A stretch of DNA of 64,000 nt from Rhodanobacter denitrificans (GTDB lineage: Bacteria; Pseudomonadota; Gammaproteobacteria; Xanthomonadales; Rhodanobacteraceae): assembly GCA_017848855.1 (NCBI GenBank), contig JAFIHF010000036.1:30954-94953 (forward strand), read 5' to 3'. Shown one piece after another: positions 1 to 64,000 of this stretch; position 1 is the first letter of the stretch; every line of letters starts with the position of its first letter. Made by a program: the position numbers and the translations under genes. The notes below the pieces were generated by a model. It did no database searches. It was not told the origin of the DNA and worked only from the letters and a program-made list of their open reading frames with translations.

Positions 1-1989
1 CCCGGCAAGCCGGCGGCGCAACTCGACTTCTGCTACTTCAGCGGCATGTACCGCAATGTCGCGCTGCGCGTCGGCCATGCCCTGCACATCACCGACCCGG
101 TGCTCGCGGACCGCGTCGCAGGCGGCGGCGTCTTCGTGCGCTGCACGCAGGTTTCGGCACGGCGGGCCGTGCTCGACGTGGCGACGCACGTGCGCAACGA
201 CGGCGGCGACGCCGCCGCGTTCGAACTGCACGCCACGCTGCATGGCGTGGACGGCAAGCTGGTGGCGCGCGCGGAAGCCGGTCGCCAGTCCTGCGCAGCC
301 GGGCAAGGCGTGTCGGTACGGCAGCAGCTCGAAGTCGCGGCGCCCGCGCTGTGGTCGCCGGAATCCCCCGCCCTGCACACGCTCACCGTGCGCGTGCTGC
401 GCGACGGCGGCGTGGTCGACGAAGTGCGGCAGCGCGTCGGCATCCGCTGGCTGGAAACCAATCCGCGCCGCGGCTTCTTCCTCAACGGCCGGCATCGCGT
501 GCCGTGCGGCGCGAATCGCCACCAGGCCTATCCGTATGTCGGCAACGCGTTGTCCGACCAGGCGCAGTACCGCGACGCGAAGCAGCTGAAGGCGGCCGGT
601 TTCGACCTGATCCGGTTGTCGCACTACCCGCAGTCGCCCGCCTTCCTGGATGCCTGCGACGCGCTGGGCATGATGGTGATCGAATGCATTCCCGGCTGGC
701 AGCACTTCACCGACGATGCGGAGTTCCGCGCCGCGGTGGAACGGGACCTGCGCGACACGATCCGCCGCGACCGCAACCACGCCAGCGCCGTGCTGTGGGA
801 GGTCACGCTCAACGAGACCTACGGCCACGACGATTTCTTCCGGCACATGGTCGACGTGGCGCACCAGGAATACCCGGGCAGCCAGATGCTGACCTGCGGC
901 GATGCCGAAGGCCACGACGACGCGCTGATCCGGAGCTACGACGTGCCCTACAGCGGCTGGGACGATGCCACGCACAGCCGCCCCAGCCGCGCACACGGCG
1001 CCAAGAGCCTGCACCGCGAATACGGCGACAACCAGTTCGGCGGCTACAGCCGCTACGGCCGCGGCAGCGGCGAATTCCTGATGCTGGTGCAGGCGTGGAA
1101 CTACCAGACGGCGCTCAACCAGCAGCAGCAACTGCCGTGGACCTGGGGCCAGTGCGCATGGGAGGCGATCGACAACTACCGCGGCATGTCCTCGCAGGTC
1201 GCCAGCTGCGGCGCGCTGGACCTGTTCCGCCTGCCCAAGTTCCTCTATCACTTCTTCCGCAGCCAGCGCCCGCCGGAACTGCGCGATCCGCGCTTCGAAA
1301 GCGGCCCCATGGCGTTCATCGCCAACTACTGGACGGCCAAGTCCGGGCGCGACGTGGTGGTGTTCTCCAACGCCGACGAAGTGGCGCTGCTGGTCAACGG
1401 ACGCGAAGTGCGGCGCCAGAAACCGGACGACGGCCCGGACGTCGCCTTCGGCGACGACAGCGGCTTCGACCTCAACTACTGGCAGCACCAGTCCGGCGCG
1501 CCGCGCGACCAGCGCGCCAGCCACGTGAAGCAGCCGATCTACGGCGGCGGCAACGCCAGGGCGCTGGCGCATCCGCCGTTCACCTTCAAGGACGTGGCTT
1601 TCGAGGCAGGCGAACTGAAGGCCGTCGCATACATCGGCGGGCGCGTCGCGGCCAGCCATGTGCGCAGGACGCCGGGCGAAGCCGCCGCGTTGGTACTGGA
1701 CGTGGACCTGCAAGGCGTGGATCTCGCCGCGGACGGCAGCGACCTGGTGTTCGTGCACGCCACGATCGTCGACGCCCACGGCACCACGGTGCCGGACGCC
1801 GCGCACCCGGTCAGCTTTGCCGTGGATGGCCCCGCCGACCTGATCGGCGACAACCCGCGCATCGCCGAGGCAGGCATCGCTTCGATCCTGCTCCGCTCGC
1901 GCAGGCCGGGCGGGATGATCCGGCTGCGCGCCACGGCGCCGTCGCTGCGTGCGGCGGAGTTCGAGTTGCGACCGCGGAAACCTGGGTGA
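1..1989 (+). CDS. Glycoside hydrolase family 2 protein, 3' part
   Basis: The frame is open from base 1, so the true start and the N-terminal jelly-roll lie outside the window; 662 codons are visible. The order is GH2-like: a sandwich domain with a YRNVALRV stretch near the left edge, an immunoglobulin-like domain, then a TIM barrel with WEVTLNE (candidate acid/base Glu, visible residue 272) and LHREYGD (candidate nucleophile Glu, residue 340). A C-terminal stretch with VVVFSNADEVALLVNG resembles DUF4982, common in GH2 beta-galactosidases. The family hydrolyses beta-galactosides, beta-glucuronides or beta-mannosides; the substrate cannot be read from this fragment. It converges on gdx, with 90 bases between them and no clear terminator. 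Confidence 0.8.
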   Translation, partial: PGKPAAQLDFCYFSGMYRNVALRVGHALHITDPVLADRVAGGGVFVRCTQVSARRAVLDVATHVRNDGGDAAAFELHATLHGVDGKLVARAEAGRQSCAAGQGVSVRQQLEVAAPALWSPESPALHTLTVRVLRDGGVVDEVRQRVGIRWLETNPRRGFFLNGRHRVPCGANRHQAYPYVGNALSDQAQYRDAKQLKAAGFDLIRLSHYPQSPAFLDACDALGMMVIECIPGWQHFTDDAEFRAAVERDLRDTIRRDRNHASAVLWEVTLNETYGHDDFFRHMVDVAHQEYPGSQMLTCGDAEGHDDALIRSYDVPYSGWDDATHSRPSRAHGAKSLHREYGDNQFGGYSRYGRGSGEFLMLVQAWNYQTALNQQQQLPWTWGQCAWEAIDNYRGMSSQVASCGALDLFRLPKFLYHFFRSQRPPELRDPRFESGPMAFIANYWTAKSGRDVVVFSNADEVALLVNGREVRRQKPDDGPDVAFGDDSGFDLNYWQHQSGAPRDQRASHVKQPIYGGGNARALAHPPFTFKDVAFEAGELKAVAYIGGRVAASHVRRTPGEAAALVLDVDLQGVDLAADGSDLVFVHATIVDAHGTTVPDAAHPVSFAVDGPADLIGDNPRIAEAGIASILLRSRRPGGMIRLRATAPSLRAAEFELRPRKPG

Positions 1990-2079
1990 TGCGGAACGCG
2001 ACCGACCGCCAGCGCGTCATCGGCCACCCTGCCTGCGCCCAGGGTTACTGAAGCCGGCACCCTTTCGGGACCGTGTTCT

Positions 2080-2403
2080 TCAGTGCGCCCCGCCGGCCAA
2101 CTTCAATCCCACGATGCCGATCAGAATCAGCGCCACGCAGGCCAGTCGCAGCGGCGTGGCCGGATCGTGGAACAGCACGATGCCCAGGATCACCGCGCCC
2201 ACCGCGCCGATGCCGGTCCACACCGCGTAGGCGGTGCCGATCGGCAGCGATTTCGCGGCCAGCGCCAGCAGCACCACGCTCACCGCCATCGCCGCCAGCG
2301 TGCCCACGCTGGGCCACAGCCGGGTGAAGCCCTCGCTGTATTTCAGGCCGATCGCCCAGCCGATCTCGAACAGGCCGGCAAGCACCAGCAAGACCCAGGG
2401 CAT
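2080..2403 (-). CDS. gdx: Guanidinium exporter Gdx (SugE), SMR family
   Basis: A 107-residue protein with four predicted membrane helices, the usual size for small multidrug resistance proteins. The start [16 protein letters not shown] places the essential SMR glutamate at residue 13, and the [14 protein letters not shown] stretch is typical of the SugE/Gdx subgroup rather than EmrE. Family knowledge: Gdx proteins exchange guanidinium for protons across the inner membrane. The ATG at 2403 is preceded by AAGGAG at good spacing; a longer upstream frame would read through the riboswitch hairpins and is rejected. The guanidine-II riboswitch directly upstream supports the function. Confidence 0.93.
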
Positions 2404-2424
2404 GCGGAAACTCCTTGTGAAAAT

Positions 2425-2472
2425 GCAGGGTCGTCCCTGCGGATTCGGGTGCGCGACGGGTCGTCCCGTCGC
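2425..2472 (-). promoter_or_regulatory. Guanidine-II (mini-ykkC) riboswitch
   Basis: Read on the minus strand there are two perfect hairpins. The first has an 8-bp stem (GCGACGGG/CCCGTCGC, 2472-2453) and the second a 6-bp stem (GCAGGG/CCCTGC, 2440-2425). Each is closed by the tetraloop ACGA, and 12 nt separate them. Two hairpins with ACGR loops just upstream of a Shine-Dalgarno sequence define the guanidine-II class. The second hairpin ends about 10 nt before the AAGGAG of gdx, consistent with translational control by guanidine. Confidence 0.95.
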
Positions 2473-2482
2473 GGCGGAAGTT

Positions 2483-2749
2483 TCAGCTTCCGCGCGTCTC
2501 GCGCCGCCGCTGCACACCGTGCACGATGCCGTAGATGCCGATCAGCAGCCACGCCAGCTGCATGATGAAGGCGGGCCAGTTGAAGCTGCCGAACAGCAGC
2601 GACAGCATCACGCCCAAGGCGCCGAGGATGTTCATCAGCTGGTAGGTCAGCCCGTTGCCGTGCAGCTTGTGGGCCTGCAGCAGGAAGAACGCCAGCAGCA
2701 CCAGCAGCACGCCGATGTAACCGGCCCAGTCGTGCCAGTAGAAAGTCAT
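2483..2749 (-). CDS. Small inner-membrane protein, CBU_0592-like
   Basis: An 88-residue hydrophobic protein with three predicted helices (about residues 9-27, 36-57 and 59-79) and a basic tail RRRETRGS. It resembles the uncharacterised CBU_0592-type or SemiSWEET-like small membrane proteins; no function is claimed. The ATG overlaps the rlmB stop (ATGA), so it is translationally coupled as the last gene of rnr-rlmB-this gene. The stop lies 10 bases before the guanidine-II riboswitch of gdx, so gdx may also receive read-through from this operon. Confidence 0.75.
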
Positions 2750-3492
2750 CGCAGTCCGCTCCGTTGGCGCAGCGCCTCGAACAGCACGATGCCGGTCGCC
2801 ACGGACACGTTGAGGCTTTCCATCGCGCCCGGCATCGGGATTTTCGCCGTGAAATCGCAGGTCTCGCGGGTGAGCCGGCGCAGGCCCTCGCCCTCGCTGC
2901 CCATCACCAGCGCCACCGGCCCCTTGAGGTCGATGGCGTAGATCGACTGCTCGGTATCGCCGGCGAGGCCGGTGATCCACACGCCGGCGTCCTTCAGCAC
3001 GCGCAGCGTGCGCGCGAGGTTGGTCACCGCGATCAGCGGCACGCGGTCGGCGCCGCCGGCCGAGGCGCGGCGCACCACCGGCGTCAGGCCCACCGCGCGA
3101 TCCTTGGGCACGATCACCGCCGTCGCGTTCGCCGCCGCCGCGCTGCGCAGGCAGGCACCGAGGTTGTGCGGATCGGTGACGCCGTCCAGCACCAGCACCA
3201 GCGCCGCGCCGCCGGCCTGCTCCAGCAGCGCCGGCAGGTCGCCTTCCGTCGCCAGCGCCGGCGCTTCGTACAAGGCCGCCACGCCCTGGTGGCGCGCTTC
3301 GCCGGCGAGCTTGTCCAGCTGTTCGCGTGGGCGATGGTGCACCGGGATCTTCAGCGCCTTCGCGCGCTCGGCCAGCTCGTGCACGCGTGCGTTGCGCTGG
3401 CCGTGCTCGACCAGCAGCTCGCGCACGCGCGCGGCGTCGTTGTTCAGGGCGCCATCGACCGGGTTGATGCCGACGATCCAGTGTTCGCTCAT
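2746..3492 (-). CDS. rlmB: 23S rRNA (guanosine-2251-2'-O)-methyltransferase RlmB
   Basis: A 248-residue SpoU-family (SPOUT) methyltransferase of normal length. The N-terminal substrate-binding domain is followed by the three SpoU motifs: NLGACLRSA from residue 110, VMGSEGEGL at 196-204 and IPMPGAMESLNVSVA at 218-232, which form the knotted SAM site. RlmB methylates the ribose of G2251 in the peptidyl-transferase P loop. The start overlaps the end of rnr by 4 bases (ATGA), the usual rnr-rlmB arrangement of gammaproteobacteria. Confidence 0.96.
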   Translation of the reverse strand: MSEHWIVGINPVDGALNNDAARVRELLVEHGQRNARVHELAERAKALKIPVHHRPREQLDKLAGEARHQGVAALYEAPALATEGDLPALLEQAGGAALVLVLDGVTDPHNLGACLRSAAAANATAVIVPKDRAVGLTPVVRRASAGGADRVPLIAVTNLARTLRVLKDAGVWITGLAGDTEQSIYAIDLKGPVALVMGSEGEGLRRLTRETCDFTAKIPMPGAMESLNVSVATGIVLFEALRQRSGLR

Positions 3493-6101
3493 TGCCTGCC
3501 TTTCGGTTTCGGTTTGCGCGCGGCGGTCTTCTTCGCCGCGCGCGGCGCCTTCGCGGCGGCCTTGCGCGGCGGTTCGCCGCCCTGCTTCGCCGCCTTTTTC
3601 GCGGCCGGCCGGGACGGATGCGCCGCGGCGGGTGGCGGATTATCGCGCGGCGGCGGCACGGTGGGCGACAATGGCTGCTCGCGCCGGCCGAACATGCGGC
3701 CGATCGCCTGCGCCGCCTTGCCGACCATGCCCGGCGTCTTGCCGGCAGGCAGCGAGTAGCGTTCGCCCGCCGCCGCGTAGTCGTAGGCTTTGCCGGCACG
3801 CGGCGGCGCCGTGATGGTGGCGGCGCGCGGCGCCACCAGCCGGAAATCGATCTTGCGATCCTCCAGGCTGGCGCGCAGCACCTGCACGCGCACGTGGTCG
3901 CCCAGCCGATACTGCGCGCCGCTGCGCTCGCCCTTCAGCAGGTGGCGCTGCGGATCGAAGTGGTAGTAGTCGTTGCTGAGCTGGCTGATGTGCACCAGGC
4001 CGGAGACCTTGGACTCGTCCAGTTCCACGAACAGGCCGAACGAGGTGACGCCGGTGACCAGGCCGTCGAACTCCTCGCCCACGTGCTTGGCCATCCACGC
4101 GCACTTGTAGCGCTCGTCCACGTCGCGCTCGGCCTCCTCGGCGCGGCGCTCGCGCTGCGAGCAGTGCACCGCCATCGTGGCCATCTGCGCCGGCGTGTAC
4201 TCGTAGCCGGTCGGCTTGCCGCCGCCGAGCGCATAGCGGATCGCGCGATGCACCAACAGGTCCGGATAGCGCCGGATCGGCGAGGTGAAGTGCGCGTAGG
4301 CCGAAAGCGCGAGGCCGAAGTGGCCGCGGTTGTCCGGCTGGTAGGCCGCCATGCTCTGCGCGCGCAGCAGCACGCTCTGGATCAGCTCGCGCTCGGGCCG
4401 CTCGGCGACCAGGCGCAGCACGTCGGAGAAGTCCGCCGGCGTCACCTCCTCCACCGGCGGCATGCGCAGCTTGAATTCGCGCAGGAACTGCTGCAGGTCC
4501 TCGTACTTCTCCGCCGGTGGCGGCTCGTGCGCGCGGAACAGCGCGGGGATCTTCTTTTTTTCGAGGAACAGCGCCGCCTGCACGTTGGCGGCGATCATGC
4601 ACTCCTCGATCAGCTTGTGCGCGTCGTTGCGCTCAGTGGCGCCGGCCGAGATCACCTCGCCGCGCTGGTCGAGGCGGAACTTCACCTCCGGCGTCTCGAA
4701 GTCGATCGCGCCGCGTTGCCGGCGCTGCGCCGCCATCGCCTTGTACAGCGCGTGCAGGTTCTCCAGCTGCGGCAGCACGTCGCGCACCGCGTCCAGCGCA
4801 CCGGCCTCGCGCAGGCCCACCGCCTGCCACACCTGGTCGTAGGTGAGCCGCGCGTGCGAGCGCATCACCGCGGGGTAGAACTTCGACTTCGCCACCGCGC
4901 CGTCGGCGCCGACCACCATGTCGCAGACCATGCACAGCCGGTCCACCTTGGGGTTCAGCGAGCAGATGCCGTTGGACAGCGTCTCCGGCAGCATCGGCAC
5001 CACGAAGCCGGGGAAATAGGTGGAGGTGCTGCGCTCGAACGCCTCCTTGTCCAGCGCGCTGCCCACCGGCACGTAGTGCGACACGTCGGCGATCGCGACC
5101 ACCAGCCGCCAGCCGCCGCCGCGCCGCGGCTCGGCGTACACCGCGTCGTCGAAGTCGCGCGCGTCGGCGCCGTCGATAGTGACCAGCGGCAGCTTGCGCA
5201 GGTCGACCCGGCCTTCGTGCTCGGCCGCGGCGACCACCGGCTCCACCTCCGCCGCCTCACGCAGCACGCCCTTCGGCCAGGCGTGCGGCAGGTCGTGGCT
5301 GGCGATCGCCATCTCGATCAAGAGCGAAGGCTGCAGGCGTTCGCCCAGCACCGCGCGGATCGCGCCCAGCGGGCCGCGGTGCGGCGTGGGCGGATCGGTG
5401 ATCTCGGCCACCACGATCTGGCCGGCGCGCGCGCCTTGCGTCTCGCCGGGCGGAATCATCACGTCCTGGTGCAGGCGGCGGTCATCCGGCGCCACCAAGG
5501 TCACGCCGTTCTCCACCACCACCCGGCCTACCAGCCGCGGCGAGCGCCGCTGCAGCACTTCGGCGATCGCGCCCTGCCGGCGGCCGCGGCGATCCACGCC
5601 CACCACGCTGGCCAGCACGCGGTCGCCGTGCAGCACGCTGCGCATCTGCTGCGGCGAGAGGTACAGGTCCTCGCCGCCCTCGTCGGGGCGCAGGAAGCCG
5701 TAGCCCTCCGCGTTCGCCAGCACCACGCCGGGAATCAGGTCGAGCTTCTGCACCGGCGCATAGCCGCCGCGCCGGCCCAGCAGCAGCTGGCCGTCGCGCA
5801 CCATCGCGCCGAGGCGCTTGTGCAGGGCATGGAGGTCGCTGGCATCGTGCAGGTCCAGCGCCTCGGCGATGCGTGCCTCGGTCAGCAGCTCGCCGCGTTC
5901 CGCCAGCAGCGCGAGGATCGCCTCGCGACTGGGGATCGGCCGCTCGTAGCGCTGCGCCTCGCGCTCGGCCTGCGGATCGCGCACGGCCGCGGCGCGCTTG
6001 CGCTGGCCCTCGGCCGCAGCCGCATGCTTGCGCGAAGCCGGGGTCTTGCGGGCAGGTGCGCGCGAGTCCGCGCGCTTGCCGTCCTTGTTTTTCTTGGTCA
6101 C
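3489..6101 (-). CDS. rnr: Ribonuclease R
   Basis: An 870-residue RNase II-family 3'-5' exoribonuclease that degrades structured RNA. The order is a basic N-terminus, a winged-helix region (about 55-115), cold-shock domains, the RNB catalytic domain with metal-binding DGADARDFDD at 310-319, a C-terminal S1 domain (about 650-735, GLVTGVTSFGLFVELDE) and a long Lys/Ala/Arg-rich tail typical of RNase R. The ATG at 6101 has only weak complementarity to 16S rRNA. The gene heads the rnr-rlmB-membrane protein operon and diverges from tRNA-Leu. Confidence 0.96.
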   Translation of the reverse strand: MTKKNKDGKRADSRAPARKTPASRKHAAAAEGQRKRAAAVRDPQAEREAQRYERPIPSREAILALLAERGELLTEARIAEALDLHDASDLHALHKRLGAMVRDGQLLLGRRGGYAPVQKLDLIPGVVLANAEGYGFLRPDEGGEDLYLSPQQMRSVLHGDRVLASVVGVDRRGRRQGAIAEVLQRRSPRLVGRVVVENGVTLVAPDDRRLHQDVMIPPGETQGARAGQIVVAEITDPPTPHRGPLGAIRAVLGERLQPSLLIEMAIASHDLPHAWPKGVLREAAEVEPVVAAAEHEGRVDLRKLPLVTIDGADARDFDDAVYAEPRRGGGWRLVVAIADVSHYVPVGSALDKEAFERSTSTYFPGFVVPMLPETLSNGICSLNPKVDRLCMVCDMVVGADGAVAKSKFYPAVMRSHARLTYDQVWQAVGLREAGALDAVRDVLPQLENLHALYKAMAAQRRQRGAIDFETPEVKFRLDQRGEVISAGATERNDAHKLIEECMIAANVQAALFLEKKKIPALFRAHEPPPAEKYEDLQQFLREFKLRMPPVEEVTPADFSDVLRLVAERPERELIQSVLLRAQSMAAYQPDNRGHFGLALSAYAHFTSPIRRYPDLLVHRAIRYALGGGKPTGYEYTPAQMATMAVHCSQRERRAEEAERDVDERYKCAWMAKHVGEEFDGLVTGVTSFGLFVELDESKVSGLVHISQLSNDYYHFDPQRHLLKGERSGAQYRLGDHVRVQVLRASLEDRKIDFRLVAPRAATITAPPRAGKAYDYAAAGERYSLPAGKTPGMVGKAAQAIGRMFGRREQPLSPTVPPPRDNPPPAAAHPSRPAAKKAAKQGGEPPRKAAAKAPRAAKKTAARKPKPKGRQ

Positions 6102-6158
6102 GAAATTGCCTTGTGTGGATGGCCGCGCCGCGCACGGTGCAGCCTGATGGATGGGGCC

Positions 6159-6199
6159 GTCAACAAAGTGTTGACAGAACCCGGAGCGATCCCTAATCT
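6159..6199 (+). promoter_or_regulatory. Promoter of tRNA-Leu with overlapping palindrome
   Basis: TTGACA at 6171-6176 and TAATCT at 6194-6199 are separated by 17 bases, followed by a GC-rich discriminator as expected for a stringently controlled stable RNA. A perfect inverted repeat, GTCAACA-AAG-TGTTGAC at 6159-6175, overlaps the -35 element and could be an operator. Confidence 0.85.
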
Positions 6200-6237
6200 A
6201 CGCGGCTCACGCAGCCCGAACGGCTCGCGCGACACCT

Positions 6238-6322
<85 letters not shown>

Positions 6323-6331
6323 ATTGTAGAC

Positions 6332-6364
6332 GAAGCCCGCCGCAAGGCGGGCTTCTTCGTTTTT
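6332..6364 (+). terminator. Rho-independent terminator of tRNA-Leu
   Basis: A 10-bp perfect stem (GAAGCCCGCC/GGCGGGCTTC) with a GCAA loop is followed by TTCGTTTTT. It starts 9 bases after the tRNA CCA end. Confidence 0.93.
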
Positions 6365-6398
6365 GGTGGTCGCGGTTTCTCCCAATTCTTGGACTTTT

Positions 6399-6435
6399 GT
6401 GTACACGGTTGTGTACATAGAGCGCTCGTGTACAC
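6399..6435. repeat. Three GTGTACAY repeats next to tRNA-Leu
   Basis: GTGTACAC (6399-6406), GTGTACAT (6411-6418) and GTGTACAC (6428-6435) lie between the tRNA terminator and the integrase relic. They may be arm-type or att-proximal sites of a lost integrative element; this is inference from position. Confidence 0.4.
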
Positions 6436-6442
6436 CCACGCA

Positions 6443-6520
6443 GGGGCCGAGTGGGCAGAGTTCAATTTGGCGTGCGGTGAGTGGAAGCTTTCCGCCGAGC
6501 GGATGAAGACACGCCATCCT
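6443..6520 (+). pseudogene. Relic of a P4-type tyrosine integrase
   Basis: Twenty-six codons translate to a stretch containing AEWAEFNL, then GEWKLSAERMKTRHP. This matches the conserved integrase core that usually reads W-S-E-I-D-L...EWRIPAERMKMRRPH. Nothing integrase-like precedes it (tRNA-Leu and its terminator are there) and the frame loses similarity right after the HP. The catalytic Arg/His boxes and Tyr are gone, so it cannot be active. Its place 120 bases from tRNA-Leu and next to an AbiE pair marks an old tRNA-targeted island. The match is from memory of the family, not an alignment. Confidence 0.65.
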
Positions 6521-6544
6521 CTCGAACCAGCGTTATCGCCCAAG

Positions 6545-7411
6545 TCATCGAGCGATGCGATCCACTGCGGGCATCAGGATCGACCGCAAGCGACCCACGA
6601 CCTCGTTCAGGGGTTCGAGCGCCAACCCGTTCTTCTTCAGGAACGCCTGCCATAGCGCCCGCCGGGACGGATCCTGCGCGAATTCGTCCGTGAGCCCGAT
6701 CGGCAACTCCACCGGCACGGCCATGCCCCGGCGCCCGAACGTGGCCTGGATCGCCTCGGCAAGCAAGTCGGCGTCGAAGGTTTCGCGTTCCAGCAGTACC
6801 GACAGGTCGAAATAGTCCTTGAGCCGGCTGTTCGCCATGCCCAGCAGCGCGATGGCGTGAAGCTTCTCCGCGACGACGGTGTAGGTGGGATAGGCGCGCA
6901 GTCGCGGCGCGGGCAAATCCTCCAGCAGTACGGGATAGACCGCATCCACGGGACCGGGAACCACGGCATCGCCGAAGCCGACATCGATCTGCGTCTTGCA
7001 CCATGCCCTGGCCAGTTCGGCCACGACGACCACGCGGACGCCACCGTAGCCCGCTTCCTTGCGGATCGGCTCGACCGTGACCGAAGCAGGATCGAACACG
7101 ATGCCGTCGTTCCCCGCGATGGCGGCGATCTCGCGGAAGACCTGTGCGACCGAATCGAGGTCGCTTGCGCCGAAGCCCAGCAGGTCGACGTCGCGCGTGG
7201 CTCGATGCGGCAGGTCGTACCAGAGCGTGAACAGCAACGCTCCCTTGAGCAGGAAGCGATCCGCATGCGGCGACTGGGTCAAGCGATAGAGGATGCGCTC
7301 CAGCGCAAAACGCACCAGCACCTGCTGGAATTCGGAACCCTGCGCCTTCGCCACGTTGAGCAGGCGCGCACGAACCGACGCGGCAAGGTTCGTCGAACCG
7401 CCCGACCTCAC
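6545..7411 (-). CDS. AbiEii-family nucleotidyltransferase toxin
   Basis: A 288-residue protein of the AbiEii/AbiGii family. I start it at the GTG at 7411, which overlaps the antitoxin stop as GTGA; a longer frame would run far into the antitoxin. The nucleotidyltransferase signature is present: LLKGALL at about 54-60, then RATRDVDL with candidate metal-binding Asp74 and Asp76. VVAEKLHAI and SRLKDYFDL follow in the expected order of AbiE motifs III and IV. In characterised systems the toxin is bacteriostatic and countered by AbiEi; some homologues modify tRNA ends. It is the distal gene of a two-gene operon on a tRNA-linked island, and may act in phage defence. Confidence 0.88.
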   Translation of the reverse strand: MRSGGSTNLAASVRARLLNVAKAQGSEFQQVLVRFALERILYRLTQSPHADRFLLKGALLFTLWYDLPHRATRDVDLLGFGASDLDSVAQVFREIAAIAGNDGIVFDPASVTVEPIRKEAGYGGVRVVVVAELARAWCKTQIDVGFGDAVVPGPVDAVYPVLLEDLPAPRLRAYPTYTVVAEKLHAIALLGMANSRLKDYFDLSVLLERETFDADLLAEAIQATFGRRGMAVPVELPIGLTDEFAQDPSRRALWQAFLKKNGLALEPLNEVVGRLRSILMPAVDRIAR

Positions 7412-8010
7412 GCGACGGCTTCCAGGTAGGGGCGCATCACGTTGGCCACGCGGCAAATCCTCGCGTAGCGCCAAATCTCATCCATCGCGGCCTTGTGGCT
7501 GGTCCGAGCCTCCTTCAGCGCTTCCAGCGCCACGTCCAGCCCGATCTTGTTGCGATGCTTGAAGCAGTCGGCCACGGTCTTGGCGATGCCGTACACCCGC
7601 AGCGTCACGCCATCGCGCTCGACGGTCTCGATCCCTGCCGTGTAGGCATCGCCCGTGAACTGCACCATCCTGATCGGCGGATAGTCGATGCGCGGCGCGT
7701 GGCTACCGCGGGGCATGGCGATCCACACCTGCCGGGGAAGCTGGGTGGTGAGTTCATGGAACTGCAGCGCGGTGAGCAGGCAGAACACGGCCTGCGGAGC
7801 CCTGGTCGCCACCGCGGCGAGGCTTTCGTGCTCCGAGCCTTGGCCCGGCAGGCGATAGAGGCCACGCCCTACCCTCTCCAGCTGCCCCGTCGCCGCCATC
7901 CGGGTCAGGACGACCCGCGGCACCTGGATGGCATCCAGATCGCTGGCGCGCAGCAGGCCCTGCCGGCTGGCCAGTTCGAGGACACGCTGGGCTTGGGTCG
8001 CCGGAAGCAT
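7408..8010 (-). CDS. AbiEi-family antitoxin and transcriptional repressor
   Basis: A 200-residue protein beginning with a winged-helix region (QRVLELASRQGLLRASDLDA ... RVGRGLYRLPG), followed by the AbiEi core with LTALQFHELTTQLP, VWIAMPRG and VYGIAKTVADCFKHRNKIG. The last is the characteristic C-terminal motif. AbiEi proteins neutralise the toxin and repress their own operon by binding inverted repeats with the winged helix; such a repeat lies upstream at 8023-8068. No strong Shine-Dalgarno sequence precedes the ATG. The toxin GTG overlaps the stop. Confidence 0.9.
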   Translation of the reverse strand: MLPATQAQRVLELASRQGLLRASDLDAIQVPRVVLTRMAATGQLERVGRGLYRLPGQGSEHESLAAVATRAPQAVFCLLTALQFHELTTQLPRQVWIAMPRGSHAPRIDYPPIRMVQFTGDAYTAGIETVERDGVTLRVYGIAKTVADCFKHRNKIGLDVALEALKEARTSHKAAMDEIWRYARICRVANVMRPYLEAVA

Positions 8011-8022
8011 GGCGCCAAGCTT

Positions 8023-8068
8023 GTTCCATTATTTCGTTAGATGCAAATAAAAGTAGAAATAAAGGAAC
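8023..8068 (-). promoter_or_regulatory. Inverted-repeat operator of the AbiE operon
   Basis: GTTCCATTATTTC (8023-8035) and GAAATAAAGGAAC (8056-8068) are inverted copies matching at 12 of 13 positions, separated by 20 AT-rich bases. They lie 13 to 58 bases upstream of the antitoxin start, where AbiEi autoregulation is expected. The AT richness also marks this as the likely promoter. Confidence 0.75.
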
Positions 8069-8116
8069 ATCAGCTCAGGTCGCCATGCCGCGCTTCGACG
8101 CGCGGATCTCCGCCGC

Positions 8117-10579
8117 TTACGGAGCGCCGGGCGCGACCGCCTCCGCCGGCATGCTTGCCGCGGGAGCGCCCCGCCACGCCACGTCGCGCAGCAGGAAGTG
8201 CGAGAGCGCCGGGATCAGCACGAGGGCGCCGACCATGTTCCACAGGAACATGAAGGTGAGCAGGATGCCCATGTCGCCCTGGAACTTGATCGGCGAGAAC
8301 GCCCAGGTGACCACGCCGGCGGCCAGCGTGACGCCGACCAGCGCCACCACCTTGCCGGTGAATTGCAGCGCATGGTGGTAGGCCTGCGCGAGCGGCACGC
8401 CGGCACGTTGCTGGGCGAGCTGGATGGAGAGCAGGTACAGCGCGTAGTCCACGCCGATGCCCACGCCCAGCGCGATCACCGGCAGGGTCGCCACCTTCAC
8501 GCCGATGCCCAGCGCCACCATCAGCGCCTCGCACAGAATCGAGGTGAGCATCAGCGGCACCACCGCCACCACCACCGCGCGCCACGAACGGAAGGTGATG
8601 AAGCAGAGCAGGATCACCGCGCCGTACACGTAGAACAGCATCGCGTGGTCGGCCTGGCGCACCACGATGTTGGTGGCCGCGTCGATGCCCGCGCTGCCGG
8701 CGGCGAGCAGGAACTGGCGATCCTTCGCGCCATGCGCCGCGGCGAACGAGGCGGCCGCCGCGACCACGCGATCCAGCGTTTCGGCGCGATGGTCGGAAAG
8801 GTAGGCGATCACCGGCATCACCGAGCAGGCGGTGTTAAACAGCTCCGGGTTGTTGACCGAGGCCTGCTGCACGCCGTAGTTGAGCACGTCCTGGTTGCGC
8901 GAGAGGGTCAGCCACTTCGGGCTGCCCTCGTAGGAGCCCGCGGTGATCTGGCGCACCGCATCGCCGAGGAAGCTGGTGGCCTGCACGCCGGGCACCTGCC
9001 GCAGCGCCCAGGCCAGCCGGTCCGACTCGACCAGGGTCGGGTACTTCAGGCAGCCCTCCGGCGGCGTCTTGACGATCACCGCGAACACGTCGCTGGACAG
9101 CGAATAGTGGCCGGTGATGTAGGCGTTGTCACGGTTGTAGCGCGAGTTCGCGCGCAGCTCGGGCGCGCCCGACTCCAGGTCGCCGATCTTCAGGTGCGTG
9201 CTCACCGCGAAACCCACCGCGCCCAACGCCGCCGCCACGCCCAGCGCCGCGATCGCCCAGCGGCGGTCGGTGAAGCGGCCAAGCAGCGCCCACACGTCGT
9301 TGCCGTCCCTGCCCTCGTCCTGCGCGCGCTCGGTGCGCAGGCTGCGCGCAGCCGCGTCGGGATCGACGCCGGTGAAGGACAGCAGCACCGGCAGCAGCAA
9401 GAGGTTGGTGACGATCAGCACGGCCACGCCGACGCTGGCGGTCAGCGCGAGATCCTTGATCACCGGGATGTCGATCACCATCAGCACGGCGAAGCCCACC
9501 GCGTCGGCCAGGAGCGCGGTGACACCCGCCAGGAACAGCCGGCGGAAGGTGTAGCGCGCGGCCACCAGCCGGTGCGTGCCGCGGCCGATGTCCTGCATGA
9601 TGCCGTTCATCTTCTGCGCGCCGTGCGAGACGCCGATCGCGAAGATCAGGAACGGCACCAGCACCGAGAACGGATCGAGCGCGAAGCCGAACAGCGCCAC
9701 CAGGCCGAGCTGCCACACCACCGCCACCACCGAGCACAGCACCACCAGCGCCGTGCTGCGCAGGCAGCGCGTGTAGGCGAAGATCGCCAGCGTCGCGATC
9801 AGCGCAGCGATGCCGAAGAAGCGCATGACCTTGGCCAGGCCGTCGATCAGGTCGCCCACCAGCTTGGCGAAGCCGATCGCGTGCAGGCGGATCTTCACGC
9901 CCGGCGTGGCCTCGTAGCGCGCGCTGATCTGGTCCAGCGCATGCGACAGCGTGCGGTAGTCGATCGGCGCGCCGGTGTCGGGGTTCCTGTCGAGCAGGGG
10001 CACGAAGATCATGCTCGACTTGAAGTCGTTGCCGACCAGGCGGCCGACGATGCCCGCGCGCGCGATGTTGAGCTTGAGCTGCGCGGTGGCCTGCGGCGAG
10101 CCGTCGTAGTTCTCCGGCATCACCGGACCGCCGCGGAAACCCTCTTCCGTCACCTCGGTCCAGCGCACCGAGGGCGTCCACAGCGACTTGACCCAGGCGC
10201 GGTCGACGCCGCTGGTGAGGAACAGCTCGTCGTTGATCTTCTTCAGCGCCTCCTGGTACTTCGGATCGAAGATGCTGCCATTCTCGTTCTCGACCACCAC
10301 CCGCAGCGAATTGCCCAGGCCGCGCAGCTCGCCGGCGTTCGCCAGATAGTTGCGGATGTAGGGCTGGTGGCCCGGGATCATCTTCTCGAAGCTGGCGTTG
10401 AAGCTGAGCCGCGTCGCCGCCAGGCTCGCCAGGATCACGGTGGCGAGCGCGCAGAGCACGACCATCGCGAGGCGGTGGTTGAACACCAGCCGCTCCAGCC
10501 AGTTGCCGGAGCGCTGGTCGAAGTCGTCGACGGATCGCACCACGGGCATGTGGTCGAGCAGTTCGGGGGAAATGGTCAT
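8117..10579 (-). CDS. RND-superfamily (MMPL) transporter
   Basis: An 820-residue inner-membrane protein with the pseudo-twofold RND layout. One helix near residue 40, a large periplasmic loop (about 60-245) and a helix bundle (about 250-405, with FLIFAIGVSHGAQKMNG) are repeated as a helix near 450, a second loop and a second bundle. At about 820 residues it fits the MMPL/hopanoid-exporter-like group rather than tripartite AcrB pumps. These proteins move lipids or other hydrophobic molecules. The ATG has GGAGA upstream and lies 19 bases after the YCF48-like gene. Linkage with DUF1329, DUF1302 and a fatty acid-CoA ligase suggests lipid-like cargo. Confidence 0.85.
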   Translation of the reverse strand: MTISPELLDHMPVVRSVDDFDQRSGNWLERLVFNHRLAMVVLCALATVILASLAATRLSFNASFEKMIPGHQPYIRNYLANAGELRGLGNSLRVVVENENGSIFDPKYQEALKKINDELFLTSGVDRAWVKSLWTPSVRWTEVTEEGFRGGPVMPENYDGSPQATAQLKLNIARAGIVGRLVGNDFKSSMIFVPLLDRNPDTGAPIDYRTLSHALDQISARYEATPGVKIRLHAIGFAKLVGDLIDGLAKVMRFFGIAALIATLAIFAYTRCLRSTALVVLCSVVAVVWQLGLVALFGFALDPFSVLVPFLIFAIGVSHGAQKMNGIMQDIGRGTHRLVAARYTFRRLFLAGVTALLADAVGFAVLMVIDIPVIKDLALTASVGVAVLIVTNLLLLPVLLSFTGVDPDAAARSLRTERAQDEGRDGNDVWALLGRFTDRRWAIAALGVAAALGAVGFAVSTHLKIGDLESGAPELRANSRYNRDNAYITGHYSLSSDVFAVIVKTPPEGCLKYPTLVESDRLAWALRQVPGVQATSFLGDAVRQITAGSYEGSPKWLTLSRNQDVLNYGVQQASVNNPELFNTACSVMPVIAYLSDHRAETLDRVVAAAASFAAAHGAKDRQFLLAAGSAGIDAATNIVVRQADHAMLFYVYGAVILLCFITFRSWRAVVVAVVPLMLTSILCEALMVALGIGVKVATLPVIALGVGIGVDYALYLLSIQLAQQRAGVPLAQAYHHALQFTGKVVALVGVTLAAGVVTWAFSPIKFQGDMGILLTFMFLWNMVGALVLIPALSHFLLRDVAWRGAPAASMPAEAVAPGAP

Positions 10580-10598
10580 GCGTTGTCTCCTCGCCGGC

Positions 10599-11741
10599 TC
10601 AATGCAGAGCCTGGGTGCTCACGCCCAGTGCGCCGGCCGTCACCACCACGTCGCCGGCCACGGCCACGGCCGACGCCGGTGCCGGCTTGGCCGGCCGGTG
10701 GGAATCGAAATGCGCGCCGTCGTCGTGGCTGAGCAGCACGGTGCCAGCCTGGCTCACGAGGGCAAGGCCGTGCGCACCGAAGGCCATGCCGCCGGTGAGG
10801 CCCTCCTGCACGCCGGTATCGACCTGCGTCCACTGCGCGCCGCCATCGGTGCTGCGCCAGGCGTTGCCGCGCAGCCCGTACACCACCACCGCGTCGGCGT
10901 TGCCGGCGACGCCGAAATAGGTGCCCTGGTACGGCGTCGCCAGCTTGCGGAAACGCCCCGCGCCGCGGTCGAGCTTGAGCACCAGGCCCTGCTCGCCGGT
11001 GATGTAGACGTCCGCGCCGACGCCGCGCACCGCGTACAGGTGCAGCAGATCCGGGTTGTCGGTGCGGTCGAAGCGGCTGGTCCAGGTCTGGCCGCCGTCC
11101 ACGGTTTCGAAAATCAGGTTGAACGCGCCGACGATGTAGCCGTGCCGCGCATCGGCGAACCACACGTCGAGGAAGGGATTCTCCGCGCCCTGCGCCGCGA
11201 CGCGGCCCGCCTGCTCCAGCAGCTTGTCGGCGTCGTCCTTGCTGCCAAGCTCGCCCTTGGCCGCGCGCTCTCGCAGCTGCTCCAGCAGCAGCGGCCCCGC
11301 GCGTCGACCATCCAGTTGCACGCTCCAGCTCGCGCCGCCGTCGGCGCTGTGCAGCACCACGCCGTCGTGCCCCACCGCCCAGCCCTGCTGCGGCGTGGGG
11401 AAGCTCACCGCCACCAGGTCGGACGACACCGGCACCCTCGTCTGCCGCCAGCTCCTGCCGCCGTCGTCGGAGTAGACGATGTGGCCGCGCTGCCCGACCG
11501 CGACCACGCGCTGGCCGGCCAGCGCCAGGCCATTGAGCAGGCTCTTCGCGGCCAGCGGACTCATTGAGGACGGCGCGTCCAGCACGTCGACAAAGCTCGC
11601 GGCCGCGGCGATTTGCTGCGGCGGCGGTGCGTCGGGCGCATCGGCAAGGACTGCGGCCGACACGCACGGCAGCGCGAAGGCCAGCGCGAACAAGCTGCGG
11701 CGGAGATGGGGTTTGAGCATGGGGTGCACCAACGAATTCAT
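10599..11741 (-). CDS. YCF48-related BNR-repeat periplasmic protein
   Basis: A 380-residue predicted beta-propeller with an N-terminal signal sequence (LRRSLFALAFALPCVSAAVLADA). Asp-box-like repeats recur: SDDGGRSW, SADGGASW, TVDGGQTW and STDGGAQW, as in the YCF48/Hcf136 photosystem II assembly-factor family. In heterotrophs such proteins often sit beside RND transporters and DUF1329/DUF1302 genes and are assumed to help assembly or cargo transfer; the role is not established. Starts at 11741 and 11720 are both possible; I use 11741. It lies 19 bases upstream of the RND gene, so they form one operon. Confidence 0.82.
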   Translation of the reverse strand: MNSLVHPMLKPHLRRSLFALAFALPCVSAAVLADAPDAPPPQQIAAAASFVDVLDAPSSMSPLAAKSLLNGLALAGQRVVAVGQRGHIVYSDDGGRSWRQTRVPVSSDLVAVSFPTPQQGWAVGHDGVVLHSADGGASWSVQLDGRRAGPLLLEQLRERAAKGELGSKDDADKLLEQAGRVAAQGAENPFLDVWFADARHGYIVGAFNLIFETVDGGQTWTSRFDRTDNPDLLHLYAVRGVGADVYITGEQGLVLKLDRGAGRFRKLATPYQGTYFGVAGNADAVVVYGLRGNAWRSTDGGAQWTQVDTGVQEGLTGGMAFGAHGLALVSQAGTVLLSHDDGAHFDSHRPAKPAPASAVAVAGDVVVTAGALGVSTQALH

Positions 11742-11792
11742 TTGAATCCCGTATTTGGCAAGCGACAAGGCTCAGCGATACTCACCGTTCGC

Positions 11793-11811
11793 CCCCGGAT
11801 CAGGTCCGGGG
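11793..11811. repeat. Intergenic hairpin repeat between DUF1329 and YCF48 genes
   Basis: The 295-base gap 11742-12036 holds a 7-bp hairpin CCCCGGA-TCAGG-TCCGGGG, followed by further small palindromes (GCTCGCGAGC near 11862) and a stretch resembling widely dispersed intergenic repeats. No conserved gene is visible in this gap. Confidence 0.5.
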
Positions 11812-12036
11812 CAGGCTCTGAGCGCAGGCCCGCGGGGCCTAAGTCGAAGGGTGATCGCTCGCGAGCGCTTCGACTGCGCTTGCTGGCGCAAGCTACGCTC
11901 AGCGTGAACGGATTTCTGGTTTCTCGGCTGAGCCTCGTCTCCAGTCAGAATCCCGTATCGCCAATGAAGGCGGACAAGTCGCGGAGCAGATACGCCCCGC
12001 CCCGCGACCCGCCGCATGGCCGCCCGTCGCGGGCGG

Positions 12037-13392
12037 TCAGCGAACGCCCGAACCCGCCAGCGACGCCGGCGACCAGTCGCGATCCGAGCGCGGCTTCGTG
12101 TAGCGGATGCCGCCGGTTTCGCCGGAGAAGGCGGTCAGCGAATACGAACCCTCGATGAGGTCGTAGAGGCCGTGCAGGTCGGCTTCCGGCGCCGGCACGT
12201 CGTAGGCCGGCGTGATGTAGGCAAAACCCGCGCGGTACAGCTGCCCGCGTGCGTCGTACTCGTCGGACGCCACCGCCGCCCAGCTGTCCTCGTCGAGGTA
12301 GAACGTGCGCTTGCTGTAGATGTGGCGCTTGCCCGGCAGCAGGCTGGCCTCGACCACCCACACGCGGTGCAATTCCCAGCGCACGTCGTCGGGGTTGAGG
12401 TAGTGCGGCTGCAGCAGGTCGGCGGCCTTCGAGCCGTAGGCCATCTTGTAGTCGTTGTACGGAACGTAGATTTCCTTCTTGCCCACCAGCTTGAAGTCGT
12501 AGCGGTTCATCGAGCCGTTGAACAGGAACACGTCGTCGAAGGTGGAGGCGCCGCCCGTGCCCGGGTTGGGCGTGTCGAAGGCGAGATCCGGCGCCACCTT
12601 CACCCGGCGCTGGCCCGGCAGGTACTGCCACGCCTTGCGGTCGCTCTTGCTGTAGTTGAGCGGGTCGATGATCTGCAAGGCTTCGCCGGCGCGGCGCGCC
12701 GGGCCGGTATAGGTCAGCCGCTGCTCCCAGTACGCTTCCGCGTCCGGCTTGGCGGTATCCCAGTACGGGTATTCCTCGACCGCGTCGCCTTCGGTGGCCA
12801 GCGCGGCGTGGCCCGAGGCGTCGACGTTGTAGTTGCGGTACTTGGTGGCGTAGGCCACGCCGTTGAAGCGCACCAGGTGGTTCCACATCGCCTCGAAGCC
12901 GGTCGCCGGGATCGGGAACGGGAAGCCCGCATGGCAGCCGCTCACCGAACGGCCGCCGTCGGAGGTCTTCGCGTCCACCGCGCACTTGGCGGTGTTCTCG
13001 ACCACGAACTGCGGGAACGCCGCGGAGCGGTGGGTCGGATACACGTCGATGCGGTAGCCGGGGTACTTCTTCAGCAGGGCCTTGCTGCCCTCGGTCAGTT
13101 TGGCCGCGTACTTGTCCATGTTCCTGGCGTCGATCACCAGCACCGGCTTTTCGCCGGCGAACGGATCCGGGCGGACGCCGCTGCCCGCCTTGAAGCCGGC
13201 GGGCGCGCTGGCGAGGCCGCCCTTGTAGGCGGGGATGGCGCCATCGGCGCTGCCGGCCATCTCCGCGCCGACGCCGGTGAGCGTGGTGCCGAGCTTCTTC
13301 GCCGCCTGGGGCGAAACACCGGCATGGCCCACCCCGGCGATCAGGAGGGCAAGGGTTCCGGCGATCAGGCTTTTGCGGAATTGCATGCGCAT
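12037..13392 (-). CDS. DUF1329 outer-membrane-associated protein
   Basis: A 451-residue protein with a clean signal peptide (MRMQFRKSLIAGTLALLIAG ... GHA) and the DUF1329 body, for example GSMNRYDFKLVGKKEIYVPYND and the C-terminal YDLIEGSYSLTAFSGETGG. DUF1329 proteins have a LolB-like fold and nearly always travel with DUF1302 proteins. In Pseudomonas, pairs of this type are linked to a LuxR regulator and to use of fatty-acid-like substrates. Three in-frame ATGs are clustered; 13392 has GAGG at 6-base spacing and is chosen. A CCCCC-N8-GGGGGGGG element lies about 120 bases upstream. Confidence 0.9.
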   Translation of the reverse strand: MRMQFRKSLIAGTLALLIAGVGHAGVSPQAAKKLGTTLTGVGAEMAGSADGAIPAYKGGLASAPAGFKAGSGVRPDPFAGEKPVLVIDARNMDKYAAKLTEGSKALLKKYPGYRIDVYPTHRSAAFPQFVVENTAKCAVDAKTSDGGRSVSGCHAGFPFPIPATGFEAMWNHLVRFNGVAYATKYRNYNVDASGHAALATEGDAVEEYPYWDTAKPDAEAYWEQRLTYTGPARRAGEALQIIDPLNYSKSDRKAWQYLPGQRRVKVAPDLAFDTPNPGTGGASTFDDVFLFNGSMNRYDFKLVGKKEIYVPYNDYKMAYGSKAADLLQPHYLNPDDVRWELHRVWVVEASLLPGKRHIYSKRTFYLDEDSWAAVASDEYDARGQLYRAGFAYITPAYDVPAPEADLHGLYDLIEGSYSLTAFSGETGGIRYTKPRSDRDWSPASLAGSGVR

Positions 13393-13508
13393 ACTCATCC
13401 TCACAATGGTGATGCCAATGGCGGTGGCGGCTCCCGCCGTACCCCGCCTTGCGGCCAGGGACGCGCGAAAGCGGTCGATACCCATTGTCGGCAGCGGCGG
13501 CAACCGCA

Positions 13509-13529
13509 CCCCCCCCAAAACGTCGGGGG
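13509..13529 (-). promoter_or_regulatory. C5-N8-G8 element upstream of the DUF1329 gene
   Basis: On the minus strand this reads CCCCC, then GACGTTTT, then GGGGGGGG, then TGCGG. It lies upstream of the DUF1329 start and points toward it. The same arrangement recurs at 16399-16419 and 23254-23274. It is the candidate operator of the LuxR/MalT-type regulator. Confidence 0.65.
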
Positions 13530-13555
13530 AGGGGTCAACCGGACGGTGTGAGGGG

Positions 13556-16243
13556 TTACTCCAGCCCCTGGATCAGGCCGAGCAGTTGCGCGCGGTGCAC
13601 GACGTGCCGGCGCGTGCCCACGCCGAATTTGCTGAACAGGTTCTTGATGTGCCACTTCACAGTGGCTTCGCCCACGGCCATGGCCTGGGCGATCTCCTTG
13701 TTCGACAGGTTGCGCGCGAGGAATTCCAGCACCTCGCGCTCCTTCGGCGTCAGCACCATGCTCGGCACCACGCGCAGGCCGCCCTGGCGCTGCTCCGCCG
13801 GCGGCGGCACCACCCGCGACGGCGCGGCGGTGCCCGCCGCGGATTCGCCGCCCGCCTCCTCCATCACCCGGTACGCCCAGTCGGTGAGCATGGGGTGGGT
13901 GTCGGTGAAGATGCGCACGAAGCCGTAGGTGCGGGCCAGGCTCATGGCTTCGACGATGAGCGCGCGGCCGTCCTCGCCGTTGCGTTCCAGCGCGTAGGCG
14001 CGCAGCGCCATGCACTCGATGCGGAACCGCCCCAGCCTGGCCTGCCCGGCCATCGGCGCGGCGCGCGCCACCGCTTCGAGCACGCCGGGCCAGTCCTGCG
14101 CCGCCATCGCGGCATAGGCATGCACCATCGCGCTCACCAGTTCCACGTTGCGCCGCCACAGCGGCCCGCGGTGGGGGCTTTCGCTGGCCACCAGCTCGTC
14201 GATGCGGGCGATCAGCGCCGCGCAGGTTTCGCGGCGGAAACGGCTGGCGTGCAAGCGCACCTGCTCGCCGAGGCTGGCGATGCACAGGCGCGGCAGGCGC
14301 CGCGCCATGCCGATCGCGTACGCCGACTCCAGCATGTCCAGCGCGCGATGTTCCTCGCCCTGCGCCACCGCCACGCGCGTCGCGGTGCGGTAGCCCACCA
14401 GGATCGCCTCCGGTGCGCCCACCCGCTCCAGCACGTCCAGCCGGTTGGCCAAAAGGGCCAGCGCTTCGTCCAGGTGGTCGCGTTCGTAGGCGATCGAGGC
14501 CAGCAGGGCCGCAAACATGCACGACAGGGGATGGCGGCGCCCGAACTTCGCATCCATCGCGGCCAGCGACGCACGCAGGCCCTCCTCGGCGAGCAGCAGC
14601 TGGCCCTCCCACGCGAAGCTCAGGCCGACGATGAACTCGCGCCAGCGCAGCGAGGATTCGGGCTCCCGCGCCGGTTCCGCGCTGGCCGTGCCACAGAGCC
14701 GGCGCGCTTCCGCCGGGTCGCCCTGCAACAGGGCCAGCATGGCCAGGCGGTTGACGTGCATGCGCTGGAAGCGCGGCTCGCCGGCCAGCGGGGCATCCTT
14801 CCACGGCGCCAGCATGGCGGCGCAGCGGTCGGGATCGTCGGCGTAGTAGGCGGCGCCACTGGCGATCAGCACGCACTCGTAGCGCAGCGCGAGGCTGACG
14901 TCGGGCCGCGCGAGGATCAGCCCGACCAGGCGCTCGGCCTCCTCGTGGCGTTCGCTCACCGCCAGCGCCCACGCGGCCGCCAGGCGCAGCTGCGGGTGCT
15001 GGTCCAGCACCGACTCGGGGAACACGTCGAGCCATTCGCGCATGGTGCCCACGTGGCCCTGGATCACCGCCTCGTACAGGCCCCGCTGCGCCAGCTCGAC
15101 CGCCGCGTCTTCGCGGCCCGCCGCGCGCGCGTGGCGCGCCGCCTGGGTGAGCATGCCGTGCGCGGCCAGCCAGTCCTGCGCGCGGCCGTGCAAGTCGGCC
15201 TGCTCCGGCGCGGGCAGCTCGGCGAGGCGCTGACGCAGCGCGTCCAGGGCAAGCAGGTGCAGGCGGGACCACTCCGAGTCCTCGCCGATCACGAAGATCG
15301 GCGTCTCGCGCGCCAGCCGGGCCAGCCGCTGCGGCGCCTCCATGTCGCCGGTCAGGGCGATACACAGGTCAGGATGCAACTGGTCCACCACCGCCACGCG
15401 GGTGAGGAAGCTCACGTCCTCCGGCGCCAGCTTGGCGGTGAGCGCCTCCACCAGCTGGTTGCGCGAATCGGGCGAGTGCGGGCCCACCAGGCTGCGCAGG
15501 TCGCTGCCCCGCTCCATCGCGGCAAGCACGAGCTGCAGACCGAGCGGCCAGCCTTCGGTCATTTCATGCAGCCGCGCGCAGGTATCCGCATCGGCCTTGG
15601 CGCCGATGCGGTTGCGCACCAGGTCGATGGTTTCCTCCAGCGTGAAGCGCAGCGTTTCCACGCCCACGGAAGTGCACAGGCCGTAGGCGCGCAGGTCCGC
15701 CTCCATCGGCTCGAGCTCGCCGCGCCCGGCCGCCACCACGCGCAGGTTCGGCGGCGCGTTGTGCAGCAGGTAGTTCAGCGCGGCCAGGCTGTGCGGATGC
15801 AGGCGCTCGGCCTCGTCGATCATCAGCACCAGCGACAACGGCGCCTGCGCCACTTCGCTCAGCCACGCGGTGACGCCTTCGTACTCGCCGAAGGTCACCG
15901 CCGCGCTTTCCAGCAGGGTCGCGCCGAACTGTGGCCGGCCGCAGCCGGTGCGCACCGCCAGCACCAGGCTGTGCAGCATGCGCTGCGGATCGGGGCTGCC
16001 GTCGGCCGAGATCCAGGCCACCGCCCAGCCGCGCGCCAGGTATTCGTGGCGCCACTGCGCGAGCAGCGAGGTCTTGCCGAAGCCGCCCGGCGCCTGCACC
16101 AGGATGAACGGGCGGTCGCGGAACTGTTCGTCGTCCAGCCGCAGCCGCGGCCGCAGCAGCAGGTTGCGCGGCGCCCGCGGCGGCGTGGTCTTCAGCACGA
16201 GTTCGGCGATGGCGGGCGCTGCCCCGCCGGGCGTGAGTGCCAT
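13556..16243 (-). CDS. MalT-type LuxR-family ATP-dependent regulator
   Basis: An 895-residue STAND-class transcription activator. An N-terminal NTPase has Walker A APGGFGKTS (about 51-59) and Walker B LVLMIDEAE (about 140). A long TPR-like alpha-helical sensor region follows, and a C-terminal LuxR helix-turn-helix (LTPKEREVLEFLARNLSNKE ... ATVKWHIKNLFSKFGV). The size and order match MalT and AlkS, which bind ATP plus an inducer, oligomerise and activate promoters. I use the ATG at 16243 rather than the adjacent in-frame TTG at 16246. It sits between the DUF1329 and usp/hemerythrin transcription units and is the natural regulator of the locus. Confidence 0.93.
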   Translation of the reverse strand: MALTPGGAAPAIAELVLKTTPPRAPRNLLLRPRLRLDDEQFRDRPFILVQAPGGFGKTSLLAQWRHEYLARGWAVAWISADGSPDPQRMLHSLVLAVRTGCGRPQFGATLLESAAVTFGEYEGVTAWLSEVAQAPLSLVLMIDEAERLHPHSLAALNYLLHNAPPNLRVVAAGRGELEPMEADLRAYGLCTSVGVETLRFTLEETIDLVRNRIGAKADADTCARLHEMTEGWPLGLQLVLAAMERGSDLRSLVGPHSPDSRNQLVEALTAKLAPEDVSFLTRVAVVDQLHPDLCIALTGDMEAPQRLARLARETPIFVIGEDSEWSRLHLLALDALRQRLAELPAPEQADLHGRAQDWLAAHGMLTQAARHARAAGREDAAVELAQRGLYEAVIQGHVGTMREWLDVFPESVLDQHPQLRLAAAWALAVSERHEEAERLVGLILARPDVSLALRYECVLIASGAAYYADDPDRCAAMLAPWKDAPLAGEPRFQRMHVNRLAMLALLQGDPAEARRLCGTASAEPAREPESSLRWREFIVGLSFAWEGQLLLAEEGLRASLAAMDAKFGRRHPLSCMFAALLASIAYERDHLDEALALLANRLDVLERVGAPEAILVGYRTATRVAVAQGEEHRALDMLESAYAIGMARRLPRLCIASLGEQVRLHASRFRRETCAALIARIDELVASESPHRGPLWRRNVELVSAMVHAYAAMAAQDWPGVLEAVARAAPMAGQARLGRFRIECMALRAYALERNGEDGRALIVEAMSLARTYGFVRIFTDTHPMLTDWAYRVMEEAGGESAAGTAAPSRVVPPPAEQRQGGLRVVPSMVLTPKEREVLEFLARNLSNKEIAQAMAVGEATVKWHIKNLFSKFGVGTRRHVVHRAQLLGLIQGLE

Positions 16244-16398
16244 CAAACGATTCCGGTTGGCCTGACGCTTTGCCGAACGGACGAGGCGGCGCCGCGGTCC
16301 GTGCGCACCCCGCGAACACCGTTCGGCGATGCGCGTTCGGGGGCATTGTAGTCACGCCGAATCCGCCATGGACACACGCCCCCTCCCCGCCCCGCATG

Positions 16399-16419
16399 CC
16401 CCCTCCTTGCCGGGGGGGG
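16399..16419 (+). promoter_or_regulatory. C5-N8-G8 element upstream of usp-hemerythrin gene
   Basis: CCCCC (16399-16403), TCCTTGCC, GGGGGGGG (16412-16419), followed by CTGCGG. It is the only conspicuous structure in the 362-base divergent region 16244-16605 and points toward the plus-strand operon. A possible -10, TATCTA at 16436-16441, lies 16 bases after the G run. Confidence 0.65.
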
Positions 16420-16605
16420 CTGCGGCCAGCGCACGTATCTAGCCTTGCTGCCGTGACGACACAGGTCCGGCGTTTCCGCCGCTTGGCGGCCACGGTCGAG
16501 TTGGAGGAAAGTTCCATTCGGCAGGGGCGGCGTCCCGGCGACGATCCTCCGCATGCGGAGGCGCTGCGCCCGGTGTCACGGGTAGCACCCCTGTCTGGAG
16601 CCTGC

Positions 16606-17580
16606 ATGTACCGCCACCTGCTCGTCCCGCTCGACGACAACGACCTCGCGATCGAAACGGTCGGCAAGGCGGTGAACCTCGCGCGCACGCTGGGAGCGCG
16701 GGTCAGCTTCGTGCACGTGCACGATGGCCGGGCCGCGCCCGTCGATGGCGCTGCCGACACGCGGCACGAGCGCGCCGACGCGCTGCTGGCCAAGGCCGAA
16801 GCCGTGGCGCGCGCGCTGGGCGTGCCCTGCGACGCCGCCGTGCTCGACGGCGATGCGCCGCACGCGGCGATCCTCGCCGCGGCGCGCAAGGGCGGCTGCG
16901 ACCTCATCTTCATGGCGCCGCGCGGCCAGCGCGCCGAACGCGGCGCGGCACTCGGCGCGCAGACGGCCCACGTGCTGGCGGGCGGCGAGCTGCCGGTGCT
17001 GGTCACCTCGGCGCGGAACGCGGGCCAGGCGCATCCGATGGTCGAGAGCCTGCGCGACGAGCATCGCGCGCTCGCCGCCGTGCTGCACGCCTGGCAGCAC
17101 CTGCTGCACCACGGCGATCCGTCGAGTGCGGCGGACGTGGAACTGATGCGCGCGATGGCGCGCTACGTCGTCGAGTTTCCGCTGACCCTGCATCACCCGG
17201 TGGAGCGCGATCTGCTGTTCACCGTGCTGCGCGGGCGCACCGCCGTGGTCAACGCCGAGCTGGACGAACTGGAACGCCAGCACGAACGCGAGCGCACGCT
17301 GGCCGAAGCGCTGGGCGAGCAGGTGGAACGCTACGCCCGGCACGAGATCACGCTCGCGCAGCTGCGCGACACCGTCGACGGCTACGCGCATTTCATGTGG
17401 GAACACATGGGCCGCGTCGAGGGCGTGATCCTGCCGGTCGCCCAGCGCTGCCTCACCGAAACCGACTGGAACGCCATCCACGCGGCAGCCACCCGGCCCG
17501 GCGGCGCCCGCGCCAACGGCGAGGCCGCGGCGGCCTGCCGGCAACTGTTCGCGCGCATGGCGCATCCTGCGCCGCAATGA
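16606..17580 (+). CDS. Universal stress protein fused to a hemerythrin-like domain
   Basis: A 324-residue two-domain protein. Residues 1 to about 140 form a UspA domain (MYRHLLVPLDDNDLAIETV ... the C-terminal GAQTAHVLAGGELPVLVTS), although the ATP-binding G-2x-G-9x-G(S/T) motif is imperfect. Residues about 145-300 form a hemerythrin/HHE helical bundle with candidate diiron ligands in DEHRALAAVL, LHHPVERDLL, QHERER and WEHMGRVEG. The fusion suggests an oxygen-, NO- or iron-linked stress sensor. The ATG has GGAG upstream. It is the first gene after the C5-N8-G8 element, 40 bases before the quinone reductase gene, and so probably leads this operon. Confidence 0.85.
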   Translation: MYRHLLVPLDDNDLAIETVGKAVNLARTLGARVSFVHVHDGRAAPVDGAADTRHERADALLAKAEAVARALGVPCDAAVLDGDAPHAAILAAARKGGCDLIFMAPRGQRAERGAALGAQTAHVLAGGELPVLVTSARNAGQAHPMVESLRDEHRALAAVLHAWQHLLHHGDPSSAADVELMRAMARYVVEFPLTLHHPVERDLLFTVLRGRTAVVNAELDELERQHERERTLAEALGEQVERYARHEITLAQLRDTVDGYAHFMWEHMGRVEGVILPVAQRCLTETDWNAIHAAATRPGGARANGEAAAACRQLFARMAHPAPQ

Positions 17581-17620
17581 ACCACGCAACCGCAGCGCCC
17601 TGAACCTTAGGAGACCTCGT

Positions 17621-18601
17621 TTGGAACACGCGATCCGCTTTCATGAAACCGGCAGCCCCGACGTGCTGCGCTACGAGGAAGTCCAAGTCGGCGCGCCCGG
17701 CCAGGGCGAGGTGCGCCTGCGCCATCAGGCCGTGGGGCTCAACTTCGCGGACACCTATTTCCGCAACGGCACCTATCCGATCCCGCTGCCGAACGGCATC
17801 GGCGTCGAGGCCGCCGGCGTGGTCGAGGCCGTCGGCCCGGGCGTGACCAACGTCGCGGTGGGCGACCGCGTCACCTACACCGGCTTCATCAACACCCTGG
17901 GCGCCTACAGCACCGCGCGGCTGGTGCCGGCGGCGCCGCTGATCCGGCTGCCCGACGCGATCGCCTGCGACACCGCGGCGGCGATGACCATGCGCGGCCT
18001 CACCTCGGCCTACCTGATGCGCCGCATCCATCCATTCCAGGCCGGCGACACGATCCTGCTGCACGCCGCCGCCGGCGGCGTGGGCCTGATCGTGTCGCAA
18101 TGGGCCAAGCTGCTCGGCCTGCGCGTGATCGGCACGGTGTCGACCGCGGAGAAGGCCGCGGTGGCGCGCGCGCACGGCTGCGACGAGACCATCGACTCCA
18201 GCCGCGAGGACATCGCCGCGCGGGCGCGCGAACTGACCGACGGCAAGGGCGTCGCCGTGGTGTTCGACTCGGTGGGCCGGAGCACGTTCAACGCCTCGCT
18301 CGACTCGCTGCGCCGGCGCGGGCTGATGGTCTGCGTGGGCACCGCCTCCGGCACCATCCCGCCGTTCGACCCGCAACTGCTCGCGATGAAGGGCTCGCTG
18401 TACCTGACCCGCCCCGCGCTGGCCGACTACATCGCCGACCCGGCCGAGAAAGCCGCGCTCGCGCAGGAGCTGTTCGACCACGTGGCAGCCGGCCGCATCC
18501 GCATCGAGATCAACCAGCGCTATGCGCTCCAGGACGCGGCGCAGGCGCACCGCGACCTCGAGGCGCGCAAGACCACCGGCTCGTCCATCTTCGTCATCTG
18601 A
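17621..18601 (+). CDS. NADPH:quinone reductase-like zinc-independent MDR oxidoreductase
   Basis: A 326-residue medium-chain dehydrogenase/reductase of the zeta-crystallin/QorA type. The catalytic fold has LNFADTYFRNGTYP and the Rossmann motif HAAAGGVGLIVSQWAKLLG near residue 150, with no zinc-binding cysteines. The family reduces quinones or enones with NADPH. The start is TTG at 17621 with AGGAG 7 bases upstream; no ATG fits. It follows the usp/hemerythrin gene by 40 bases and precedes the dioxygenase gene by 8. In this operon it may reduce an enoyl or quinoid intermediate. Confidence 0.9.
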   Translation: MEHAIRFHETGSPDVLRYEEVQVGAPGQGEVRLRHQAVGLNFADTYFRNGTYPIPLPNGIGVEAAGVVEAVGPGVTNVAVGDRVTYTGFINTLGAYSTARLVPAAPLIRLPDAIACDTAAAMTMRGLTSAYLMRRIHPFQAGDTILLHAAAGGVGLIVSQWAKLLGLRVIGTVSTAEKAAVARAHGCDETIDSSREDIAARARELTDGKGVAVVFDSVGRSTFNASLDSLRRRGLMVCVGTASGTIPPFDPQLLAMKGSLYLTRPALADYIADPAEKAALAQELFDHVAAGRIRIEINQRYALQDAAQAHRDLEARKTTGSSIFVI

Positions 18602-18609
18602 GGCCACCC

Positions 18610-19458
18610 ATGCGCATCGAGCAACTGACCTGCAACATCGGCGCCGAACTGTTCGACGTGAACCTCGCCGACGCCGTCCACGACGACGACTTGTTCGCCG
18701 AGATCAAGGCGGCGCTGCTCAAGCACCGCGTGCTGTTCCTGCGCAACCAGGACATCAGCCGCCCGGACCATGTCGCGTTCGCGCGCCGCTTCGGCGAGCT
18801 GGAAGACCACCCGGTCGCCCCCAGCCACCCGGACGCGCCGGGGCTGGTGCAGATCTACAAGACGCCCGACACGCCGATCGACCGCTACGAGAACGCCTGG
18901 CACACCGACGCCACCTGGCGCGACAAGCCGCCGATGGGCTGCGTGCTGCGCTGCGTGGAATGCCCGCCGGTGGGCGGCGACACCATGTGGGCGAACATGG
19001 TGGCCGCCTACGAGATGCTGCCCGCGCACATCAAGACGCAGATCGCCGGCCTGCGCGCGCGCCACAGCATCGAAGCCACGTTCGGCGCCGCGATGCCGAC
19101 CGAGCGCCGCCTCGCGCTGAAGGCGCAATTCCCGGACGCCGAGCACCCGGTGGTGCGCACGCACCCGGAGACCGGCGAGAAGGTGCTGTTCGTCAACGCG
19201 TTCACCACGCACTTCACGAACTTCCACACCAAGGACAACGTGCACTTCGGCCAAGACTACAACCCGGGCGCGAGCCTCTTGCTCAACTACCTGGTCAGCC
19301 AGGCCTTCATCCCCGAGTTCCAGGTGCGCTGGCGCTGGAGCCCGAACAGCATCGCGATCTGGGACAACCGCTCCACCCAGCACTACGCGGTGATGGATTA
19401 CCCGCCCTGCCACCGGAAGATGGAGCGCGCCGGCATCGTCGGCGACGCCACGTTCTGA
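18610..19458 (+). CDS. TauD/TfdA-family Fe(II)/2-oxoglutarate dioxygenase
   Basis: A 282-residue enzyme of normal TauD length. The facial triad is visible as H98-x-D100 (WHTD) and H258 (STQHYAV), with a 2-oxoglutarate-binding Arg in HRKMERAGI (R269 or R273). The family hydroxylates the carbon next to a heteroatom or carboxylate and so releases sulfite, phenol, amine or sulfate from a small acid. Substrate-binding residues do not let me choose between taurine-, alkylsulfate- and aryloxyalkanoate-type enzymes. It is in an operon with a beta-keto acid cleavage enzyme and an MFS transporter, so a catabolic role is more likely than antibiotic synthesis. Confidence 0.9.
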   Translation: MRIEQLTCNIGAELFDVNLADAVHDDDLFAEIKAALLKHRVLFLRNQDISRPDHVAFARRFGELEDHPVAPSHPDAPGLVQIYKTPDTPIDRYENAWHTDATWRDKPPMGCVLRCVECPPVGGDTMWANMVAAYEMLPAHIKTQIAGLRARHSIEATFGAAMPTERRLALKAQFPDAEHPVVRTHPETGEKVLFVNAFTTHFTNFHTKDNVHFGQDYNPGASLLLNYLVSQAFIPEFQVRWRWSPNSIAIWDNRSTQHYAVMDYPPCHRKMERAGIVGDATF

Positions 19459-19495
19459 ACCGAATCCCCCCACGCAGATCAACAGGACAAAGCCC

Positions 19496-20551
19496 ATGAA
19501 CTTCCTCGACGGTTCGCTGTTCCCCGAAAACCAGGACAAGCTGGTCATCACCGCCGCGCCCTACGGCCCCGAGTGGATCCCCTCGGATTTCCCGGAGGAC
19601 ATCCCCGTCTCGATGGAGGCGCAGGTGCAGAAGGCGGTCGATTGCTACAACGCCGGCGCCAGCGTGCTGCACCTGCATGTGCGCGAGCTGGACGGCAAGG
19701 GCTCCAAGCGCCTGTCCATGTTCAACGAGCTGATCGCCGGCGTGCGCAAGGCGGTGCCGGACATGGTGATCCAGGTCGGCGGCTCGATCTCGTTCGCGCC
19801 CGAGTCCGACGGCGCCAGCGCGAAGTGGCTGAAGGATGACACCCGCCACATGCTGGCCGAGCTCGATCCCAAGCCGGACCAGGTCACCGTCACCGTCAAC
19901 ACCACGCAGATGAACGTGGTCGAGCAGATGGAGTTCGCGGACATCGCCGGCACCTCGCTGGCCGAGCCGCAGACCTACCAGGCCTACCGCGAGATGATCG
20001 TGCCCTCCGGCCCCGGCTTCATCGAGGAGCACATCAAGCGCCTCACCGCCGCCGGCATCCAGAGCGCGTTCCAGTTCTACAACATCAACAGCTACGAGAC
20101 GGTGGAACGGCTGATCCGCCGCGGCGTCTACAAGGGCCCGCTGGTGATGAACTGGGTGGCGATCGGCGGCGGCATGGACGCGCCGAACATCTACAACCTG
20201 GCGAACTTCGTGCGCGCGATCCCCGACGGCGCGATGCTCACGGTGGAAAGCAGCATGCGCAACGTGCTGCCGATCAACATGATCGGCATGGCGATGGGCC
20301 TGCACGTGCGCTGCGGCATCGAGGACAACCTGTGGAACCAGTCGCGCACCGCGAAGATGACCACGGTGCAGCAGATCGAGCAGCTGGTGCGCATCGCGCG
20401 CGAGTTCGGCCGCGACGTCGCCTCGGGCAAGGAGGCGCGCGAGATCCTGCGCATCGGCGTGTTCTACGACACCATCGAGGAGACGCTGGCGGCGAACGGC
20501 TTCTCGCCGAACCGCAAGCCGGCGAAGCTGGGGCTGGCGGACGCGGCCTGA
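19496..20551 (+). CDS. Beta-keto acid cleavage enzyme (BKACE, DUF849)
   Basis: A 351-residue TIM-barrel protein of the BKACE family, which condenses a beta-keto acid with acetyl-CoA and splits it to acetoacetate plus a new acyl-CoA. Candidate zinc ligands H59 and H61 lie in VLHLHVREL, and GLHVRCGIEDNLW is the C-terminal signature. It is longer than the roughly 300-residue keto-amino-hexanoate enzymes and carries extra segments around residues 85-140. AGGA precedes the ATG. No carnitine or lysine-fermentation dehydrogenase is nearby, so the keto acid is unknown. It links the dioxygenase to the acyl-CoA ligase chemistry of this locus. Confidence 0.9.
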   Translation: MNFLDGSLFPENQDKLVITAAPYGPEWIPSDFPEDIPVSMEAQVQKAVDCYNAGASVLHLHVRELDGKGSKRLSMFNELIAGVRKAVPDMVIQVGGSISFAPESDGASAKWLKDDTRHMLAELDPKPDQVTVTVNTTQMNVVEQMEFADIAGTSLAEPQTYQAYREMIVPSGPGFIEEHIKRLTAAGIQSAFQFYNINSYETVERLIRRGVYKGPLVMNWVAIGGGMDAPNIYNLANFVRAIPDGAMLTVESSMRNVLPINMIGMAMGLHVRCGIEDNLWNQSRTAKMTTVQQIEQLVRIAREFGRDVASGKEAREILRIGVFYDTIEETLAANGFSPNRKPAKLGLADAA

Positions 20552-20630
20552 GCCGCAACGATCGAGCGGCGGGGCGCCACGGGGCCTCGCCGTTCGAACC
20601 GCACCACCGCGGGCGAGGAGACCGTTCCGA

Positions 20631-21950
20631 ATGCACTACGTCGACGCCCCCACACTGGGCACTCCAGTCGCATCCTTCTCCAGGCCGCGCGTCTACGCCT
20701 GGCTGGTGTTCGCGCTCACCTTCGGCCTGCTGCTGTCGGACTACATGTCGCGCCAGGTGCTCAACGCGGTGTTCCCGCTGCTCAAGGCCGAATGGGGCCT
20801 GTCCGATACGCAGCTGGGTTCGCTGTCCGGCGTCGTCGCGCTGCTGGTCGGCCTGCTCACCTTCCCGCTTTCGGTGCTGGCCGACCGCTGGGGCCGCGTG
20901 CGCAGCATCCTGCTGATGGCCGCGCTGTGGAGCCTGGCCACGCTGGCCTGCGGCATCGCGACGGGCTACGGCGAGATGTTCGCCGCGCGCTTCTTCGTCG
21001 GCCTGGGCGAGGCCGCCTACGGCAGCGTCGGCGTGGCGCTGATCATCAGCATCTTCCCGGCGCACCTGCGCTCCACCCTCACCGGCAGCTTCATGGCCGG
21101 CGGCGCGTTCGGTTCGGTCGCCGGCATGGCGCTGGGCGGCGTGCTCGCCACGCGGCTGGGCTGGCGCTGGGCGTTCGTCGCGATGGCGATCTTCGGCGCC
21201 GCGCTGCTGGTGCTGTACGCGCTCACCGTGACCGAGCGCCGGCTGCGCGCGCACAGCGCGGTGGCGCTGCCCTCGCGGCATGCCCGCCCGGGCCTGCGCG
21301 TCTCGCTGCGCCAGCTGTTCGGCGGCCTGTTCGCCAGCACCTCGGTGATCTGCGCCTACGTCGGCAGCGGCCTGCAGCTGTTCATCATGGCCGCGGTGAT
21401 CGCCTGGATGCCGAGCTTCCTCAACCGCTACTACGCGATGGCGCCGGACAAGGCAGGCGTCGGCGCCGCCGCCTTCGTGCTGATCGGCGCGCTGGGCATG
21501 GTGGTCTGCGGCATCGTCACCGACCGCCTGTGCCGCCGGATGCCCACGCGCAAGATGGCGATGGCGATCGGCTACTGCACGATCACCGCGATCCTGCTCG
21601 GCCTCGCGTTCCAGTTGCCGCCCGGCCGGGGCCAGCTGCTGGTGGCCGCGCTGGGCATGTTCTTCGCCGCCGGCACCTCCGGCCCGGCCGGCGCGATGGT
21701 GGCCAACCTCACGCCGACGCCGATCCACGCCTCCGCGTTCGCCACGCTGACCTTCGCGAACAACCTGCTCGGCCTCGCGCCCGGCCCGCTGCTGACCGGC
21801 GTGCTGGCCGACCGCATGGGCCTGCTCGGCGCCTTCAGGCTGGTGCCGCTGCTGGGGCTGCTCGCCGCCGCCGCGTTCTGGATCGGCCGCCGCCACTACG
21901 GCAACGACCTCGCCTGCATGCAGGCGGCCGAACGCGTCGACGCCGCCTGA
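20631..21950 (+). CDS. Major facilitator superfamily transporter
   Basis: A 439-residue inner-membrane protein with 12 predicted helices. The MFS loop 2-3 motif is seen as VLADRWGRVRS, and a second copy GIVTDRLCRRMPTRKM between helices 8 and 9. It resembles organic-anion or spinster-like carriers. GAGGAG precedes the ATG. Placed between the BKACE gene and the hydrolase gene in the same direction, it is probably the inner-membrane importer of the locus substrate, though export cannot be excluded. Confidence 0.88.
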   Translation: MHYVDAPTLGTPVASFSRPRVYAWLVFALTFGLLLSDYMSRQVLNAVFPLLKAEWGLSDTQLGSLSGVVALLVGLLTFPLSVLADRWGRVRSILLMAALWSLATLACGIATGYGEMFAARFFVGLGEAAYGSVGVALIISIFPAHLRSTLTGSFMAGGAFGSVAGMALGGVLATRLGWRWAFVAMAIFGAALLVLYALTVTERRLRAHSAVALPSRHARPGLRVSLRQLFGGLFASTSVICAYVGSGLQLFIMAAVIAWMPSFLNRYYAMAPDKAGVGAAAFVLIGALGMVVCGIVTDRLCRRMPTRKMAMAIGYCTITAILLGLAFQLPPGRGQLLVAALGMFFAAGTSGPAGAMVANLTPTPIHASAFATLTFANNLLGLAPGPLLTGVLADRMGLLGAFRLVPLLGLLAAAAFWIGRRHYGNDLACMQAAERVDAA

Positions 21951-21978
21951 TCCATCCACGCTTTCGATACCGAACACG

Positions 21979-22527
21979 ATGAATCCCACCATCCTGATCG
22001 TTCCCGGCCTGCGCGACCATGTCGCGGAGCACTGGCAGACCCTGCTCGAAGCCCGGCTTCCCGGCGCACGCTCGGTGCCGCCGCTTGAGCACGACAAGCT
22101 GAGCCGGGCCGCCCGCGTGGCCGCGCTGGACGCGGCGCTGGCCGCCATCGACGGCCCGGTGATCCTCGTCGCGCACAGCGCCGGCGTGATGATCGCGGTG
22201 CAGTGGGCGCAGGCGCATCGGCGTCCCATCCACGGCGCGCTGCTGGCGACGCCGGCCGACGTGGAGTCGCCGATGCCGGCGGGCTACCCGACCACGGATG
22301 CGCTGCGCGAGCACGGCTGGCTGCCGATCCCACGCGCGCGCCTGCCCTTCCCGTCCATCCTCGCCTCCAGCAGCAACGACCCGCTGTGCTCCGCGGCGCG
22401 CGCCGCCGGCATGGCGCAGGACTGGGGCAGCCGCCTGGTCGAACTGGGCGAGGTCGGCCATCTCAATCCGGCGGCCGGCTACGGCCCGTGGCCGGCGGCC
22501 GATGCGCTGATCGACGCGCTGCGATGA
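21979..22527 (+). CDS. RBBP9/YdeN-family alpha/beta hydrolase
   Basis: A 182-residue small alpha/beta hydrolase. The Ser nucleophile is in VAHSAGV, the Asp in SSNDPLC and the His in GHLN, all in order, so the enzyme should be active. Family members are serine hydrolases of poorly known substrate. Its stop overlaps the start of the DsbA-like gene (ATGA), which shows translational coupling. In context it may hydrolyse an ester or thioester intermediate. Confidence 0.88.
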   Translation: MNPTILIVPGLRDHVAEHWQTLLEARLPGARSVPPLEHDKLSRAARVAALDAALAAIDGPVILVAHSAGVMIAVQWAQAHRRPIHGALLATPADVESPMPAGYPTTDALREHGWLPIPRARLPFPSILASSSNDPLCSAARAAGMAQDWGSRLVELGEVGHLNPAAGYGPWPAADALIDALR

Positions 22528-23216
22528 GCCGCCCTGCGAACGCCGCCGCGCCGCTGCCGCGCCGGCGCATCTCGGTCGATTTCCACTACGACCTGATCTG
22601 TCCGTGGTGCATGATCGGCAAGCGGCGGCTGGAGCGCGCCATCGAGCTGGTGGCCCGCTACCACCCCGACGTCGAAGTCCGCGTGCGCTGGAAGTCGTTC
22701 CCGCTGCTGCCCGAGCTGCCGCTCGAAGGCACGCCGTTCCAGGCGTTCTACCTGGCCCGGCTGGGCAGCGCGGCCGCGGTGGAAGCGCGGCGCCGGCAGG
22801 TCCGCGAAGCCGGCCACGCCTGCGGCATCCGTTTCGATTTCGAACGCATCGCATGGATGCCCAACACCATCGCCGCGCACGCCCTGGTCGAGCGTGCCGG
22901 GCAGATCGGCGGCGCGGCGCTGCAGTCGCAACTCATCGACCAGCTGTTTCAGGCGTATTTCCAGCGCGGCGTGCACATCGGCGACCGGCAGGCGCTGGCC
23001 GAGATCGGCGCGATCTGCGGCATCCCGCGCGCGGCGTGTCGCGAGAGCACGGAGCCGTCCCGCTACGGCGGCTTGCTCGATCGCTGGCTGGGCGAGGCCC
23101 AGCGGGAAGGACTGCAAGGCGTGCCGGGTTTCGTGTTCGGCGACCGCCAGTCCCTGTCCGGTGCGCTGCCGCCCGACGTGCTCGCCAAGGCCATGCTGGC
23201 ATCCCTGCAGCATTGA
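22524..23216 (+). CDS. DsbA-family (FrnE-like) cytoplasmic oxidoreductase
   Basis: A 230-residue thioredoxin-fold protein with an inserted helical domain, no signal peptide, and the active site C26-P-W-C29 (DLICPWCMIGKRRLE). The downstream QGVPGFVFGDR holds the cis-Pro loop. This is the 2-hydroxychromene-2-carboxylate isomerase/FrnE subgroup, which includes dithiol oxidoreductases and glutathione-dependent isomerases; the CxxC favours a redox role. The ATG overlaps the previous stop. It is the last gene before the leader of the DUF1302 gene. Confidence 0.87.
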   Translation: MSRPANAAAPLPRRRISVDFHYDLICPWCMIGKRRLERAIELVARYHPDVEVRVRWKSFPLLPELPLEGTPFQAFYLARLGSAAAVEARRRQVREAGHACGIRFDFERIAWMPNTIAAHALVERAGQIGGAALQSQLIDQLFQAYFQRGVHIGDRQALAEIGAICGIPRAACRESTEPSRYGGLLDRWLGEAQREGLQGVPGFVFGDRQSLSGALPPDVLAKAMLASLQH

Positions 23217-23253
23217 TGCGGGTCGCAGGCGATGCCAGCGCGCGACACCGGCT

Positions 23254-23274
23254 CCCCCACCGGACTGGGGGGGG
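23254..23274 (+). promoter_or_regulatory. C5-N8-G8 element upstream of the DUF1302 gene
   Basis: CCCCC (23254-23258), ACCGGACT, GGGGGGGG (23267-23274), followed by CCTTCGG. It lies about 175 bases upstream of the DUF1302 start and points toward it. It is the third copy of the candidate operator. Confidence 0.65.
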
Positions 23275-23447
23275 CCTTCGGCAGGCATCGGCTGGAATCT
23301 CGTCATGCCGGAAACCGTCGCCGGCGACGCACAGGCCAGGCGATGGCGACCACCCGCAGGGCATGGCCGCGCAGTCGGGGATGGCTGCATCGGGCGGCCT
23401 GGCAATACGCAATCCACACGGCACACGACACGGGGGAGGAGAGTTGC

Positions 23448-25259
23448 ATGAAGAAGTTTGATGGGGCGCCCACGCGCCGCGGCACGCCGGCCATCCGCCT
23501 GATGGCGCTCGCTGTCGCGGCAGCGCTCGGCCCGATGGGCGCGGCACACGCCGTCGAATTCAACACCGGCAATCCCGACCTCGCGATCCGCTGGGACAAC
23601 ACCGTGCGCTACAACCTCGGCCAGCGCATGAGTTCGCAGGAGCAGGCGATCCTCAACAGCCCGAACTACGACGACGGCGACCGCAACTTCGGCAACCACG
23701 CCATCGTCACCAACCGCGTGGACGTGCTGAGCGAATTCGACTTCGTCTACAAGAAGAACTACGGCTTCCGCATCAGCGCCGACGGCTGGTACGACCACGC
23801 CTACGGCTCGCTGGACAACACCCACGTCGCCTCGTCCAACCACCTCGTCAACGGCCAGCCCGCGCTCGGCCTGCCGCGCTACACCAAGCGCTATTTCGAG
23901 GGGCCGTCGGGCCAGCTGCTCGACGCCTTCGCGTTCGCCAACTTCGACGTGGGCGGCGTCAACGTCAACACCAAGGCCGGCCGCTTCGACGTGTACTGGG
24001 GCGAGGCGCTGCTCAACCCGATCCACTCGCTGAGCTACGGCCAGTCGCCGCTGGACATCGGCAAGCTGCTCACCGTGCCCGGCGCCACGCTGAAGGAACT
24101 GTTCCGCCCGCGCTCGCAGCTGTCGGCGCAGATCCAGGCCACGCCCACCCTTTCGCTCGAAGGCCAGTACTACCTCGGCTGGGAGCAGGTGTACTACCCC
24201 GAGTCGGGTTCCTACATGGGGCCGAACGACGCCGTGCTGCAGGGCGGCCAGTCGCTCTACATCAACCCGACGCAGCGCGTGCTGCGCGGCCACGACATCA
24301 CCCCGAAGGGCCAGGGCGACTGGGGCGTATCGGCGCACTGGAGCCCCGATGCCCTCAACGCCACCATCGGCCTCTATTACCGCAACACCTCGGACATCCA
24401 GCCGCAGGTGATCGTGGCGCCGGCGGTGGCGCCGAACGTGCCCGCCGCGGCCTGCAACGCGCTCGGCTTCCATCCGCTCGGCCCGACGCTGTGCTACGTC
24501 AACCCCGCGATGGCCAGCGTGCCGCAGATCCTGCAGGGCAACGTGGGCCAGTACATGGCCAGCTACGCCGACGGCATCCACATCTACGGCCTGAGCTTCG
24601 CCAAGCAGATCCTCGGCATCAGCATGAGCGCGGAAGTGAACTACCGCCAGAACATGCCGCTGGCGAGCATCCCGGTGCAGTTGCTGCCGGCGCCGCTGGC
24701 CGGCAAGGTGACCGGCGCGATCAGCGCGCTGCCGACGCAGGGCAACACCGCCGGCGCCCGCGGCGACACCTGGCACGCGGTGGCCGACTTCGCCGGCGTG
24801 GTGCCGAAGACGCCGGTGTTCGATACCGCCAGCTACGTCGTCGAGTTCGTGTGGAGCCGCTGGGACAAGGTCACGCAGAACCCGAACGCCTTCCTCGGCA
24901 CCAGCCCGGGCTACACCGGCATCGACAAGCCCACGCGCAACTTCTTCGGCACCCAGCTCAGCTTCACGCCGACCTGGTTCCAGGTCCGCCCCGGCGTGGA
25001 CCTGCTGATGCCGATGACGTATTCGATGGGCCTGTCCGGCAACTCGGCGGTCACCTTCGGCGGCAACAAGGGCAACGGCAACTACTCCATCGGCCTGGGC
25101 ATGGACGTGCGGCAGCGCTTCCGCTTCGACCTGAAGTACATCGGCTACCTGGGCCGCATCGCCACCAGCCCGGCGAACGTGGTGACCTCCAGCGCCGGCC
25201 TCGCCTCGCTGCTGCGCGACCGCAACTACATCGACTTCACCTTCCAGACCACGTTCTAG
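23448..25259 (+). CDS. DUF1302 family outer-membrane protein
   Basis: A 603-residue protein with a signal peptide (LMALAVAAALGPMGAAHA, then VEF) and the DUF1302 body starting VEFNTGNPDLAIRWDNTVRY. The rest alternates polar and aromatic beta-strands with a terminal DFTFQTTF ending in Phe, as expected of an outer-membrane barrel. GGAGGAG precedes the ATG at 23448. DUF1302 and DUF1329 proteins co-occur and are thought to act together at the outer membrane on hydrophobic substrates. The fatty acid-CoA ligase gene begins 67 bases after the stop, so uptake and activation appear co-transcribed. Confidence 0.9.
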   Translation: MKKFDGAPTRRGTPAIRLMALAVAAALGPMGAAHAVEFNTGNPDLAIRWDNTVRYNLGQRMSSQEQAILNSPNYDDGDRNFGNHAIVTNRVDVLSEFDFVYKKNYGFRISADGWYDHAYGSLDNTHVASSNHLVNGQPALGLPRYTKRYFEGPSGQLLDAFAFANFDVGGVNVNTKAGRFDVYWGEALLNPIHSLSYGQSPLDIGKLLTVPGATLKELFRPRSQLSAQIQATPTLSLEGQYYLGWEQVYYPESGSYMGPNDAVLQGGQSLYINPTQRVLRGHDITPKGQGDWGVSAHWSPDALNATIGLYYRNTSDIQPQVIVAPAVAPNVPAAACNALGFHPLGPTLCYVNPAMASVPQILQGNVGQYMASYADGIHIYGLSFAKQILGISMSAEVNYRQNMPLASIPVQLLPAPLAGKVTGAISALPTQGNTAGARGDTWHAVADFAGVVPKTPVFDTASYVVEFVWSRWDKVTQNPNAFLGTSPGYTGIDKPTRNFFGTQLSFTPTWFQVRPGVDLLMPMTYSMGLSGNSAVTFGGNKGNGNYSIGLGMDVRQRFRFDLKYIGYLGRIATSPANVVTSSAGLASLLRDRNYIDFTFQTTF

Positions 25260-25326
25260 TGTTGCCTGCCCGGCGCCGTCGCACGGCGGCGCCGGGCCTC
25301 CCCTGCCTGACCTGCGGAACCCGACG

Positions 25327-26961
25327 ATGAACGGATTGATGATGCAGCAGCCGCTGCTGGTCGCGTCGCTGCTGACCCACGCCGAGCGGCACCACGCCGA
25401 GCGCGAGATCGTGTCGCGCCGGGTCGAGGGCGACCTCCACCGCTACCGCTTCGCCGACCTCGCCGCGCGTTCGCGCCGCCTGGCCAACGCGCTCGCCACG
25501 CTCGGCATCCGGCCCGGCGAGCGCGTGGCCACGATCGCGTGGAACGGCTACCGCCACGTGGAGCTCAATTTCGCGGTGTCGGGTTCCGGCGCCGTGCTGC
25601 ACACCATCAACCCGCGGCTGCACATCGACCAACTCGCCTACATCGTCGAGCACGCCGACGACCGCGCGATCTTCTTCGACATCACCTTCCTGCCGATCGT
25701 CGAGGCCTTGCAGGCGCGCCTCGCCACGCCCCGTCTGTTCGTGGCGATGTACGACGCGGAACACATGCCGGCCGGACACGACACGCTGCTGTGCTACGAG
25801 CGCCTGATCGACAGCCACGACGACCGCTACGACTGGCCGTCGCTGGACGAAAACACCGCCGCCTCGCTGTGCTACACCTCGGGCACCACCGGCCACCCCA
25901 AGGGCGTGCTGTACAGCCATCGCTCCACCGTGCTGCATTCCTACGCCGGCGCCCTGCCGGATGCGTTCAACTGTTCCGCGCGCGACGCCATCCTTCCGGT
26001 GGTGCCGATGTTCCACGTCAACGCCTGGGGCCTGCCGTTCATCGCCTGCATGGTCGGCGCGAAATTGGTGCTGCCGGGGCCGGCGCTGGACGGCAAGTCG
26101 CTGTACGAGCTGATCGAGGCCGAGCAGGTGACGATGTCCGCCGGCGTGCCCACGATCTGGCAGGGCCTGCTCGCCCAGGTGGCGGGGCGCCGCAACGCGT
26201 TCTCGTCGATGAAGCGCACGGTGGTCGGCGGCGCGCCCTGCCCCACCGCGATGGCGGCGCAGTTCCAGCAGCAGCACGGGGTCGAGGTGCTGCACGCCTG
26301 GGGCATGACCGAGCTGAGCCCGCTGGGCACCGTGTGCAGCTTCAAGCCGCACCAGCTGGCGCTGCCCGAGGAGGCGCGCTACGCGATCCAGGCCAAGCAG
26401 GGGCGCGCCGTGTTCGGCATCGACATGAAGATCGTCGACCCCGACGGCCAGCCGCTGCCGTGGGACGGCGAGGCCGTGGGCGAGCTGCTCGTGCGCGGCC
26501 ACTGGGTGGCCCGCGCCTATTTCGGCGACACCGCCAGCCAGCCGCTGCGCGACGGCTGGTTCCCCACCGGCGACATGGCCCGGATCGACCGCGACGGCTT
26601 CATGCAGATCACCGACCGCAGCAAGGACGTGATCAAGTCCGGCGGCGAGTGGATCAGCTCGATCGACATCGAGAACATCGCCTGCCTCCACCCCGGCGTG
26701 GCCAGCGCCACCTGCATCGGCGTGCGCCACCCGAAATGGGACGAGCGCCCGCTGCTGCTGGTCACCCGCACGCCGGGCAGCACGCTGGGCAAGGACGAGC
26801 TGCTGGCCTTCCTCGACGGCAAGCTGGCGCGCTGGTGGAAGCCGGACGACGTGATCTTCCTGGAGAGCTTCCCGCTGGGCGCCACCGGCAAGGTGCTGAA
26901 GAACAAGCTGCGCGAGCAGTACGGCGCGCACTACGCCGGCGCCGCCGCGCCCCGAAGCTGA
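25327..26961 (+). CDS. Medium/long-chain fatty acid-CoA ligase (AlkK-like)
   Basis: A 544-residue ANL-superfamily enzyme. The ATP-binding P-loop CYTSGTTGHPKG is near residue 182, HAWGMTELSPLG is the A5-type motif, and GWFPTGDMARIDRDG then ITDRSKDVIKSGGEWIS form the hinge. The catalytic Lys is in PLGATGKVLKNKL. The length and the GGEWISSIDIEN motif match AlkK-type medium-chain acyl-CoA synthetases. It activates a carboxylic acid to its CoA thioester. Position right after the DUF1302 gene suggests it acts on what that protein admits. Confidence 0.92.
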   Translation: MNGLMMQQPLLVASLLTHAERHHAEREIVSRRVEGDLHRYRFADLAARSRRLANALATLGIRPGERVATIAWNGYRHVELNFAVSGSGAVLHTINPRLHIDQLAYIVEHADDRAIFFDITFLPIVEALQARLATPRLFVAMYDAEHMPAGHDTLLCYERLIDSHDDRYDWPSLDENTAASLCYTSGTTGHPKGVLYSHRSTVLHSYAGALPDAFNCSARDAILPVVPMFHVNAWGLPFIACMVGAKLVLPGPALDGKSLYELIEAEQVTMSAGVPTIWQGLLAQVAGRRNAFSSMKRTVVGGAPCPTAMAAQFQQQHGVEVLHAWGMTELSPLGTVCSFKPHQLALPEEARYAIQAKQGRAVFGIDMKIVDPDGQPLPWDGEAVGELLVRGHWVARAYFGDTASQPLRDGWFPTGDMARIDRDGFMQITDRSKDVIKSGGEWISSIDIENIACLHPGVASATCIGVRHPKWDERPLLLVTRTPGSTLGKDELLAFLDGKLARWWKPDDVIFLESFPLGATGKVLKNKLREQYGAHYAGAAAPRS

Positions 26962-26995
26962 ACCGATCCGGGCGGGAGAAACCGCGCCCAGCCTG

Positions 26996-27001
26996 TATAA
27001 T
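26996..27001 (+). promoter_or_regulatory. -10 element upstream of the glycine riboswitch
   Basis: A perfect TATAAT lies about 16 bases before the first aptamer stem, where transcription of the gcvP leader should begin. No convincing -35 element is seen at 17-base spacing. Confidence 0.6.
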
Positions 27002-27017
27002 CGCCAGCTGCAAACGC

Positions 27018-27197
27018 ATGGTGGGAGAAGCGGCCGTTCCGTCGGGAGCGCACCGCTGCCGAAGGCGCAACGCCCGTAATCGCTCAGGCCCCATACCATC
27101 CTGCGCAACAGCACTCTGGAGAGAGCGGTTCGATCCGCCGCCGAAGGGGCACGAGGCGCGCCCGCGCGCTTCCAAACTCTCAGGCAAAAGGACAGAG
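27018..27197 (+). promoter_or_regulatory. Tandem glycine riboswitch
   Basis: Two aptamers are visible. Aptamer 1 closes ATGGT (27018-27022) with ACCAT (27095-27099) and contains GGGAGAAGC, GCCGAAGGCGCAACGCCC and GCTCAGGCCCCATACC. Aptamer 2 closes CTCTG (27114-27118) with CAGAG (27193-27197) and contains GGAGAGAGCGG, GCCGAAGGGGCA and CTCTCAGGCAAAAGGACAG. These are the conserved cores of the gcvT RNA motif. Glycine binding normally switches on the cleavage-system gene downstream, here gcvP. Confidence 0.95.
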
Positions 27198-27239
27198 GGG
27201 CGCCCCGCGTGCGGCTCGCACGTTGACTTCGGACGCCCC
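27197..27239 (+). promoter_or_regulatory. Expression-platform hairpin of the glycine riboswitch
   Basis: GGGGCG (27197-27202) can pair with CGCCCC (27234-27239), enclosing an inner stem CGTGCG/CGCACG. The right arm ends 4 bases before the gcvP ATG, and the left arm overlaps the end of the aptamer 2 closing stem. Formation could therefore be mutually exclusive with glycine binding. The leader lacks a clear Shine-Dalgarno sequence. Confidence 0.55.
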
Positions 27240-27243
27240 TGCC

Positions 27244-30165
<2,922 letters not shown>

Positions 30166-30188
30166 GCGCGCGGTACACAGCGACAGCA

Positions 30189-30256
30189 TGTAGGAGCACC
30201 CTGTGCGCGAAAGGAGCCTCGCAAAGAGCCTTTCGCGCACAGGGTGCGCTCCTACA
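30189..30256. repeat. Long inverted repeat (TAGGAGC type) after gcvP
   Basis: Arms 30189-30214 and 30229-30256 are near-perfect inverse copies (TGTAGGAGC... and ...GCTCCTACA, with a shared CCCTGTGCGCGAAAGG core) around a 14-base loop. This element type is dispersed between genes in many gammaproteobacteria. Confidence 0.8.
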
Positions 30257-30262
30257 TCGTTC

Positions 30263-30287
30263 GGCCCCGCCATGCGCGGGGCCTTTT
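30263..30287 (+). terminator. Rho-independent terminator of gcvP
   Basis: GGCCCCGC and GCGGGGCC form an 8-bp stem around CATGC, followed by TTTT. Confidence 0.8.
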
Positions 30288-30295
30288 CGTATGAG

Positions 30296-30350
30296 GAGTG
30301 CGGCCATGGATGGCCGCCCGTTTGATTCTCGCGATCGGGGACGATCGCAA
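30296..30350. repeat. Bipartite hairpin repeat upstream of ovoA
   Basis: Two 7-bp hairpins, GCGGCCA-TGGA-TGGCCGC and GCGATCG-GGGA-CGATCGC, are joined by a linker containing GTTTGAT. A second copy with the same layout, different but compensated stems and a near-identical linker lies inside hflX (47290-47342). Confidence 0.75.
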
Positions 30351-30463
30351 GAGCCAACCAGGTTTGCACATACTTGCGGGCCACACGCCGCCATGCGTGC
30401 CAGAATGCAACTCTCTACCGCGCCTGACGCCCATCCATTCCCCGGGATCGAGAGGTCATCGCC

Positions 30464-32614
30464 TTGAACGCTTCCACGCTTGCCGAACCCGGCCGCCGCA
30501 CCGACGCCGCCACCACACCGCTGCCGCGCAGCCCGAACCTGCACGAGACTGCCCCCGCGCGCATGCGCCAAACGCTGCGCGACTACTTCACCAGCACCTT
30601 CGACCGCTACGAATCGCTGTTCGAGACGCTCGCGGTCGACGCGGCCTGGTACGAGCCGCCGATCACGCTGCGCCATCCGCTGATCTTCTACTACGGCCAC
30701 ACCGCCACGTTCTTCGTCAACAAGCTGCTGTTGGCGCGGATGATCGAGGAGCGCATCGACCCGCACCTGGAATCCGTGTTCGCGGTGGGCGTGGACGAGA
30801 TGAGCTGGGACGATCTCGACGACACGCACTACGACTGGCCGTCCATCGCCGAGGTGCGCGCCTACCGTGCCAAGGTGCGCGCGCTGGTGCTGGGCCTGAT
30901 CGACGCGGCGCCGCTCACGCTGCCGATCGGCTGGGACAACCCGTGGTGGGCCATCGTGATGGGCATCGAGCACGAGCGCATCCATCTGGAAACCTCCTCG
31001 GTGCTGATCCGCCAGCACAAGCTGGCCTACGTGAAGCCGCACCCCGCCTGGCGCCCCTGCACGGAAACGGGCGCGGCACCGGAAAACACGCTGGTGAAGG
31101 TGCCGGCCGGCAAGGTCGCGCTGGGCCGCGACACCGGCAGCGCGCTGTACGGCTGGGACAACGAATACGGCCGCCACGAAGCCGAAGTGCCGGCGTTCGA
31201 GGCCGCGCGCCATCTCGTGAGCAACCGCGAATTCCTCGCCTTCGTCGAGGCTGGCGGCTACGCCCAGCCCGACTGCTGGGACGAAGAAGGCAACGCCTGG
31301 CGCGAGTTCGCGCAGGCCACGCACCCCACGTTCTGGCGCCGCTCGGCGGACGGCTGGAAGCTGCGCCTGCTGACCGAGGAAGTGCCGATGCCGTGGGACT
31401 GGCCGGTGGAGACGAACTACCACGAGGCCAAGGCGTTCTGCCGCTGGAAGTCGGCGCGCAGCGGCCAGCCGGTGCGCCTGCCCACCGAGGACGAGTGGTA
31501 TCGCCTGTACGCCGAAAGCCGGCGCGGTACGCCGGACGGTGCCACGCCGGACGCCAATCTCAACCTCGCGCACTGGGCCTCGTCCTGCCCGGTGCACCGT
31601 TTCGCGCAAGGCGAATTCTTCGACGTCGCCGGCAACGCTTGGCAGTGGACGGAAACCCCGATCTACCCGTTCGAGGGTTTCGCCGTGCACCCGATCTACG
31701 ACGACTTCACCACGCCCTGCTTCGACGGCCGCCACAACCTGATGAAGGGCGGCTCGTGGATCGCCACCGGCAACGAGGCCGAGCCCGGCTCGCGCTACGC
31801 GTTCCGCCGCCACTTCTTCCAGCACGCCGGTTTCCGCTACGTGGTATCCAAGCACCTGAAGCCCGCGCCCGCCTCGCACTACGAGACCGACAAGCTGCTC
31901 AGCGAATACGCCGAGTTCCACTACGGCGACAGCTACTTCGGCGTGCCGAACTTTCCGTGCGCGCTGGTGGAGCTGGCGATCGGTGCGCTCGGCGACGCGC
32001 CGAAGCGCACGGCGCTCGACCTCGGCTGCGCCTCCGGCCGCGCCACCTTCGAACTGGCGCGCCACTTCGGCCACGTCACCGGCGTGGACTTCTCCGCGCG
32101 CTTCATCGGCCAGGGCGTGGCGCTCGCGCGCGGCGACAGCCTGCGCTACCTGCTGCAGGACGAGGGCGAGCTGGTCGAATACAAGTCGCGCAGCCTCGCC
32201 GAGCTGGGCCTCGCGGACACCGCCGCGAAGGTGGAGTTCTGGCAGGGCGATGCCTGCAACCTCAAGCCGCAGTTCACCGGCTACGACTTCATCCTCGCCG
32301 CGAACCTGATCGACCGCCTGTACAACCCCGCGCAGTTCCTCGAATCCATCCACGAACGGCTCAACCCCGGCGGCCTGCTGATGATCGCCTCGCCCTACAC
32401 CTGGCTGGTGGAACACACGCCGCGTGCGGACTGGCTGGGCGGCTTCAAGAAGGACGGCGAGAGCTACACCACGCTCGACGGCCTCGACGCCGTGCTCGGC
32501 GCGCACTTCGAGCGGCTGGGCGCACCGCAGTCGGTACCGTTCGTGATACGCGAGACGCGGCGCAAGTTCCAGCACACCTTGTCCGAGGTGACGCTGTGGC
32601 GGCGGCGGGCGTGA
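30464..32614 (+). CDS. ovoA: 5-histidylcysteine sulfoxide synthase OvoA with fused methyltransferase
   Basis: A 716-residue three-domain protein. An N-terminal DinB-like domain carries the iron motif H170-x3-H174-x-E176 (EHERIHLE). A formylglycine-generating/sulfatase-modifying-like domain ends in LMKGGSWIATGNEAEPGSRY. A C-terminal SAM methyltransferase has LDLGCASG near residue 519. OvoA uses Fe(II) and oxygen to join cysteine to histidine C5 as a sulfoxide, and the fused domain later N-methylates the thiol-histidine. The start is TTG at 30464 with AGAGG upstream. With the next gene it makes a complete ovothiol A pathway. Confidence 0.95.
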   Translation: MNASTLAEPGRRTDAATTPLPRSPNLHETAPARMRQTLRDYFTSTFDRYESLFETLAVDAAWYEPPITLRHPLIFYYGHTATFFVNKLLLARMIEERIDPHLESVFAVGVDEMSWDDLDDTHYDWPSIAEVRAYRAKVRALVLGLIDAAPLTLPIGWDNPWWAIVMGIEHERIHLETSSVLIRQHKLAYVKPHPAWRPCTETGAAPENTLVKVPAGKVALGRDTGSALYGWDNEYGRHEAEVPAFEAARHLVSNREFLAFVEAGGYAQPDCWDEEGNAWREFAQATHPTFWRRSADGWKLRLLTEEVPMPWDWPVETNYHEAKAFCRWKSARSGQPVRLPTEDEWYRLYAESRRGTPDGATPDANLNLAHWASSCPVHRFAQGEFFDVAGNAWQWTETPIYPFEGFAVHPIYDDFTTPCFDGRHNLMKGGSWIATGNEAEPGSRYAFRRHFFQHAGFRYVVSKHLKPAPASHYETDKLLSEYAEFHYGDSYFGVPNFPCALVELAIGALGDAPKRTALDLGCASGRATFELARHFGHVTGVDFSARFIGQGVALARGDSLRYLLQDEGELVEYKSRSLAELGLADTAAKVEFWQGDACNLKPQFTGYDFILAANLIDRLYNPAQFLESIHERLNPGGLLMIASPYTWLVEHTPRADWLGGFKKDGESYTTLDGLDAVLGAHFERLGAPQSVPFVIRETRRKFQHTLSEVTLWRRRA

Positions 32615-32633
32615 AGCGGCTGGCCGCTCTTCT

Positions 32634-32822
32634 CCCCTCCCCCACCGGGGGAGGGGTCGGGGGAGAGGGTTCGGACTTGCCTCTGCGCTTCGCCCCGCCC
32701 GAACCCTCTCCCGGCTGGATTCGCGCCGTCCATGGCGCTCACCCCTGTCGGGGCCGGCTTCGCCGTTCCGCAGGCGCTCCCGCGCCTGCAGGTTGCCACC
32801 CTCTCCCGGAGGGAGAGGGACT
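32634..32822. repeat. Palindrome-rich spacer between ovoA and ovoB
   Basis: The 277-base gap 32615-32891 contains CCCCTCCCCC-ACC-GGGGGAGGGG (32634-32656), a 14-bp inverted repeat GGGAGAGGGTTCGG/CCGAACCCTCTCCC (32661-32674 and 32699-32712) and CCCTCTCCCGGAGGGAGAGGG-type sequence ending near 32822. None has a T tail. No gene is visible here. Confidence 0.7.
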
Positions 32823-32891
32823 CACTGGCCAGCGTCTGCGCACATCGGTGTCTCGCCGCGTAGCTGCCCGACGTGAATCACGAGGCGGCCG

Positions 32892-34058
32892 ATGAGCTTC
32901 GACTTCGACCACCCCATCGATCGCCGCAACACCCACGCGACGAAACTCGACGGCCGCCTGCAGAAGTTCGGCACTACCGACGTCGCGCCGCTGTGGATCG
33001 CCGACATGGATTTCGCCGCGCCGCCGTGCGTGGTCGAAGCGCTGCAGGCACGCGCGCGGCATCCGCTCTACGGCTACACGCAATACCCGGCCAGCCTGTC
33101 CGATGCGCTGGCCGGCTGGTGCGCGCGACGCCATCGCTGGCGCATCGAGTGCGAATGGATCGTGCCGTGCACGGGCGTGCTGGCCTCGCTCTCCGCCGCG
33201 CTGCAGGCGGTGACGGCGCCGGGCGACGCGGTGATCGTGCAGCCGCCGGTCTACAACGGCTTCTTCCACGCCACGAGCGCGAGCGGCCGCAAGCTGGTGT
33301 TCAACCCGCTGCGCGAAAATGGTGGCCGCTACGCGATGGATTTCGCGCAGCTGGAACAGTGCGCGAAGGACGGCGCCCGCACGCTGCTGCTGTGCAACCC
33401 GCACAACCCGGTAGGCCGCGTCTGGAACGAGGCCGAGCTGACCGAACTGCTGCAGCTCGCGCGCCGCCACGGCCTCGCCATCATCAGCGACGAAGTGCAC
33501 GGCGACCTCGCCCTGCCCGGCGCCCGCCACATCCCGCTCGCCACGCTCGCCCGCGCGGACGACCGCATCGTCTCGGTGCTCTCGCCGAGCAAGAGCTTCA
33601 ACCTGCAAGGCCTGGCGCTGTCCGTGCTGGTGGCGCCGCGACCGGATCTGCGCACCGCGCTGGCGCGCAAGGTCGACGACCTGCACCTCGGCGGCGCCGA
33701 GCCGTTCGCGATCGCCGCGGTGGAAGCGGCGTGGTCGCACGGCGACGACTGGCTGGACGCCCTGCTCGCCTACCTCGCCGGCACCCGCGATCTCGTCGCT
33801 GAACGCCTGCGCACGCATCTGCCCGCACTGCGCCTGCAACCGCCCGAGGCCAGCTACCTGCTGTGGCTGGACTGCCGCGCACTGGGCCTGGACGACGCCG
33901 CGCTGCGCGACTTCTTCGTGCGACGCTGCAAGCTCGGCCTCAACCCCGGCACCGACTACGGCCCCGGCGGCAGCGGCTTCATGCGCATGAACATCGGCAC
34001 GCCCAGGCGCAACGTCGAGGCGGCGCTGGAAGCCATGCTCCAACACCTCCCGCCATAG
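32892..34058 (+). CDS. ovoB: PLP-dependent C-S lyase, probable OvoB
   Basis: A 388-residue fold-type I PLP enzyme of the MalY/PatB cystathionine beta-lyase group. The motif ATKLDGRLQKFGTTDVAPLW is at the N-terminus, LLLCNPHNPVGRVW in the middle, and the PLP lysine is K234 (SPSKSFNLQGL). MalY-type lyases cleave cysteine conjugates. Directly after ovoA the expected partner is OvoB, which splits the histidylcysteine sulfoxide to 5-thiohistidine, pyruvate and ammonia. The symbol rests on this context; a general cystathionine beta-lyase (PatB) is the alternative. Confidence 0.8.
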   Translation: MSFDFDHPIDRRNTHATKLDGRLQKFGTTDVAPLWIADMDFAAPPCVVEALQARARHPLYGYTQYPASLSDALAGWCARRHRWRIECEWIVPCTGVLASLSAALQAVTAPGDAVIVQPPVYNGFFHATSASGRKLVFNPLRENGGRYAMDFAQLEQCAKDGARTLLLCNPHNPVGRVWNEAELTELLQLARRHGLAIISDEVHGDLALPGARHIPLATLARADDRIVSVLSPSKSFNLQGLALSVLVAPRPDLRTALARKVDDLHLGGAEPFAIAAVEAAWSHGDDWLDALLAYLAGTRDLVAERLRTHLPALRLQPPEASYLLWLDCRALGLDDAALRDFFVRRCKLGLNPGTDYGPGGSGFMRMNIGTPRRNVEAALEAMLQHLPP

Positions 34059-34108
34059 ATTGCCGCAGCGCCCGGCCGTGGTTCACGATGCCGCCGCCCT
34101 TGGCCAGC

Positions 34109-34136
34109 TTGCAAAATAACCCTCAAAGGGTAATAT
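34109..34136 (+). promoter_or_regulatory. mqsRA promoter with operator palindrome
   Basis: TTGCAA (34109-34114) and TAATAT (34131-34136) are 16 bases apart. The spacer contains AACCCT-CAA-AGGGT (34118-34131), an inverted repeat like the AACCTxxxAGGTT operator bound by MqsA in other bacteria. Binding there would block RNA polymerase. Confidence 0.82.
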
Positions 34137-34142
34137 CCGGTC

Positions 34143-34445
34143 ATGGAGAAAAGCTCGCCGCACTACGCGCTTGCCGCGATGCAGGAAGCCGTGGCGGCGG
34201 CGGGCATCAATGCATTCACATTGACGGCATTGCGTGGCGGCGCGGCGCTCGGGCTCACGACAGCGGAAATGCTGGCCGTGATAGCCAGGCTTGGTCGCCG
34301 CGACTTTTACAAGTCGATGACCACCTACCACGACCATCGCGTATGGCAAGACGTGTATCACGCCACCTGCCCGAACGGATGCACCGCCTACATCAAGCTG
34401 ACGCTGGTGGCCGAGCGCGTCGTGATCCAGTTCAAGGAGAAATGA
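34143..34445 (+). CDS. mqsR: Type II toxin MqsR, mRNA interferase
   Basis: A 100-residue RelE/YoeB-fold toxin. It matches MqsR at the N-terminus (MEKSSPHYALAAMQEAV), in the conserved DFYKSMTTYHDHRVWQDVYH block and at the FKEK C-terminus. Family knowledge: MqsR is a ribosome-independent endoribonuclease cutting mainly at GCU. It is encoded before its antitoxin, as in E. coli, with one base between stop and next ATG. The core includes the expected catalytic Lys, Tyr and Arg side chains. Confidence 0.95.
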   Translation: MEKSSPHYALAAMQEAVAAAGINAFTLTALRGGAALGLTTAEMLAVIARLGRRDFYKSMTTYHDHRVWQDVYHATCPNGCTAYIKLTLVAERVVIQFKEK

Positions 34446-34446
34446 C

Positions 34447-34839
34447 ATGAAAATCTGTGGTGAGTGCGGCAGTCGCCACCTCGTGGCCTTCGCCCACGAA
34501 ACCTTGCTGGCCGGAGCCACCCGCGTGCCCGGCTTGTCCGGGGTGCGCTGCGCGGAATGCGGCGAGACCTACCTGGATGCCGCCAGCCAGGCACGCTACG
34601 CCGCCGCGCTCGATGCCGCCGTGCTGGCCCAGCGGCAAGAGGAACAGGCCATGCTGGTGCGCGTGCGCCGCAAGCTGAAGCTGAGCCAGCGCGAAGCCGC
34701 ACGACTGACGGGCGGCGGCCACAACGCATTCAGCCGCTACGAACGCGGCGAGGTCCGGCCCCTGCCCGCGGTGGTGAACCTGTTCCGGTTGCTGGACAAG
34801 CATCCGGAGATGCTGGGCGAACTGGTGCCGCACGCGTAA
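34447..34839 (+). CDS. mqsA: Antitoxin MqsA
   Basis: A 130-residue two-domain antitoxin. The N-terminal zinc domain has C4-x2-C7 (CGEC) and C35-x2-C38 (CAEC). The C-terminal Xre helix-turn-helix has LKLSQREAARLTGGGHNAFS then RYERGEV, the MqsA DNA-recognition element. AAGGAG lies 7 bases before the ATG, inside the end of mqsR. It neutralises MqsR through the zinc domain and represses the operon through the palindrome in the promoter. Confidence 0.95.
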   Translation: MKICGECGSRHLVAFAHETLLAGATRVPGLSGVRCAECGETYLDAASQARYAAALDAAVLAQRQEEQAMLVRVRRKLKLSQREAARLTGGGHNAFSRYERGEVRPLPAVVNLFRLLDKHPEMLGELVPHA

Positions 34840-35014
34840 CGTGGGGTAAGGAATTCCTGCCATCGCGCCGAGCGAGGAATTGGCCCCAGCCCTGTTCCCT
34901 TGGGGGCATTGATGCCACGCTGAACTGATGCCGTTCACCAACGCCAACGATGGCTTTGGCCCACAGCAATCGTTCGGAAGTGCACTCTGACCCGGGTTTC
35001 AGGAGAGGAAGGAT

Positions 35015-35467
35015 ATGGCGCTCAAACGCATGGACAACGTCCTTGTCGTTGTCGACGACCTTGAAGCCACCAAGGCGTTCTTCATCGAACTTGGCCTCAC
35101 GCTGGAGGGCGAATCGACAGTCGAAGGGCCTTTGGTCGGCCAACTGATCGGGCTCGAGGATGTCCGCGCCACGCTCGCGATGATGCGGACTCCCGAGGGA
35201 CAGGGAATCGAGCTGGACAAGTTCCACACGCCCGATGCGATCAGGTTCGGCCCCGTGAACGCACCAGTGAACACGCTGGGCCTCCGTCGCATCATGTTCG
35301 CCGTCGATGACATCGACGCGGTCGTCGCGCACATGTGCGCGCACGGGGCCGAGCTGATTGGCGACATGCGCTACGGGGACACATACCGCCTGGCCTACAT
35401 CCGGGGCCCCGAGGGCATCATTGTCGGGCTCGCCGAGCAGCTCGACAGCGGCATGCCCGGCGCATGA
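35015..35467 (+). CDS. VOC-family (glyoxalase/bleomycin-resistance-like) protein
   Basis: A 150-residue protein with two beta-alpha-beta-beta-beta modules: MDNVLVVVDDLEATKAFFIE and later RRIMFAVDDIDAVVAHM, ending in IRGPEGIIVGLAEQL. This is the vicinal-oxygen-chelate fold. Family members include dioxygenases, isomerases and drug-binding proteins; the metal ligands do not point to glyoxalase I. AGGAGAGGAAGG precedes the ATG. It is a single gene after a 175-base spacer with no recognisable element, and ends at a bidirectional terminator. Confidence 0.82.
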   Translation: MALKRMDNVLVVVDDLEATKAFFIELGLTLEGESTVEGPLVGQLIGLEDVRATLAMMRTPEGQGIELDKFHTPDAIRFGPVNAPVNTLGLRRIMFAVDDIDAVVAHMCAHGAELIGDMRYGDTYRLAYIRGPEGIIVGLAEQLDSGMPGA

Positions 35468-35587
35468 TCCTCCATCGGGCAGACAGCCTCCGGCCAGCAA
35501 GACGGCAGGCACTTCAAGGCGGGTGAGCAGCGACCACCGAAAGCCCGGCCAGGCAGCACCGAAGTCCCCAGTACGGCAACCCAAAAA

Positions 35588-35611
35588 CAAGGCCCCGCAT
35601 GCGGGGCCTTG
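35588..35611. terminator. Bidirectional terminator between VOC and M1 peptidase genes
   Basis: A perfect 24-base palindrome (AAGGCCCCGC/GCGGGGCCTT core) lies between convergent genes. On the minus strand it is followed by TTTTTGG, so it terminates the peptidase gene well; the plus-strand tail is weaker. Confidence 0.85.
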
Positions 35612-35632
35612 TCGTGTCGCTGGCCGATAGAC

Positions 35633-38287
35633 TCAGCCGCCGTGCTTCGCCAGCCAAGCATCCACCGCCGGCAGGCGATCCTTGCGGATCATCAGGCGGT
35701 ACTCGATGTTGGCGATCGCGGCTTGCGCCGGGCGGCGCGCGGAGGGATCGATGGTGGCCTCGTAGGCCTTGATCTTCGCGATCATCGTCGGGTCGAACGA
35801 GCTGCCGCCCAGCGACGGGTAGTAGCGGCTGCTGGAGGTGGAATCGACCAGCTTGTCCACCTGCGCGCGGTGCGCCATGGCGAAGTCGTAGGCCATTTCC
35901 GGATGCCGCCAGGACACGCCGCGGATCATGCCGGCGCTGTTGGTGGCTCCCGGTTCGGCGGTGAGCGCGAGGTCGAGCGCGCGCTGCGCCAGCGCCTTGT
36001 CCTCGGCGGCGGCGAGCAGGCGGTACAGGCGATCCTTGATCATCGGCGACTGCTCGGCCTTGGCCTGCGCGTGCAGCTTGTCCCAGGTGGCCGCGTCGGC
36101 GTATTCGGCCACGATGCCGAGGATGATCTTGCGCAGCGCCGCCGGCACCGCCTTCGGGTCGGTGGCCTGCGCGTCGTAGCGGCGGCGCACTTCCTTCAGC
36201 ATGTCCTGGTCGCCCAGCTCGGCCAGCGTGCCGATCAGCTGCGTGCGCAGCAGCGTGGTGGAGGTGCTCTCGTCCGGCTTCGCGTCCCAGCCCACGCGCG
36301 CGAACACGGGCCTCAGCTGCGCCACGGCGTACTTGCGGAAGCGCGACTGCCGCGCCTGGTCGCCGCGGTAGTAGTCGTCCAGCGCGGCGAGGCTGCCGGC
36401 CACTTCCGCCCAGATTTCCGGCGCGGCGTCGGCCGGCGTGGCCTTGGCCATGTCGAGGAAGTCCGACACCGGCTGCAGGCCAACCATGCCTTCGGACCAG
36501 GCGTCGCTCATCAGGCCGAGCTGGTCGATGGGCGCGAGCCTGGTGAAGTCCTGCTTCAGCGCGGCGAGCTGCGCCGGCGCGTAGAGCGTGCGGTAGTAGC
36601 CGCTCTGCCCCGCGTTCACCAGCACCGGGCCGCAGCCCTGCAGCTTCAGCGTGGCGGTGCCGTCGACCAGGGTGCTGGCAGCGGGATGGCCCACGACCGC
36701 GGCGCTCACCGGCACATGCCAGCGCAAGGGTTTCTTGTTGGGGCGATCCTTGGTGAACTCGCCCTGGGTGAGCTTCACCGTGGTGGCGCCGTTGCTGCAC
36801 ACGGCGGCGCCCACCTCGATCAGCGGCACGCCCGGCTGCAGGGTGAAGTCGTGCGCCACCCGGGTGATCGGCTTGCCGCCGGCCACGCCGTCCATCGCGT
36901 GCCAGAGATCGTCGGACACCGCATTGCCGTAGGCGTGCGCCTGCAGGTAGTTGTGCACGCCCTGGCGCCAGGCCTCGGGGCCCATGTACGCCTCCAGCAT
37001 GCGGATCACCGCCTCGCCCTTGGAGTAGGTGATGGTGTCGAAGGCCTGGCTGGCCTGCTCCACCGTGGCGATCTTCTGCACGACGGGGTGGGTGGACGCG
37101 GCGGCATCCACCGACATCGCGCCCTCGCGCACGCGCACGGCGCCCAGCGCGGTGTTCCATTCCGGATGCTGCTTCTCGGTCTCGCGCGCCTCCATCCACG
37201 AGGCGAAGCCTTCGTTCAACCACAGGTTGTCCCACCAGCGCATGGTCACCAGGTCGCCGAACCACTGGTGCGCCATCTCGTGTGCCGCGGTGGAAAACAC
37301 GTTCTGCTTGTCGCCCTGGGTGGAGTACGCCGGGTCGAGCAGCATCGCGTACTCGAAGGTGAAGATCGCGCCCCAGTTCTCCATCGCCGAGAAGAACTGG
37401 CTGCTGCCCGGCGCCGCGATGTTGTCCAGCTTCGGCAGCGGGTACTTGATGCCGAAATACCGGTTGTAGTCGTGCAGGATGGCCTTGGCCGAATCCAGCG
37501 CGAACTGCGCCTGCGCCTCCTTGCCCTTCTGCATCACCACGCCGATCTCGGTGCCGTCCGAGGTGGTGGTGGCGCGGTCGAAATCGCCGAGGCCGAAGAA
37601 CAGCAGGTAGGTGGACATCTTCGGCGTGGTCTGGAACGTGACCTTCTCCAGCCCGTTGCCGAGCGCGCTCTTCGCCGCCACCGGCATATTGCTCACCGCC
37701 ATCTGGTCGGCAGGCACGGTGACGGTGAGGTCGAACGTGGCCTTGTAGTTCGGTTCGTCCCACGAGGGGATGAAGCGGCGCGCGTCGGAGTTCTCGAACT
37801 GGGTGAACAGCGCGCGCTTGTTGCCCGACGCGGTGGGGTAGTCGATCGCGAACAGGCCGTTGGCCTGGGTGCCGATGGTGCCGGTGTAGTCCATCGCGAG
37901 CTGGTAGCTGCCCGGCGCAATGGTCTTGTCGAAGCTGAAGGTGGCGGTCTGTGCCTTCGCGTCCACCGCGACCTTGGCGGCGACGGCCGCGCCCTTGCCC
38001 GATGCCGGCAGCAGCTTCACCGACGAGAACGTCATGCCTTCCGCATTCAGCGTGATGCTGCTGGTGGGCCGCTCCACGCGCACGTCCACCGTCACCTGGC
38101 CGTCGAAGCTCAGTTTGTCCGCATGCGGCTCGATCGCCACCGCGTAATGCACCGGCTGCACGCCGCGCGGCAGCTGGGTGGGGGCGAGCGACGGCTCGGC
38201 CGCCGCCGGCTGCGCCGGCAACGCCAGCGTGGCGCCGGCGGACATGGCGAGCGCCAGCGCGATCGCGGAAACCAGGGACTTGCGCAT
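35633..38287 (-). CDS. M1-family metallo-aminopeptidase, exported
   Basis: An 884-residue zinc aminopeptidase of the M1 family (ERAP/PepN-like). The signal peptide is MRKSLVSAIALALAMSAG ... LPAQPAAA. The exopeptidase motif is the variant SAMEN (FFSAMENWGAIF) in place of GAMEN, followed by HEMAHQWFGDLVTMRWWDNL then WLNEGFA, the HExxH-x18-E zinc site. A C-terminal ERAP1-like helical domain completes the protein. AGAGAGG precedes the ATG at 38287; a longer frame runs into the msrA side and is rejected. It probably trims peptides in the periplasm or outside the cell. Confidence 0.93.
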   Translation of the reverse strand: MRKSLVSAIALALAMSAGATLALPAQPAAAEPSLAPTQLPRGVQPVHYAVAIEPHADKLSFDGQVTVDVRVERPTSSITLNAEGMTFSSVKLLPASGKGAAVAAKVAVDAKAQTATFSFDKTIAPGSYQLAMDYTGTIGTQANGLFAIDYPTASGNKRALFTQFENSDARRFIPSWDEPNYKATFDLTVTVPADQMAVSNMPVAAKSALGNGLEKVTFQTTPKMSTYLLFFGLGDFDRATTTSDGTEIGVVMQKGKEAQAQFALDSAKAILHDYNRYFGIKYPLPKLDNIAAPGSSQFFSAMENWGAIFTFEYAMLLDPAYSTQGDKQNVFSTAAHEMAHQWFGDLVTMRWWDNLWLNEGFASWMEARETEKQHPEWNTALGAVRVREGAMSVDAAASTHPVVQKIATVEQASQAFDTITYSKGEAVIRMLEAYMGPEAWRQGVHNYLQAHAYGNAVSDDLWHAMDGVAGGKPITRVAHDFTLQPGVPLIEVGAAVCSNGATTVKLTQGEFTKDRPNKKPLRWHVPVSAAVVGHPAASTLVDGTATLKLQGCGPVLVNAGQSGYYRTLYAPAQLAALKQDFTRLAPIDQLGLMSDAWSEGMVGLQPVSDFLDMAKATPADAAPEIWAEVAGSLAALDDYYRGDQARQSRFRKYAVAQLRPVFARVGWDAKPDESTSTTLLRTQLIGTLAELGDQDMLKEVRRRYDAQATDPKAVPAALRKIILGIVAEYADAATWDKLHAQAKAEQSPMIKDRLYRLLAAAEDKALAQRALDLALTAEPGATNSAGMIRGVSWRHPEMAYDFAMAHRAQVDKLVDSTSSSRYYPSLGGSSFDPTMIAKIKAYEATIDPSARRPAQAAIANIEYRLMIRKDRLPAVDAWLAKHGG

Positions 38288-38461
38288 GAAAACCTCTCTT
38301 GGGCGGACATGGCGCGGGTGACGCCGGAGGCATCGCGTCGCGCACGAAACGGCAACAATCGCGCATCGTCGCGCCAACCGCCGCCGGCAGGTAGCGCCGG
38401 AAGTCATGGAGCAAGGCACGAATGCTTGTCGGCCCGCGCCGCGCCGGCGCGCGCCCGGCGA

Positions 38462-38980
38462 TCAGCGCCCGTCGGTATCCGCCCGCCGCGGCAGGCGCCA
38501 GCCCGGCCGCACGAAATGGCAGGTATAGCCGCCGGGATAATGCTGCAGGTAGTCCTGATGCTCGGGCTCGGCTTCCCAGAAGTCGCCCAGCGGCTGCACC
38601 TCGGTGACTACTTTGCCCGGCCACAGGCCCGAGGCGTCCACGTCGGCAATGGTGTCTTCGGCGATGCGCTGCTGCGCCTCGCTGGCATACAGGATCATCG
38701 AGCGGTAGGAGCTGCCGCGGTCGTTGCCTTGCCGGTTCGGCGTGCTCGGGTCGTGGATCTGGAAGAAGAACTCCAGCAGTTCGCGGTAGCCGATGCGCGC
38801 GGAGTCGAACACGATCTCCACCGCCTCGGCATGCGTGCCGTGCCGGCGATAGGTGGCGTTGGGCACGTCGCCGCCGGCGTAACCCACGCGCGTGGACAGC
38901 ACGCCCGGCTGCTTGCGCAACAGCTCCTGCATGCCCCAGAAGCAGCCGCCGGCAAGCACGGCGCGTTCGCTGGCCATCAT
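38462..38980 (-). CDS. msrA: Peptide-methionine (S)-S-oxide reductase MsrA
   Basis: A 172-residue MsrA with the catalytic Cys13 in GGCFWG and the conserved EVVFD-like, YR and HxxYLQ motifs ([37 protein letters not shown]). It reduces the S epimer of methionine sulfoxide. The start ATGATG overlaps the msrB stop (TGA inside ATGATG), so the two are coupled. It is the last gene of the run sigma factor, anti-sigma factor, msrB, msrA. Confidence 0.96.
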
Positions 38981-39423
38981 TCGCCCTCCACCTGGTCGAG
39001 ATACGCGCCATAGCCTTCCGCCTCCATGTCGGCGCGCGGTACGAAGCGCAGCGCGGCGGAGTTGATGCAGTAGCGCAGGCCGCCGCGCTCGGCGGGGCCG
39101 TCCGGAAAGACGTGTCCCAGATGGCTGTCGCCCTGCGCCGAGCGCACTTCGGTGCGGATCATGCCGTGCGTGGCGTCGCGCAACTCGCGCACGCTCGCCG
39201 GCTGCAGCGGCCTGGTGAAGCTGGGCCAGCCGCAGTGCGAATCGAACTTGTCGGCGGAGGCGAACAGCGGTTCGCCCGACACCACGTCCACGTAGATGCC
39301 CGCGGCCTTGTGGTGCAGGTATTCGCCGGTGCCGGGGTACTCGGTGGCGTTCTCCTGCGTGACGCGGTACTGCTCCGGCGTCAGGCGCGCAAGCGCTTCG
39401 GGGGTCTTGCGGTACACGGACAT
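38977..39423 (-). CDS. msrB: Peptide-methionine (R)-S-oxide reductase MsrB
   Basis: A 148-residue MsrB. Conserved blocks are [35 protein letters not shown] and the catalytic Cys in [11 protein letters not shown]. The CxxC pairs that hold structural zinc in many MsrB proteins are absent (GEPLF in place of CG.PLF), so this is the zinc-free type. It reduces the R epimer of methionine sulfoxide. It begins 95 bases after the anti-sigma stop and overlaps msrA. Confidence 0.96.
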
Positions 39424-39518
39424 GATGGGTCTCCGTGGTGGTCGACTCGAACGAGATGGGGGTGCGCGCCTCCGATCCAAGAACCATGCTTCAGCAAGAG
39501 CCGAGGCACCCGGGGCCT

Positions 39519-40265
39519 TCAGCGCCAACCCGCCGCCCTTGCCGCGCGCTCCTGCTGCGCATCGAAGATGTTTCCGCGCAGGCGCGCGTCGATCGCTGCC
39601 TGCACCGCGGGCGGCAGTTCGCTCGCGGCCTGGCGCAGTTCGCCGCCGGCGGACTGCTCCGCCGCACCGAACACCGGCAGCTCCCAGCCCGCCGCCGTGT
39701 GGCAGGCCAGCCCGGCGCGCGCCGGCGGCGTGCGGACGGTGAAGCTGCGGCAGATCTGTCCGTCCTTGCTGCGGAAGCTGAGGCCGATCGCCACCGGTGA
39801 CTGCGTATCCGGCGCGCTCGCCAGTTCCCGGTCGAGCGCGTGCGCCAGCGCGCCCGCGGCGAACTGCTGGCCGCCTTGCGTGCGCATCAGAACGTTGCCG
39901 GACTGCCACCACCACAGCCCCGCGGCCAGCAGGGCCAGCGAGGCCGCGAGCGCGGCGCCCGGCAGCCAGCGGCGACGCAGCACATGGCGATGACGGGAGG
40001 CCTCCGTACCGCGTGCGCGGAACGGCAGCACCGTGCCTTCCGGTGCGGACGGCGGCTGCAACAGGGCGGACAGGCGTGCGGGCACCGGTTCGTCCAGCAC
40101 CGGATCGAACGCGGCCCGCAGTTGCGCATTCAGGGCCTGCAACTGCCGCACGCGACGCGCCAGCGCCTCGTCCTGCGCCAGCGCCGCCTCGACGCGCGCG
40201 GCCTCCGCGGCGTCGAGCGCACCGTCCACGTATGCCTGCAAGCTGTCGTCGTCGATCGGGTTCAT
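39519..40265 (-). CDS. Membrane-bound anti-sigma factor
   Basis: A 248-residue protein with an N-terminal cytoplasmic domain ([20 protein letters not shown] ... ), typical of anti-sigma factors without the zinc HxxxCxxC motif. One transmembrane helix follows (about 96-115, [20 protein letters not shown]), then a periplasmic domain with a few Cys. The ATG overlaps the sigma factor stop (ATGA). It should hold the sigma factor at the membrane until an envelope or redox signal releases it. Confidence 0.85.
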
Positions 40266-40753
40266 GCGTCGTTCCCAAGATGGGCCTGCAAGGCGGCGCG
40301 GGCGCGGGCCAGGCGGCTGGTGACGGTGCCCACCGGCACCTCCAGCAAGGCGGCGGCCGCGTCGTAGGACAGGCCTTCGACCAGCACCAGCGCCACCACT
40401 TCGCGATGGTCGGGCGGAAGCATCGCCAGCGCCTGCGCCAGCTCCAGCTGCTGCGCGTGCCGCGCGTCGCTGCCGTCGGCCACCGCCGCGCCGCTTTCCT
40501 CCGGCGCGAACAGGTGCTGCGCCCGGCCGCGCGTGCGCATCTCGTCGCGCCAGGCGTTGCGCGCGATCGCGAACACCCACTTGTCCAGCGGGGCGTCCGG
40601 CCGCCACTGCGCGGCACGGGCGAGCGCGCGCTCCAGCACCACCTGCACCAGGTCGTCGGCATCGGCGGCCTGCCCGGCCAGCGCCCGCGCGAGGCGGCGC
40701 AGGCGCGGCAGCAACGGGATCAGACCTTCGCGCACGGCATCGCTCGAATGCAC
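40262..40753 (-). CDS. ECF-family RNA polymerase sigma factor
   Basis: A 163-residue two-domain sigma-70. Region 2 has [18 protein letters not shown] and [15 protein letters not shown]. Region 4 has [20 protein letters not shown] and [17 protein letters not shown]. It is translated first in the operon with its anti-sigma factor. It diverges from the subtilase gene (121 bases between starts). Linkage to msrBA suggests oxidative damage to methionine as a target response; its promoter could not be recognised. Confidence 0.92.
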
Positions 40754-40874
40754 GCATCACCTTCCACTACGTCTGGCGGGGCGGATTCCTTCCCTCGCGC
40801 GCAGCGGCGCGGTTCGGGGGTGTAAAGCGCCGCAATGCTAGCATCCGGCCCCATCGTTCCCGAGGTGCCTGGCC

Positions 40875-42116
40875 ATGCCTCCGTGCCGTGTTTCCGCGCT
40901 CGTCGTGCCGGTCCTGCTTGCGCTGCTGTCGCTGGGTCGCGCCGCGCCGGTGCAGGCCCAGGTGCTCGGCCCCTTGCAGCGCCTGCCCAACGGCCTGCCG
41001 CTGCCCGCCACGCCCTTGCCCGTCGCGCTGCCCGCGACGAAGCTGCGCAGCGTCGACGACCTGCTGGCGCAGACGCAGACCCTCAGCCGCAAACTGCAGA
41101 TCCGCAACCTGCTGCGCAGCGAGCCGCGCCGCGTCGACGTCGATCCGCAGGGCGCACCGATCCTGCGCGGCGAATTCCTCGTCGTCGGCCTCGCGGGGGC
41201 GCCGCTCGACGCGGTGCGCGCGCAGGGCTTCGAAGTGGTGCCCGCGAGCGCGGCGGACACGGCGCTGGGGCTGGACCTCGCGGTCCTGCGCGACACCCGT
41301 GGCCGCAGCACGGCGGCGGCGATGCGCGCGTTGCAGCAGGCGGCGCCCACGGCGAACTTCGCCTACCAGCATCTCTACCTGCCGGCGGGCAGCGGCGATG
41401 TCGGCACGGCATCCACGACGGCCGCGCCGCCATCCGCGGCAATGGCGCGGCGCATCGGGCTGGTCGACGGCGGCGTCGACCCGAGCGATCCCGCGCTGGC
41501 GCAGGCGCATATCGAACGCCACGGCTGCGCGAAGCCCAGCCCGTCGCGCCACGGCACGGCGGTCGCCGCGCGCCTCGTCGCCGGCGACCCGAACCGCTTG
41601 TACGCCGCCGACCTGTGGTGCGGCGATGCGGTCGGCGGCACCACCTCCGGCCTCGTCGACGCGCTCGCGTGGATGGCCGGCGAAGGCGTGCCGGTGATCA
41701 ACATCAGCCTGGTCGGGCCGGACAACCCGGTGCTCGCGCGCGCGGTGCAGGCGATGATCGCGCGCGGCCACGTGCTGGTCGCCGCGGTCGGCAACGACGG
41801 GCCCGCGGCGCCGCCGCTGTTCCCCGCGGCCTACCCCGGCGTGATCGGCGTCAGCGGTGTCGACGCGCACGAACGCGTGCTGCCCGAGGCGGCCAGCGGC
41901 GCGCAGGTGGCGTTCTGCGCGTCCGGCGTGGTCGGCCACGGCCGCGACATGCTGCGCGGCACCTCGTTCGCGGCACCGATCGTGGCGCACCTCGCCGATC
42001 GCCTGCTGGATGCGCCCCGCCCCGGCGCCACGGCGCAGGTGCTGCATTCGCTGATCGGCGAGGCGCAGGCACTCGGCCCGCGCTGCGGCCACGGCCTGCT
42101 GTCGCCGGGAAACTGA
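40875..42116 (+). CDS. Secreted subtilisin-like serine protease (S8)
   Basis: A 413-residue preproprotein. A signal peptide ends about VQA-28, and a proregion of roughly 160 residues follows. The catalytic domain has Asp198 (RIGLVDGGVD), His226 (SRHGTAVAA), oxyanion Asn307 (VGNDGP) and Ser364 (RGTSFAAPIVA), so the triad is intact. It is short for a subtilase, with few insertions. The gene diverges from the ECF sigma operon and precedes a secreted low-complexity protein with the same predicted mature start (QVLG). It may process or be paired with that protein. Confidence 0.92.
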   Translation: MPPCRVSALVVPVLLALLSLGRAAPVQAQVLGPLQRLPNGLPLPATPLPVALPATKLRSVDDLLAQTQTLSRKLQIRNLLRSEPRRVDVDPQGAPILRGEFLVVGLAGAPLDAVRAQGFEVVPASAADTALGLDLAVLRDTRGRSTAAAMRALQQAAPTANFAYQHLYLPAGSGDVGTASTTAAPPSAAMARRIGLVDGGVDPSDPALAQAHIERHGCAKPSPSRHGTAVAARLVAGDPNRLYAADLWCGDAVGGTTSGLVDALAWMAGEGVPVINISLVGPDNPVLARAVQAMIARGHVLVAAVGNDGPAAPPLFPAAYPGVIGVSGVDAHERVLPEAASGAQVAFCASGVVGHGRDMLRGTSFAAPIVAHLADRLLDAPRPGATAQVLHSLIGEAQALGPRCGHGLLSPGN

Positions 42117-42216
42117 ACACTTGCCAACCGCGTCCGGGCGTCGCGGAAGGATCGTCCGGGCCCGCACGTAATGGACCCTGCAAGCCGCGGATTCGCCGCC
42201 GGCAGGAGGTCCTCCC

Positions 42217-43140
42217 ATGCGCCACACGACACTCAACCTCGCCCTGTTCGCCGGCAGCCTGGCCCTGGCCGCAATCACGCCGACACACGCCCAGGTCTTG
42301 GGCGGCGGCGGCCTCGCCGGCCGGCTGGGCGGCCAGGTTCCCGCCATGGCCGGGCAGCTGGGCGGCCAGATCGGCGGCTCCGCGCACGGCATGGGCGCCA
42401 TCGGCCTGCCCAATATCGATACCCGCGCCGCCGAACGCCAGGCCGAACGCCTGCGCCAGCGTGCCGCTTCGACGGCGCAAGCCGCGACGCATGCAGTCGC
42501 CCCGTCGAATAGCCAGGCGAGCGCGAGCGGCGTCGCCGGCCTCGCCGGCGCCGTCGCTGCGAACGCCGGCAATGGCAACCAGGCCACCGCGAACGGCGCG
42601 GCCGACCTGAGCTCCGCCGCGAGCGGCGCCATCGACGACTCCGGCGCGCGCGATGCCGTGACCGGCACCGCAGGCCAGGCCGTGGGCCGGGCGCGTTCCG
42701 CGGCCTCGTCGGCCGCAAGCGGAGCCCGCGGCGCGTTGAACGGTGCGCGCAATGCGGCCGGGCAAGCGATCGGCAACGGCGCCTCCGCGGCCCAGGGCGC
42801 CGGTGCGCTGGCGACGAATGGCGCCGGCAATGCTTCCTCGCAGGCAGGTTCGGCCGGCTCGGACGCAGCGGAGCAGTCGTCGGGCCAAGCCTCGGGCAAC
42901 GAGTCCACGCCGTCGTCGCAGCCGTCCAAGCCCGCGAGCAGCGCCGACCATCGTTCGGCCCAGGCATCGGGCGCGACCGCCGGTAGCGGCAGCACGCAGG
43001 CGGGTACTGGTTCGACCTCGGGCACGCAGGGCTCGGCGGCCGCCAGCGGTCAGGCCAACGCGCAAGGCTCGGCCAGTGGCGACGGCCTCTCCGCCTCGGT
43101 GCAGGCCGGCGGCAGCGCCAACGCGGACGCCCAGCACTGA
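42217..43140 (+). CDS. Secreted Gly/Ala/Ser-rich low-complexity protein
   Basis: A 307-residue protein not matching any family I recognise. The signal peptide is MRHTTLNLALFAGSLALAAI ... THA, followed by QVLGGGGLAGRLGGQ. The rest is dominated by Ala, Gly, Ser, Asn and Gln, with many SGxAx and GNA repeats and no cysteine. It should be exported and mostly disordered, perhaps a surface or matrix protein. AGGAGGT at 6-base spacing before the ATG predicts strong translation. It follows the subtilase gene by 100 bases and ends at a strong terminator. Confidence 0.75.
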   Translation: MRHTTLNLALFAGSLALAAITPTHAQVLGGGGLAGRLGGQVPAMAGQLGGQIGGSAHGMGAIGLPNIDTRAAERQAERLRQRAASTAQAATHAVAPSNSQASASGVAGLAGAVAANAGNGNQATANGAADLSSAASGAIDDSGARDAVTGTAGQAVGRARSAASSAASGARGALNGARNAAGQAIGNGASAAQGAGALATNGAGNASSQAGSAGSDAAEQSSGQASGNESTPSSQPSKPASSADHRSAQASGATAGSGSTQAGTGSTSGTQGSAAASGQANAQGSASGDGLSASVQAGGSANADAQH

Positions 43141-43159
43141 ACCACCGCTGCGGCAAGGC

Positions 43160-43192
43160 ACGGAGCCCCGACCAACGGGGCTCCGTCGTTTT
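43160..43192 (+). terminator. Terminator of the low-complexity protein gene
   Basis: An 11-bp stem ACGGAGCCCCG/CGGGGCTCCGT around ACCAA is followed by CGTTTT. Confidence 0.92.
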
Positions 43193-43216
43193 CATCCAGC
43201 CAGTCGCGCATCAACA

Positions 43217-43241
43217 GAAAGCCCCGCATGGCGGGGCTTTC
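43217..43241 (-). terminator. Terminator of purA
   Basis: On the minus strand GAAAGCCCCGC and GCGGGGCTTTC pair around CAT, followed by TGTTGATG. It ends 27 bases after the purA stop. Confidence 0.8.
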
Positions 43242-43267
43242 GTGTGTGCAGCGAACAGCGAGCCAGC

Positions 43268-44629
<1,362 letters not shown>

Positions 44630-44702
44630 TCAGCAAGTCGCCCGGCCTGCGGCATCCTGCCTCCGGCGCTCGCCGGGACGGAATGCCATTCAAGGCATTC
44701 CG

Positions 44703-44756
44703 TCAGTTTCCGGCTCGCCCCCACTGCGCGCCGAGGATGACTACTGACTTGCCCAT
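44703..44756 (-). pseudogene. Truncated purA duplicate, 17-codon open frame
   Basis: The upstream copy keeps the purA ATG and then reads [17 protein letters not shown] before TGA. It is the first start codon met by transcripts coming from hflC into purA, so it could act as a decoy or leader peptide. Confidence 0.8.
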
Positions 44757-44760
44757 GATG
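44719..44760. repeat. Direct repeat copy 2: duplicated purA 5' end
   Basis: Exact 42-base match to the purA start at an offset of 196. Between the copies lies sequence with a hairpin GACGGAATGCC-ATTCAA-GGCATTCCGTC (44677-44704). Confidence 0.95.
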
Positions 44761-44811
44761 TTCTCGCTGGAAATTGCAAAATGAAATGAGGTATCGGCCG
44801 CCACGACGGCG

Positions 44812-45684
44812 TTAATGCTTGGCCGGCTCCGGGTTGCCGAAGTAGCGCAGGAATTCCGAGTCGGGCTTCAGGATCAGCACGCCGTTGCCGTCCTCGAACG
44901 ACTTCCGGTAGGCGGCGAGGCTGCGGTAGAACGCGAAGAACTCGGGATCCTGGCTGTAGGCCTGGGCGTAGATCGCCGCGGCCTGGGCGTCGCCTTCGCC
45001 GCGCACCTTGGCGGCGTCGCGCTCGGCGTCGGCGCGCAGCACCTGGCCCTGGCGGTCGGCGTCGGCCTTGATCTTCTCCGCCGCTTCCTGGCCGGTGTAG
45101 CGCAGTTCGTTGGCGAGCTGCAGGCGCTCGGCGCGCATGCGCTTGTACACCGATTCGCTGACCTCGTCGGGCAGGTCGATGCGCTTGATGCGCACGTCGA
45201 CCACGGCGATGCCGAGGTTCCTGCGCGCCGAGGCGTCGGTCTGCTGGCGCACGCGCTCGGTGATGTCCTTGCGGCCGCCGGAGATCAGGTCCTGCAGCGT
45301 GCGCGCGTTGAACTCGAAGCGCAGCGCGTCCTTGATGATCGGCGTGAGCCGCTGCTCGGCCTGCAGCTGGTCGCCGCCGGTGGCGCGGTAGTAGGCCGCG
45401 TTGTCGGCGATGCGCCACTTCACGTAGAAGTCGACGTTGACGCTCTTCTTCTCGGAGGTGAAGTAGCGCTCCGGCTGGGCGTCCAGCGACAGGATGCGCT
45501 TGTCGAAGTGCAGCACCTGCTGCAGCACCGGCAGCTTGAAGTGCAGGCCGGGCGGGTAGTCGGCGCGCACGATGCGGCCGAACTGCAGCAGCAGCGCGCT
45601 CTGCCCTTCGCTCACCACGAACATGCTGTTCAGGCCGAGCAGGATCAGCAGCAGCGCCGCGACGATCGCGAGGATGCGCTTCAT
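44812..45684 (-). CDS. hflC: Protease modulator HflC (SPFH protein)
   Basis: A 290-residue SPFH/band 7 membrane protein. One N-terminal helix (ILAIVAALLLILLGLNSMFV) is followed by the band 7 domain (VSEGQSALLLQFGRIVRADY, YPPGLHFKLP) and a charged coiled coil (EAAEKIKADADRQGQVLRADAERDAAKV). HflC and HflK form a periplasm-facing cage around FtsH and modulate its proteolysis. AAGGAGG lies inside the end of hflK, and the ATG overlaps the hflK stop (ATGA). Confidence 0.96.
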   Translation of the reverse strand: MKRILAIVAALLLILLGLNSMFVVSEGQSALLLQFGRIVRADYPPGLHFKLPVLQQVLHFDKRILSLDAQPERYFTSEKKSVNVDFYVKWRIADNAAYYRATGGDQLQAEQRLTPIIKDALRFEFNARTLQDLISGGRKDITERVRQQTDASARRNLGIAVVDVRIKRIDLPDEVSESVYKRMRAERLQLANELRYTGQEAAEKIKADADRQGQVLRADAERDAAKVRGEGDAQAAAIYAQAYSQDPEFFAFYRSLAAYRKSFEDGNGVLILKPDSEFLRYFGNPEPAKH

Positions 45685-46769
45685 GGCTGCGCCTCCTTGC
45701 CTGCCGCCGGCGTGGTGGCGGTGGTGGCCGTGGGTGCCGAGGCCGGTGCGGCCGCAGCCGCCTTGCCGCTGGCGTCGGCCGCGCCGCGCGCCGCGTCGCC
45801 GGCCGGCAGGTTGATGATGTTGCGGCCGCCGGAGCCGTCGATCACCTTCGGGTTGTCGGCCATCACCTGTTCCATCGTTTCCAGCCACAGCCGCTTGCGG
45901 GTCACCGCGGGCGCGGCCTTGTATTCCTTCAGCAGCAGCTCGAAGCGCGCGGCGTCGCCCTGCGCGTGCGCGATGCGCGCGGCCTTGTCGCCCTGCGCCT
46001 CGGCGGCGATGCGCGCCGCGTCGCCGCGCGCCACCGGCACCACCTTGTTGGCGTAGGCCAGCGCGGCGTTCTCGATGCTCTGCTTGTCCTCGCGCGCGTT
46101 GTTGACGTCGTCGAAGGCGTCCTTCACCTCGGTGGGCGGCGCCACGTTCTGGAAGCTCACCTCGGTGACGCGCAGGCCGCTGTGGTAGCCGTCCAGCGTC
46201 TTCTGCAGCGCCTGCTGCGCCTCGCTCACCAGGTTCGCGCCGGCGGCGGAGAGGATCTGGTCCATGTCGCTGCCGCCGATCACCGAGCGCACCGCGGCCT
46301 CGGCCGCCGCGCTCACGCTGCCGTCGGGATCGCTCACCGAGAACAGGTACTTGCGCGCGTCGTCCACCTGGTACTGCACGGTGAAGTCGATGGTGATGAT
46401 GTTCTCGTCGCGGGTGAGCATGGAGACGCGGTCGTTGACCGAGCGGATGCGCGTGGCCTCGACCTTGTCCACCGCCTCGATCGGGCTGGGCAGCTTGAAG
46501 TGGAAGCCCGGCGGCAGCGTGCGCGAGTAGCTGCCGAAGCGCAGCACCACGCCCACCTCGCGCGTGCCGATGATGGTGTAGCTGCTCATCAGCAGGCCCA
46601 CCACGATCAGCACCAGGATCGCGGTGAGGATGCCGCCGGGGCCGCGCCCCAGGCCTCCGAGGTGCTTGCCGAGGTTCTTCAGCAGCTGCTCCGGCGCGAA
46701 CTTGTTGCTGTTCGGCCGCGGCCGGTTCCACGGGTCCTTCTGCCCGCCGCCGGGTTCGTTCCAGGCCAT
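45681..46769 (-). CDS. hflK: FtsH protease activity modulator HflK
   Basis: A 362-residue SPFH protein with a Gly/Pro/Asn-rich cytoplasmic N-terminus (MAWNEPGGGQKDPWNRPRP), one membrane helix near residues 50-70 (ILTAILVLIVVGLLMSSYTI), the band 7 domain, and a C-terminal Ala-rich tail (AAAAPASAPTATTATTPAAG). It partners HflC to regulate FtsH. AAGGAGA precedes the ATG. It overlaps hflC by 4 bases and follows hflX by 129. Confidence 0.96.
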   Translation of the reverse strand: MAWNEPGGGQKDPWNRPRPNSNKFAPEQLLKNLGKHLGGLGRGPGGILTAILVLIVVGLLMSSYTIIGTREVGVVLRFGSYSRTLPPGFHFKLPSPIEAVDKVEATRIRSVNDRVSMLTRDENIITIDFTVQYQVDDARKYLFSVSDPDGSVSAAAEAAVRSVIGGSDMDQILSAAGANLVSEAQQALQKTLDGYHSGLRVTEVSFQNVAPPTEVKDAFDDVNNAREDKQSIENAALAYANKVVPVARGDAARIAAEAQGDKAARIAHAQGDAARFELLLKEYKAAPAVTRKRLWLETMEQVMADNPKVIDGSGGRNIINLPAGDAARGAADASGKAAAAAPASAPTATTATTPAAGKEAQP

Positions 46770-46898
46770 GGTCAGTCTCCTTCGGGCCGCTGGGGAGGCC
46801 GGCTATGAGTCGGTTTGGACGCAACGCGCATGTAGCGGCACCAGGCTGCCTGTCGAGGTGGCGCCGAAGGTTTTTCGGGCGCGCAAACGGTTGGGATT

Positions 46899-48317
46899 CT
46901 AGCAGAGCGAGGCGGAATCCGGGGACGGAACGGCCAGCAGCGCGCGCAGCAACTCGGTCTCCGCCGCGTTGCCGCCGTTGAGCGGCGCGATCACGCTGCG
47001 CGGCGCGTCGATGCGCAGGCGCCAGCCATGCTCGTCCACTTCCTCGCCGGCGATCGCGCCCACCGCCCGCAACCGCGCATGCAGGCGCCCGGCCGTCAGC
47101 GGCAGGCACAACTCGGACTGCACCCGCTCGCCGCCCAGCAATTCGCCCAGCGCCTGGCGCAGCAGCTCGACGCCCGCGCCGGTGGCGGCCGACAACCACA
47201 CCGCCTGCGGGCGGCCGTCGGCGCCACGATCAATGCGAGGTTCCATCCCGGCTCCTCCGTGACCATCACCCGAAGCGTGGTTTTCCTGATGAGTGCTGCC
47301 AGGGATGGCAGCTGTTTGATCTTCGCCAACATGGATGTTGGCATTGACCATGTCGATCTTGTTGTAGACCCGCAGCTGCGGCACCTCGCCGGCACCGATC
47401 TCCTCCAGCACCTGGTCGACCACGCGGCGCAGCGGTTCGCGCTCCTCGTCGGCGGCGTCGCTGACGTGCAGCAGCAGGTCGGCATCGCGCGCCTCGGCCA
47501 GGGTGCCGCGGAAGGCCGCGACAAGGTCGTGCGGCAGCTCGCGGATGAAGCCCACGGTGTCGGCGATCACCGCCGGGCCGCAGGCGAGCTCGTCGAGCCG
47601 GCGCACGGTGGGATCGAGCGTGGCGAACAGCTGGTTGGCGGCATACACGCCGCCCGCGGTGAGCGCGTTGAACAGGGTGGACTTGCCGGCGTTGGTGTAG
47701 CCGACCAGGGCCACCCGCGGCACGGTGTTGCGCAGGCGCGCGCGGCGCTGCTGGCCGCGCTGGGTCTGCACTTTTTCCAGGCGCTTGGTGAGCTGCTTCA
47801 CGCGCTCGGCGAGCAGGCGGCGGTCGGTTTCCAGCTGGGTTTCGCCGGGGCCGCGGTTGCCGATCGCGCCACCGCGCTGGGCGTCCAGGTGGGTCCAGCC
47901 GCGCACCAGCCGGGTGGCGATGTGCTTCAACTGGGCCAGTTCCACTTCCAGCTTGCCTTCGTGCGAGCGGGCGCGCTGGGCGAAGATGTCCAGGATCAGG
48001 CCGGCGCGGTCGACCACGCGCGCGCTGAGGTGCTTTTCGAGGTTGCGCTCCTGCACCGGGCTGAGCAGGTGGTCGACCAGCACCAGGTCGGCGTCCAGCG
48101 CGCGCACCATCTCGGCGACCTCGTCGGCCTTGCCGCTGCCGATGTAGTAGCGCGGGTTGGGCGCCTCGACACGGGCGGCGACGCTGCCCAGGATCTCGGC
48201 GCCGGCGGACTTCACCAGCTCGGCGAACTCGGCGGCGCGGCGCTCGGCGTCGCCGTTGCCGCGCGCGTACGGCAGCACGAGGACGGCGCGCTCGCCTTTC
48301 TTCTGACGGTCAAACAC
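46899..48317 (-). CDS. hflX: Ribosome-splitting GTPase HflX with an inserted segment
   Basis: A 472-residue HflX. The N-terminal domain has NPRYYIGSGKADE and DRAGLILDIFAQRARSHEGK, the linker RGPGETQLETDRR. The G domain has G1 GYTNAGKST, G3 DTVGF, G4 N319-KID and G5 SAATG. HflX rescues stalled ribosomes under heat stress. Between G4 and G5, residues about 325-357 (beginning NIHVGEDQTAAIPGSTHQEN) are extra compared with usual HflX and are encoded by a palindromic repeat, kept in frame. The start appears to be GTG at 48317 with weak ribosome binding. Confidence 0.95.
   Translation of the reverse strand: MFDRQKKGERAVLVLPYARGNGDAERRAAEFAELVKSAGAEILGSVAARVEAPNPRYYIGSGKADEVAEMVRALDADLVLVDHLLSPVQERNLEKHLSARVVDRAGLILDIFAQRARSHEGKLEVELAQLKHIATRLVRGWTHLDAQRGGAIGNRGPGETQLETDRRLLAERVKQLTKRLEKVQTQRGQQRRARLRNTVPRVALVGYTNAGKSTLFNALTAGGVYAANQLFATLDPTVRRLDELACGPAVIADTVGFIRELPHDLVAAFRGTLAEARDADLLLHVSDAADEEREPLRRVVDQVLEEIGAGEVPQLRVYNKIDMVNANIHVGEDQTAAIPGSTHQENHASGDGHGGAGMEPRIDRGADGRPQAVWLSAATGAGVELLRQALGELLGGERVQSELCLPLTAGRLHARLRAVGAIAGEEVDEHGWRLRIDAPRSVIAPLNGGNAAETELLRALLAVPSPDSASLC
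47290..47342. repeat. Bipartite hairpin repeat inside hflX
   Basis: Hairpins GCTGCCA-GGGA-TGGCAGC (47295-47312) and GCCAACA-TGGA-TGTTGGC (47325-47342) are joined by TGTTTGATCTTC. It is the same family as the copy at 30296-30350 upstream of ovoA. Confidence 0.8.
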
Positions 48318-48389
48318 GTGGGACGACGGCCTCGGTGCGGTGGCGGAATCGAAGGGACTCCGCCTTCATGTGGGCCGCCCGGCGATCAA

Positions 48390-48668
48390 TCAAGCGTCCG
48401 GCGTCTCGGCGGCCGGCGCGGCATCGGCATGCGCCTCGTGGCCGTCGTGGCCGTTGCCCATGCGCACGTTGCGGCTGGGCACCACGGTGGAGATGGCGTG
48501 CTTGTAGACCATCTGGCTGACCTGGTTGCGCAGCAGCACCACGAACTGGTCGAAGGACTCGACCGTGCCCTGCAGCTTGATGCCGTTCACCAGGTAGATC
48601 GCCACCGGCACGCGCTCGCGGCGCAAGGCATTGAGAAACGGATCCTGCAACGATTGTCCCTTGGACAT
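48390..48668 (-). CDS. hfq: RNA chaperone Hfq
   Basis: A 92-residue Hfq. The Sm1 motif [20 protein letters not shown] and Sm2 KHAISTVVP are intact, as are Gln8 and Phe42-type proximal-face residues (QSLQDPFLN). The C-terminal tail is His/Ala-rich ([17 protein letters not shown]). Hfq pairs small RNAs with mRNAs. The ATG at 48668 is preceded by AGGGGAG-type Shine-Dalgarno; the 151-base leader to miaA contains a perfect 14-bp palindrome (48752-48765). Confidence 0.97.
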
Positions 48669-48751
48669 TTCTTGTTCTCCCCTGAGCGGCGAACCGGCCG
48701 GGGAAAAAACGCCTGCGGCGCCCCGGCCCAACGGCAGGAATCTTAGCTGGG

Positions 48752-48765
48752 TTCAAGCGCTTGAA
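48752..48765. promoter_or_regulatory. 14-bp palindrome between miaA and hfq
   Basis: TTCAAGCGCTTGAA is self-complementary. It lies about 85 bases upstream of the hfq start, close to a possible minus-strand -10 (TAAGAT, 48745-48740). A protein-binding site is possible. Confidence 0.4.
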
Positions 48766-48819
48766 GGAAGAGGTTTTTCGGGGAATCGGCGCACGAAACC
48801 GGAACCCGCCCCGCCGCCT

Positions 48820-49770
48820 TCAGGCCGGCGTGCCGAGGAACAGCCCCACGGCATCGGCCGCCCGCGCCAGCGGCGGCGTCCGCTCCGGATCGAACGTCCG
48901 CGCGTCCAGCTCGGCGCGCAGCCAGGTGATCTGCCGCTTGGCCAGCTGGCGGGTGGCGAAGATCGCGCGCTCGCGGAAGCCGGCAGCATCCGTCCGGCCG
49001 TCCAGATATTCCCAGCCCTGCCGGTAGCCCACCGCGCGAATCGCCGGCAGGTCGGCGTGCAGGTCGCCGCGGGCGCGCAGCGCGCGCAGCTCGTCGAGGA
49101 AGCCCGCCGCCAGCATCGCGTCGAAGCGCTCGGCGATGCGCGCATGCAGCGGAGCGCGGTCGGCGGGCAGCAGCGCCAGCTTCAGCACGCGCCACGGAAA
49201 CGCCGCGCCACGGCCGCCGCGCTGCAGCTCGGACAGCGGCCGCCCGCTGAGTTCGATCACTTCCAGCGCACGCTGCAGGCGCTGGGCGTCGTTCGGGCCG
49301 ATCCGCGCCGCGGCGGCGGGATCGAGCCGCGCCAGCCGCGCGTGCATGGCCGGCCAGCCGATGCGCGCGGCCTCGCCGGCCAGCTGCGCGCGCAGCGCCG
49401 GATCGGCCTCGGGCAAGTCGGACAGGCCGCGCTGCAGCGCGCGGAAATACAGGCCGGTGCCGCCCACCAGCAGCGGCACCCTGCCCCGCGCCGCGATCGC
49501 CTGCATCGCCGCCAGCGCGTCGTCGCGGAACTCGGCCGCGGAATACGGCTGCGCCGGATCGCGGATGTCGATCAGCGCGTGCGGCCAGCGCGCCAGCGTG
49601 GCCGCGTCGGGCTTGGCCGCGCCGATGTCGAGGCCGCGATAGACCAGCGCCGAATCCACGCTGACCAGTTCGACGGGAAAGCGATCCGCCAGCGCGCAGG
49701 CGAGCGCGGTCTTGCCCGAGGCGGTGGGGCCCATCAGGAAGATCGCGAGGGGGCGGGTGTCGAGGCTCAT
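48820..49770 (-). CDS. miaA: tRNA dimethylallyltransferase MiaA
   Basis: A 316-residue MiaA. The P-loop [12 protein letters not shown] lies near the N-terminus, then [32 protein letters not shown] and [11 protein letters not shown]. It prenylates A37 of tRNAs reading U-starting codons. I use the ATG at 49770; an upstream in-frame TTG has no support. No Shine-Dalgarno sequence is evident. It heads the miaA-hfq-hflX-hflK-hflC-purA order of gammaproteobacteria, here without mutL/amiB upstream. Confidence 0.96.
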
Positions 49771-49872
49771 GCAGATCGGCGCTGGCGCAGATGCGCAAGG
49801 GTAACCCAAGCGTGCTTGCGCAAAACTTCACCAATGCGTAGCAAGTGCCCGTCGCGGCTGCGCGAAACCGAC

Positions 49873-49918
49873 TTGTCCACACGCTTGTCCAGCACGTATC
49901 CACACGCGTTGTGGATAG
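49873..49918. other. Three DnaA-box-like nonamers upstream of miaA
   Basis: TTGTCCACA (49873-49881), GTATCCACA (49896-49904) and, on the other strand, CTATCCACA (49918-49910) each match TTATCCACA at 8 of 9 positions. They lie within 46 bases in the 303-base gap before miaA. Confidence 0.4.
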
Positions 49919-49948
49919 AACCGAGAGCCTGCACATGGCGGGCCGTTT

Positions 49949-50009
49949 CCGTAGGTCGGGCTTCAGCCCGACACCCAGGCGCAGCGTCGGGCTGAAGCCC
50001 GACCTACGG
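49949..50009. repeat. Long inverted repeat (GTAGGTCGGGCTTC type)
   Basis: Two perfect 24-base inverse arms (49949-49972 and 49986-50009) flank a 13-base loop. Each arm itself folds as GTCGGGCT/AGCCCGAC. This is a dispersed intergenic repeat type. Confidence 0.85.
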
Positions 50010-50028
50010 GTGCGGCATCCACACGACA

Positions 50029-50052
50029 AAGGGCCGCCCGGAGGCGGCCCTT
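50029..50052 (-). terminator. Terminator of the first S46 peptidase gene
   Basis: AAGGGCCGCC and GGCGGCCCTT form a 10-bp stem with a 4-base loop, 21 bases after the stop; the tail on the minus strand is TTTGTC. Confidence 0.8.
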
Positions 50053-50073
50053 CGTTCCAGCAAACGGCGTGAC

Positions 50074-52236
50074 TTACTTTGCCGGCACGCCCATTTCCTT
50101 GAGCAGGTTGTCGGCGTGGTCGAGGTGGTGCATCACCCACAGCATGTAGCGCACGTCGACCTGGATCGAGCGGTTGAGCTGCGGGTTGAACAGCCAGTCG
50201 CCGCTCACCGATTCCCAGTTGCCGTCGAAGGCGAGGCCGACCAGTTGGCCGTTCGCGTCCAGCGCGGGCGAGCCGGAGTTGCCGCCGGTGATGTCGAGGT
50301 CGGCGAGGAAATCCACCGGCAGCGTGCCCAGCTTCGGCGAGGCGTAACCGTCGAAGGCCTTGGCCTTGATCGCGGCGATCTCGGCCTTCGGTGCGTCGAA
50401 CGGCTCGACGCCGGTGTCCTTCTCCACGATGCCGGCCACGGTGGTGAACGGCGCGTAGCTCACGCCGTCGCGCGGCGCCACGCCCTGCACGTTGCCGAAG
50501 GTGACACGCAGCGAGCTGTTCGCGTCCGGGTAGACCGGCAGGCCCTGCGACTGCTTCCACGCGATCATCGCCTGCATGTAGCGCGGGCGCAGCTTGCTCA
50601 TCTCGCCGGCGCGGGCGTTCTGCGCATCCTCCAGCTTCTGCAACTGCGGCTGCACGGCGTTGGCGAGCTTGAGCATGCTGTCGTCGCTGGCCGCGATCGC
50701 CTGGCTGTCGGCCGCGAACCACTGCATGCGCGCATCGAGCTGGCCGAGCCGGCTGCCGGCGTACAGCGCGGCGACCTTGGCCTTGAGCTGCTCCGGCGTC
50801 TTCGCGCCGCCCAGCCAGGCGTCCAGCGCGGGCAGGCGCTGCGCCGGCGGCAGCGCCACGTAGCGCGCGAGGCCGTAGGCCATCAGTTGCTGGTCCACGC
50901 CCGGATCGTAGCGGCGGTCCAGCTGCTTCAGCCCGCCCTCGATGCGCACCCAGTCGCGCTGCTGGTAGCCCGCGTCGCGTTCGAGGTCGGCCTTGGGCCG
51001 CTCCTTCGCCAGGTGCACGAGGCGCACCGCAGTGCCGAACAGCGATGCGCGCTCGACCAGGCTCAGCGCGAGGCTGCGGTCGCGCTCGGCGCGCTCGGCG
51101 GCGATCGCCGCACGCAGCTTGCCGATGTCGGCGGCGAGCGCGGCGTTCTCCGCCCCGCCCTGCCGCTTCAGCCACGCCTCCAGCTTCGCCTCCTGCGCGC
51201 GCTTCACCTCGACCGCGTCGGCGCGGCGCAGGCCTTCGAGCTGGCCGCCGAAGTTCTTCAGGTAGTTGTTGAGGCCGGCGACCATGCTGGCGTACTTCAC
51301 CGCCACCTTGGGATCGGCCTTGCCGGCGGTGTTGATGATGTCCAGCGTGTCCTGGTAGACGCCGATCTGGGTGGGATAGGTCCAGTCGATCGCGCTCTGC
51401 ACTTCGTCGGCGAGGCGGTAGCGGTTGGTGCGGCCGGGATAGCCGGTGACCATCACGTAATCGCCCGCCTCCACGCCCTTCGCGTTCACCTTCAGCACGT
51501 GCTTCGGGCGATACGGCACGTTGTCCCTGCTGTACGCGGCGGACTTGCCGTCCTTCGCCACGTAGGCGCGGAAATAGCCGAAGTCGCCGGTGTGGCGCGG
51601 CCACATCCAGTTGTCCACGTCGCCGCCGAACTTGCCGATGGACTGCGGCGGCGCGTAGACCAGGCGCACGTCCTTGATCTCCAGCTGCTTGATGAGCTGG
51701 TAGCTGTAGCCGCCGTGGAAGGTGTAGACGTCGCAGCGGTAGCCGTCGCTCTCGCAGTCCTTCACCTGCTGCTTGATCGCCTGCCCGATCGCCTTGTGGC
51801 GCGCGGCGCCGTCCATCGCGTCGCTGAGCTTCGCGGTGATGGCCGGGGTGACGTCGCGGATTTCCTCGGTGACGAAGATGCGTGCGGACGGGCCGGCGGA
51901 GAGTTCCTCGGCCTGGGTCCTGGCGAGGAAACCCTTGTCGATCAGGTTGTTCTCCGGCGTGGAGTTCAGCTGCAGCGCGCCGTACACGCAGTGGTGGTTG
52001 CTCACCACCAGGCCCTCGGGCGAGACGAAGGAGGCGGTGCAGCCGCCGAGGCTCACGATCGCGCCCAGCGGATAGGCGGTGAGGTCGGCCAGCGTGTTCG
52101 GATCGAGCTGCAGGCCGTGCTGCTTCAGCGTGGCGGCGATGCCCGGCAACTGCGCAGGCTGCCACATGCCTTCGACGGCGTGGGCGGACGGGATCAGGCC
52201 GAGGGACACGGCCGCGGCAAGCATGAGACGACGCAC
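50074..52236 (-). CDS. S46-family dipeptidyl-peptidase, DPP7-type
   Basis: A 720-residue exported peptidase. The start is GTG at 52236 with GGAGG 5-6 bases upstream, giving a signal peptide MRRLMLAAAVSLGLIPSAHA. The chymotrypsin-like halves carry the catalytic His (GLVVSNHHC), the Asp region (GDVDNWMWPRHTGDF) and the Ser (TGGNSGSPALD). S46 enzymes release dipeptides from N-termini. At the specificity position it has FDGNWE with Gly, as in DPP7, which prefers hydrophobic P1 residues. It is followed on the same strand by miaA and preceded by a second S46 gene. Confidence 0.92.
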   Translation of the reverse strand: MRRLMLAAAVSLGLIPSAHAVEGMWQPAQLPGIAATLKQHGLQLDPNTLADLTAYPLGAIVSLGGCTASFVSPEGLVVSNHHCVYGALQLNSTPENNLIDKGFLARTQAEELSAGPSARIFVTEEIRDVTPAITAKLSDAMDGAARHKAIGQAIKQQVKDCESDGYRCDVYTFHGGYSYQLIKQLEIKDVRLVYAPPQSIGKFGGDVDNWMWPRHTGDFGYFRAYVAKDGKSAAYSRDNVPYRPKHVLKVNAKGVEAGDYVMVTGYPGRTNRYRLADEVQSAIDWTYPTQIGVYQDTLDIINTAGKADPKVAVKYASMVAGLNNYLKNFGGQLEGLRRADAVEVKRAQEAKLEAWLKRQGGAENAALAADIGKLRAAIAAERAERDRSLALSLVERASLFGTAVRLVHLAKERPKADLERDAGYQQRDWVRIEGGLKQLDRRYDPGVDQQLMAYGLARYVALPPAQRLPALDAWLGGAKTPEQLKAKVAALYAGSRLGQLDARMQWFAADSQAIAASDDSMLKLANAVQPQLQKLEDAQNARAGEMSKLRPRYMQAMIAWKQSQGLPVYPDANSSLRVTFGNVQGVAPRDGVSYAPFTTVAGIVEKDTGVEPFDAPKAEIAAIKAKAFDGYASPKLGTLPVDFLADLDITGGNSGSPALDANGQLVGLAFDGNWESVSGDWLFNPQLNRSIQVDVRYMLWVMHHLDHADNLLKEMGVPAK

Positions 52237-52345
52237 GGAAACCTCCAGGGGAAAAACCGCCGCGGCCGCAGCCATGGCGCAAGAACTTTCGAGTGTGGCC
52301 CGGGCCGGATGCCGCGGCATATGCCGCAAGTCACGGCTGCGACCT

Positions 52346-54499
52346 TCAGTGCGCGGGCGTGCCCAGCTCGTCGAGCAGCCAGTGCGCGGGATAGACCTTG
52401 TCCATCAGCCAGCGCATGTAGCGCAGGTCGACGTGGATCGCGCGCTTGTAGCGCGGGTCGAACATCCAGCTGGCGCTGACCGCCTCCCAGTTGCTGTCGA
52501 AGTTGAGCCCGACCAGCTCGCCCTTCGCGTTCAGCACCGGCGAGCCGGAGTTGCCGCCTGTGGTGTCGAGGTTGCTGAGGAAATCCACCGGCATCGTGCC
52601 GGACTTCGGATCGAGGTAGCCGGCGTAGTCGCCCTTGGCGATCGCGTCGAGCAGCGGCTTCGGCGCATCGAACGGTTCCGCGCCGGTGTTCTTCTCGACG
52701 ATGCCCGCGGTGCTGGTCAGCGGCGCGTAGCTCACCGCATCGCGCGCCTGGAGCGGCGTGACCTTGCCGTAGCTCACGCGCAGGGTGGCGTTCGCGTCCG
52801 GGTAGACCGCGCGGCCCTGCTGCCCGCGGTAGGCGATAAGCGCCTGCATGTAGGCCGGGCGAAGGCGCAGCAGTTCGCCCTCGCGCGCCTTGCGCTTGTC
52901 GTCGAGGCGCAGCAGCGCCGGCTGCAGTTGCGCGGCCAGTTTCAGCAGCGCGTCGTCGCTGGCGGCGAGTGCGGCCGGCGTCGCCGCGAGCGCCTGCAGG
53001 CGCTGCGCCTCCTCGCCCAGCCGGGTGGCGGCGTAGACGCGATCCAGCGCGGCCGCCAGCGCGGCCGGGGTGTGGCCGAACGCGGCGTCGAACTCGGGCA
53101 AGCGTTGCGCGGCGGGCAGTTGCTGGTAGCGCGTCAGCAGCGTGGCCAGCAGGCGTTTTTCCACCGCCGGATCGTAGCGGCGCTGCACCTGGCGCAGCTG
53201 GCCGGCGATCAGCTCTTCGTCGCGCTGCTGGTAGCCGCTCTCGCGCGCGGCGTCGGGCTTGCCGCGTTCGTGCGCCAGCCGCTGCAGGCGCAGCGCCGAA
53301 CGCAGCAGCTGGGTCTGCGATTGCATCAGGCCGAGCAGCAGGTCGCGTTCGCGGCCCGCGTTGCCGGCGGCGATCTCGGCCATGGCGGCGTCGATCTGCG
53401 GGCGCAGCGTGCGTGCGTCGGCCTGCCGGCCCAGCCAGGCCAGCATGGCCTCCTCGTCCTGGCGGCGGAGGCTTGCCGCGTCGCTGCGCCGCAGGCCTTC
53501 CAGCTCACCGCTGAAGCGCTTGATGCCGTTCTTCAGCGATTGCAGCTGTGAGGCGTAGCGGATCTTCGCCTGCGCATCCGCCTTGCCGGCGTCCTCGATC
53601 ACGTCCTGCAGCGCCTTCATCGTCGCCACCGCCGTCGGCAGGCGCCATTCGACCTGGTCGGCGAACTCGGCCGCGGTGCGGTGACGGTAGGTGATGCCGG
53701 GATAGCCGCCCAGCATCACGTAGTCGCCTTCGTCGACGCCGTCGCGGGCGACCTGCAGGTGCGCGGGCGGCACGTACGGGCGGTTCTCCCGCGCGTAGTC
53801 CGCGGGCTTGCCGTCGGGGCCGACGTAGGCGCGCAGCACGGTGAAGTCGCCGGCGTGGCGCGGCCACACGAAGTTGTCCACCTCGTCGCCGTAGTTGCCG
53901 ATCGCGCGCGGCGGCGCGTAGACCAGGCGCACGTCGCGCAGCTCCAGCTGCTTCACCAGGTAGAAGTCGCGGCCGTAGAACATCGTGGCCACGCTGCAGC
54001 GCACGCCGCCTTCGCGCTCGCACGCCGCCACCAGCGCCTTGCTCGCCGCGTCCACCGCGTCGTAGTAGGCGCGGCCGGCCTTGCCGCGGGCAGCGGCCAG
54101 CACCCGGTCGGTGACCTTGTCGAAACCGGTGGTCACCAGCAGGCGGAAGTCGGGGTTGGCCGGCAGTTCCTGGCTGCGGTCCGCGGCGACGAAGCCGTCG
54201 CGGATCAGGTCGCGCTGCGCGCTGCTGTTGTACTGGATCACCCCGAAGGCCACGTGGTGGTTGGTGAGCACCAGGCCCTGCCCGCTGACGAAGGCGCCGG
54301 TGGCGCCGCCCACCTTGACCACCGCGTTCAGCGGCGCCCGGGTGAGATCGGCCAGCTCGGCGGGCTTGCCGCGATAGCCGGCCTTGCGCAGCTGCCCGAC
54401 GATATCCGGCAGCTGCGACGGCATCCACATGCCTTCGTCGGCCTGGGCGGCCGGAGCCAGCAACATCGCGATCGCCATGCCCATCGTCTTCAAGCGCAT
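52346..54499 (-). CDS. S46-family dipeptidyl-peptidase, variant specificity
   Basis: A 717-residue exported S46 peptidase, paralogous to the next gene. The signal peptide is MRLKTMGMAIAMLLAPAAQA, then DEGMWMPSQLPDI. Catalytic features are the His in GLVLTNHHV, DEVDNFVWPRHAGDF and the Ser in TTGGNSGSPVLN. The specificity position reads FDSNWE with Ser, neither the Gly of DPP7 nor the Arg of acidic-specific DPP11. An in-frame ATG 13 codons upstream (54538) is possible, but the shorter start gives a cleaner signal peptide. It lies 109 bases before the other S46 gene. Confidence 0.92.
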   Translation of the reverse strand: MRLKTMGMAIAMLLAPAAQADEGMWMPSQLPDIVGQLRKAGYRGKPAELADLTRAPLNAVVKVGGATGAFVSGQGLVLTNHHVAFGVIQYNSSAQRDLIRDGFVAADRSQELPANPDFRLLVTTGFDKVTDRVLAAARGKAGRAYYDAVDAASKALVAACEREGGVRCSVATMFYGRDFYLVKQLELRDVRLVYAPPRAIGNYGDEVDNFVWPRHAGDFTVLRAYVGPDGKPADYARENRPYVPPAHLQVARDGVDEGDYVMLGGYPGITYRHRTAAEFADQVEWRLPTAVATMKALQDVIEDAGKADAQAKIRYASQLQSLKNGIKRFSGELEGLRRSDAASLRRQDEEAMLAWLGRQADARTLRPQIDAAMAEIAAGNAGRERDLLLGLMQSQTQLLRSALRLQRLAHERGKPDAARESGYQQRDEELIAGQLRQVQRRYDPAVEKRLLATLLTRYQQLPAAQRLPEFDAAFGHTPAALAAALDRVYAATRLGEEAQRLQALAATPAALAASDDALLKLAAQLQPALLRLDDKRKAREGELLRLRPAYMQALIAYRGQQGRAVYPDANATLRVSYGKVTPLQARDAVSYAPLTSTAGIVEKNTGAEPFDAPKPLLDAIAKGDYAGYLDPKSGTMPVDFLSNLDTTGGNSGSPVLNAKGELVGLNFDSNWEAVSASWMFDPRYKRAIHVDLRYMRWLMDKVYPAHWLLDELGTPAH

Positions 54500-54606
54500 T
54501 CGTGCCACCCGTGGATCGCCGCAAGAAAATGCGACCATAGGGCGTAGCGACCGGAACGGCAAGGCGGCGTTGCCGGCGTTCCGGCGGCAGCCGCCGAGCG
54601 GATGGA

Positions 54607-56685
54607 TCAGCGGCAGGCTGCGCTTTCGGCTGCCGGCGGCGGCAAGGCCAGGTACACCGTGCTCCACAGCTGGGCGGCGTTGGATTCGTCCTCGTGCGCC
54701 CCTTCGGCACCGAACGGCGCGATGCGGTAGCGGCCATCCGCATACGACCAGGACCACAGCTCCGAATTGCGCATCGCGTGCGCGGCGCAGATCGCCTGCC
54801 ACAGGCCGGCCTGCGCCTTGCCCAGCAGTGCCCGCGTCGGCGCCGGCAGGTCGCTGCGCGCCAGCTGGCGCTCGAGGCCGGCGGCCATCACCGCCTGCTG
54901 CCACGACCACACCACGGTGCCGTGGTAGGCCTGGTTGCCGAAGCGCGGCCATACCTCCTTGTCGGCGTAGGCGGGGTTGGCCACCAGCATGCCGATGGGC
55001 GTCATCAGCCCGGCCGGGAACGGCCGCGCGACATCGCCGACCACGCGATCCAGCACCGCCGCATTCGGCTTGCCGAACAGCAGCTGGAAGCCCACGTCGG
55101 TGTGCAGCACCGGCACCGGATGGCCCTGCGCATCCAGCGATATGGCGGGGAACTCCAGCGGCTTGCCGCCCAGCGCCGCCAGCGCGGCGGCGTCGCCCAC
55201 GCCGACCTGCGCGGCGTAATCGCGCGCCTGCTTGGCGGCCTGCTGCGCATCCCGGTGCACGGCGAACAGGCCGGGAGCCTTGGCGTCCCACACGTTCACG
55301 CCGGCGACCGCTGCGCGCAGCCGTTCGCGTTGCGCCGGCGTGGTGTAGCCGTCGAGCAGGCCGGCATCGAGGAAACGGCCGATCGCGCGCAAGGCGGCGG
55401 GCACCCAGACCACGTTGACGTCGTAGGGATAGCGGCCGCGGCCGATGCCCTCGTTGCTGTCGCGCCACTGCCCCACCGGGCTGCCGGGCTTGAGCGCGAT
55501 CAGGTTCGAATACACCGGCTGCCGCGCGAAGGCCATGCTGTGGTCGGCGACGAACAGCAGGTTGCGCACCAGCGCATCGCCGCGGCGTTGGCCATCGACA
55601 TGGCCGGCGAGGAAGGCGCGCGCATCGGCGCGGCCGCGCGCATCGTCCAGCAGCCAGGCGGCGGCGACCGGCGCCAGCATGTAGTTGCCGTCGATCATCG
55701 TGTAGTCGTAGATCGGTGCGTCGGACGGCTTGCCGCCGTCCTTGAGGTGCTGCAGCACCGCGAACTCGCCGATGCCCTCCTCGTGCGCCACCTCGCCCCC
55801 GGGCGACAACCGCGCCAACACCGAGCCGATGCCGGCGTCGATCGCCTCCGGCTGCAACACCGGCATCAGCAGGCGCAGCGACATCAGGGTGTCGCGGCCG
55901 AAATAGGTGTCGAAGCGCCAGGAGCCGGCGAGGAACTTCTGCCGGTAGCTGAGGAAGCGCAGCACGTCCTGGCTGCGGGTGTCGGGCTGCGCCTTTGCGT
56001 TGAGCAGATCGACGAGCGGCGTCAGCGGCGGCTCGCCGGTGCTCGCCGCGATGCGCAGGTGGAGCGCCGCGCCGGCGCGATCCGGCCGCAGCACGATGTG
56101 CCCGCCCTCGCGTGCGAAGCGGCCGTTGTCCGTGCTCAGCTCCAGCGCGTAACCGGGTGCGCCGTCCAACCGCTGGCGCTGCCAGCGGACGGAGCGTTCG
56201 GAAACCTGCGGCGTGGCCGCGACCTGCGCCGGGTAGCGCTGCTCCAGCTGGTAGTCGCGCAGCACACGGATGCTGCTCAGCACCGCGTCCTTCACCACCA
56301 GGCGATCGGCCGTCACCGTGGCATCGGCCTCGATGCCGTTCCAGGCATGGCCGGCTATCGTGCGGCGTTGCCCTTGCAGCTTGCCCAGCGTCCACTGCAC
56401 CGGCTTGGCGGTAGTCTCGAACCACACGCCGGTGCCGCTGTTGCCGGCCGGGAACGCCACCAGGATGCGCGGCTGGACACCGGAGCTGAGCAGCAGATGG
56501 GCTGCGGTGCCGCCGTCCTGGTAGAACGCGTTCTGGATCTGCCCTTCGGCGATGCGGAACTGCAGCGGCGCCGCGACCAGCGATAGCGCCGGCGACATCG
56601 CCAGCACAGCAGCCAGCAGCATCGAGGCAGGCCGCCTGCCCCTGACGACTCCGGCCATCGTCCGCATCGATATCCGCCTGCGCAT
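54607..56685 (-). CDS. Exported six-hairpin glycosidase-like protein
   Basis: A 692-residue protein. GGGAGAGG precedes the ATG at 56685; an arginine-rich start and hydrophobic segment (SMLLAAVLAMSPALSLVAA) form a signal sequence. The N-terminal half is beta-rich. The C-terminal half resembles (alpha/alpha)6 glycosidases of the GH63/debranching kind: WRFDTYFGRDTLMSLRLLMP, HEEGIGEFAVLQHLKDGG, YDYTMIDGNYML and GTVVWSWQQAVMAAGLERQL. I cannot assign a GH family or catalytic acids with confidence. It diverges from tdh. The gene is single, with no co-directional partner within 100 bases. Confidence 0.65.
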   Translation of the reverse strand: MRRRISMRTMAGVVRGRRPASMLLAAVLAMSPALSLVAAPLQFRIAEGQIQNAFYQDGGTAAHLLLSSGVQPRILVAFPAGNSGTGVWFETTAKPVQWTLGKLQGQRRTIAGHAWNGIEADATVTADRLVVKDAVLSSIRVLRDYQLEQRYPAQVAATPQVSERSVRWQRQRLDGAPGYALELSTDNGRFAREGGHIVLRPDRAGAALHLRIAASTGEPPLTPLVDLLNAKAQPDTRSQDVLRFLSYRQKFLAGSWRFDTYFGRDTLMSLRLLMPVLQPEAIDAGIGSVLARLSPGGEVAHEEGIGEFAVLQHLKDGGKPSDAPIYDYTMIDGNYMLAPVAAAWLLDDARGRADARAFLAGHVDGQRRGDALVRNLLFVADHSMAFARQPVYSNLIALKPGSPVGQWRDSNEGIGRGRYPYDVNVVWVPAALRAIGRFLDAGLLDGYTTPAQRERLRAAVAGVNVWDAKAPGLFAVHRDAQQAAKQARDYAAQVGVGDAAALAALGGKPLEFPAISLDAQGHPVPVLHTDVGFQLLFGKPNAAVLDRVVGDVARPFPAGLMTPIGMLVANPAYADKEVWPRFGNQAYHGTVVWSWQQAVMAAGLERQLARSDLPAPTRALLGKAQAGLWQAICAAHAMRNSELWSWSYADGRYRIAPFGAEGAHEDESNAAQLWSTVYLALPPPAAESAACR

Positions 56686-56782
56686 ACGCCTCTCCCGTCC
56701 GTCCGCTCTTGCCAGCGTGAACTTAAACACAAGGCTGGGCGACCACAACCGTTGCCCGCGGCAGATCCTGGGGGCGCCGCCG

Positions 56783-56788
56783 TATAAT
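56783..56788 (+). promoter_or_regulatory. -10 element of tdh
   Basis: TATAAT lies 44 bases before the tdh ATG at 56832. It rules out the in-frame ATG at 56787, which overlaps it. No good -35 is seen. Confidence 0.55.
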
Positions 56789-56831
56789 GTCGGACATTCG
56801 CCCACAACCCGGGCCAGCCACTGGAAACCCC

Positions 56832-57866
56832 ATGCCGCAGACGATGAAAGCCCTGGTCAAGCGCAAGCCCGAGCAGGGCATCTGGATGGAAGAAGTGCCG
56901 GTGCCCGAGGTCGGCCCGAACGAGGTGCTGATCAAGCTGGAGAAGACCGCGATCTGCGGCACCGACCTGCACATCTACAAGTGGGACGAGTGGAGCCAGC
57001 GCACGATCAAGCCCGGCCTCACCATCGGCCACGAGTTCGTGGGCCGCATCGTGGAGATCGGCCCCGGCGTCACCGGCTACAAGGTGGGCGACCGCGTCTC
57101 GGCCGAGGGCCACATCGTCTGCGGCCACTGCCGCAACTGCCGCGCCGGCCGCCAGCACCTGTGCCCGAACACCGTGGGCATCGGCGTGAACCGCAACGGC
57201 GCGTTCGCCGAATACATGACCATGCCGGCCTCCAACCTGTGGCCGATCCCCGACCAGATCCCGTCCGAGCTGGCCGCGTTCTTCGACCCCTACGGCAACG
57301 CCGCGCACTGCGCGCTGGAGTTCGACCTGATCGGCGAAGACGTGCTGATCACCGGCGCCGGCCCGATCGGCATCATCGCCGCCGGCATCGCCAAGCACGT
57401 GGGCGCGCGCAACGTGGTGGTCACCGACGTCAACGACTACCGCCTGAAGCTCGCCGCCGACATGGGCGCCACCCGCGTGGTGAACGTGGCGAACCAGTCG
57501 CTGAAGGACGTGATGAAGGACCTGCACATGGAAGGCTTCGACGTGGGCCTGGAGATGAGCGGCAACCCGCGCGCGTTCAACGACATGCTCGACTGCATGT
57601 ACCACGGCGGCAAGATCGCCCTGCTCGGCATCCAGCCCAAGGGCGCCGGCATCGACTGGGACAAGGTGATCTTCAAGGGCCTCACCCTGCAGGGCATCTA
57701 CGGCCGCAAGATGTACGAGACCTGGTACAAGATGACCCAGATGGTGCTCACCGGCTTCCCGCTGCAGAAGGTGCTCACCCACCAGATCCACATCGACGAC
57801 TTCCAGAAGGGCTTCGACCTGATGGACGCCGGCCATTGCGGCAAGGTGGTCTGTTCCTGGAACTGA
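56832..57866 (+). CDS. tdh: L-threonine 3-dehydrogenase
   Basis: A 344-residue zinc MDR dehydrogenase. [18 protein letters not shown] contains the catalytic-zinc Cys42 and the Tdh signature; the structural zinc site is [15 protein letters not shown]. The Rossmann motif is [20 protein letters not shown]. It oxidises threonine to 2-amino-3-oxobutyrate with NAD. The start could also be the ATG 4 codons later (MKALV), as in E. coli. Its usual partner kbl lies 4 kb downstream, beyond the DUF748 gene. Confidence 0.96.
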
Positions 57867-58014
57867 CGCGCGCTCGCGACGACGGCGCGCCGCCGCCGTC
57901 GCGACACCTCGACGCGGCATCTGCATAAACTTCCCCGGTCCGGCACGGCTGCCGGCCAGGGGGAAGCCTCCGGCGATTCGCGCCGGTCCGACACGCCAAC
58001 GGGATACCGCCAGC

Positions 58015-61000
58015 ATGAACGATCCTCGCCCACCGGCAGCTTCCCGCCTGGCGATGGTGCGCGACCGCGCAGAACGGTTGTATCGCTCGCATCGCCTGCG
58101 CAAGGCCGCCCTGATCGCCGCCATCGTGCTGGTCGTGTTCGGCCTGCTCGGCTTCTTCGCCGCGCCGCCGATCATCCGCAGCCAGATCGAGCAGCGTGCA
58201 TCGGCCGCACTGCAGCGCCCGGTCAGCGTGGGCGCCGTGCACCTGAATCCGTACACGCTGCGGCTGCAGCTGGACCGGTTGCACATCGCCGACCGCGACG
58301 GCAAGTCGGCCTTCGTCGACATCGACCAGGCCGTCGTCAATGCGTCGTGGGCTTCGCTGTTCCGCATGGCGCCGGTGCTGGACGAGCTGACCCTGCGGCA
58401 CCCGCGCATCCGCATCGAGCGCACCGGCGAGCAGCGCTTCAACTTCAGCGACATCCTCGATCGCATCGACGCGACGCCGCCCGACCCGAAGGCGTCGCCG
58501 CTCCGCTTCGCGCTCTCCAACATCAGCGTGCACGACGGCGACATCGAGTTCGCCGACGACGTGCTCAAGGCCAACCACCGCGTGAGCCGGCTGGAACTGG
58601 GCATCCCGTTCATCGCGAACCTGCCCAGCGACACCGACGTGTTCGTGCAGCCGCTGCTGTCGATGCAGGTGGACGGCAGCCCGCTGCGCGTGGACGGCCA
58701 CACCAAGCCGTTCGCCGGCAACCGCGAGTCGACCGTCGATTTCCGGCTCGATCGCCTCGATCTCGCGCGCTACCTCGCCTACGTGCCGGCGAAGCTGCCG
58801 GTGGCGATCCCCAAGGGCCTGCTCAGCGGCGAGCTCACCCTGCATTTCGTGCAGGCCAGGCCCACGCCGCAACTGCAACTCACCGGCAAGCTGCAACTGG
58901 ACGACTTCGTGCTCGACAGCAGCGACGGCCAGCCCATCCTGAGCCTGGGCAAGGGCAGCGCGGATCTCGCCGACGTGCAGCCGCTGCAATCGCGCTACGC
59001 ACTGGCCGCACTCGCGCTCGACGACGCGCAACTGCATTACACCGCCGGCGCCGACGGCCACAGCAACTTCGATACGCTGACGGCGACTCCGGCGAAACCG
59101 GCCAGCGACGCGAAAACCCAGCCGACCGACCTGCGCATCGCCTCGCTGACGCTGGCCGACAGCGGCATCCACTACAGCGACGCCAGCGGCGGCAAGATCG
59201 ACCTGTCCCAGCTGCACGGCAGCATCCAGGGCCTGAGCCTGCTGCCCGCCCCACCGGCCAAGATGGACATGGGCGCGCAGTTCTTCGGCGGCCAGCTGGG
59301 CCTGAAGGGCAACCTGGACCTCGCCCGCAGCACGCTCGCCGCCGCACTGAACCTGCAGCAGGTGGAGCTGGCGCCGCTGCAGCCGGCCGTTTATCCGGAA
59401 CTGGCCGCGCACGTGGCCAAGGGCAAGCTCGATGCCGGCGGCCAGCTCCAATTGGATTGGGGCAAGCCGTTCAACGTGCACCTGGCCGACGCGCACGCCA
59501 CGGTCGGCGACTTCGCGCTGGAGCCGCAGTCCAAGGGCCGCGCTTCGCCGCTGGCGTGGGACCGCCTGGACGCGGAGATCAAGCAGGTCGACCTCGCGAC
59601 GCAGCAGGCACAGCTGGGCACGCTCAAGGCGTCGGGCCTGCGCGTGGACGCGCAGCGCCAACGCAACCAGCGCATCAACCTCGTCGAGCTGCTCGCCGCC
59701 AGGCACGCACCGGCGAAGAAGAAGGCCGCTGCGTCCGCGCCGCCATGGCACTGGAGCATCGCGCAGCTGGCCTTCGACAAGTCCGCGATCGCCTTCGAGG
59801 ATCTCGCTGCCGGCGCCAAGCCGGTGAAGATCAAGGTCGATGCGCTCAGCGGCAGCCTGGACGGGGTGAGCGACAAGCTCAACCAGCCGAGCGCGATGAA
59901 ACTGGCGGGCACCGTGGGCAAGGGCAGCTTTTCCGCCAGCGGCCGGCTGCAACCGCTGCCGACCGTGGCCGACATCCAGCTCGACACCCGCCACCTGGAC
60001 ATCGCCAGCTTCGAGCCGTACATCCGCGTGCCGCTGAACGTGACCATTTCCAGCGCGCGCATCAGCAGCAAGGGCCGGCTGCATTACGACGGCCGCCACG
60101 CCGAACCGAGGCTGACCTACCGCGGCAACGCGGCGCTGGAACAGGTGCGCGTGCAGGACAAGCTCACCGGCGACGATTTCCTGCGCTGGCGCACGCTGAG
60201 CGGGGAGCAGCTCGATATCGCCTACGGCATCGGCGCGCCGCGCCTGCACGTGGGCAGCGTGGTGCTCAGCTCGTTCTACGCACGCATGATCGTCAATGCC
60301 AACGGCACGCTGAACCTGGCGGAGGTGGTGGCCAATCCCGAGGCGGCGCCGGTTTCGGTGACCCGCGCCGCCAACGAGCAACCGCCGGCGGCGGCCCAGC
60401 CGGCTCCCGCCGCCTCCGCAGCGCCGCCTGCCACCACGGCGGCGCCTGCGCTGGCCGCCGCGCCGGCAACGGCCGCTTCCGCCGCGGCACCCGCCGCCGA
60501 CATCCACCTCGGCGGCATCACCCTCGTCAACGGCCAGCTCAACTACACCGACAACTTCATCAAGCCGAACTACACCGCCAACCTCACCAGGCTCACCGGC
60601 AAGATCGGCGCCTTCGGCACCACGCCGGGCGATCCGCCGGCCGAGCTGGCGGTGCAGGCGGCGATGAACGACAACGCGCCGGTCGACATCGACGGAACCA
60701 TCAACCCGCTGCAGCCGGTGGCCTTCCTCGACATCAAGGGCAAGGCCAACGAGGTGGAGCTGACCGGCCTGAGCGCCTATTCCACCAAGTACACCGGCTA
60801 CCCGATCACGGCGGGCAAGCTCACGGTGGACGTCCACTACATGCTGGACCAGCGCAAGCTCAACGCCGACAACCACATCTTCATCACCCAGCTGACCTTC
60901 GGCGAGCGCAACGAGAGTCCCGGCATCCGGCATCTGCCGGTGAAGCTCGCGGTGGCGCTGCTGAAGGACACGCAGGGCAACATCGACGTGAACGTGCCGG

Positions 61001-61707
61001 TGTCCGGTTCGCTGGACGATCCACAGTTCAGCCTGGGCGGCCTGATCTGGCGCGCGATCGGCAACCTGATCGCGAAGGCGGCCACGGCGCCGTTCCGCCT
61101 GCTGGGCATGGCCTTCGGCGGCGCCAACCACGAGGACCTGGGCTACGTGGAATTCGCCCCCGGCTCCGCCGTGCTGGACAAGAACGCGCAGGAGCGGCTC
61201 GGCAAGATCGTCGCCATGCTCACGCAGAAGACCTCGCTGGACCTCGACATCACCGGTCGCGTCGATCCGTCGAAGGACCAGGACGGGCTGCGCAAGGTCA
61301 CGGTGGACAACCTGGTGCGCCGCGCGAAGCTGCTCGACCAGGAGGGCAAGCACGCCGACACCTCCGATGCCGCGCTCGCCGCGGTCGAGATCACGCCGGA
61401 CGAGTACGACAAGTACCTCAAGCGCGCGTACAAGGAGGACGACTTCAAGGGCAAGCCGAAGAACATCATCGGCCTCAAGAAGTCGCTCGAACCCGACGAG
61501 ATGCGCAGCCTGATGGAAACCAACGTCCCCACCGACGAGGCCGCCATGCGTGAACTGGCGCAGCGCCGCGCCGCCGCGGTGCAGGCGTGGCTGAAGGGCA
61601 AGCTGGACGACAAGCGCGTCTCGCTCAAGGCGCCCAAGCTCGACGCCAAGGGCATCGACGACAAGGGCAAGACGACACGCGTCGAGTTCGGCCTGCACCA
61701 GGGCTGA
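58015..61707 (+). CDS. DUF748/AsmA-like giant envelope protein
   Basis: A 1230-residue protein. One N-terminal membrane anchor (about 30-55, AALIAAIVLVVFGLLGFFAA) is followed by a long repetitive beta-rich body of the DUF748/AsmA-like type (VHLNPYTLRLQLDRLHIADR, LRFALSNISVHDGDIEFAD). An Ala/Pro-rich linker (about 785-828) separates this from a C-terminal part with SKYTGYPI-like and DVNVPVSGSLDDPQFSLGG motifs, then an OmpA-like segment (YVEFAPGSAVLDKNAQERL). AsmA-like proteins may bridge the periplasm and move phospholipids; the role here is inferred. It splits tdh from kbl. Confidence 0.85.
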   Translation: MNDPRPPAASRLAMVRDRAERLYRSHRLRKAALIAAIVLVVFGLLGFFAAPPIIRSQIEQRASAALQRPVSVGAVHLNPYTLRLQLDRLHIADRDGKSAFVDIDQAVVNASWASLFRMAPVLDELTLRHPRIRIERTGEQRFNFSDILDRIDATPPDPKASPLRFALSNISVHDGDIEFADDVLKANHRVSRLELGIPFIANLPSDTDVFVQPLLSMQVDGSPLRVDGHTKPFAGNRESTVDFRLDRLDLARYLAYVPAKLPVAIPKGLLSGELTLHFVQARPTPQLQLTGKLQLDDFVLDSSDGQPILSLGKGSADLADVQPLQSRYALAALALDDAQLHYTAGADGHSNFDTLTATPAKPASDAKTQPTDLRIASLTLADSGIHYSDASGGKIDLSQLHGSIQGLSLLPAPPAKMDMGAQFFGGQLGLKGNLDLARSTLAAALNLQQVELAPLQPAVYPELAAHVAKGKLDAGGQLQLDWGKPFNVHLADAHATVGDFALEPQSKGRASPLAWDRLDAEIKQVDLATQQAQLGTLKASGLRVDAQRQRNQRINLVELLAARHAPAKKKAAASAPPWHWSIAQLAFDKSAIAFEDLAAGAKPVKIKVDALSGSLDGVSDKLNQPSAMKLAGTVGKGSFSASGRLQPLPTVADIQLDTRHLDIASFEPYIRVPLNVTISSARISSKGRLHYDGRHAEPRLTYRGNAALEQVRVQDKLTGDDFLRWRTLSGEQLDIAYGIGAPRLHVGSVVLSSFYARMIVNANGTLNLAEVVANPEAAPVSVTRAANEQPPAAAQPAPAASAAPPATTAAPALAAAPATAASAAAPAADIHLGGITLVNGQLNYTDNFIKPNYTANLTRLTGKIGAFGTTPGDPPAELAVQAAMNDNAPVDIDGTINPLQPVAFLDIKGKANEVELTGLSAYSTKYTGYPITAGKLTVDVHYMLDQRKLNADNHIFITQLTFGERNESPGIRHLPVKLAVALLKDTQGNIDVNVPVSGSLDDPQFSLGGLIWRAIGNLIAKAATAPFRLLGMAFGGANHEDLGYVEFAPGSAVLDKNAQERLGKIVAMLTQKTSLDLDITGRVDPSKDQDGLRKVTVDNLVRRAKLLDQEGKHADTSDAALAAVEITPDEYDKYLKRAYKEDDFKGKPKNIIGLKKSLEPDEMRSLMETNVPTDEAAMRELAQRRAAAVQAWLKGKLDDKRVSLKAPKLDAKGIDDKGKTTRVEFGLHQG

Positions 61708-61818
61708 GCCCGGCCGCCGCCCTGCCCGGCGACGAACGCGATCCCCGGCCCTGCGCTTCCTTCCCAGCCAGGGCCTCCGGGATCAAAATAGATATTTGAC
61801 CCAACGGACCATCTCCCC

Positions 61819-63012
<1,194 letters not shown>

Positions 63013-63013
63013 T

Positions 63014-63772
63014 TCAACGCCGTCTGAGCGCCGCCACCTCGGCGGCGCTCAGGTGCCGCCACTGCCCTTTCGGCAGCTCGCCCAGCGCCAGCGGCCCGAT
63101 CGCTACCCGCACCAGCCGCAGCACCTCGAAACCCAGCGCCGCCAGCAGGCGGCGGATATGTCGGTTGCGGCCCTCGTCCAGCACCACTTCCAGCCAGGCG
63201 TTCTTCCCGCCTGCGCGCAGCAGCGTGGCGCGTCGCGCCTTCAGCAGCTCGTCGCCCTCGCGGATGCCCGCCAGCATCGCCGCCAGCGCGCCCGCATCCG
63301 GCAGCCCGGCCACCTGCACGTGATAGGTCTTGTCGAGATGCGTGGCCGGCTCGGTGATGCCGGCCGCCCACTCGCTGTCGTTGCTCAAAAGCAGCAGGCC
63401 CTCGCTGGCCTTGTCCAGCCGCCCCACCGGGCCGATCCACGGCAGACCGGTCTCGCGCAGCAGGTCGTACACCGTGTCGCGCCCGCGCTCGTCGGCGGCG
63501 CTCACCACGATGCCGCGCGGCTTGTTGAGCGCGAGATAGACGCGCGCGGCCGCGTCGACGGGTGCGCCGTCCAGGCTGATCCGCTGGCGCCCGGCCACCA
63601 CGGGGTACTCGGGATCGCGCACCAGCTTGCCATCCACGGCCACCCGCCCGGCGCGCACGGCCAGTTCGGCCTGGCTGCGCGAGCACACGCCCAGCTTGCT
63701 GAGCACGCGCGCCACGCCGTGGCGCTTGCCGCCTTCGGGCGGGGATGGTGCGGGTTTTCGGATATGGGCCAT
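63014..63772 (-). CDS. S4-domain rRNA pseudouridine synthase (RluB/RsuA family)
   Basis: A 252-residue protein. The N-terminal S4 RNA-binding domain (VARVLSKLGVCSRSQAELAV, GRVAVDG) precedes the pseudouridine synthase domain with the catalytic Asp in VGRLDKASEGLLLLSND and the downstream EGRNRHIRRLLAALG. It belongs to the RsuA/RluB/E/F branch; which rRNA uridine is modified cannot be said. I use the ATG at 63772 with GGTGG upstream; the longer frame starts inside the terminator of the ompA-family gene. It converges on kbl with a 1-base gap. Confidence 0.92.
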   Translation of the reverse strand: MAHIRKPAPSPPEGGKRHGVARVLSKLGVCSRSQAELAVRAGRVAVDGKLVRDPEYPVVAGRQRISLDGAPVDAAARVYLALNKPRGIVVSAADERGRDTVYDLLRETGLPWIGPVGRLDKASEGLLLLSNDSEWAAGITEPATHLDKTYHVQVAGLPDAGALAAMLAGIREGDELLKARRATLLRAGGKNAWLEVVLDEGRNRHIRRLLAALGFEVLRLVRVAIGPLALGELPKGQWRHLSAAEVAALRRR

Positions 63773-63792
63773 GCAACCACCGATCAAAGAAA

Positions 63793-63814
63793 AAGCCCGG
63801 CATGCGCCGGGCTT
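63793..63814 (-). terminator. Terminator of the OmpA-family gene
   Basis: AAGCCCGGC and GCCGGGCTT form a 9-bp stem around a 4-base loop. On the minus strand it is followed by TTTCTTTG and lies 27 bases after the stop. Confidence 0.88.
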
Positions 63815-63840
63815 CTTCATGACACTGCAAGCAAGTCCGC

Positions 63841-64000
63841 TTACTGCTGGACCTGCATCTCCACGCGGCGGTTCTGCGCCCGGCCCGCGTCGGTGGCGTT
63901 GTCGCCGATCGGGTCGTTCGCACCGTGGCCGATCGGGCCTTCCAGACGGCTCGCGGCGATGCCGTGGCTGGTCAGGTAGTCATACACGATCTGCGCACGA
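63841..64000 (-). CDS. OmpA-family protein, C-terminal end
   Basis: The last 52 codons of a gene that enters from the right edge. They translate to RAQIVYDYLTSHGIAASRLE, then GPIGHGANDPIGDN, then AGRAQNRRVEMQVQQ and TAA. The peptidoglycan-binding OmpA C-terminal domain ends in exactly this NRRVE motif. The rest, including any barrel or lipoprotein signal, is outside the window. Confidence 0.88.
   Translation of the reverse strand, partial: RAQIVYDYLTSHGIAASRLEGPIGHGANDPIGDNATDAGRAQNRRVEMQVQQ

Follow-up and report, generated by a model that had tools for sequence, protein, structure and literature searches.

MalT of E. coli, which belongs to the LAL/STAND LuxR-type activators, binds asymmetric GGGGAKGAGG-type boxes, often arranged as direct repeats, and LuxR/NarL-type class II activators use a dyad box near −42.5 (the lux box). 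In Castellaniella defragrans, AmeABCD comprises a DUF1302 protein, a DUF1329 protein, a photosystem-stability-factor-like protein, and an HAE3 RND protein, according to the available text of PMC6394551; the main text of that paper on AmeABCD makes no mention of LuxR or of a regulator. PP_0765, PP_0766, PP_2018, and PP_2019 of P. putida are needed for Tween 20 metabolism and were proposed to be a transport system (available part of PMC10866462), and DUF1302 and DUF1329 were both named among nanopod proteins in the accessible portion of PMC3110197. No report joining DUF1302/DUF1329 or beta-keto acid cleavage with LuxR regulators was found among the open-access papers searched, and the regulator-operator pair proposed below is new.

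A stretch of 64,000 nucleotides of Rhodanobacter denitrificans DNA (the window) was analyzed, and the following features were assigned to the locus.

8117..10579, minus strand: MMPL/RND transporter, ameD-like (Pfam)
10599..11768, minus strand: YCF48/BNR protein, ameC-like (Pfam; the listed start is mechanical)
12037..13392, minus strand: DUF1329 protein, ameB-like, first gene of unit 1 (Pfam; start located)
13509..13529, minus strand: candidate operator box 1, CCCCCGACGTTTTGGGGGGGG, before the DUF1329 gene; identical in five relatives except for one spacer base
13556..16246, minus strand: regulator with AAA/STAND NTPase, MalT-like TPR, and C-terminal LuxR (GerE) helix-turn-helix (Pfam; match to MalT 8bob)
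16399..16419, plus strand: candidate operator box 2, CCCCCTCCTTGCCGGGGGGGG, in the gap that separates usp from the divergently oriented regulator gene, facing usp; kept in five relatives, three of them with one changed spacer base
16606..17580, plus strand: universal stress protein-hemerythrin fusion (usp), first gene of unit 2 (Pfam; start located)
17621..23216, plus strand: rest of unit 2, encoding a quinone-oxidoreductase-like ADH, a TauD dioxygenase, BKACE, an MFS transporter, a serine hydrolase, and a DSBA-like protein
23254..23274, plus strand: candidate operator box 3, CCCCCACCGGACTGGGGGGGG, before the DUF1302 gene; C5-N8-G8 in four of five relatives (L014, L015, L016, G033)
23448..25259, plus strand: DUF1302 protein, ameA-like, first gene of unit 3 (Pfam; start located)
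25327..26961, plus strand: AMP-binding acyl-CoA ligase, unit 3 (Pfam)

The regulator has the domains of MalT, namely an N-terminal AAA/STAND NTPase (AAA_22, 30.9 bits; cut-off 27), a MalT-like TPR region (TPR_MalT, 60 bits; cut-off 45), and a C-terminal LuxR helix-turn-helix (GerE, 56.2 bits, residues 830–886), and of the solved proteins the one nearest to it in sequence is MalT (8bob), over residues 42–423. All four component types of AmeABCD (DUF1302, DUF1329, YCF48/BNR, and MMPL) are encoded in the locus. However, the ameA-like gene lies approximately 10 kb from the ameBCD-like genes in a separate unit, and the set is linked to TauD/BKACE, whereas the genes of C. defragrans accompany monoterpene genes (available text of PMC6394551); the four genes are contiguous in G729/L201. 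The P. putida system likewise combines DUF1302/DUF1329 with a periplasmic protein and an efflux transporter, but its genes are dispersed, as judged by their locus numbers, and no account of their regulation is given there (available part of PMC10866462). The same-strand run from 16606 to 23216 suggests that the genes of unit 2 are co-transcribed.

The three boxes read CCCCC-GACGTTTT-GGGGGGGG (13529–13509, minus), CCCCC-TCCTTGCC-GGGGGGGG (16399–16419, plus), and CCCCC-ACCGGACT-GGGGGGGG (23254–23274, plus). The preliminary description had placed C5-N8-G8 at these positions and strands, directed toward the target genes, and had claimed no fourth C5-N8-G5 in the window; this was borne out in full. 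Each box faces a gene start, 116 nt from the ATG of DUF1329 (13392), 186 nt from that of usp (16606), and 173 nt from that of DUF1302 (23448), and C5-N8-G5 matches the window exactly three times (shuffles averaged 0.15, and 0 of 100 reached three). In the window, spacers of 4–7, 12, or 13 gave no sites, and spacers of 9–11 gave the same three sites re-read. The genome-wide search that had been suggested found C5-N8-G8 in the 3.49-Mb genome only at the three sites of the locus, with no scattered copies. C5-N8-G5 occurs at 12 places in the genome, nine of them outside the locus and all with self-complementary spacers (GCGAAAGC/GCTTTCGC five times, AACGCGTT twice, TGCTTGCA, and AACTTGTT); these nine are hairpins, different in kind from the boxes of the locus. 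The presence of these other hairpins, five of them the same repeat, is what might be cited for the boxes having arisen by chance or from a mobile or REP-like repeat. Against this, those hairpins have self-complementary spacers and different flanks; the locus boxes vary in their spacers and flanks, point toward −10-like hexamers, and have orthologs in other species. Their conservation in orthologous leaders itself counts against such an origin, which has a negligible chance of being correct. The looser CCC-N10-G7 occurs at nine distinct places in the genome, three of which are the locus boxes; given the six others, limiting the targets to three depends on the strict form.

The element is best described as a single imperfect palindrome of 21 bp with an 8-5-8 layout, CCCCCnCC-N5-GGGGGGGG. 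In contrast, MalT boxes are asymmetric, and the earlier view of the element as an asymmetric, MalT-type G-rich box fits less well. The exact GGGGAKGAGG decamer is absent from the window, and 12 sites with at most one mismatch were found where 9.93 were expected. At a tolerance of two mismatches, four decamers in the usp leader lie on the strand opposite usp (one of these with one mismatch) and one is directed toward usp; the DUF1329 leader has one per strand, and that of DUF1302 has a single decamer, on the opposite strand. The three leaders have no arrangement in common. The MalT decamer reading was therefore rejected on these chance-level counts.

Downstream of each box, a putative −10-like hexamer was found.

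13484..13489, minus strand: GACAAT, box positions 41–46; AACAAT in relatives; on average 4.0 of 6 matches to TATAAT in six leaders
16440..16445, plus strand: TAGCCT, box positions 42–47; TAnnnT at the same offset in all six usp leaders
23293..23298, plus strand: TGGAAT, box positions 40–45; the least certain of the three, without TAnnnT; on average 3.8 of 6 matches in five leaders

Among related leaders, which are not independent, TAnnnT is found at box position 42 in every one of the six from usp (other offsets average 0.00 leaders); of the 16 Burkholderiales leaders, 11 have it at position 41 (other offsets average 0.06). The anchors of variant boxes were hand-picked in this analysis. Counting against the operator reading, the −10 offset differs by 1–2 nt among the units, and the DUF1329 and DUF1302 leaders lack TAnnnT. 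Because the hexamer lies at a near-fixed distance, the dyad is predicted to be centered at about −42 over a missing −35, as in LuxR-type class II activators, with which it also shares a length of about 20 bp. It differs from them in its C-run/G-run sequence and in the much larger MalT-like protein that would bind it. A promoter scan returned nothing, yet shuffles averaged just 0.4, so that the missing −35 is weak evidence.

An alternative is that the element works in RNA: within the 5′ leader, a hairpin of C5/G5 or C8/G8 would attenuate, stabilize, or terminate transcripts. All three boxes fold as C-G stems, two of them more stable than shuffles (z −2.0 and −2.9; the third, −0.4). However, a −10-like hexamer downstream would leave the box outside the transcript starting from it, no T-run follows, and a terminator scan lists none of the three sites. 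Among 23 distinct sites (those of L018, L019, L201, and L209, of uncertain register, were excluded), G-arm positions 14, 15, and 17–19 are invariant while C-arm positions vary, and pair 6–16 changes to A-G, G-G, and in a single case T-A, which is little compensation. Conservation of the spacer per leader also speaks against a hairpin, and no Rfam family matches the sites; at gathering thresholds, the sole match in 8000–27500 is an unrelated glycine riboswitch. A role as an RNA hairpin or terminator is thus very unlikely, and it was rejected on the absent T-runs, the little compensation, and the −10 downstream of the box.

In line with the proposal to compare orthologous leaders, the element was found at all three leaders in five relatives whose regulators are 86–88% identical, with one degenerate copy (box 3 of L013, CCCTATCCGAGTTGGGGGGGG instead of C5-N8-G8). 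L014 and G027/G062, whose coordinates agree within a base, are apparently one assembly and were counted once. The flanks diverge while the box stays in the same places, and the spacer is conserved per leader. In four Dyella genomes, all 11 C5-N8-G7 places lie inside the locus. A regulator at least 87% identical is present in only three of 61 relatives (own genome included), each with exactly three C5-N8-G8 sites, all in the locus, and C5-N8-G8 is absent from 52 of the 58 others. On the other hand, G014 and G017 each carry one non-hairpin C5-N8-G8 without this regulator, and loose CCC-N10-G7 has no site at the regulator locus of G065, G066, and G070, both of which count against an operator; a reversed control pattern exceeded the CCC-N10-G7 matches in G065 (13 versus 6) and G066 (13 versus 4).

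Of 299 genomes of the Variovorax family, 15 encode a regulator of 46–59% identity, and 12 of these have the element, matched as CCCCCTCNNCNNNGGGGGG, beside it and ahead of a dioxygenase/beta-keto-acid-cleavage operon; 11 of the 284 others have a match anywhere (Fisher p = 6e-13, which is partly circular, the pattern having been shaped on the same loci). The exact form is replaced by a GGAGGGGG palindrome variant in regulator-bearing G556 and G610 and in Variovorax L019, which counts against the operator reading. So does the lack of a nearby box at two further regulator genes, one a second copy in G518 (L216) and the other the 39% identical one of G478 (L217).

A weight matrix built from nine Dyella-type sites only scored 6.3–18.3 in 18 regulator-linked leaders. 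All eight TauD-led leaders whose genomes lack the regulator at E 1e-60 gave −2.4 to 1.9 (p = 3e-5). All 14 scorable homologous BKACE leaders from other loci fell below the 18 (maximum, 6.1; p = 9e-7); these were the control loci, out of 18, with a visible operon start (including L264; L252, L254, L260, and L261 were left out), and control L269 comes from G556, whose regulator lies elsewhere. The best match was on the opposite strand in seven of the 18 regulator-linked leaders, the best of 40 shuffles exceeded the real score in six of the 18, and scores reached 10.9 inside 4-kb control loci. For these reasons, single weak leaders (L017, L201, and L212) prove nothing alone. What is shown is an association, and GC-rich palindromes could fit other factors; the boxes might serve as operators for a different regulator whose gene lies elsewhere, with the MalT-like gene only a neighbor. 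This is very unlikely: the box tracks the MalT-like regulator across two groups, homologous leaders of regulator-less genomes score low, and in most Variovorax-family loci the box is immediately beside the regulator despite a gene order unlike that of the window.

We consider it highly probable (roughly 87%) that the MalT-like LuxR regulator encoded at 13556–16246 has this element as its operator and would act from near −42 by class II activation of the three units. The preliminary prediction of such an operator and three-unit regulon is favored by the genome-wide rarity, the conservation in orthologous leaders, and the link to the regulator. In the proposed mechanism, a ligand, perhaps hydrophobic, would activate the regulator through its STAND NTPase and TPR sensor, and the C-terminal helix-turn-helix would bind CCCCCnCC-N5-GGGGGGGG, the G-run half of which would overlap the place of the missing −35 hexamer. 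From the box, the regulator would recruit RNA polymerase to the ameBCD-like unit, to usp-hemerythrin with the TauD/BKACE catabolic genes, and to the ameA-like gene with the acyl ligase. Kept along with a nearby regulator gene in bacteria that are only distantly related, the boxes are most likely landing sites at which this protein turns on a small set of genes for breakdown and transport.

A broader class search with a limit of E 1e-30 found the regulator type in 15 of 369 genomes, with 26–32% identity apart from the own protein; among the 16 loci besides the own one, two (L116 and L125) have the regulator next to a C-run/G-run hairpin. The gene behind two Pseudomonas boxes in L022 (18920–20632) has no Pfam match and is therefore not called DUF1302. 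Tentatively, and with somewhat less than even odds, a single ancestral system, in which a MalT-like regulator acts at a palindromic CCC-N10-G6-8 box near −42, may control envelope transport of the AmeABCD type together with linked acyl/beta-keto-acid catabolism throughout Gammaproteobacteria. Pseudomonas, where the regulators are just 28–36% identical, would be included.

With this element, the large LuxR/MalT-like activators gain a concrete, rare candidate operator, and envelope systems of the DUF1302/DUF1329/RND type are connected to defined catabolic genes. The strict box is almost unique per Dyella-type genome, so that the regulon could be read from sequence. If the ancestral system is real, searching for its one box could delimit the regulons and assist in finding what DUF1302/DUF1329 systems have as substrates.

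Three C5-N8-G8 elements (boxes 1 to 3) are located exactly where the preliminary description placed them, around the gene of a MalT-like LuxR regulator. As it also claimed, the window holds no fourth C5-N8-G5 arrangement: there were exactly three matches, whereas dinucleotide shuffles gave a mean of 0.15 and none of 100 reached three.

13529-13509, minus strand: box 1; proposed target DUF1329-YCF48/BNR-MMPL (ameBCD-like)
13556-16246, minus strand: regulator with AAA domain, MalT-like TPR region and LuxR helix-turn-helix; MalT is its nearest solved relative by sequence
16399-16419, plus strand: box 2; proposed target usp-hemerythrin, then a quinone-oxidoreductase-like gene, TauD, BKACE (beta-keto-acid cleavage enzyme), MFS, serine hydrolase and DSBA, all on the same strand
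23254-23274, plus strand: box 3; proposed target DUF1302 (ameA-like) and an acyl ligase
27106-27205, plus strand: glycine riboswitch RF00504 (64.2 bits), preceding an ORF at 27223 whose translation looks like glycine dehydrogenase

The Ame nomenclature is that of Castellaniella defragrans, in which the four proteins are linked to monoterpene metabolism (PMC6394551). Pseudomonas putida proteins of these families are described as required for Tween 20 metabolism, and a transport system was proposed (PMC10866462).

In the whole 3.49-Mb genome, C5-N8-G8 matched only the three locus sites. C5-N8-G5 occurred at 12 places, and the nine outside the locus are hairpins with self-complementary spacers. 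A hairpin, CCCCCGCGAAAGCGGGGG, was repeated with nearly identical flanks on contigs C28, C33, C43, C55 and C61; four copies (C28, C33, C43 and C61) are no more than about 80 bases from the end of their contig, as expected of a repeat that breaks the assembly.

The regulator is conserved at 86-88% identity in four species of Dyella, a genus of the Rhodanobacteraceae, and at 87% in G033 of the same family. In the aligned leaders, the boxes stand out amid a divergent background. Box 1 reads CCCCTCCCCCG[AG]CGTTTTGGGGGGGG in all six sequences, and box 2 is kept in all six, with one spacer base differing in three of the five relatives. At box 3, four of five aligned sequences show the C5-N8-G8 form, the relative L013 carrying CCCTATCCGAGTTGGGGGGGG; that of G033 was found separately from the leader alignment. 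All 11 C5-N8-G7 places in the four Dyella genomes were inside this locus, and a reversed control pattern gave none in three Dyella genomes and three in G063.

Among 61 related genomes, this one included, the regulator was found at ≥87% identity in three (this genome, G027 and G033), and the next-best match over most of its length was 30% identical. In each of them C5-N8-G8 matched exactly three times, always at this locus. The pattern was absent from 52 of the 58 genomes without a ≥87% regulator; hairpin-like sites were present in G006 (two) and G016 (three), a single other site in each of G014 and G017, and many C/G-tract places in G001 and G024, at least among the matches listed.

In the family of Variovorax G067 (299 genomes), 15 genomes encode a regulator 46-59% identical and four more one at 29-39%. 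A more specific pattern, CCCCCTCNNCNNNGGGGGG, was detected in 23 genomes, namely 12 of the 15 with the regulator and 11 of the 284 others (Fisher p 6e-13, which is partly circular because the pattern was shaped on these same loci). Each of the 12 carries a CCCCCTCNNCNNNGGGGGG place no more than about 3.2 kb away from the regulator and ahead of an operon led by TauD or BKACE; a further one in G531 is 66 kb off. As for the misses, the corresponding position in G556 and G610 is taken by a palindrome variant containing GGAGGGGG, which Variovorax locus L019 shares; in G729, other C5-N8-G6-7-like sites precede the regulator and DUF1302. At L201 7781-17765 (G729), a contiguous ameABCD-like run directly follows the regulator, with a C-run/G-run box before the run and a divergent Usp/TauD/BKACE unit.

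A weight matrix built solely from nine distinct Dyella-type sites was used to scan 400 bp of upstream sequence for each of 18 regulator-linked Burkholderiales leaders (TauD and BKACE; DUF1302 in L201), whose best scores were 6.3-18.3. Of 18 further BKACE loci, serving as controls, 14 could be scored. Eight of these 14 are TauD-led, all in genomes that lack the regulator at E 1e-60, and scored −2.4 to 1.9 (Mann-Whitney p 3e-5); the 14 together reached at most 6.1 (p 9e-7). C5-N8-G6 occurred in the fetched DNA of none of the 18. The weakest linked leader, L017, had a small margin over the controls, and the best of 40 shuffles exceeded the real score in six of the 18 linked leaders; the strength therefore lies in the whole set, not in single leaders.

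A looser form, CCC-N10-G6-8, occurs between the Usp and regulator genes in loci L017 and L018 (the G-run of L018 points to the regulator) and close to the regulator pair of L022, L023, L024, L026 and L027. In Pseudomonas locus L025 it lies 0.7 kb upstream of the start listed for a DUF1302 frame, without its N-terminal part, that heads DUF1329-BNR-RND, and again ahead of a thiolase gene. At L022 18726-18834 (P. putida 17522), two CCC-N10-G8 boxes 75 bp apart precede one gene without an assigned family; the first is kept in L023, L024, L026 and L027, and the second also in L023. CCC-N10-G7 places at the regulator locus numbered two of three distinct places in G069, two of four in G067, three of five in G061 and three of nine in the source genome; four of nine in G068 fell in a 22-kb stretch surrounding its two regulators, and none was at the locus in G065, G066 or G070. 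The reversed control exceeded the matches in G065 and G066. The extension to this form, tested less strictly than the strict form, is suggestive.

Read as an 8-5-8 imperfect palindrome, the 21-bp element has C facing the G half at position 7 in 20 of 23 distinct sites and at position 8 in 14, and G556 has a near-perfect palindrome, CCCCCTCC-TGCAA-GGAGGGGG. Counted along the box, 11 of 16 Burkholderiales leaders have a −10-like TAnnnT that starts at position 41; the −10-like hexamer starts at position 42 in all six usp leaders, at 41 in the DUF1329 leaders, where it reads AACAAT or GACAAT, and at about 40 in the DUF1302 leaders. No good σ70 promoter was seen in a promoter scan of low power. A block, [GA]ACAATGGGTATCGACCGCTT (13489-13460, minus strand), downstream of box 1, is nearly invariant in six genomes and overlaps the inferred −10; it could be the start of a short leader peptide (MGIDRF...), whose frame is open into DUF1329 in three of the six genomes and stopped in the other three.

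The earlier proposal that the boxes are the operator of the regulator and define a three-unit regulon is well supported, at the level of sequence, by their rarity, conservation and link to the regulator, and they hold as its probable operator. The proposed mechanism is refined to an 8-5-8 palindrome: setting the −10-like hexamer at −12 to −7 brings the box center near −42, which puts it in a predicted class II position, where a regulator dimer over the −35 region would activate transcription.
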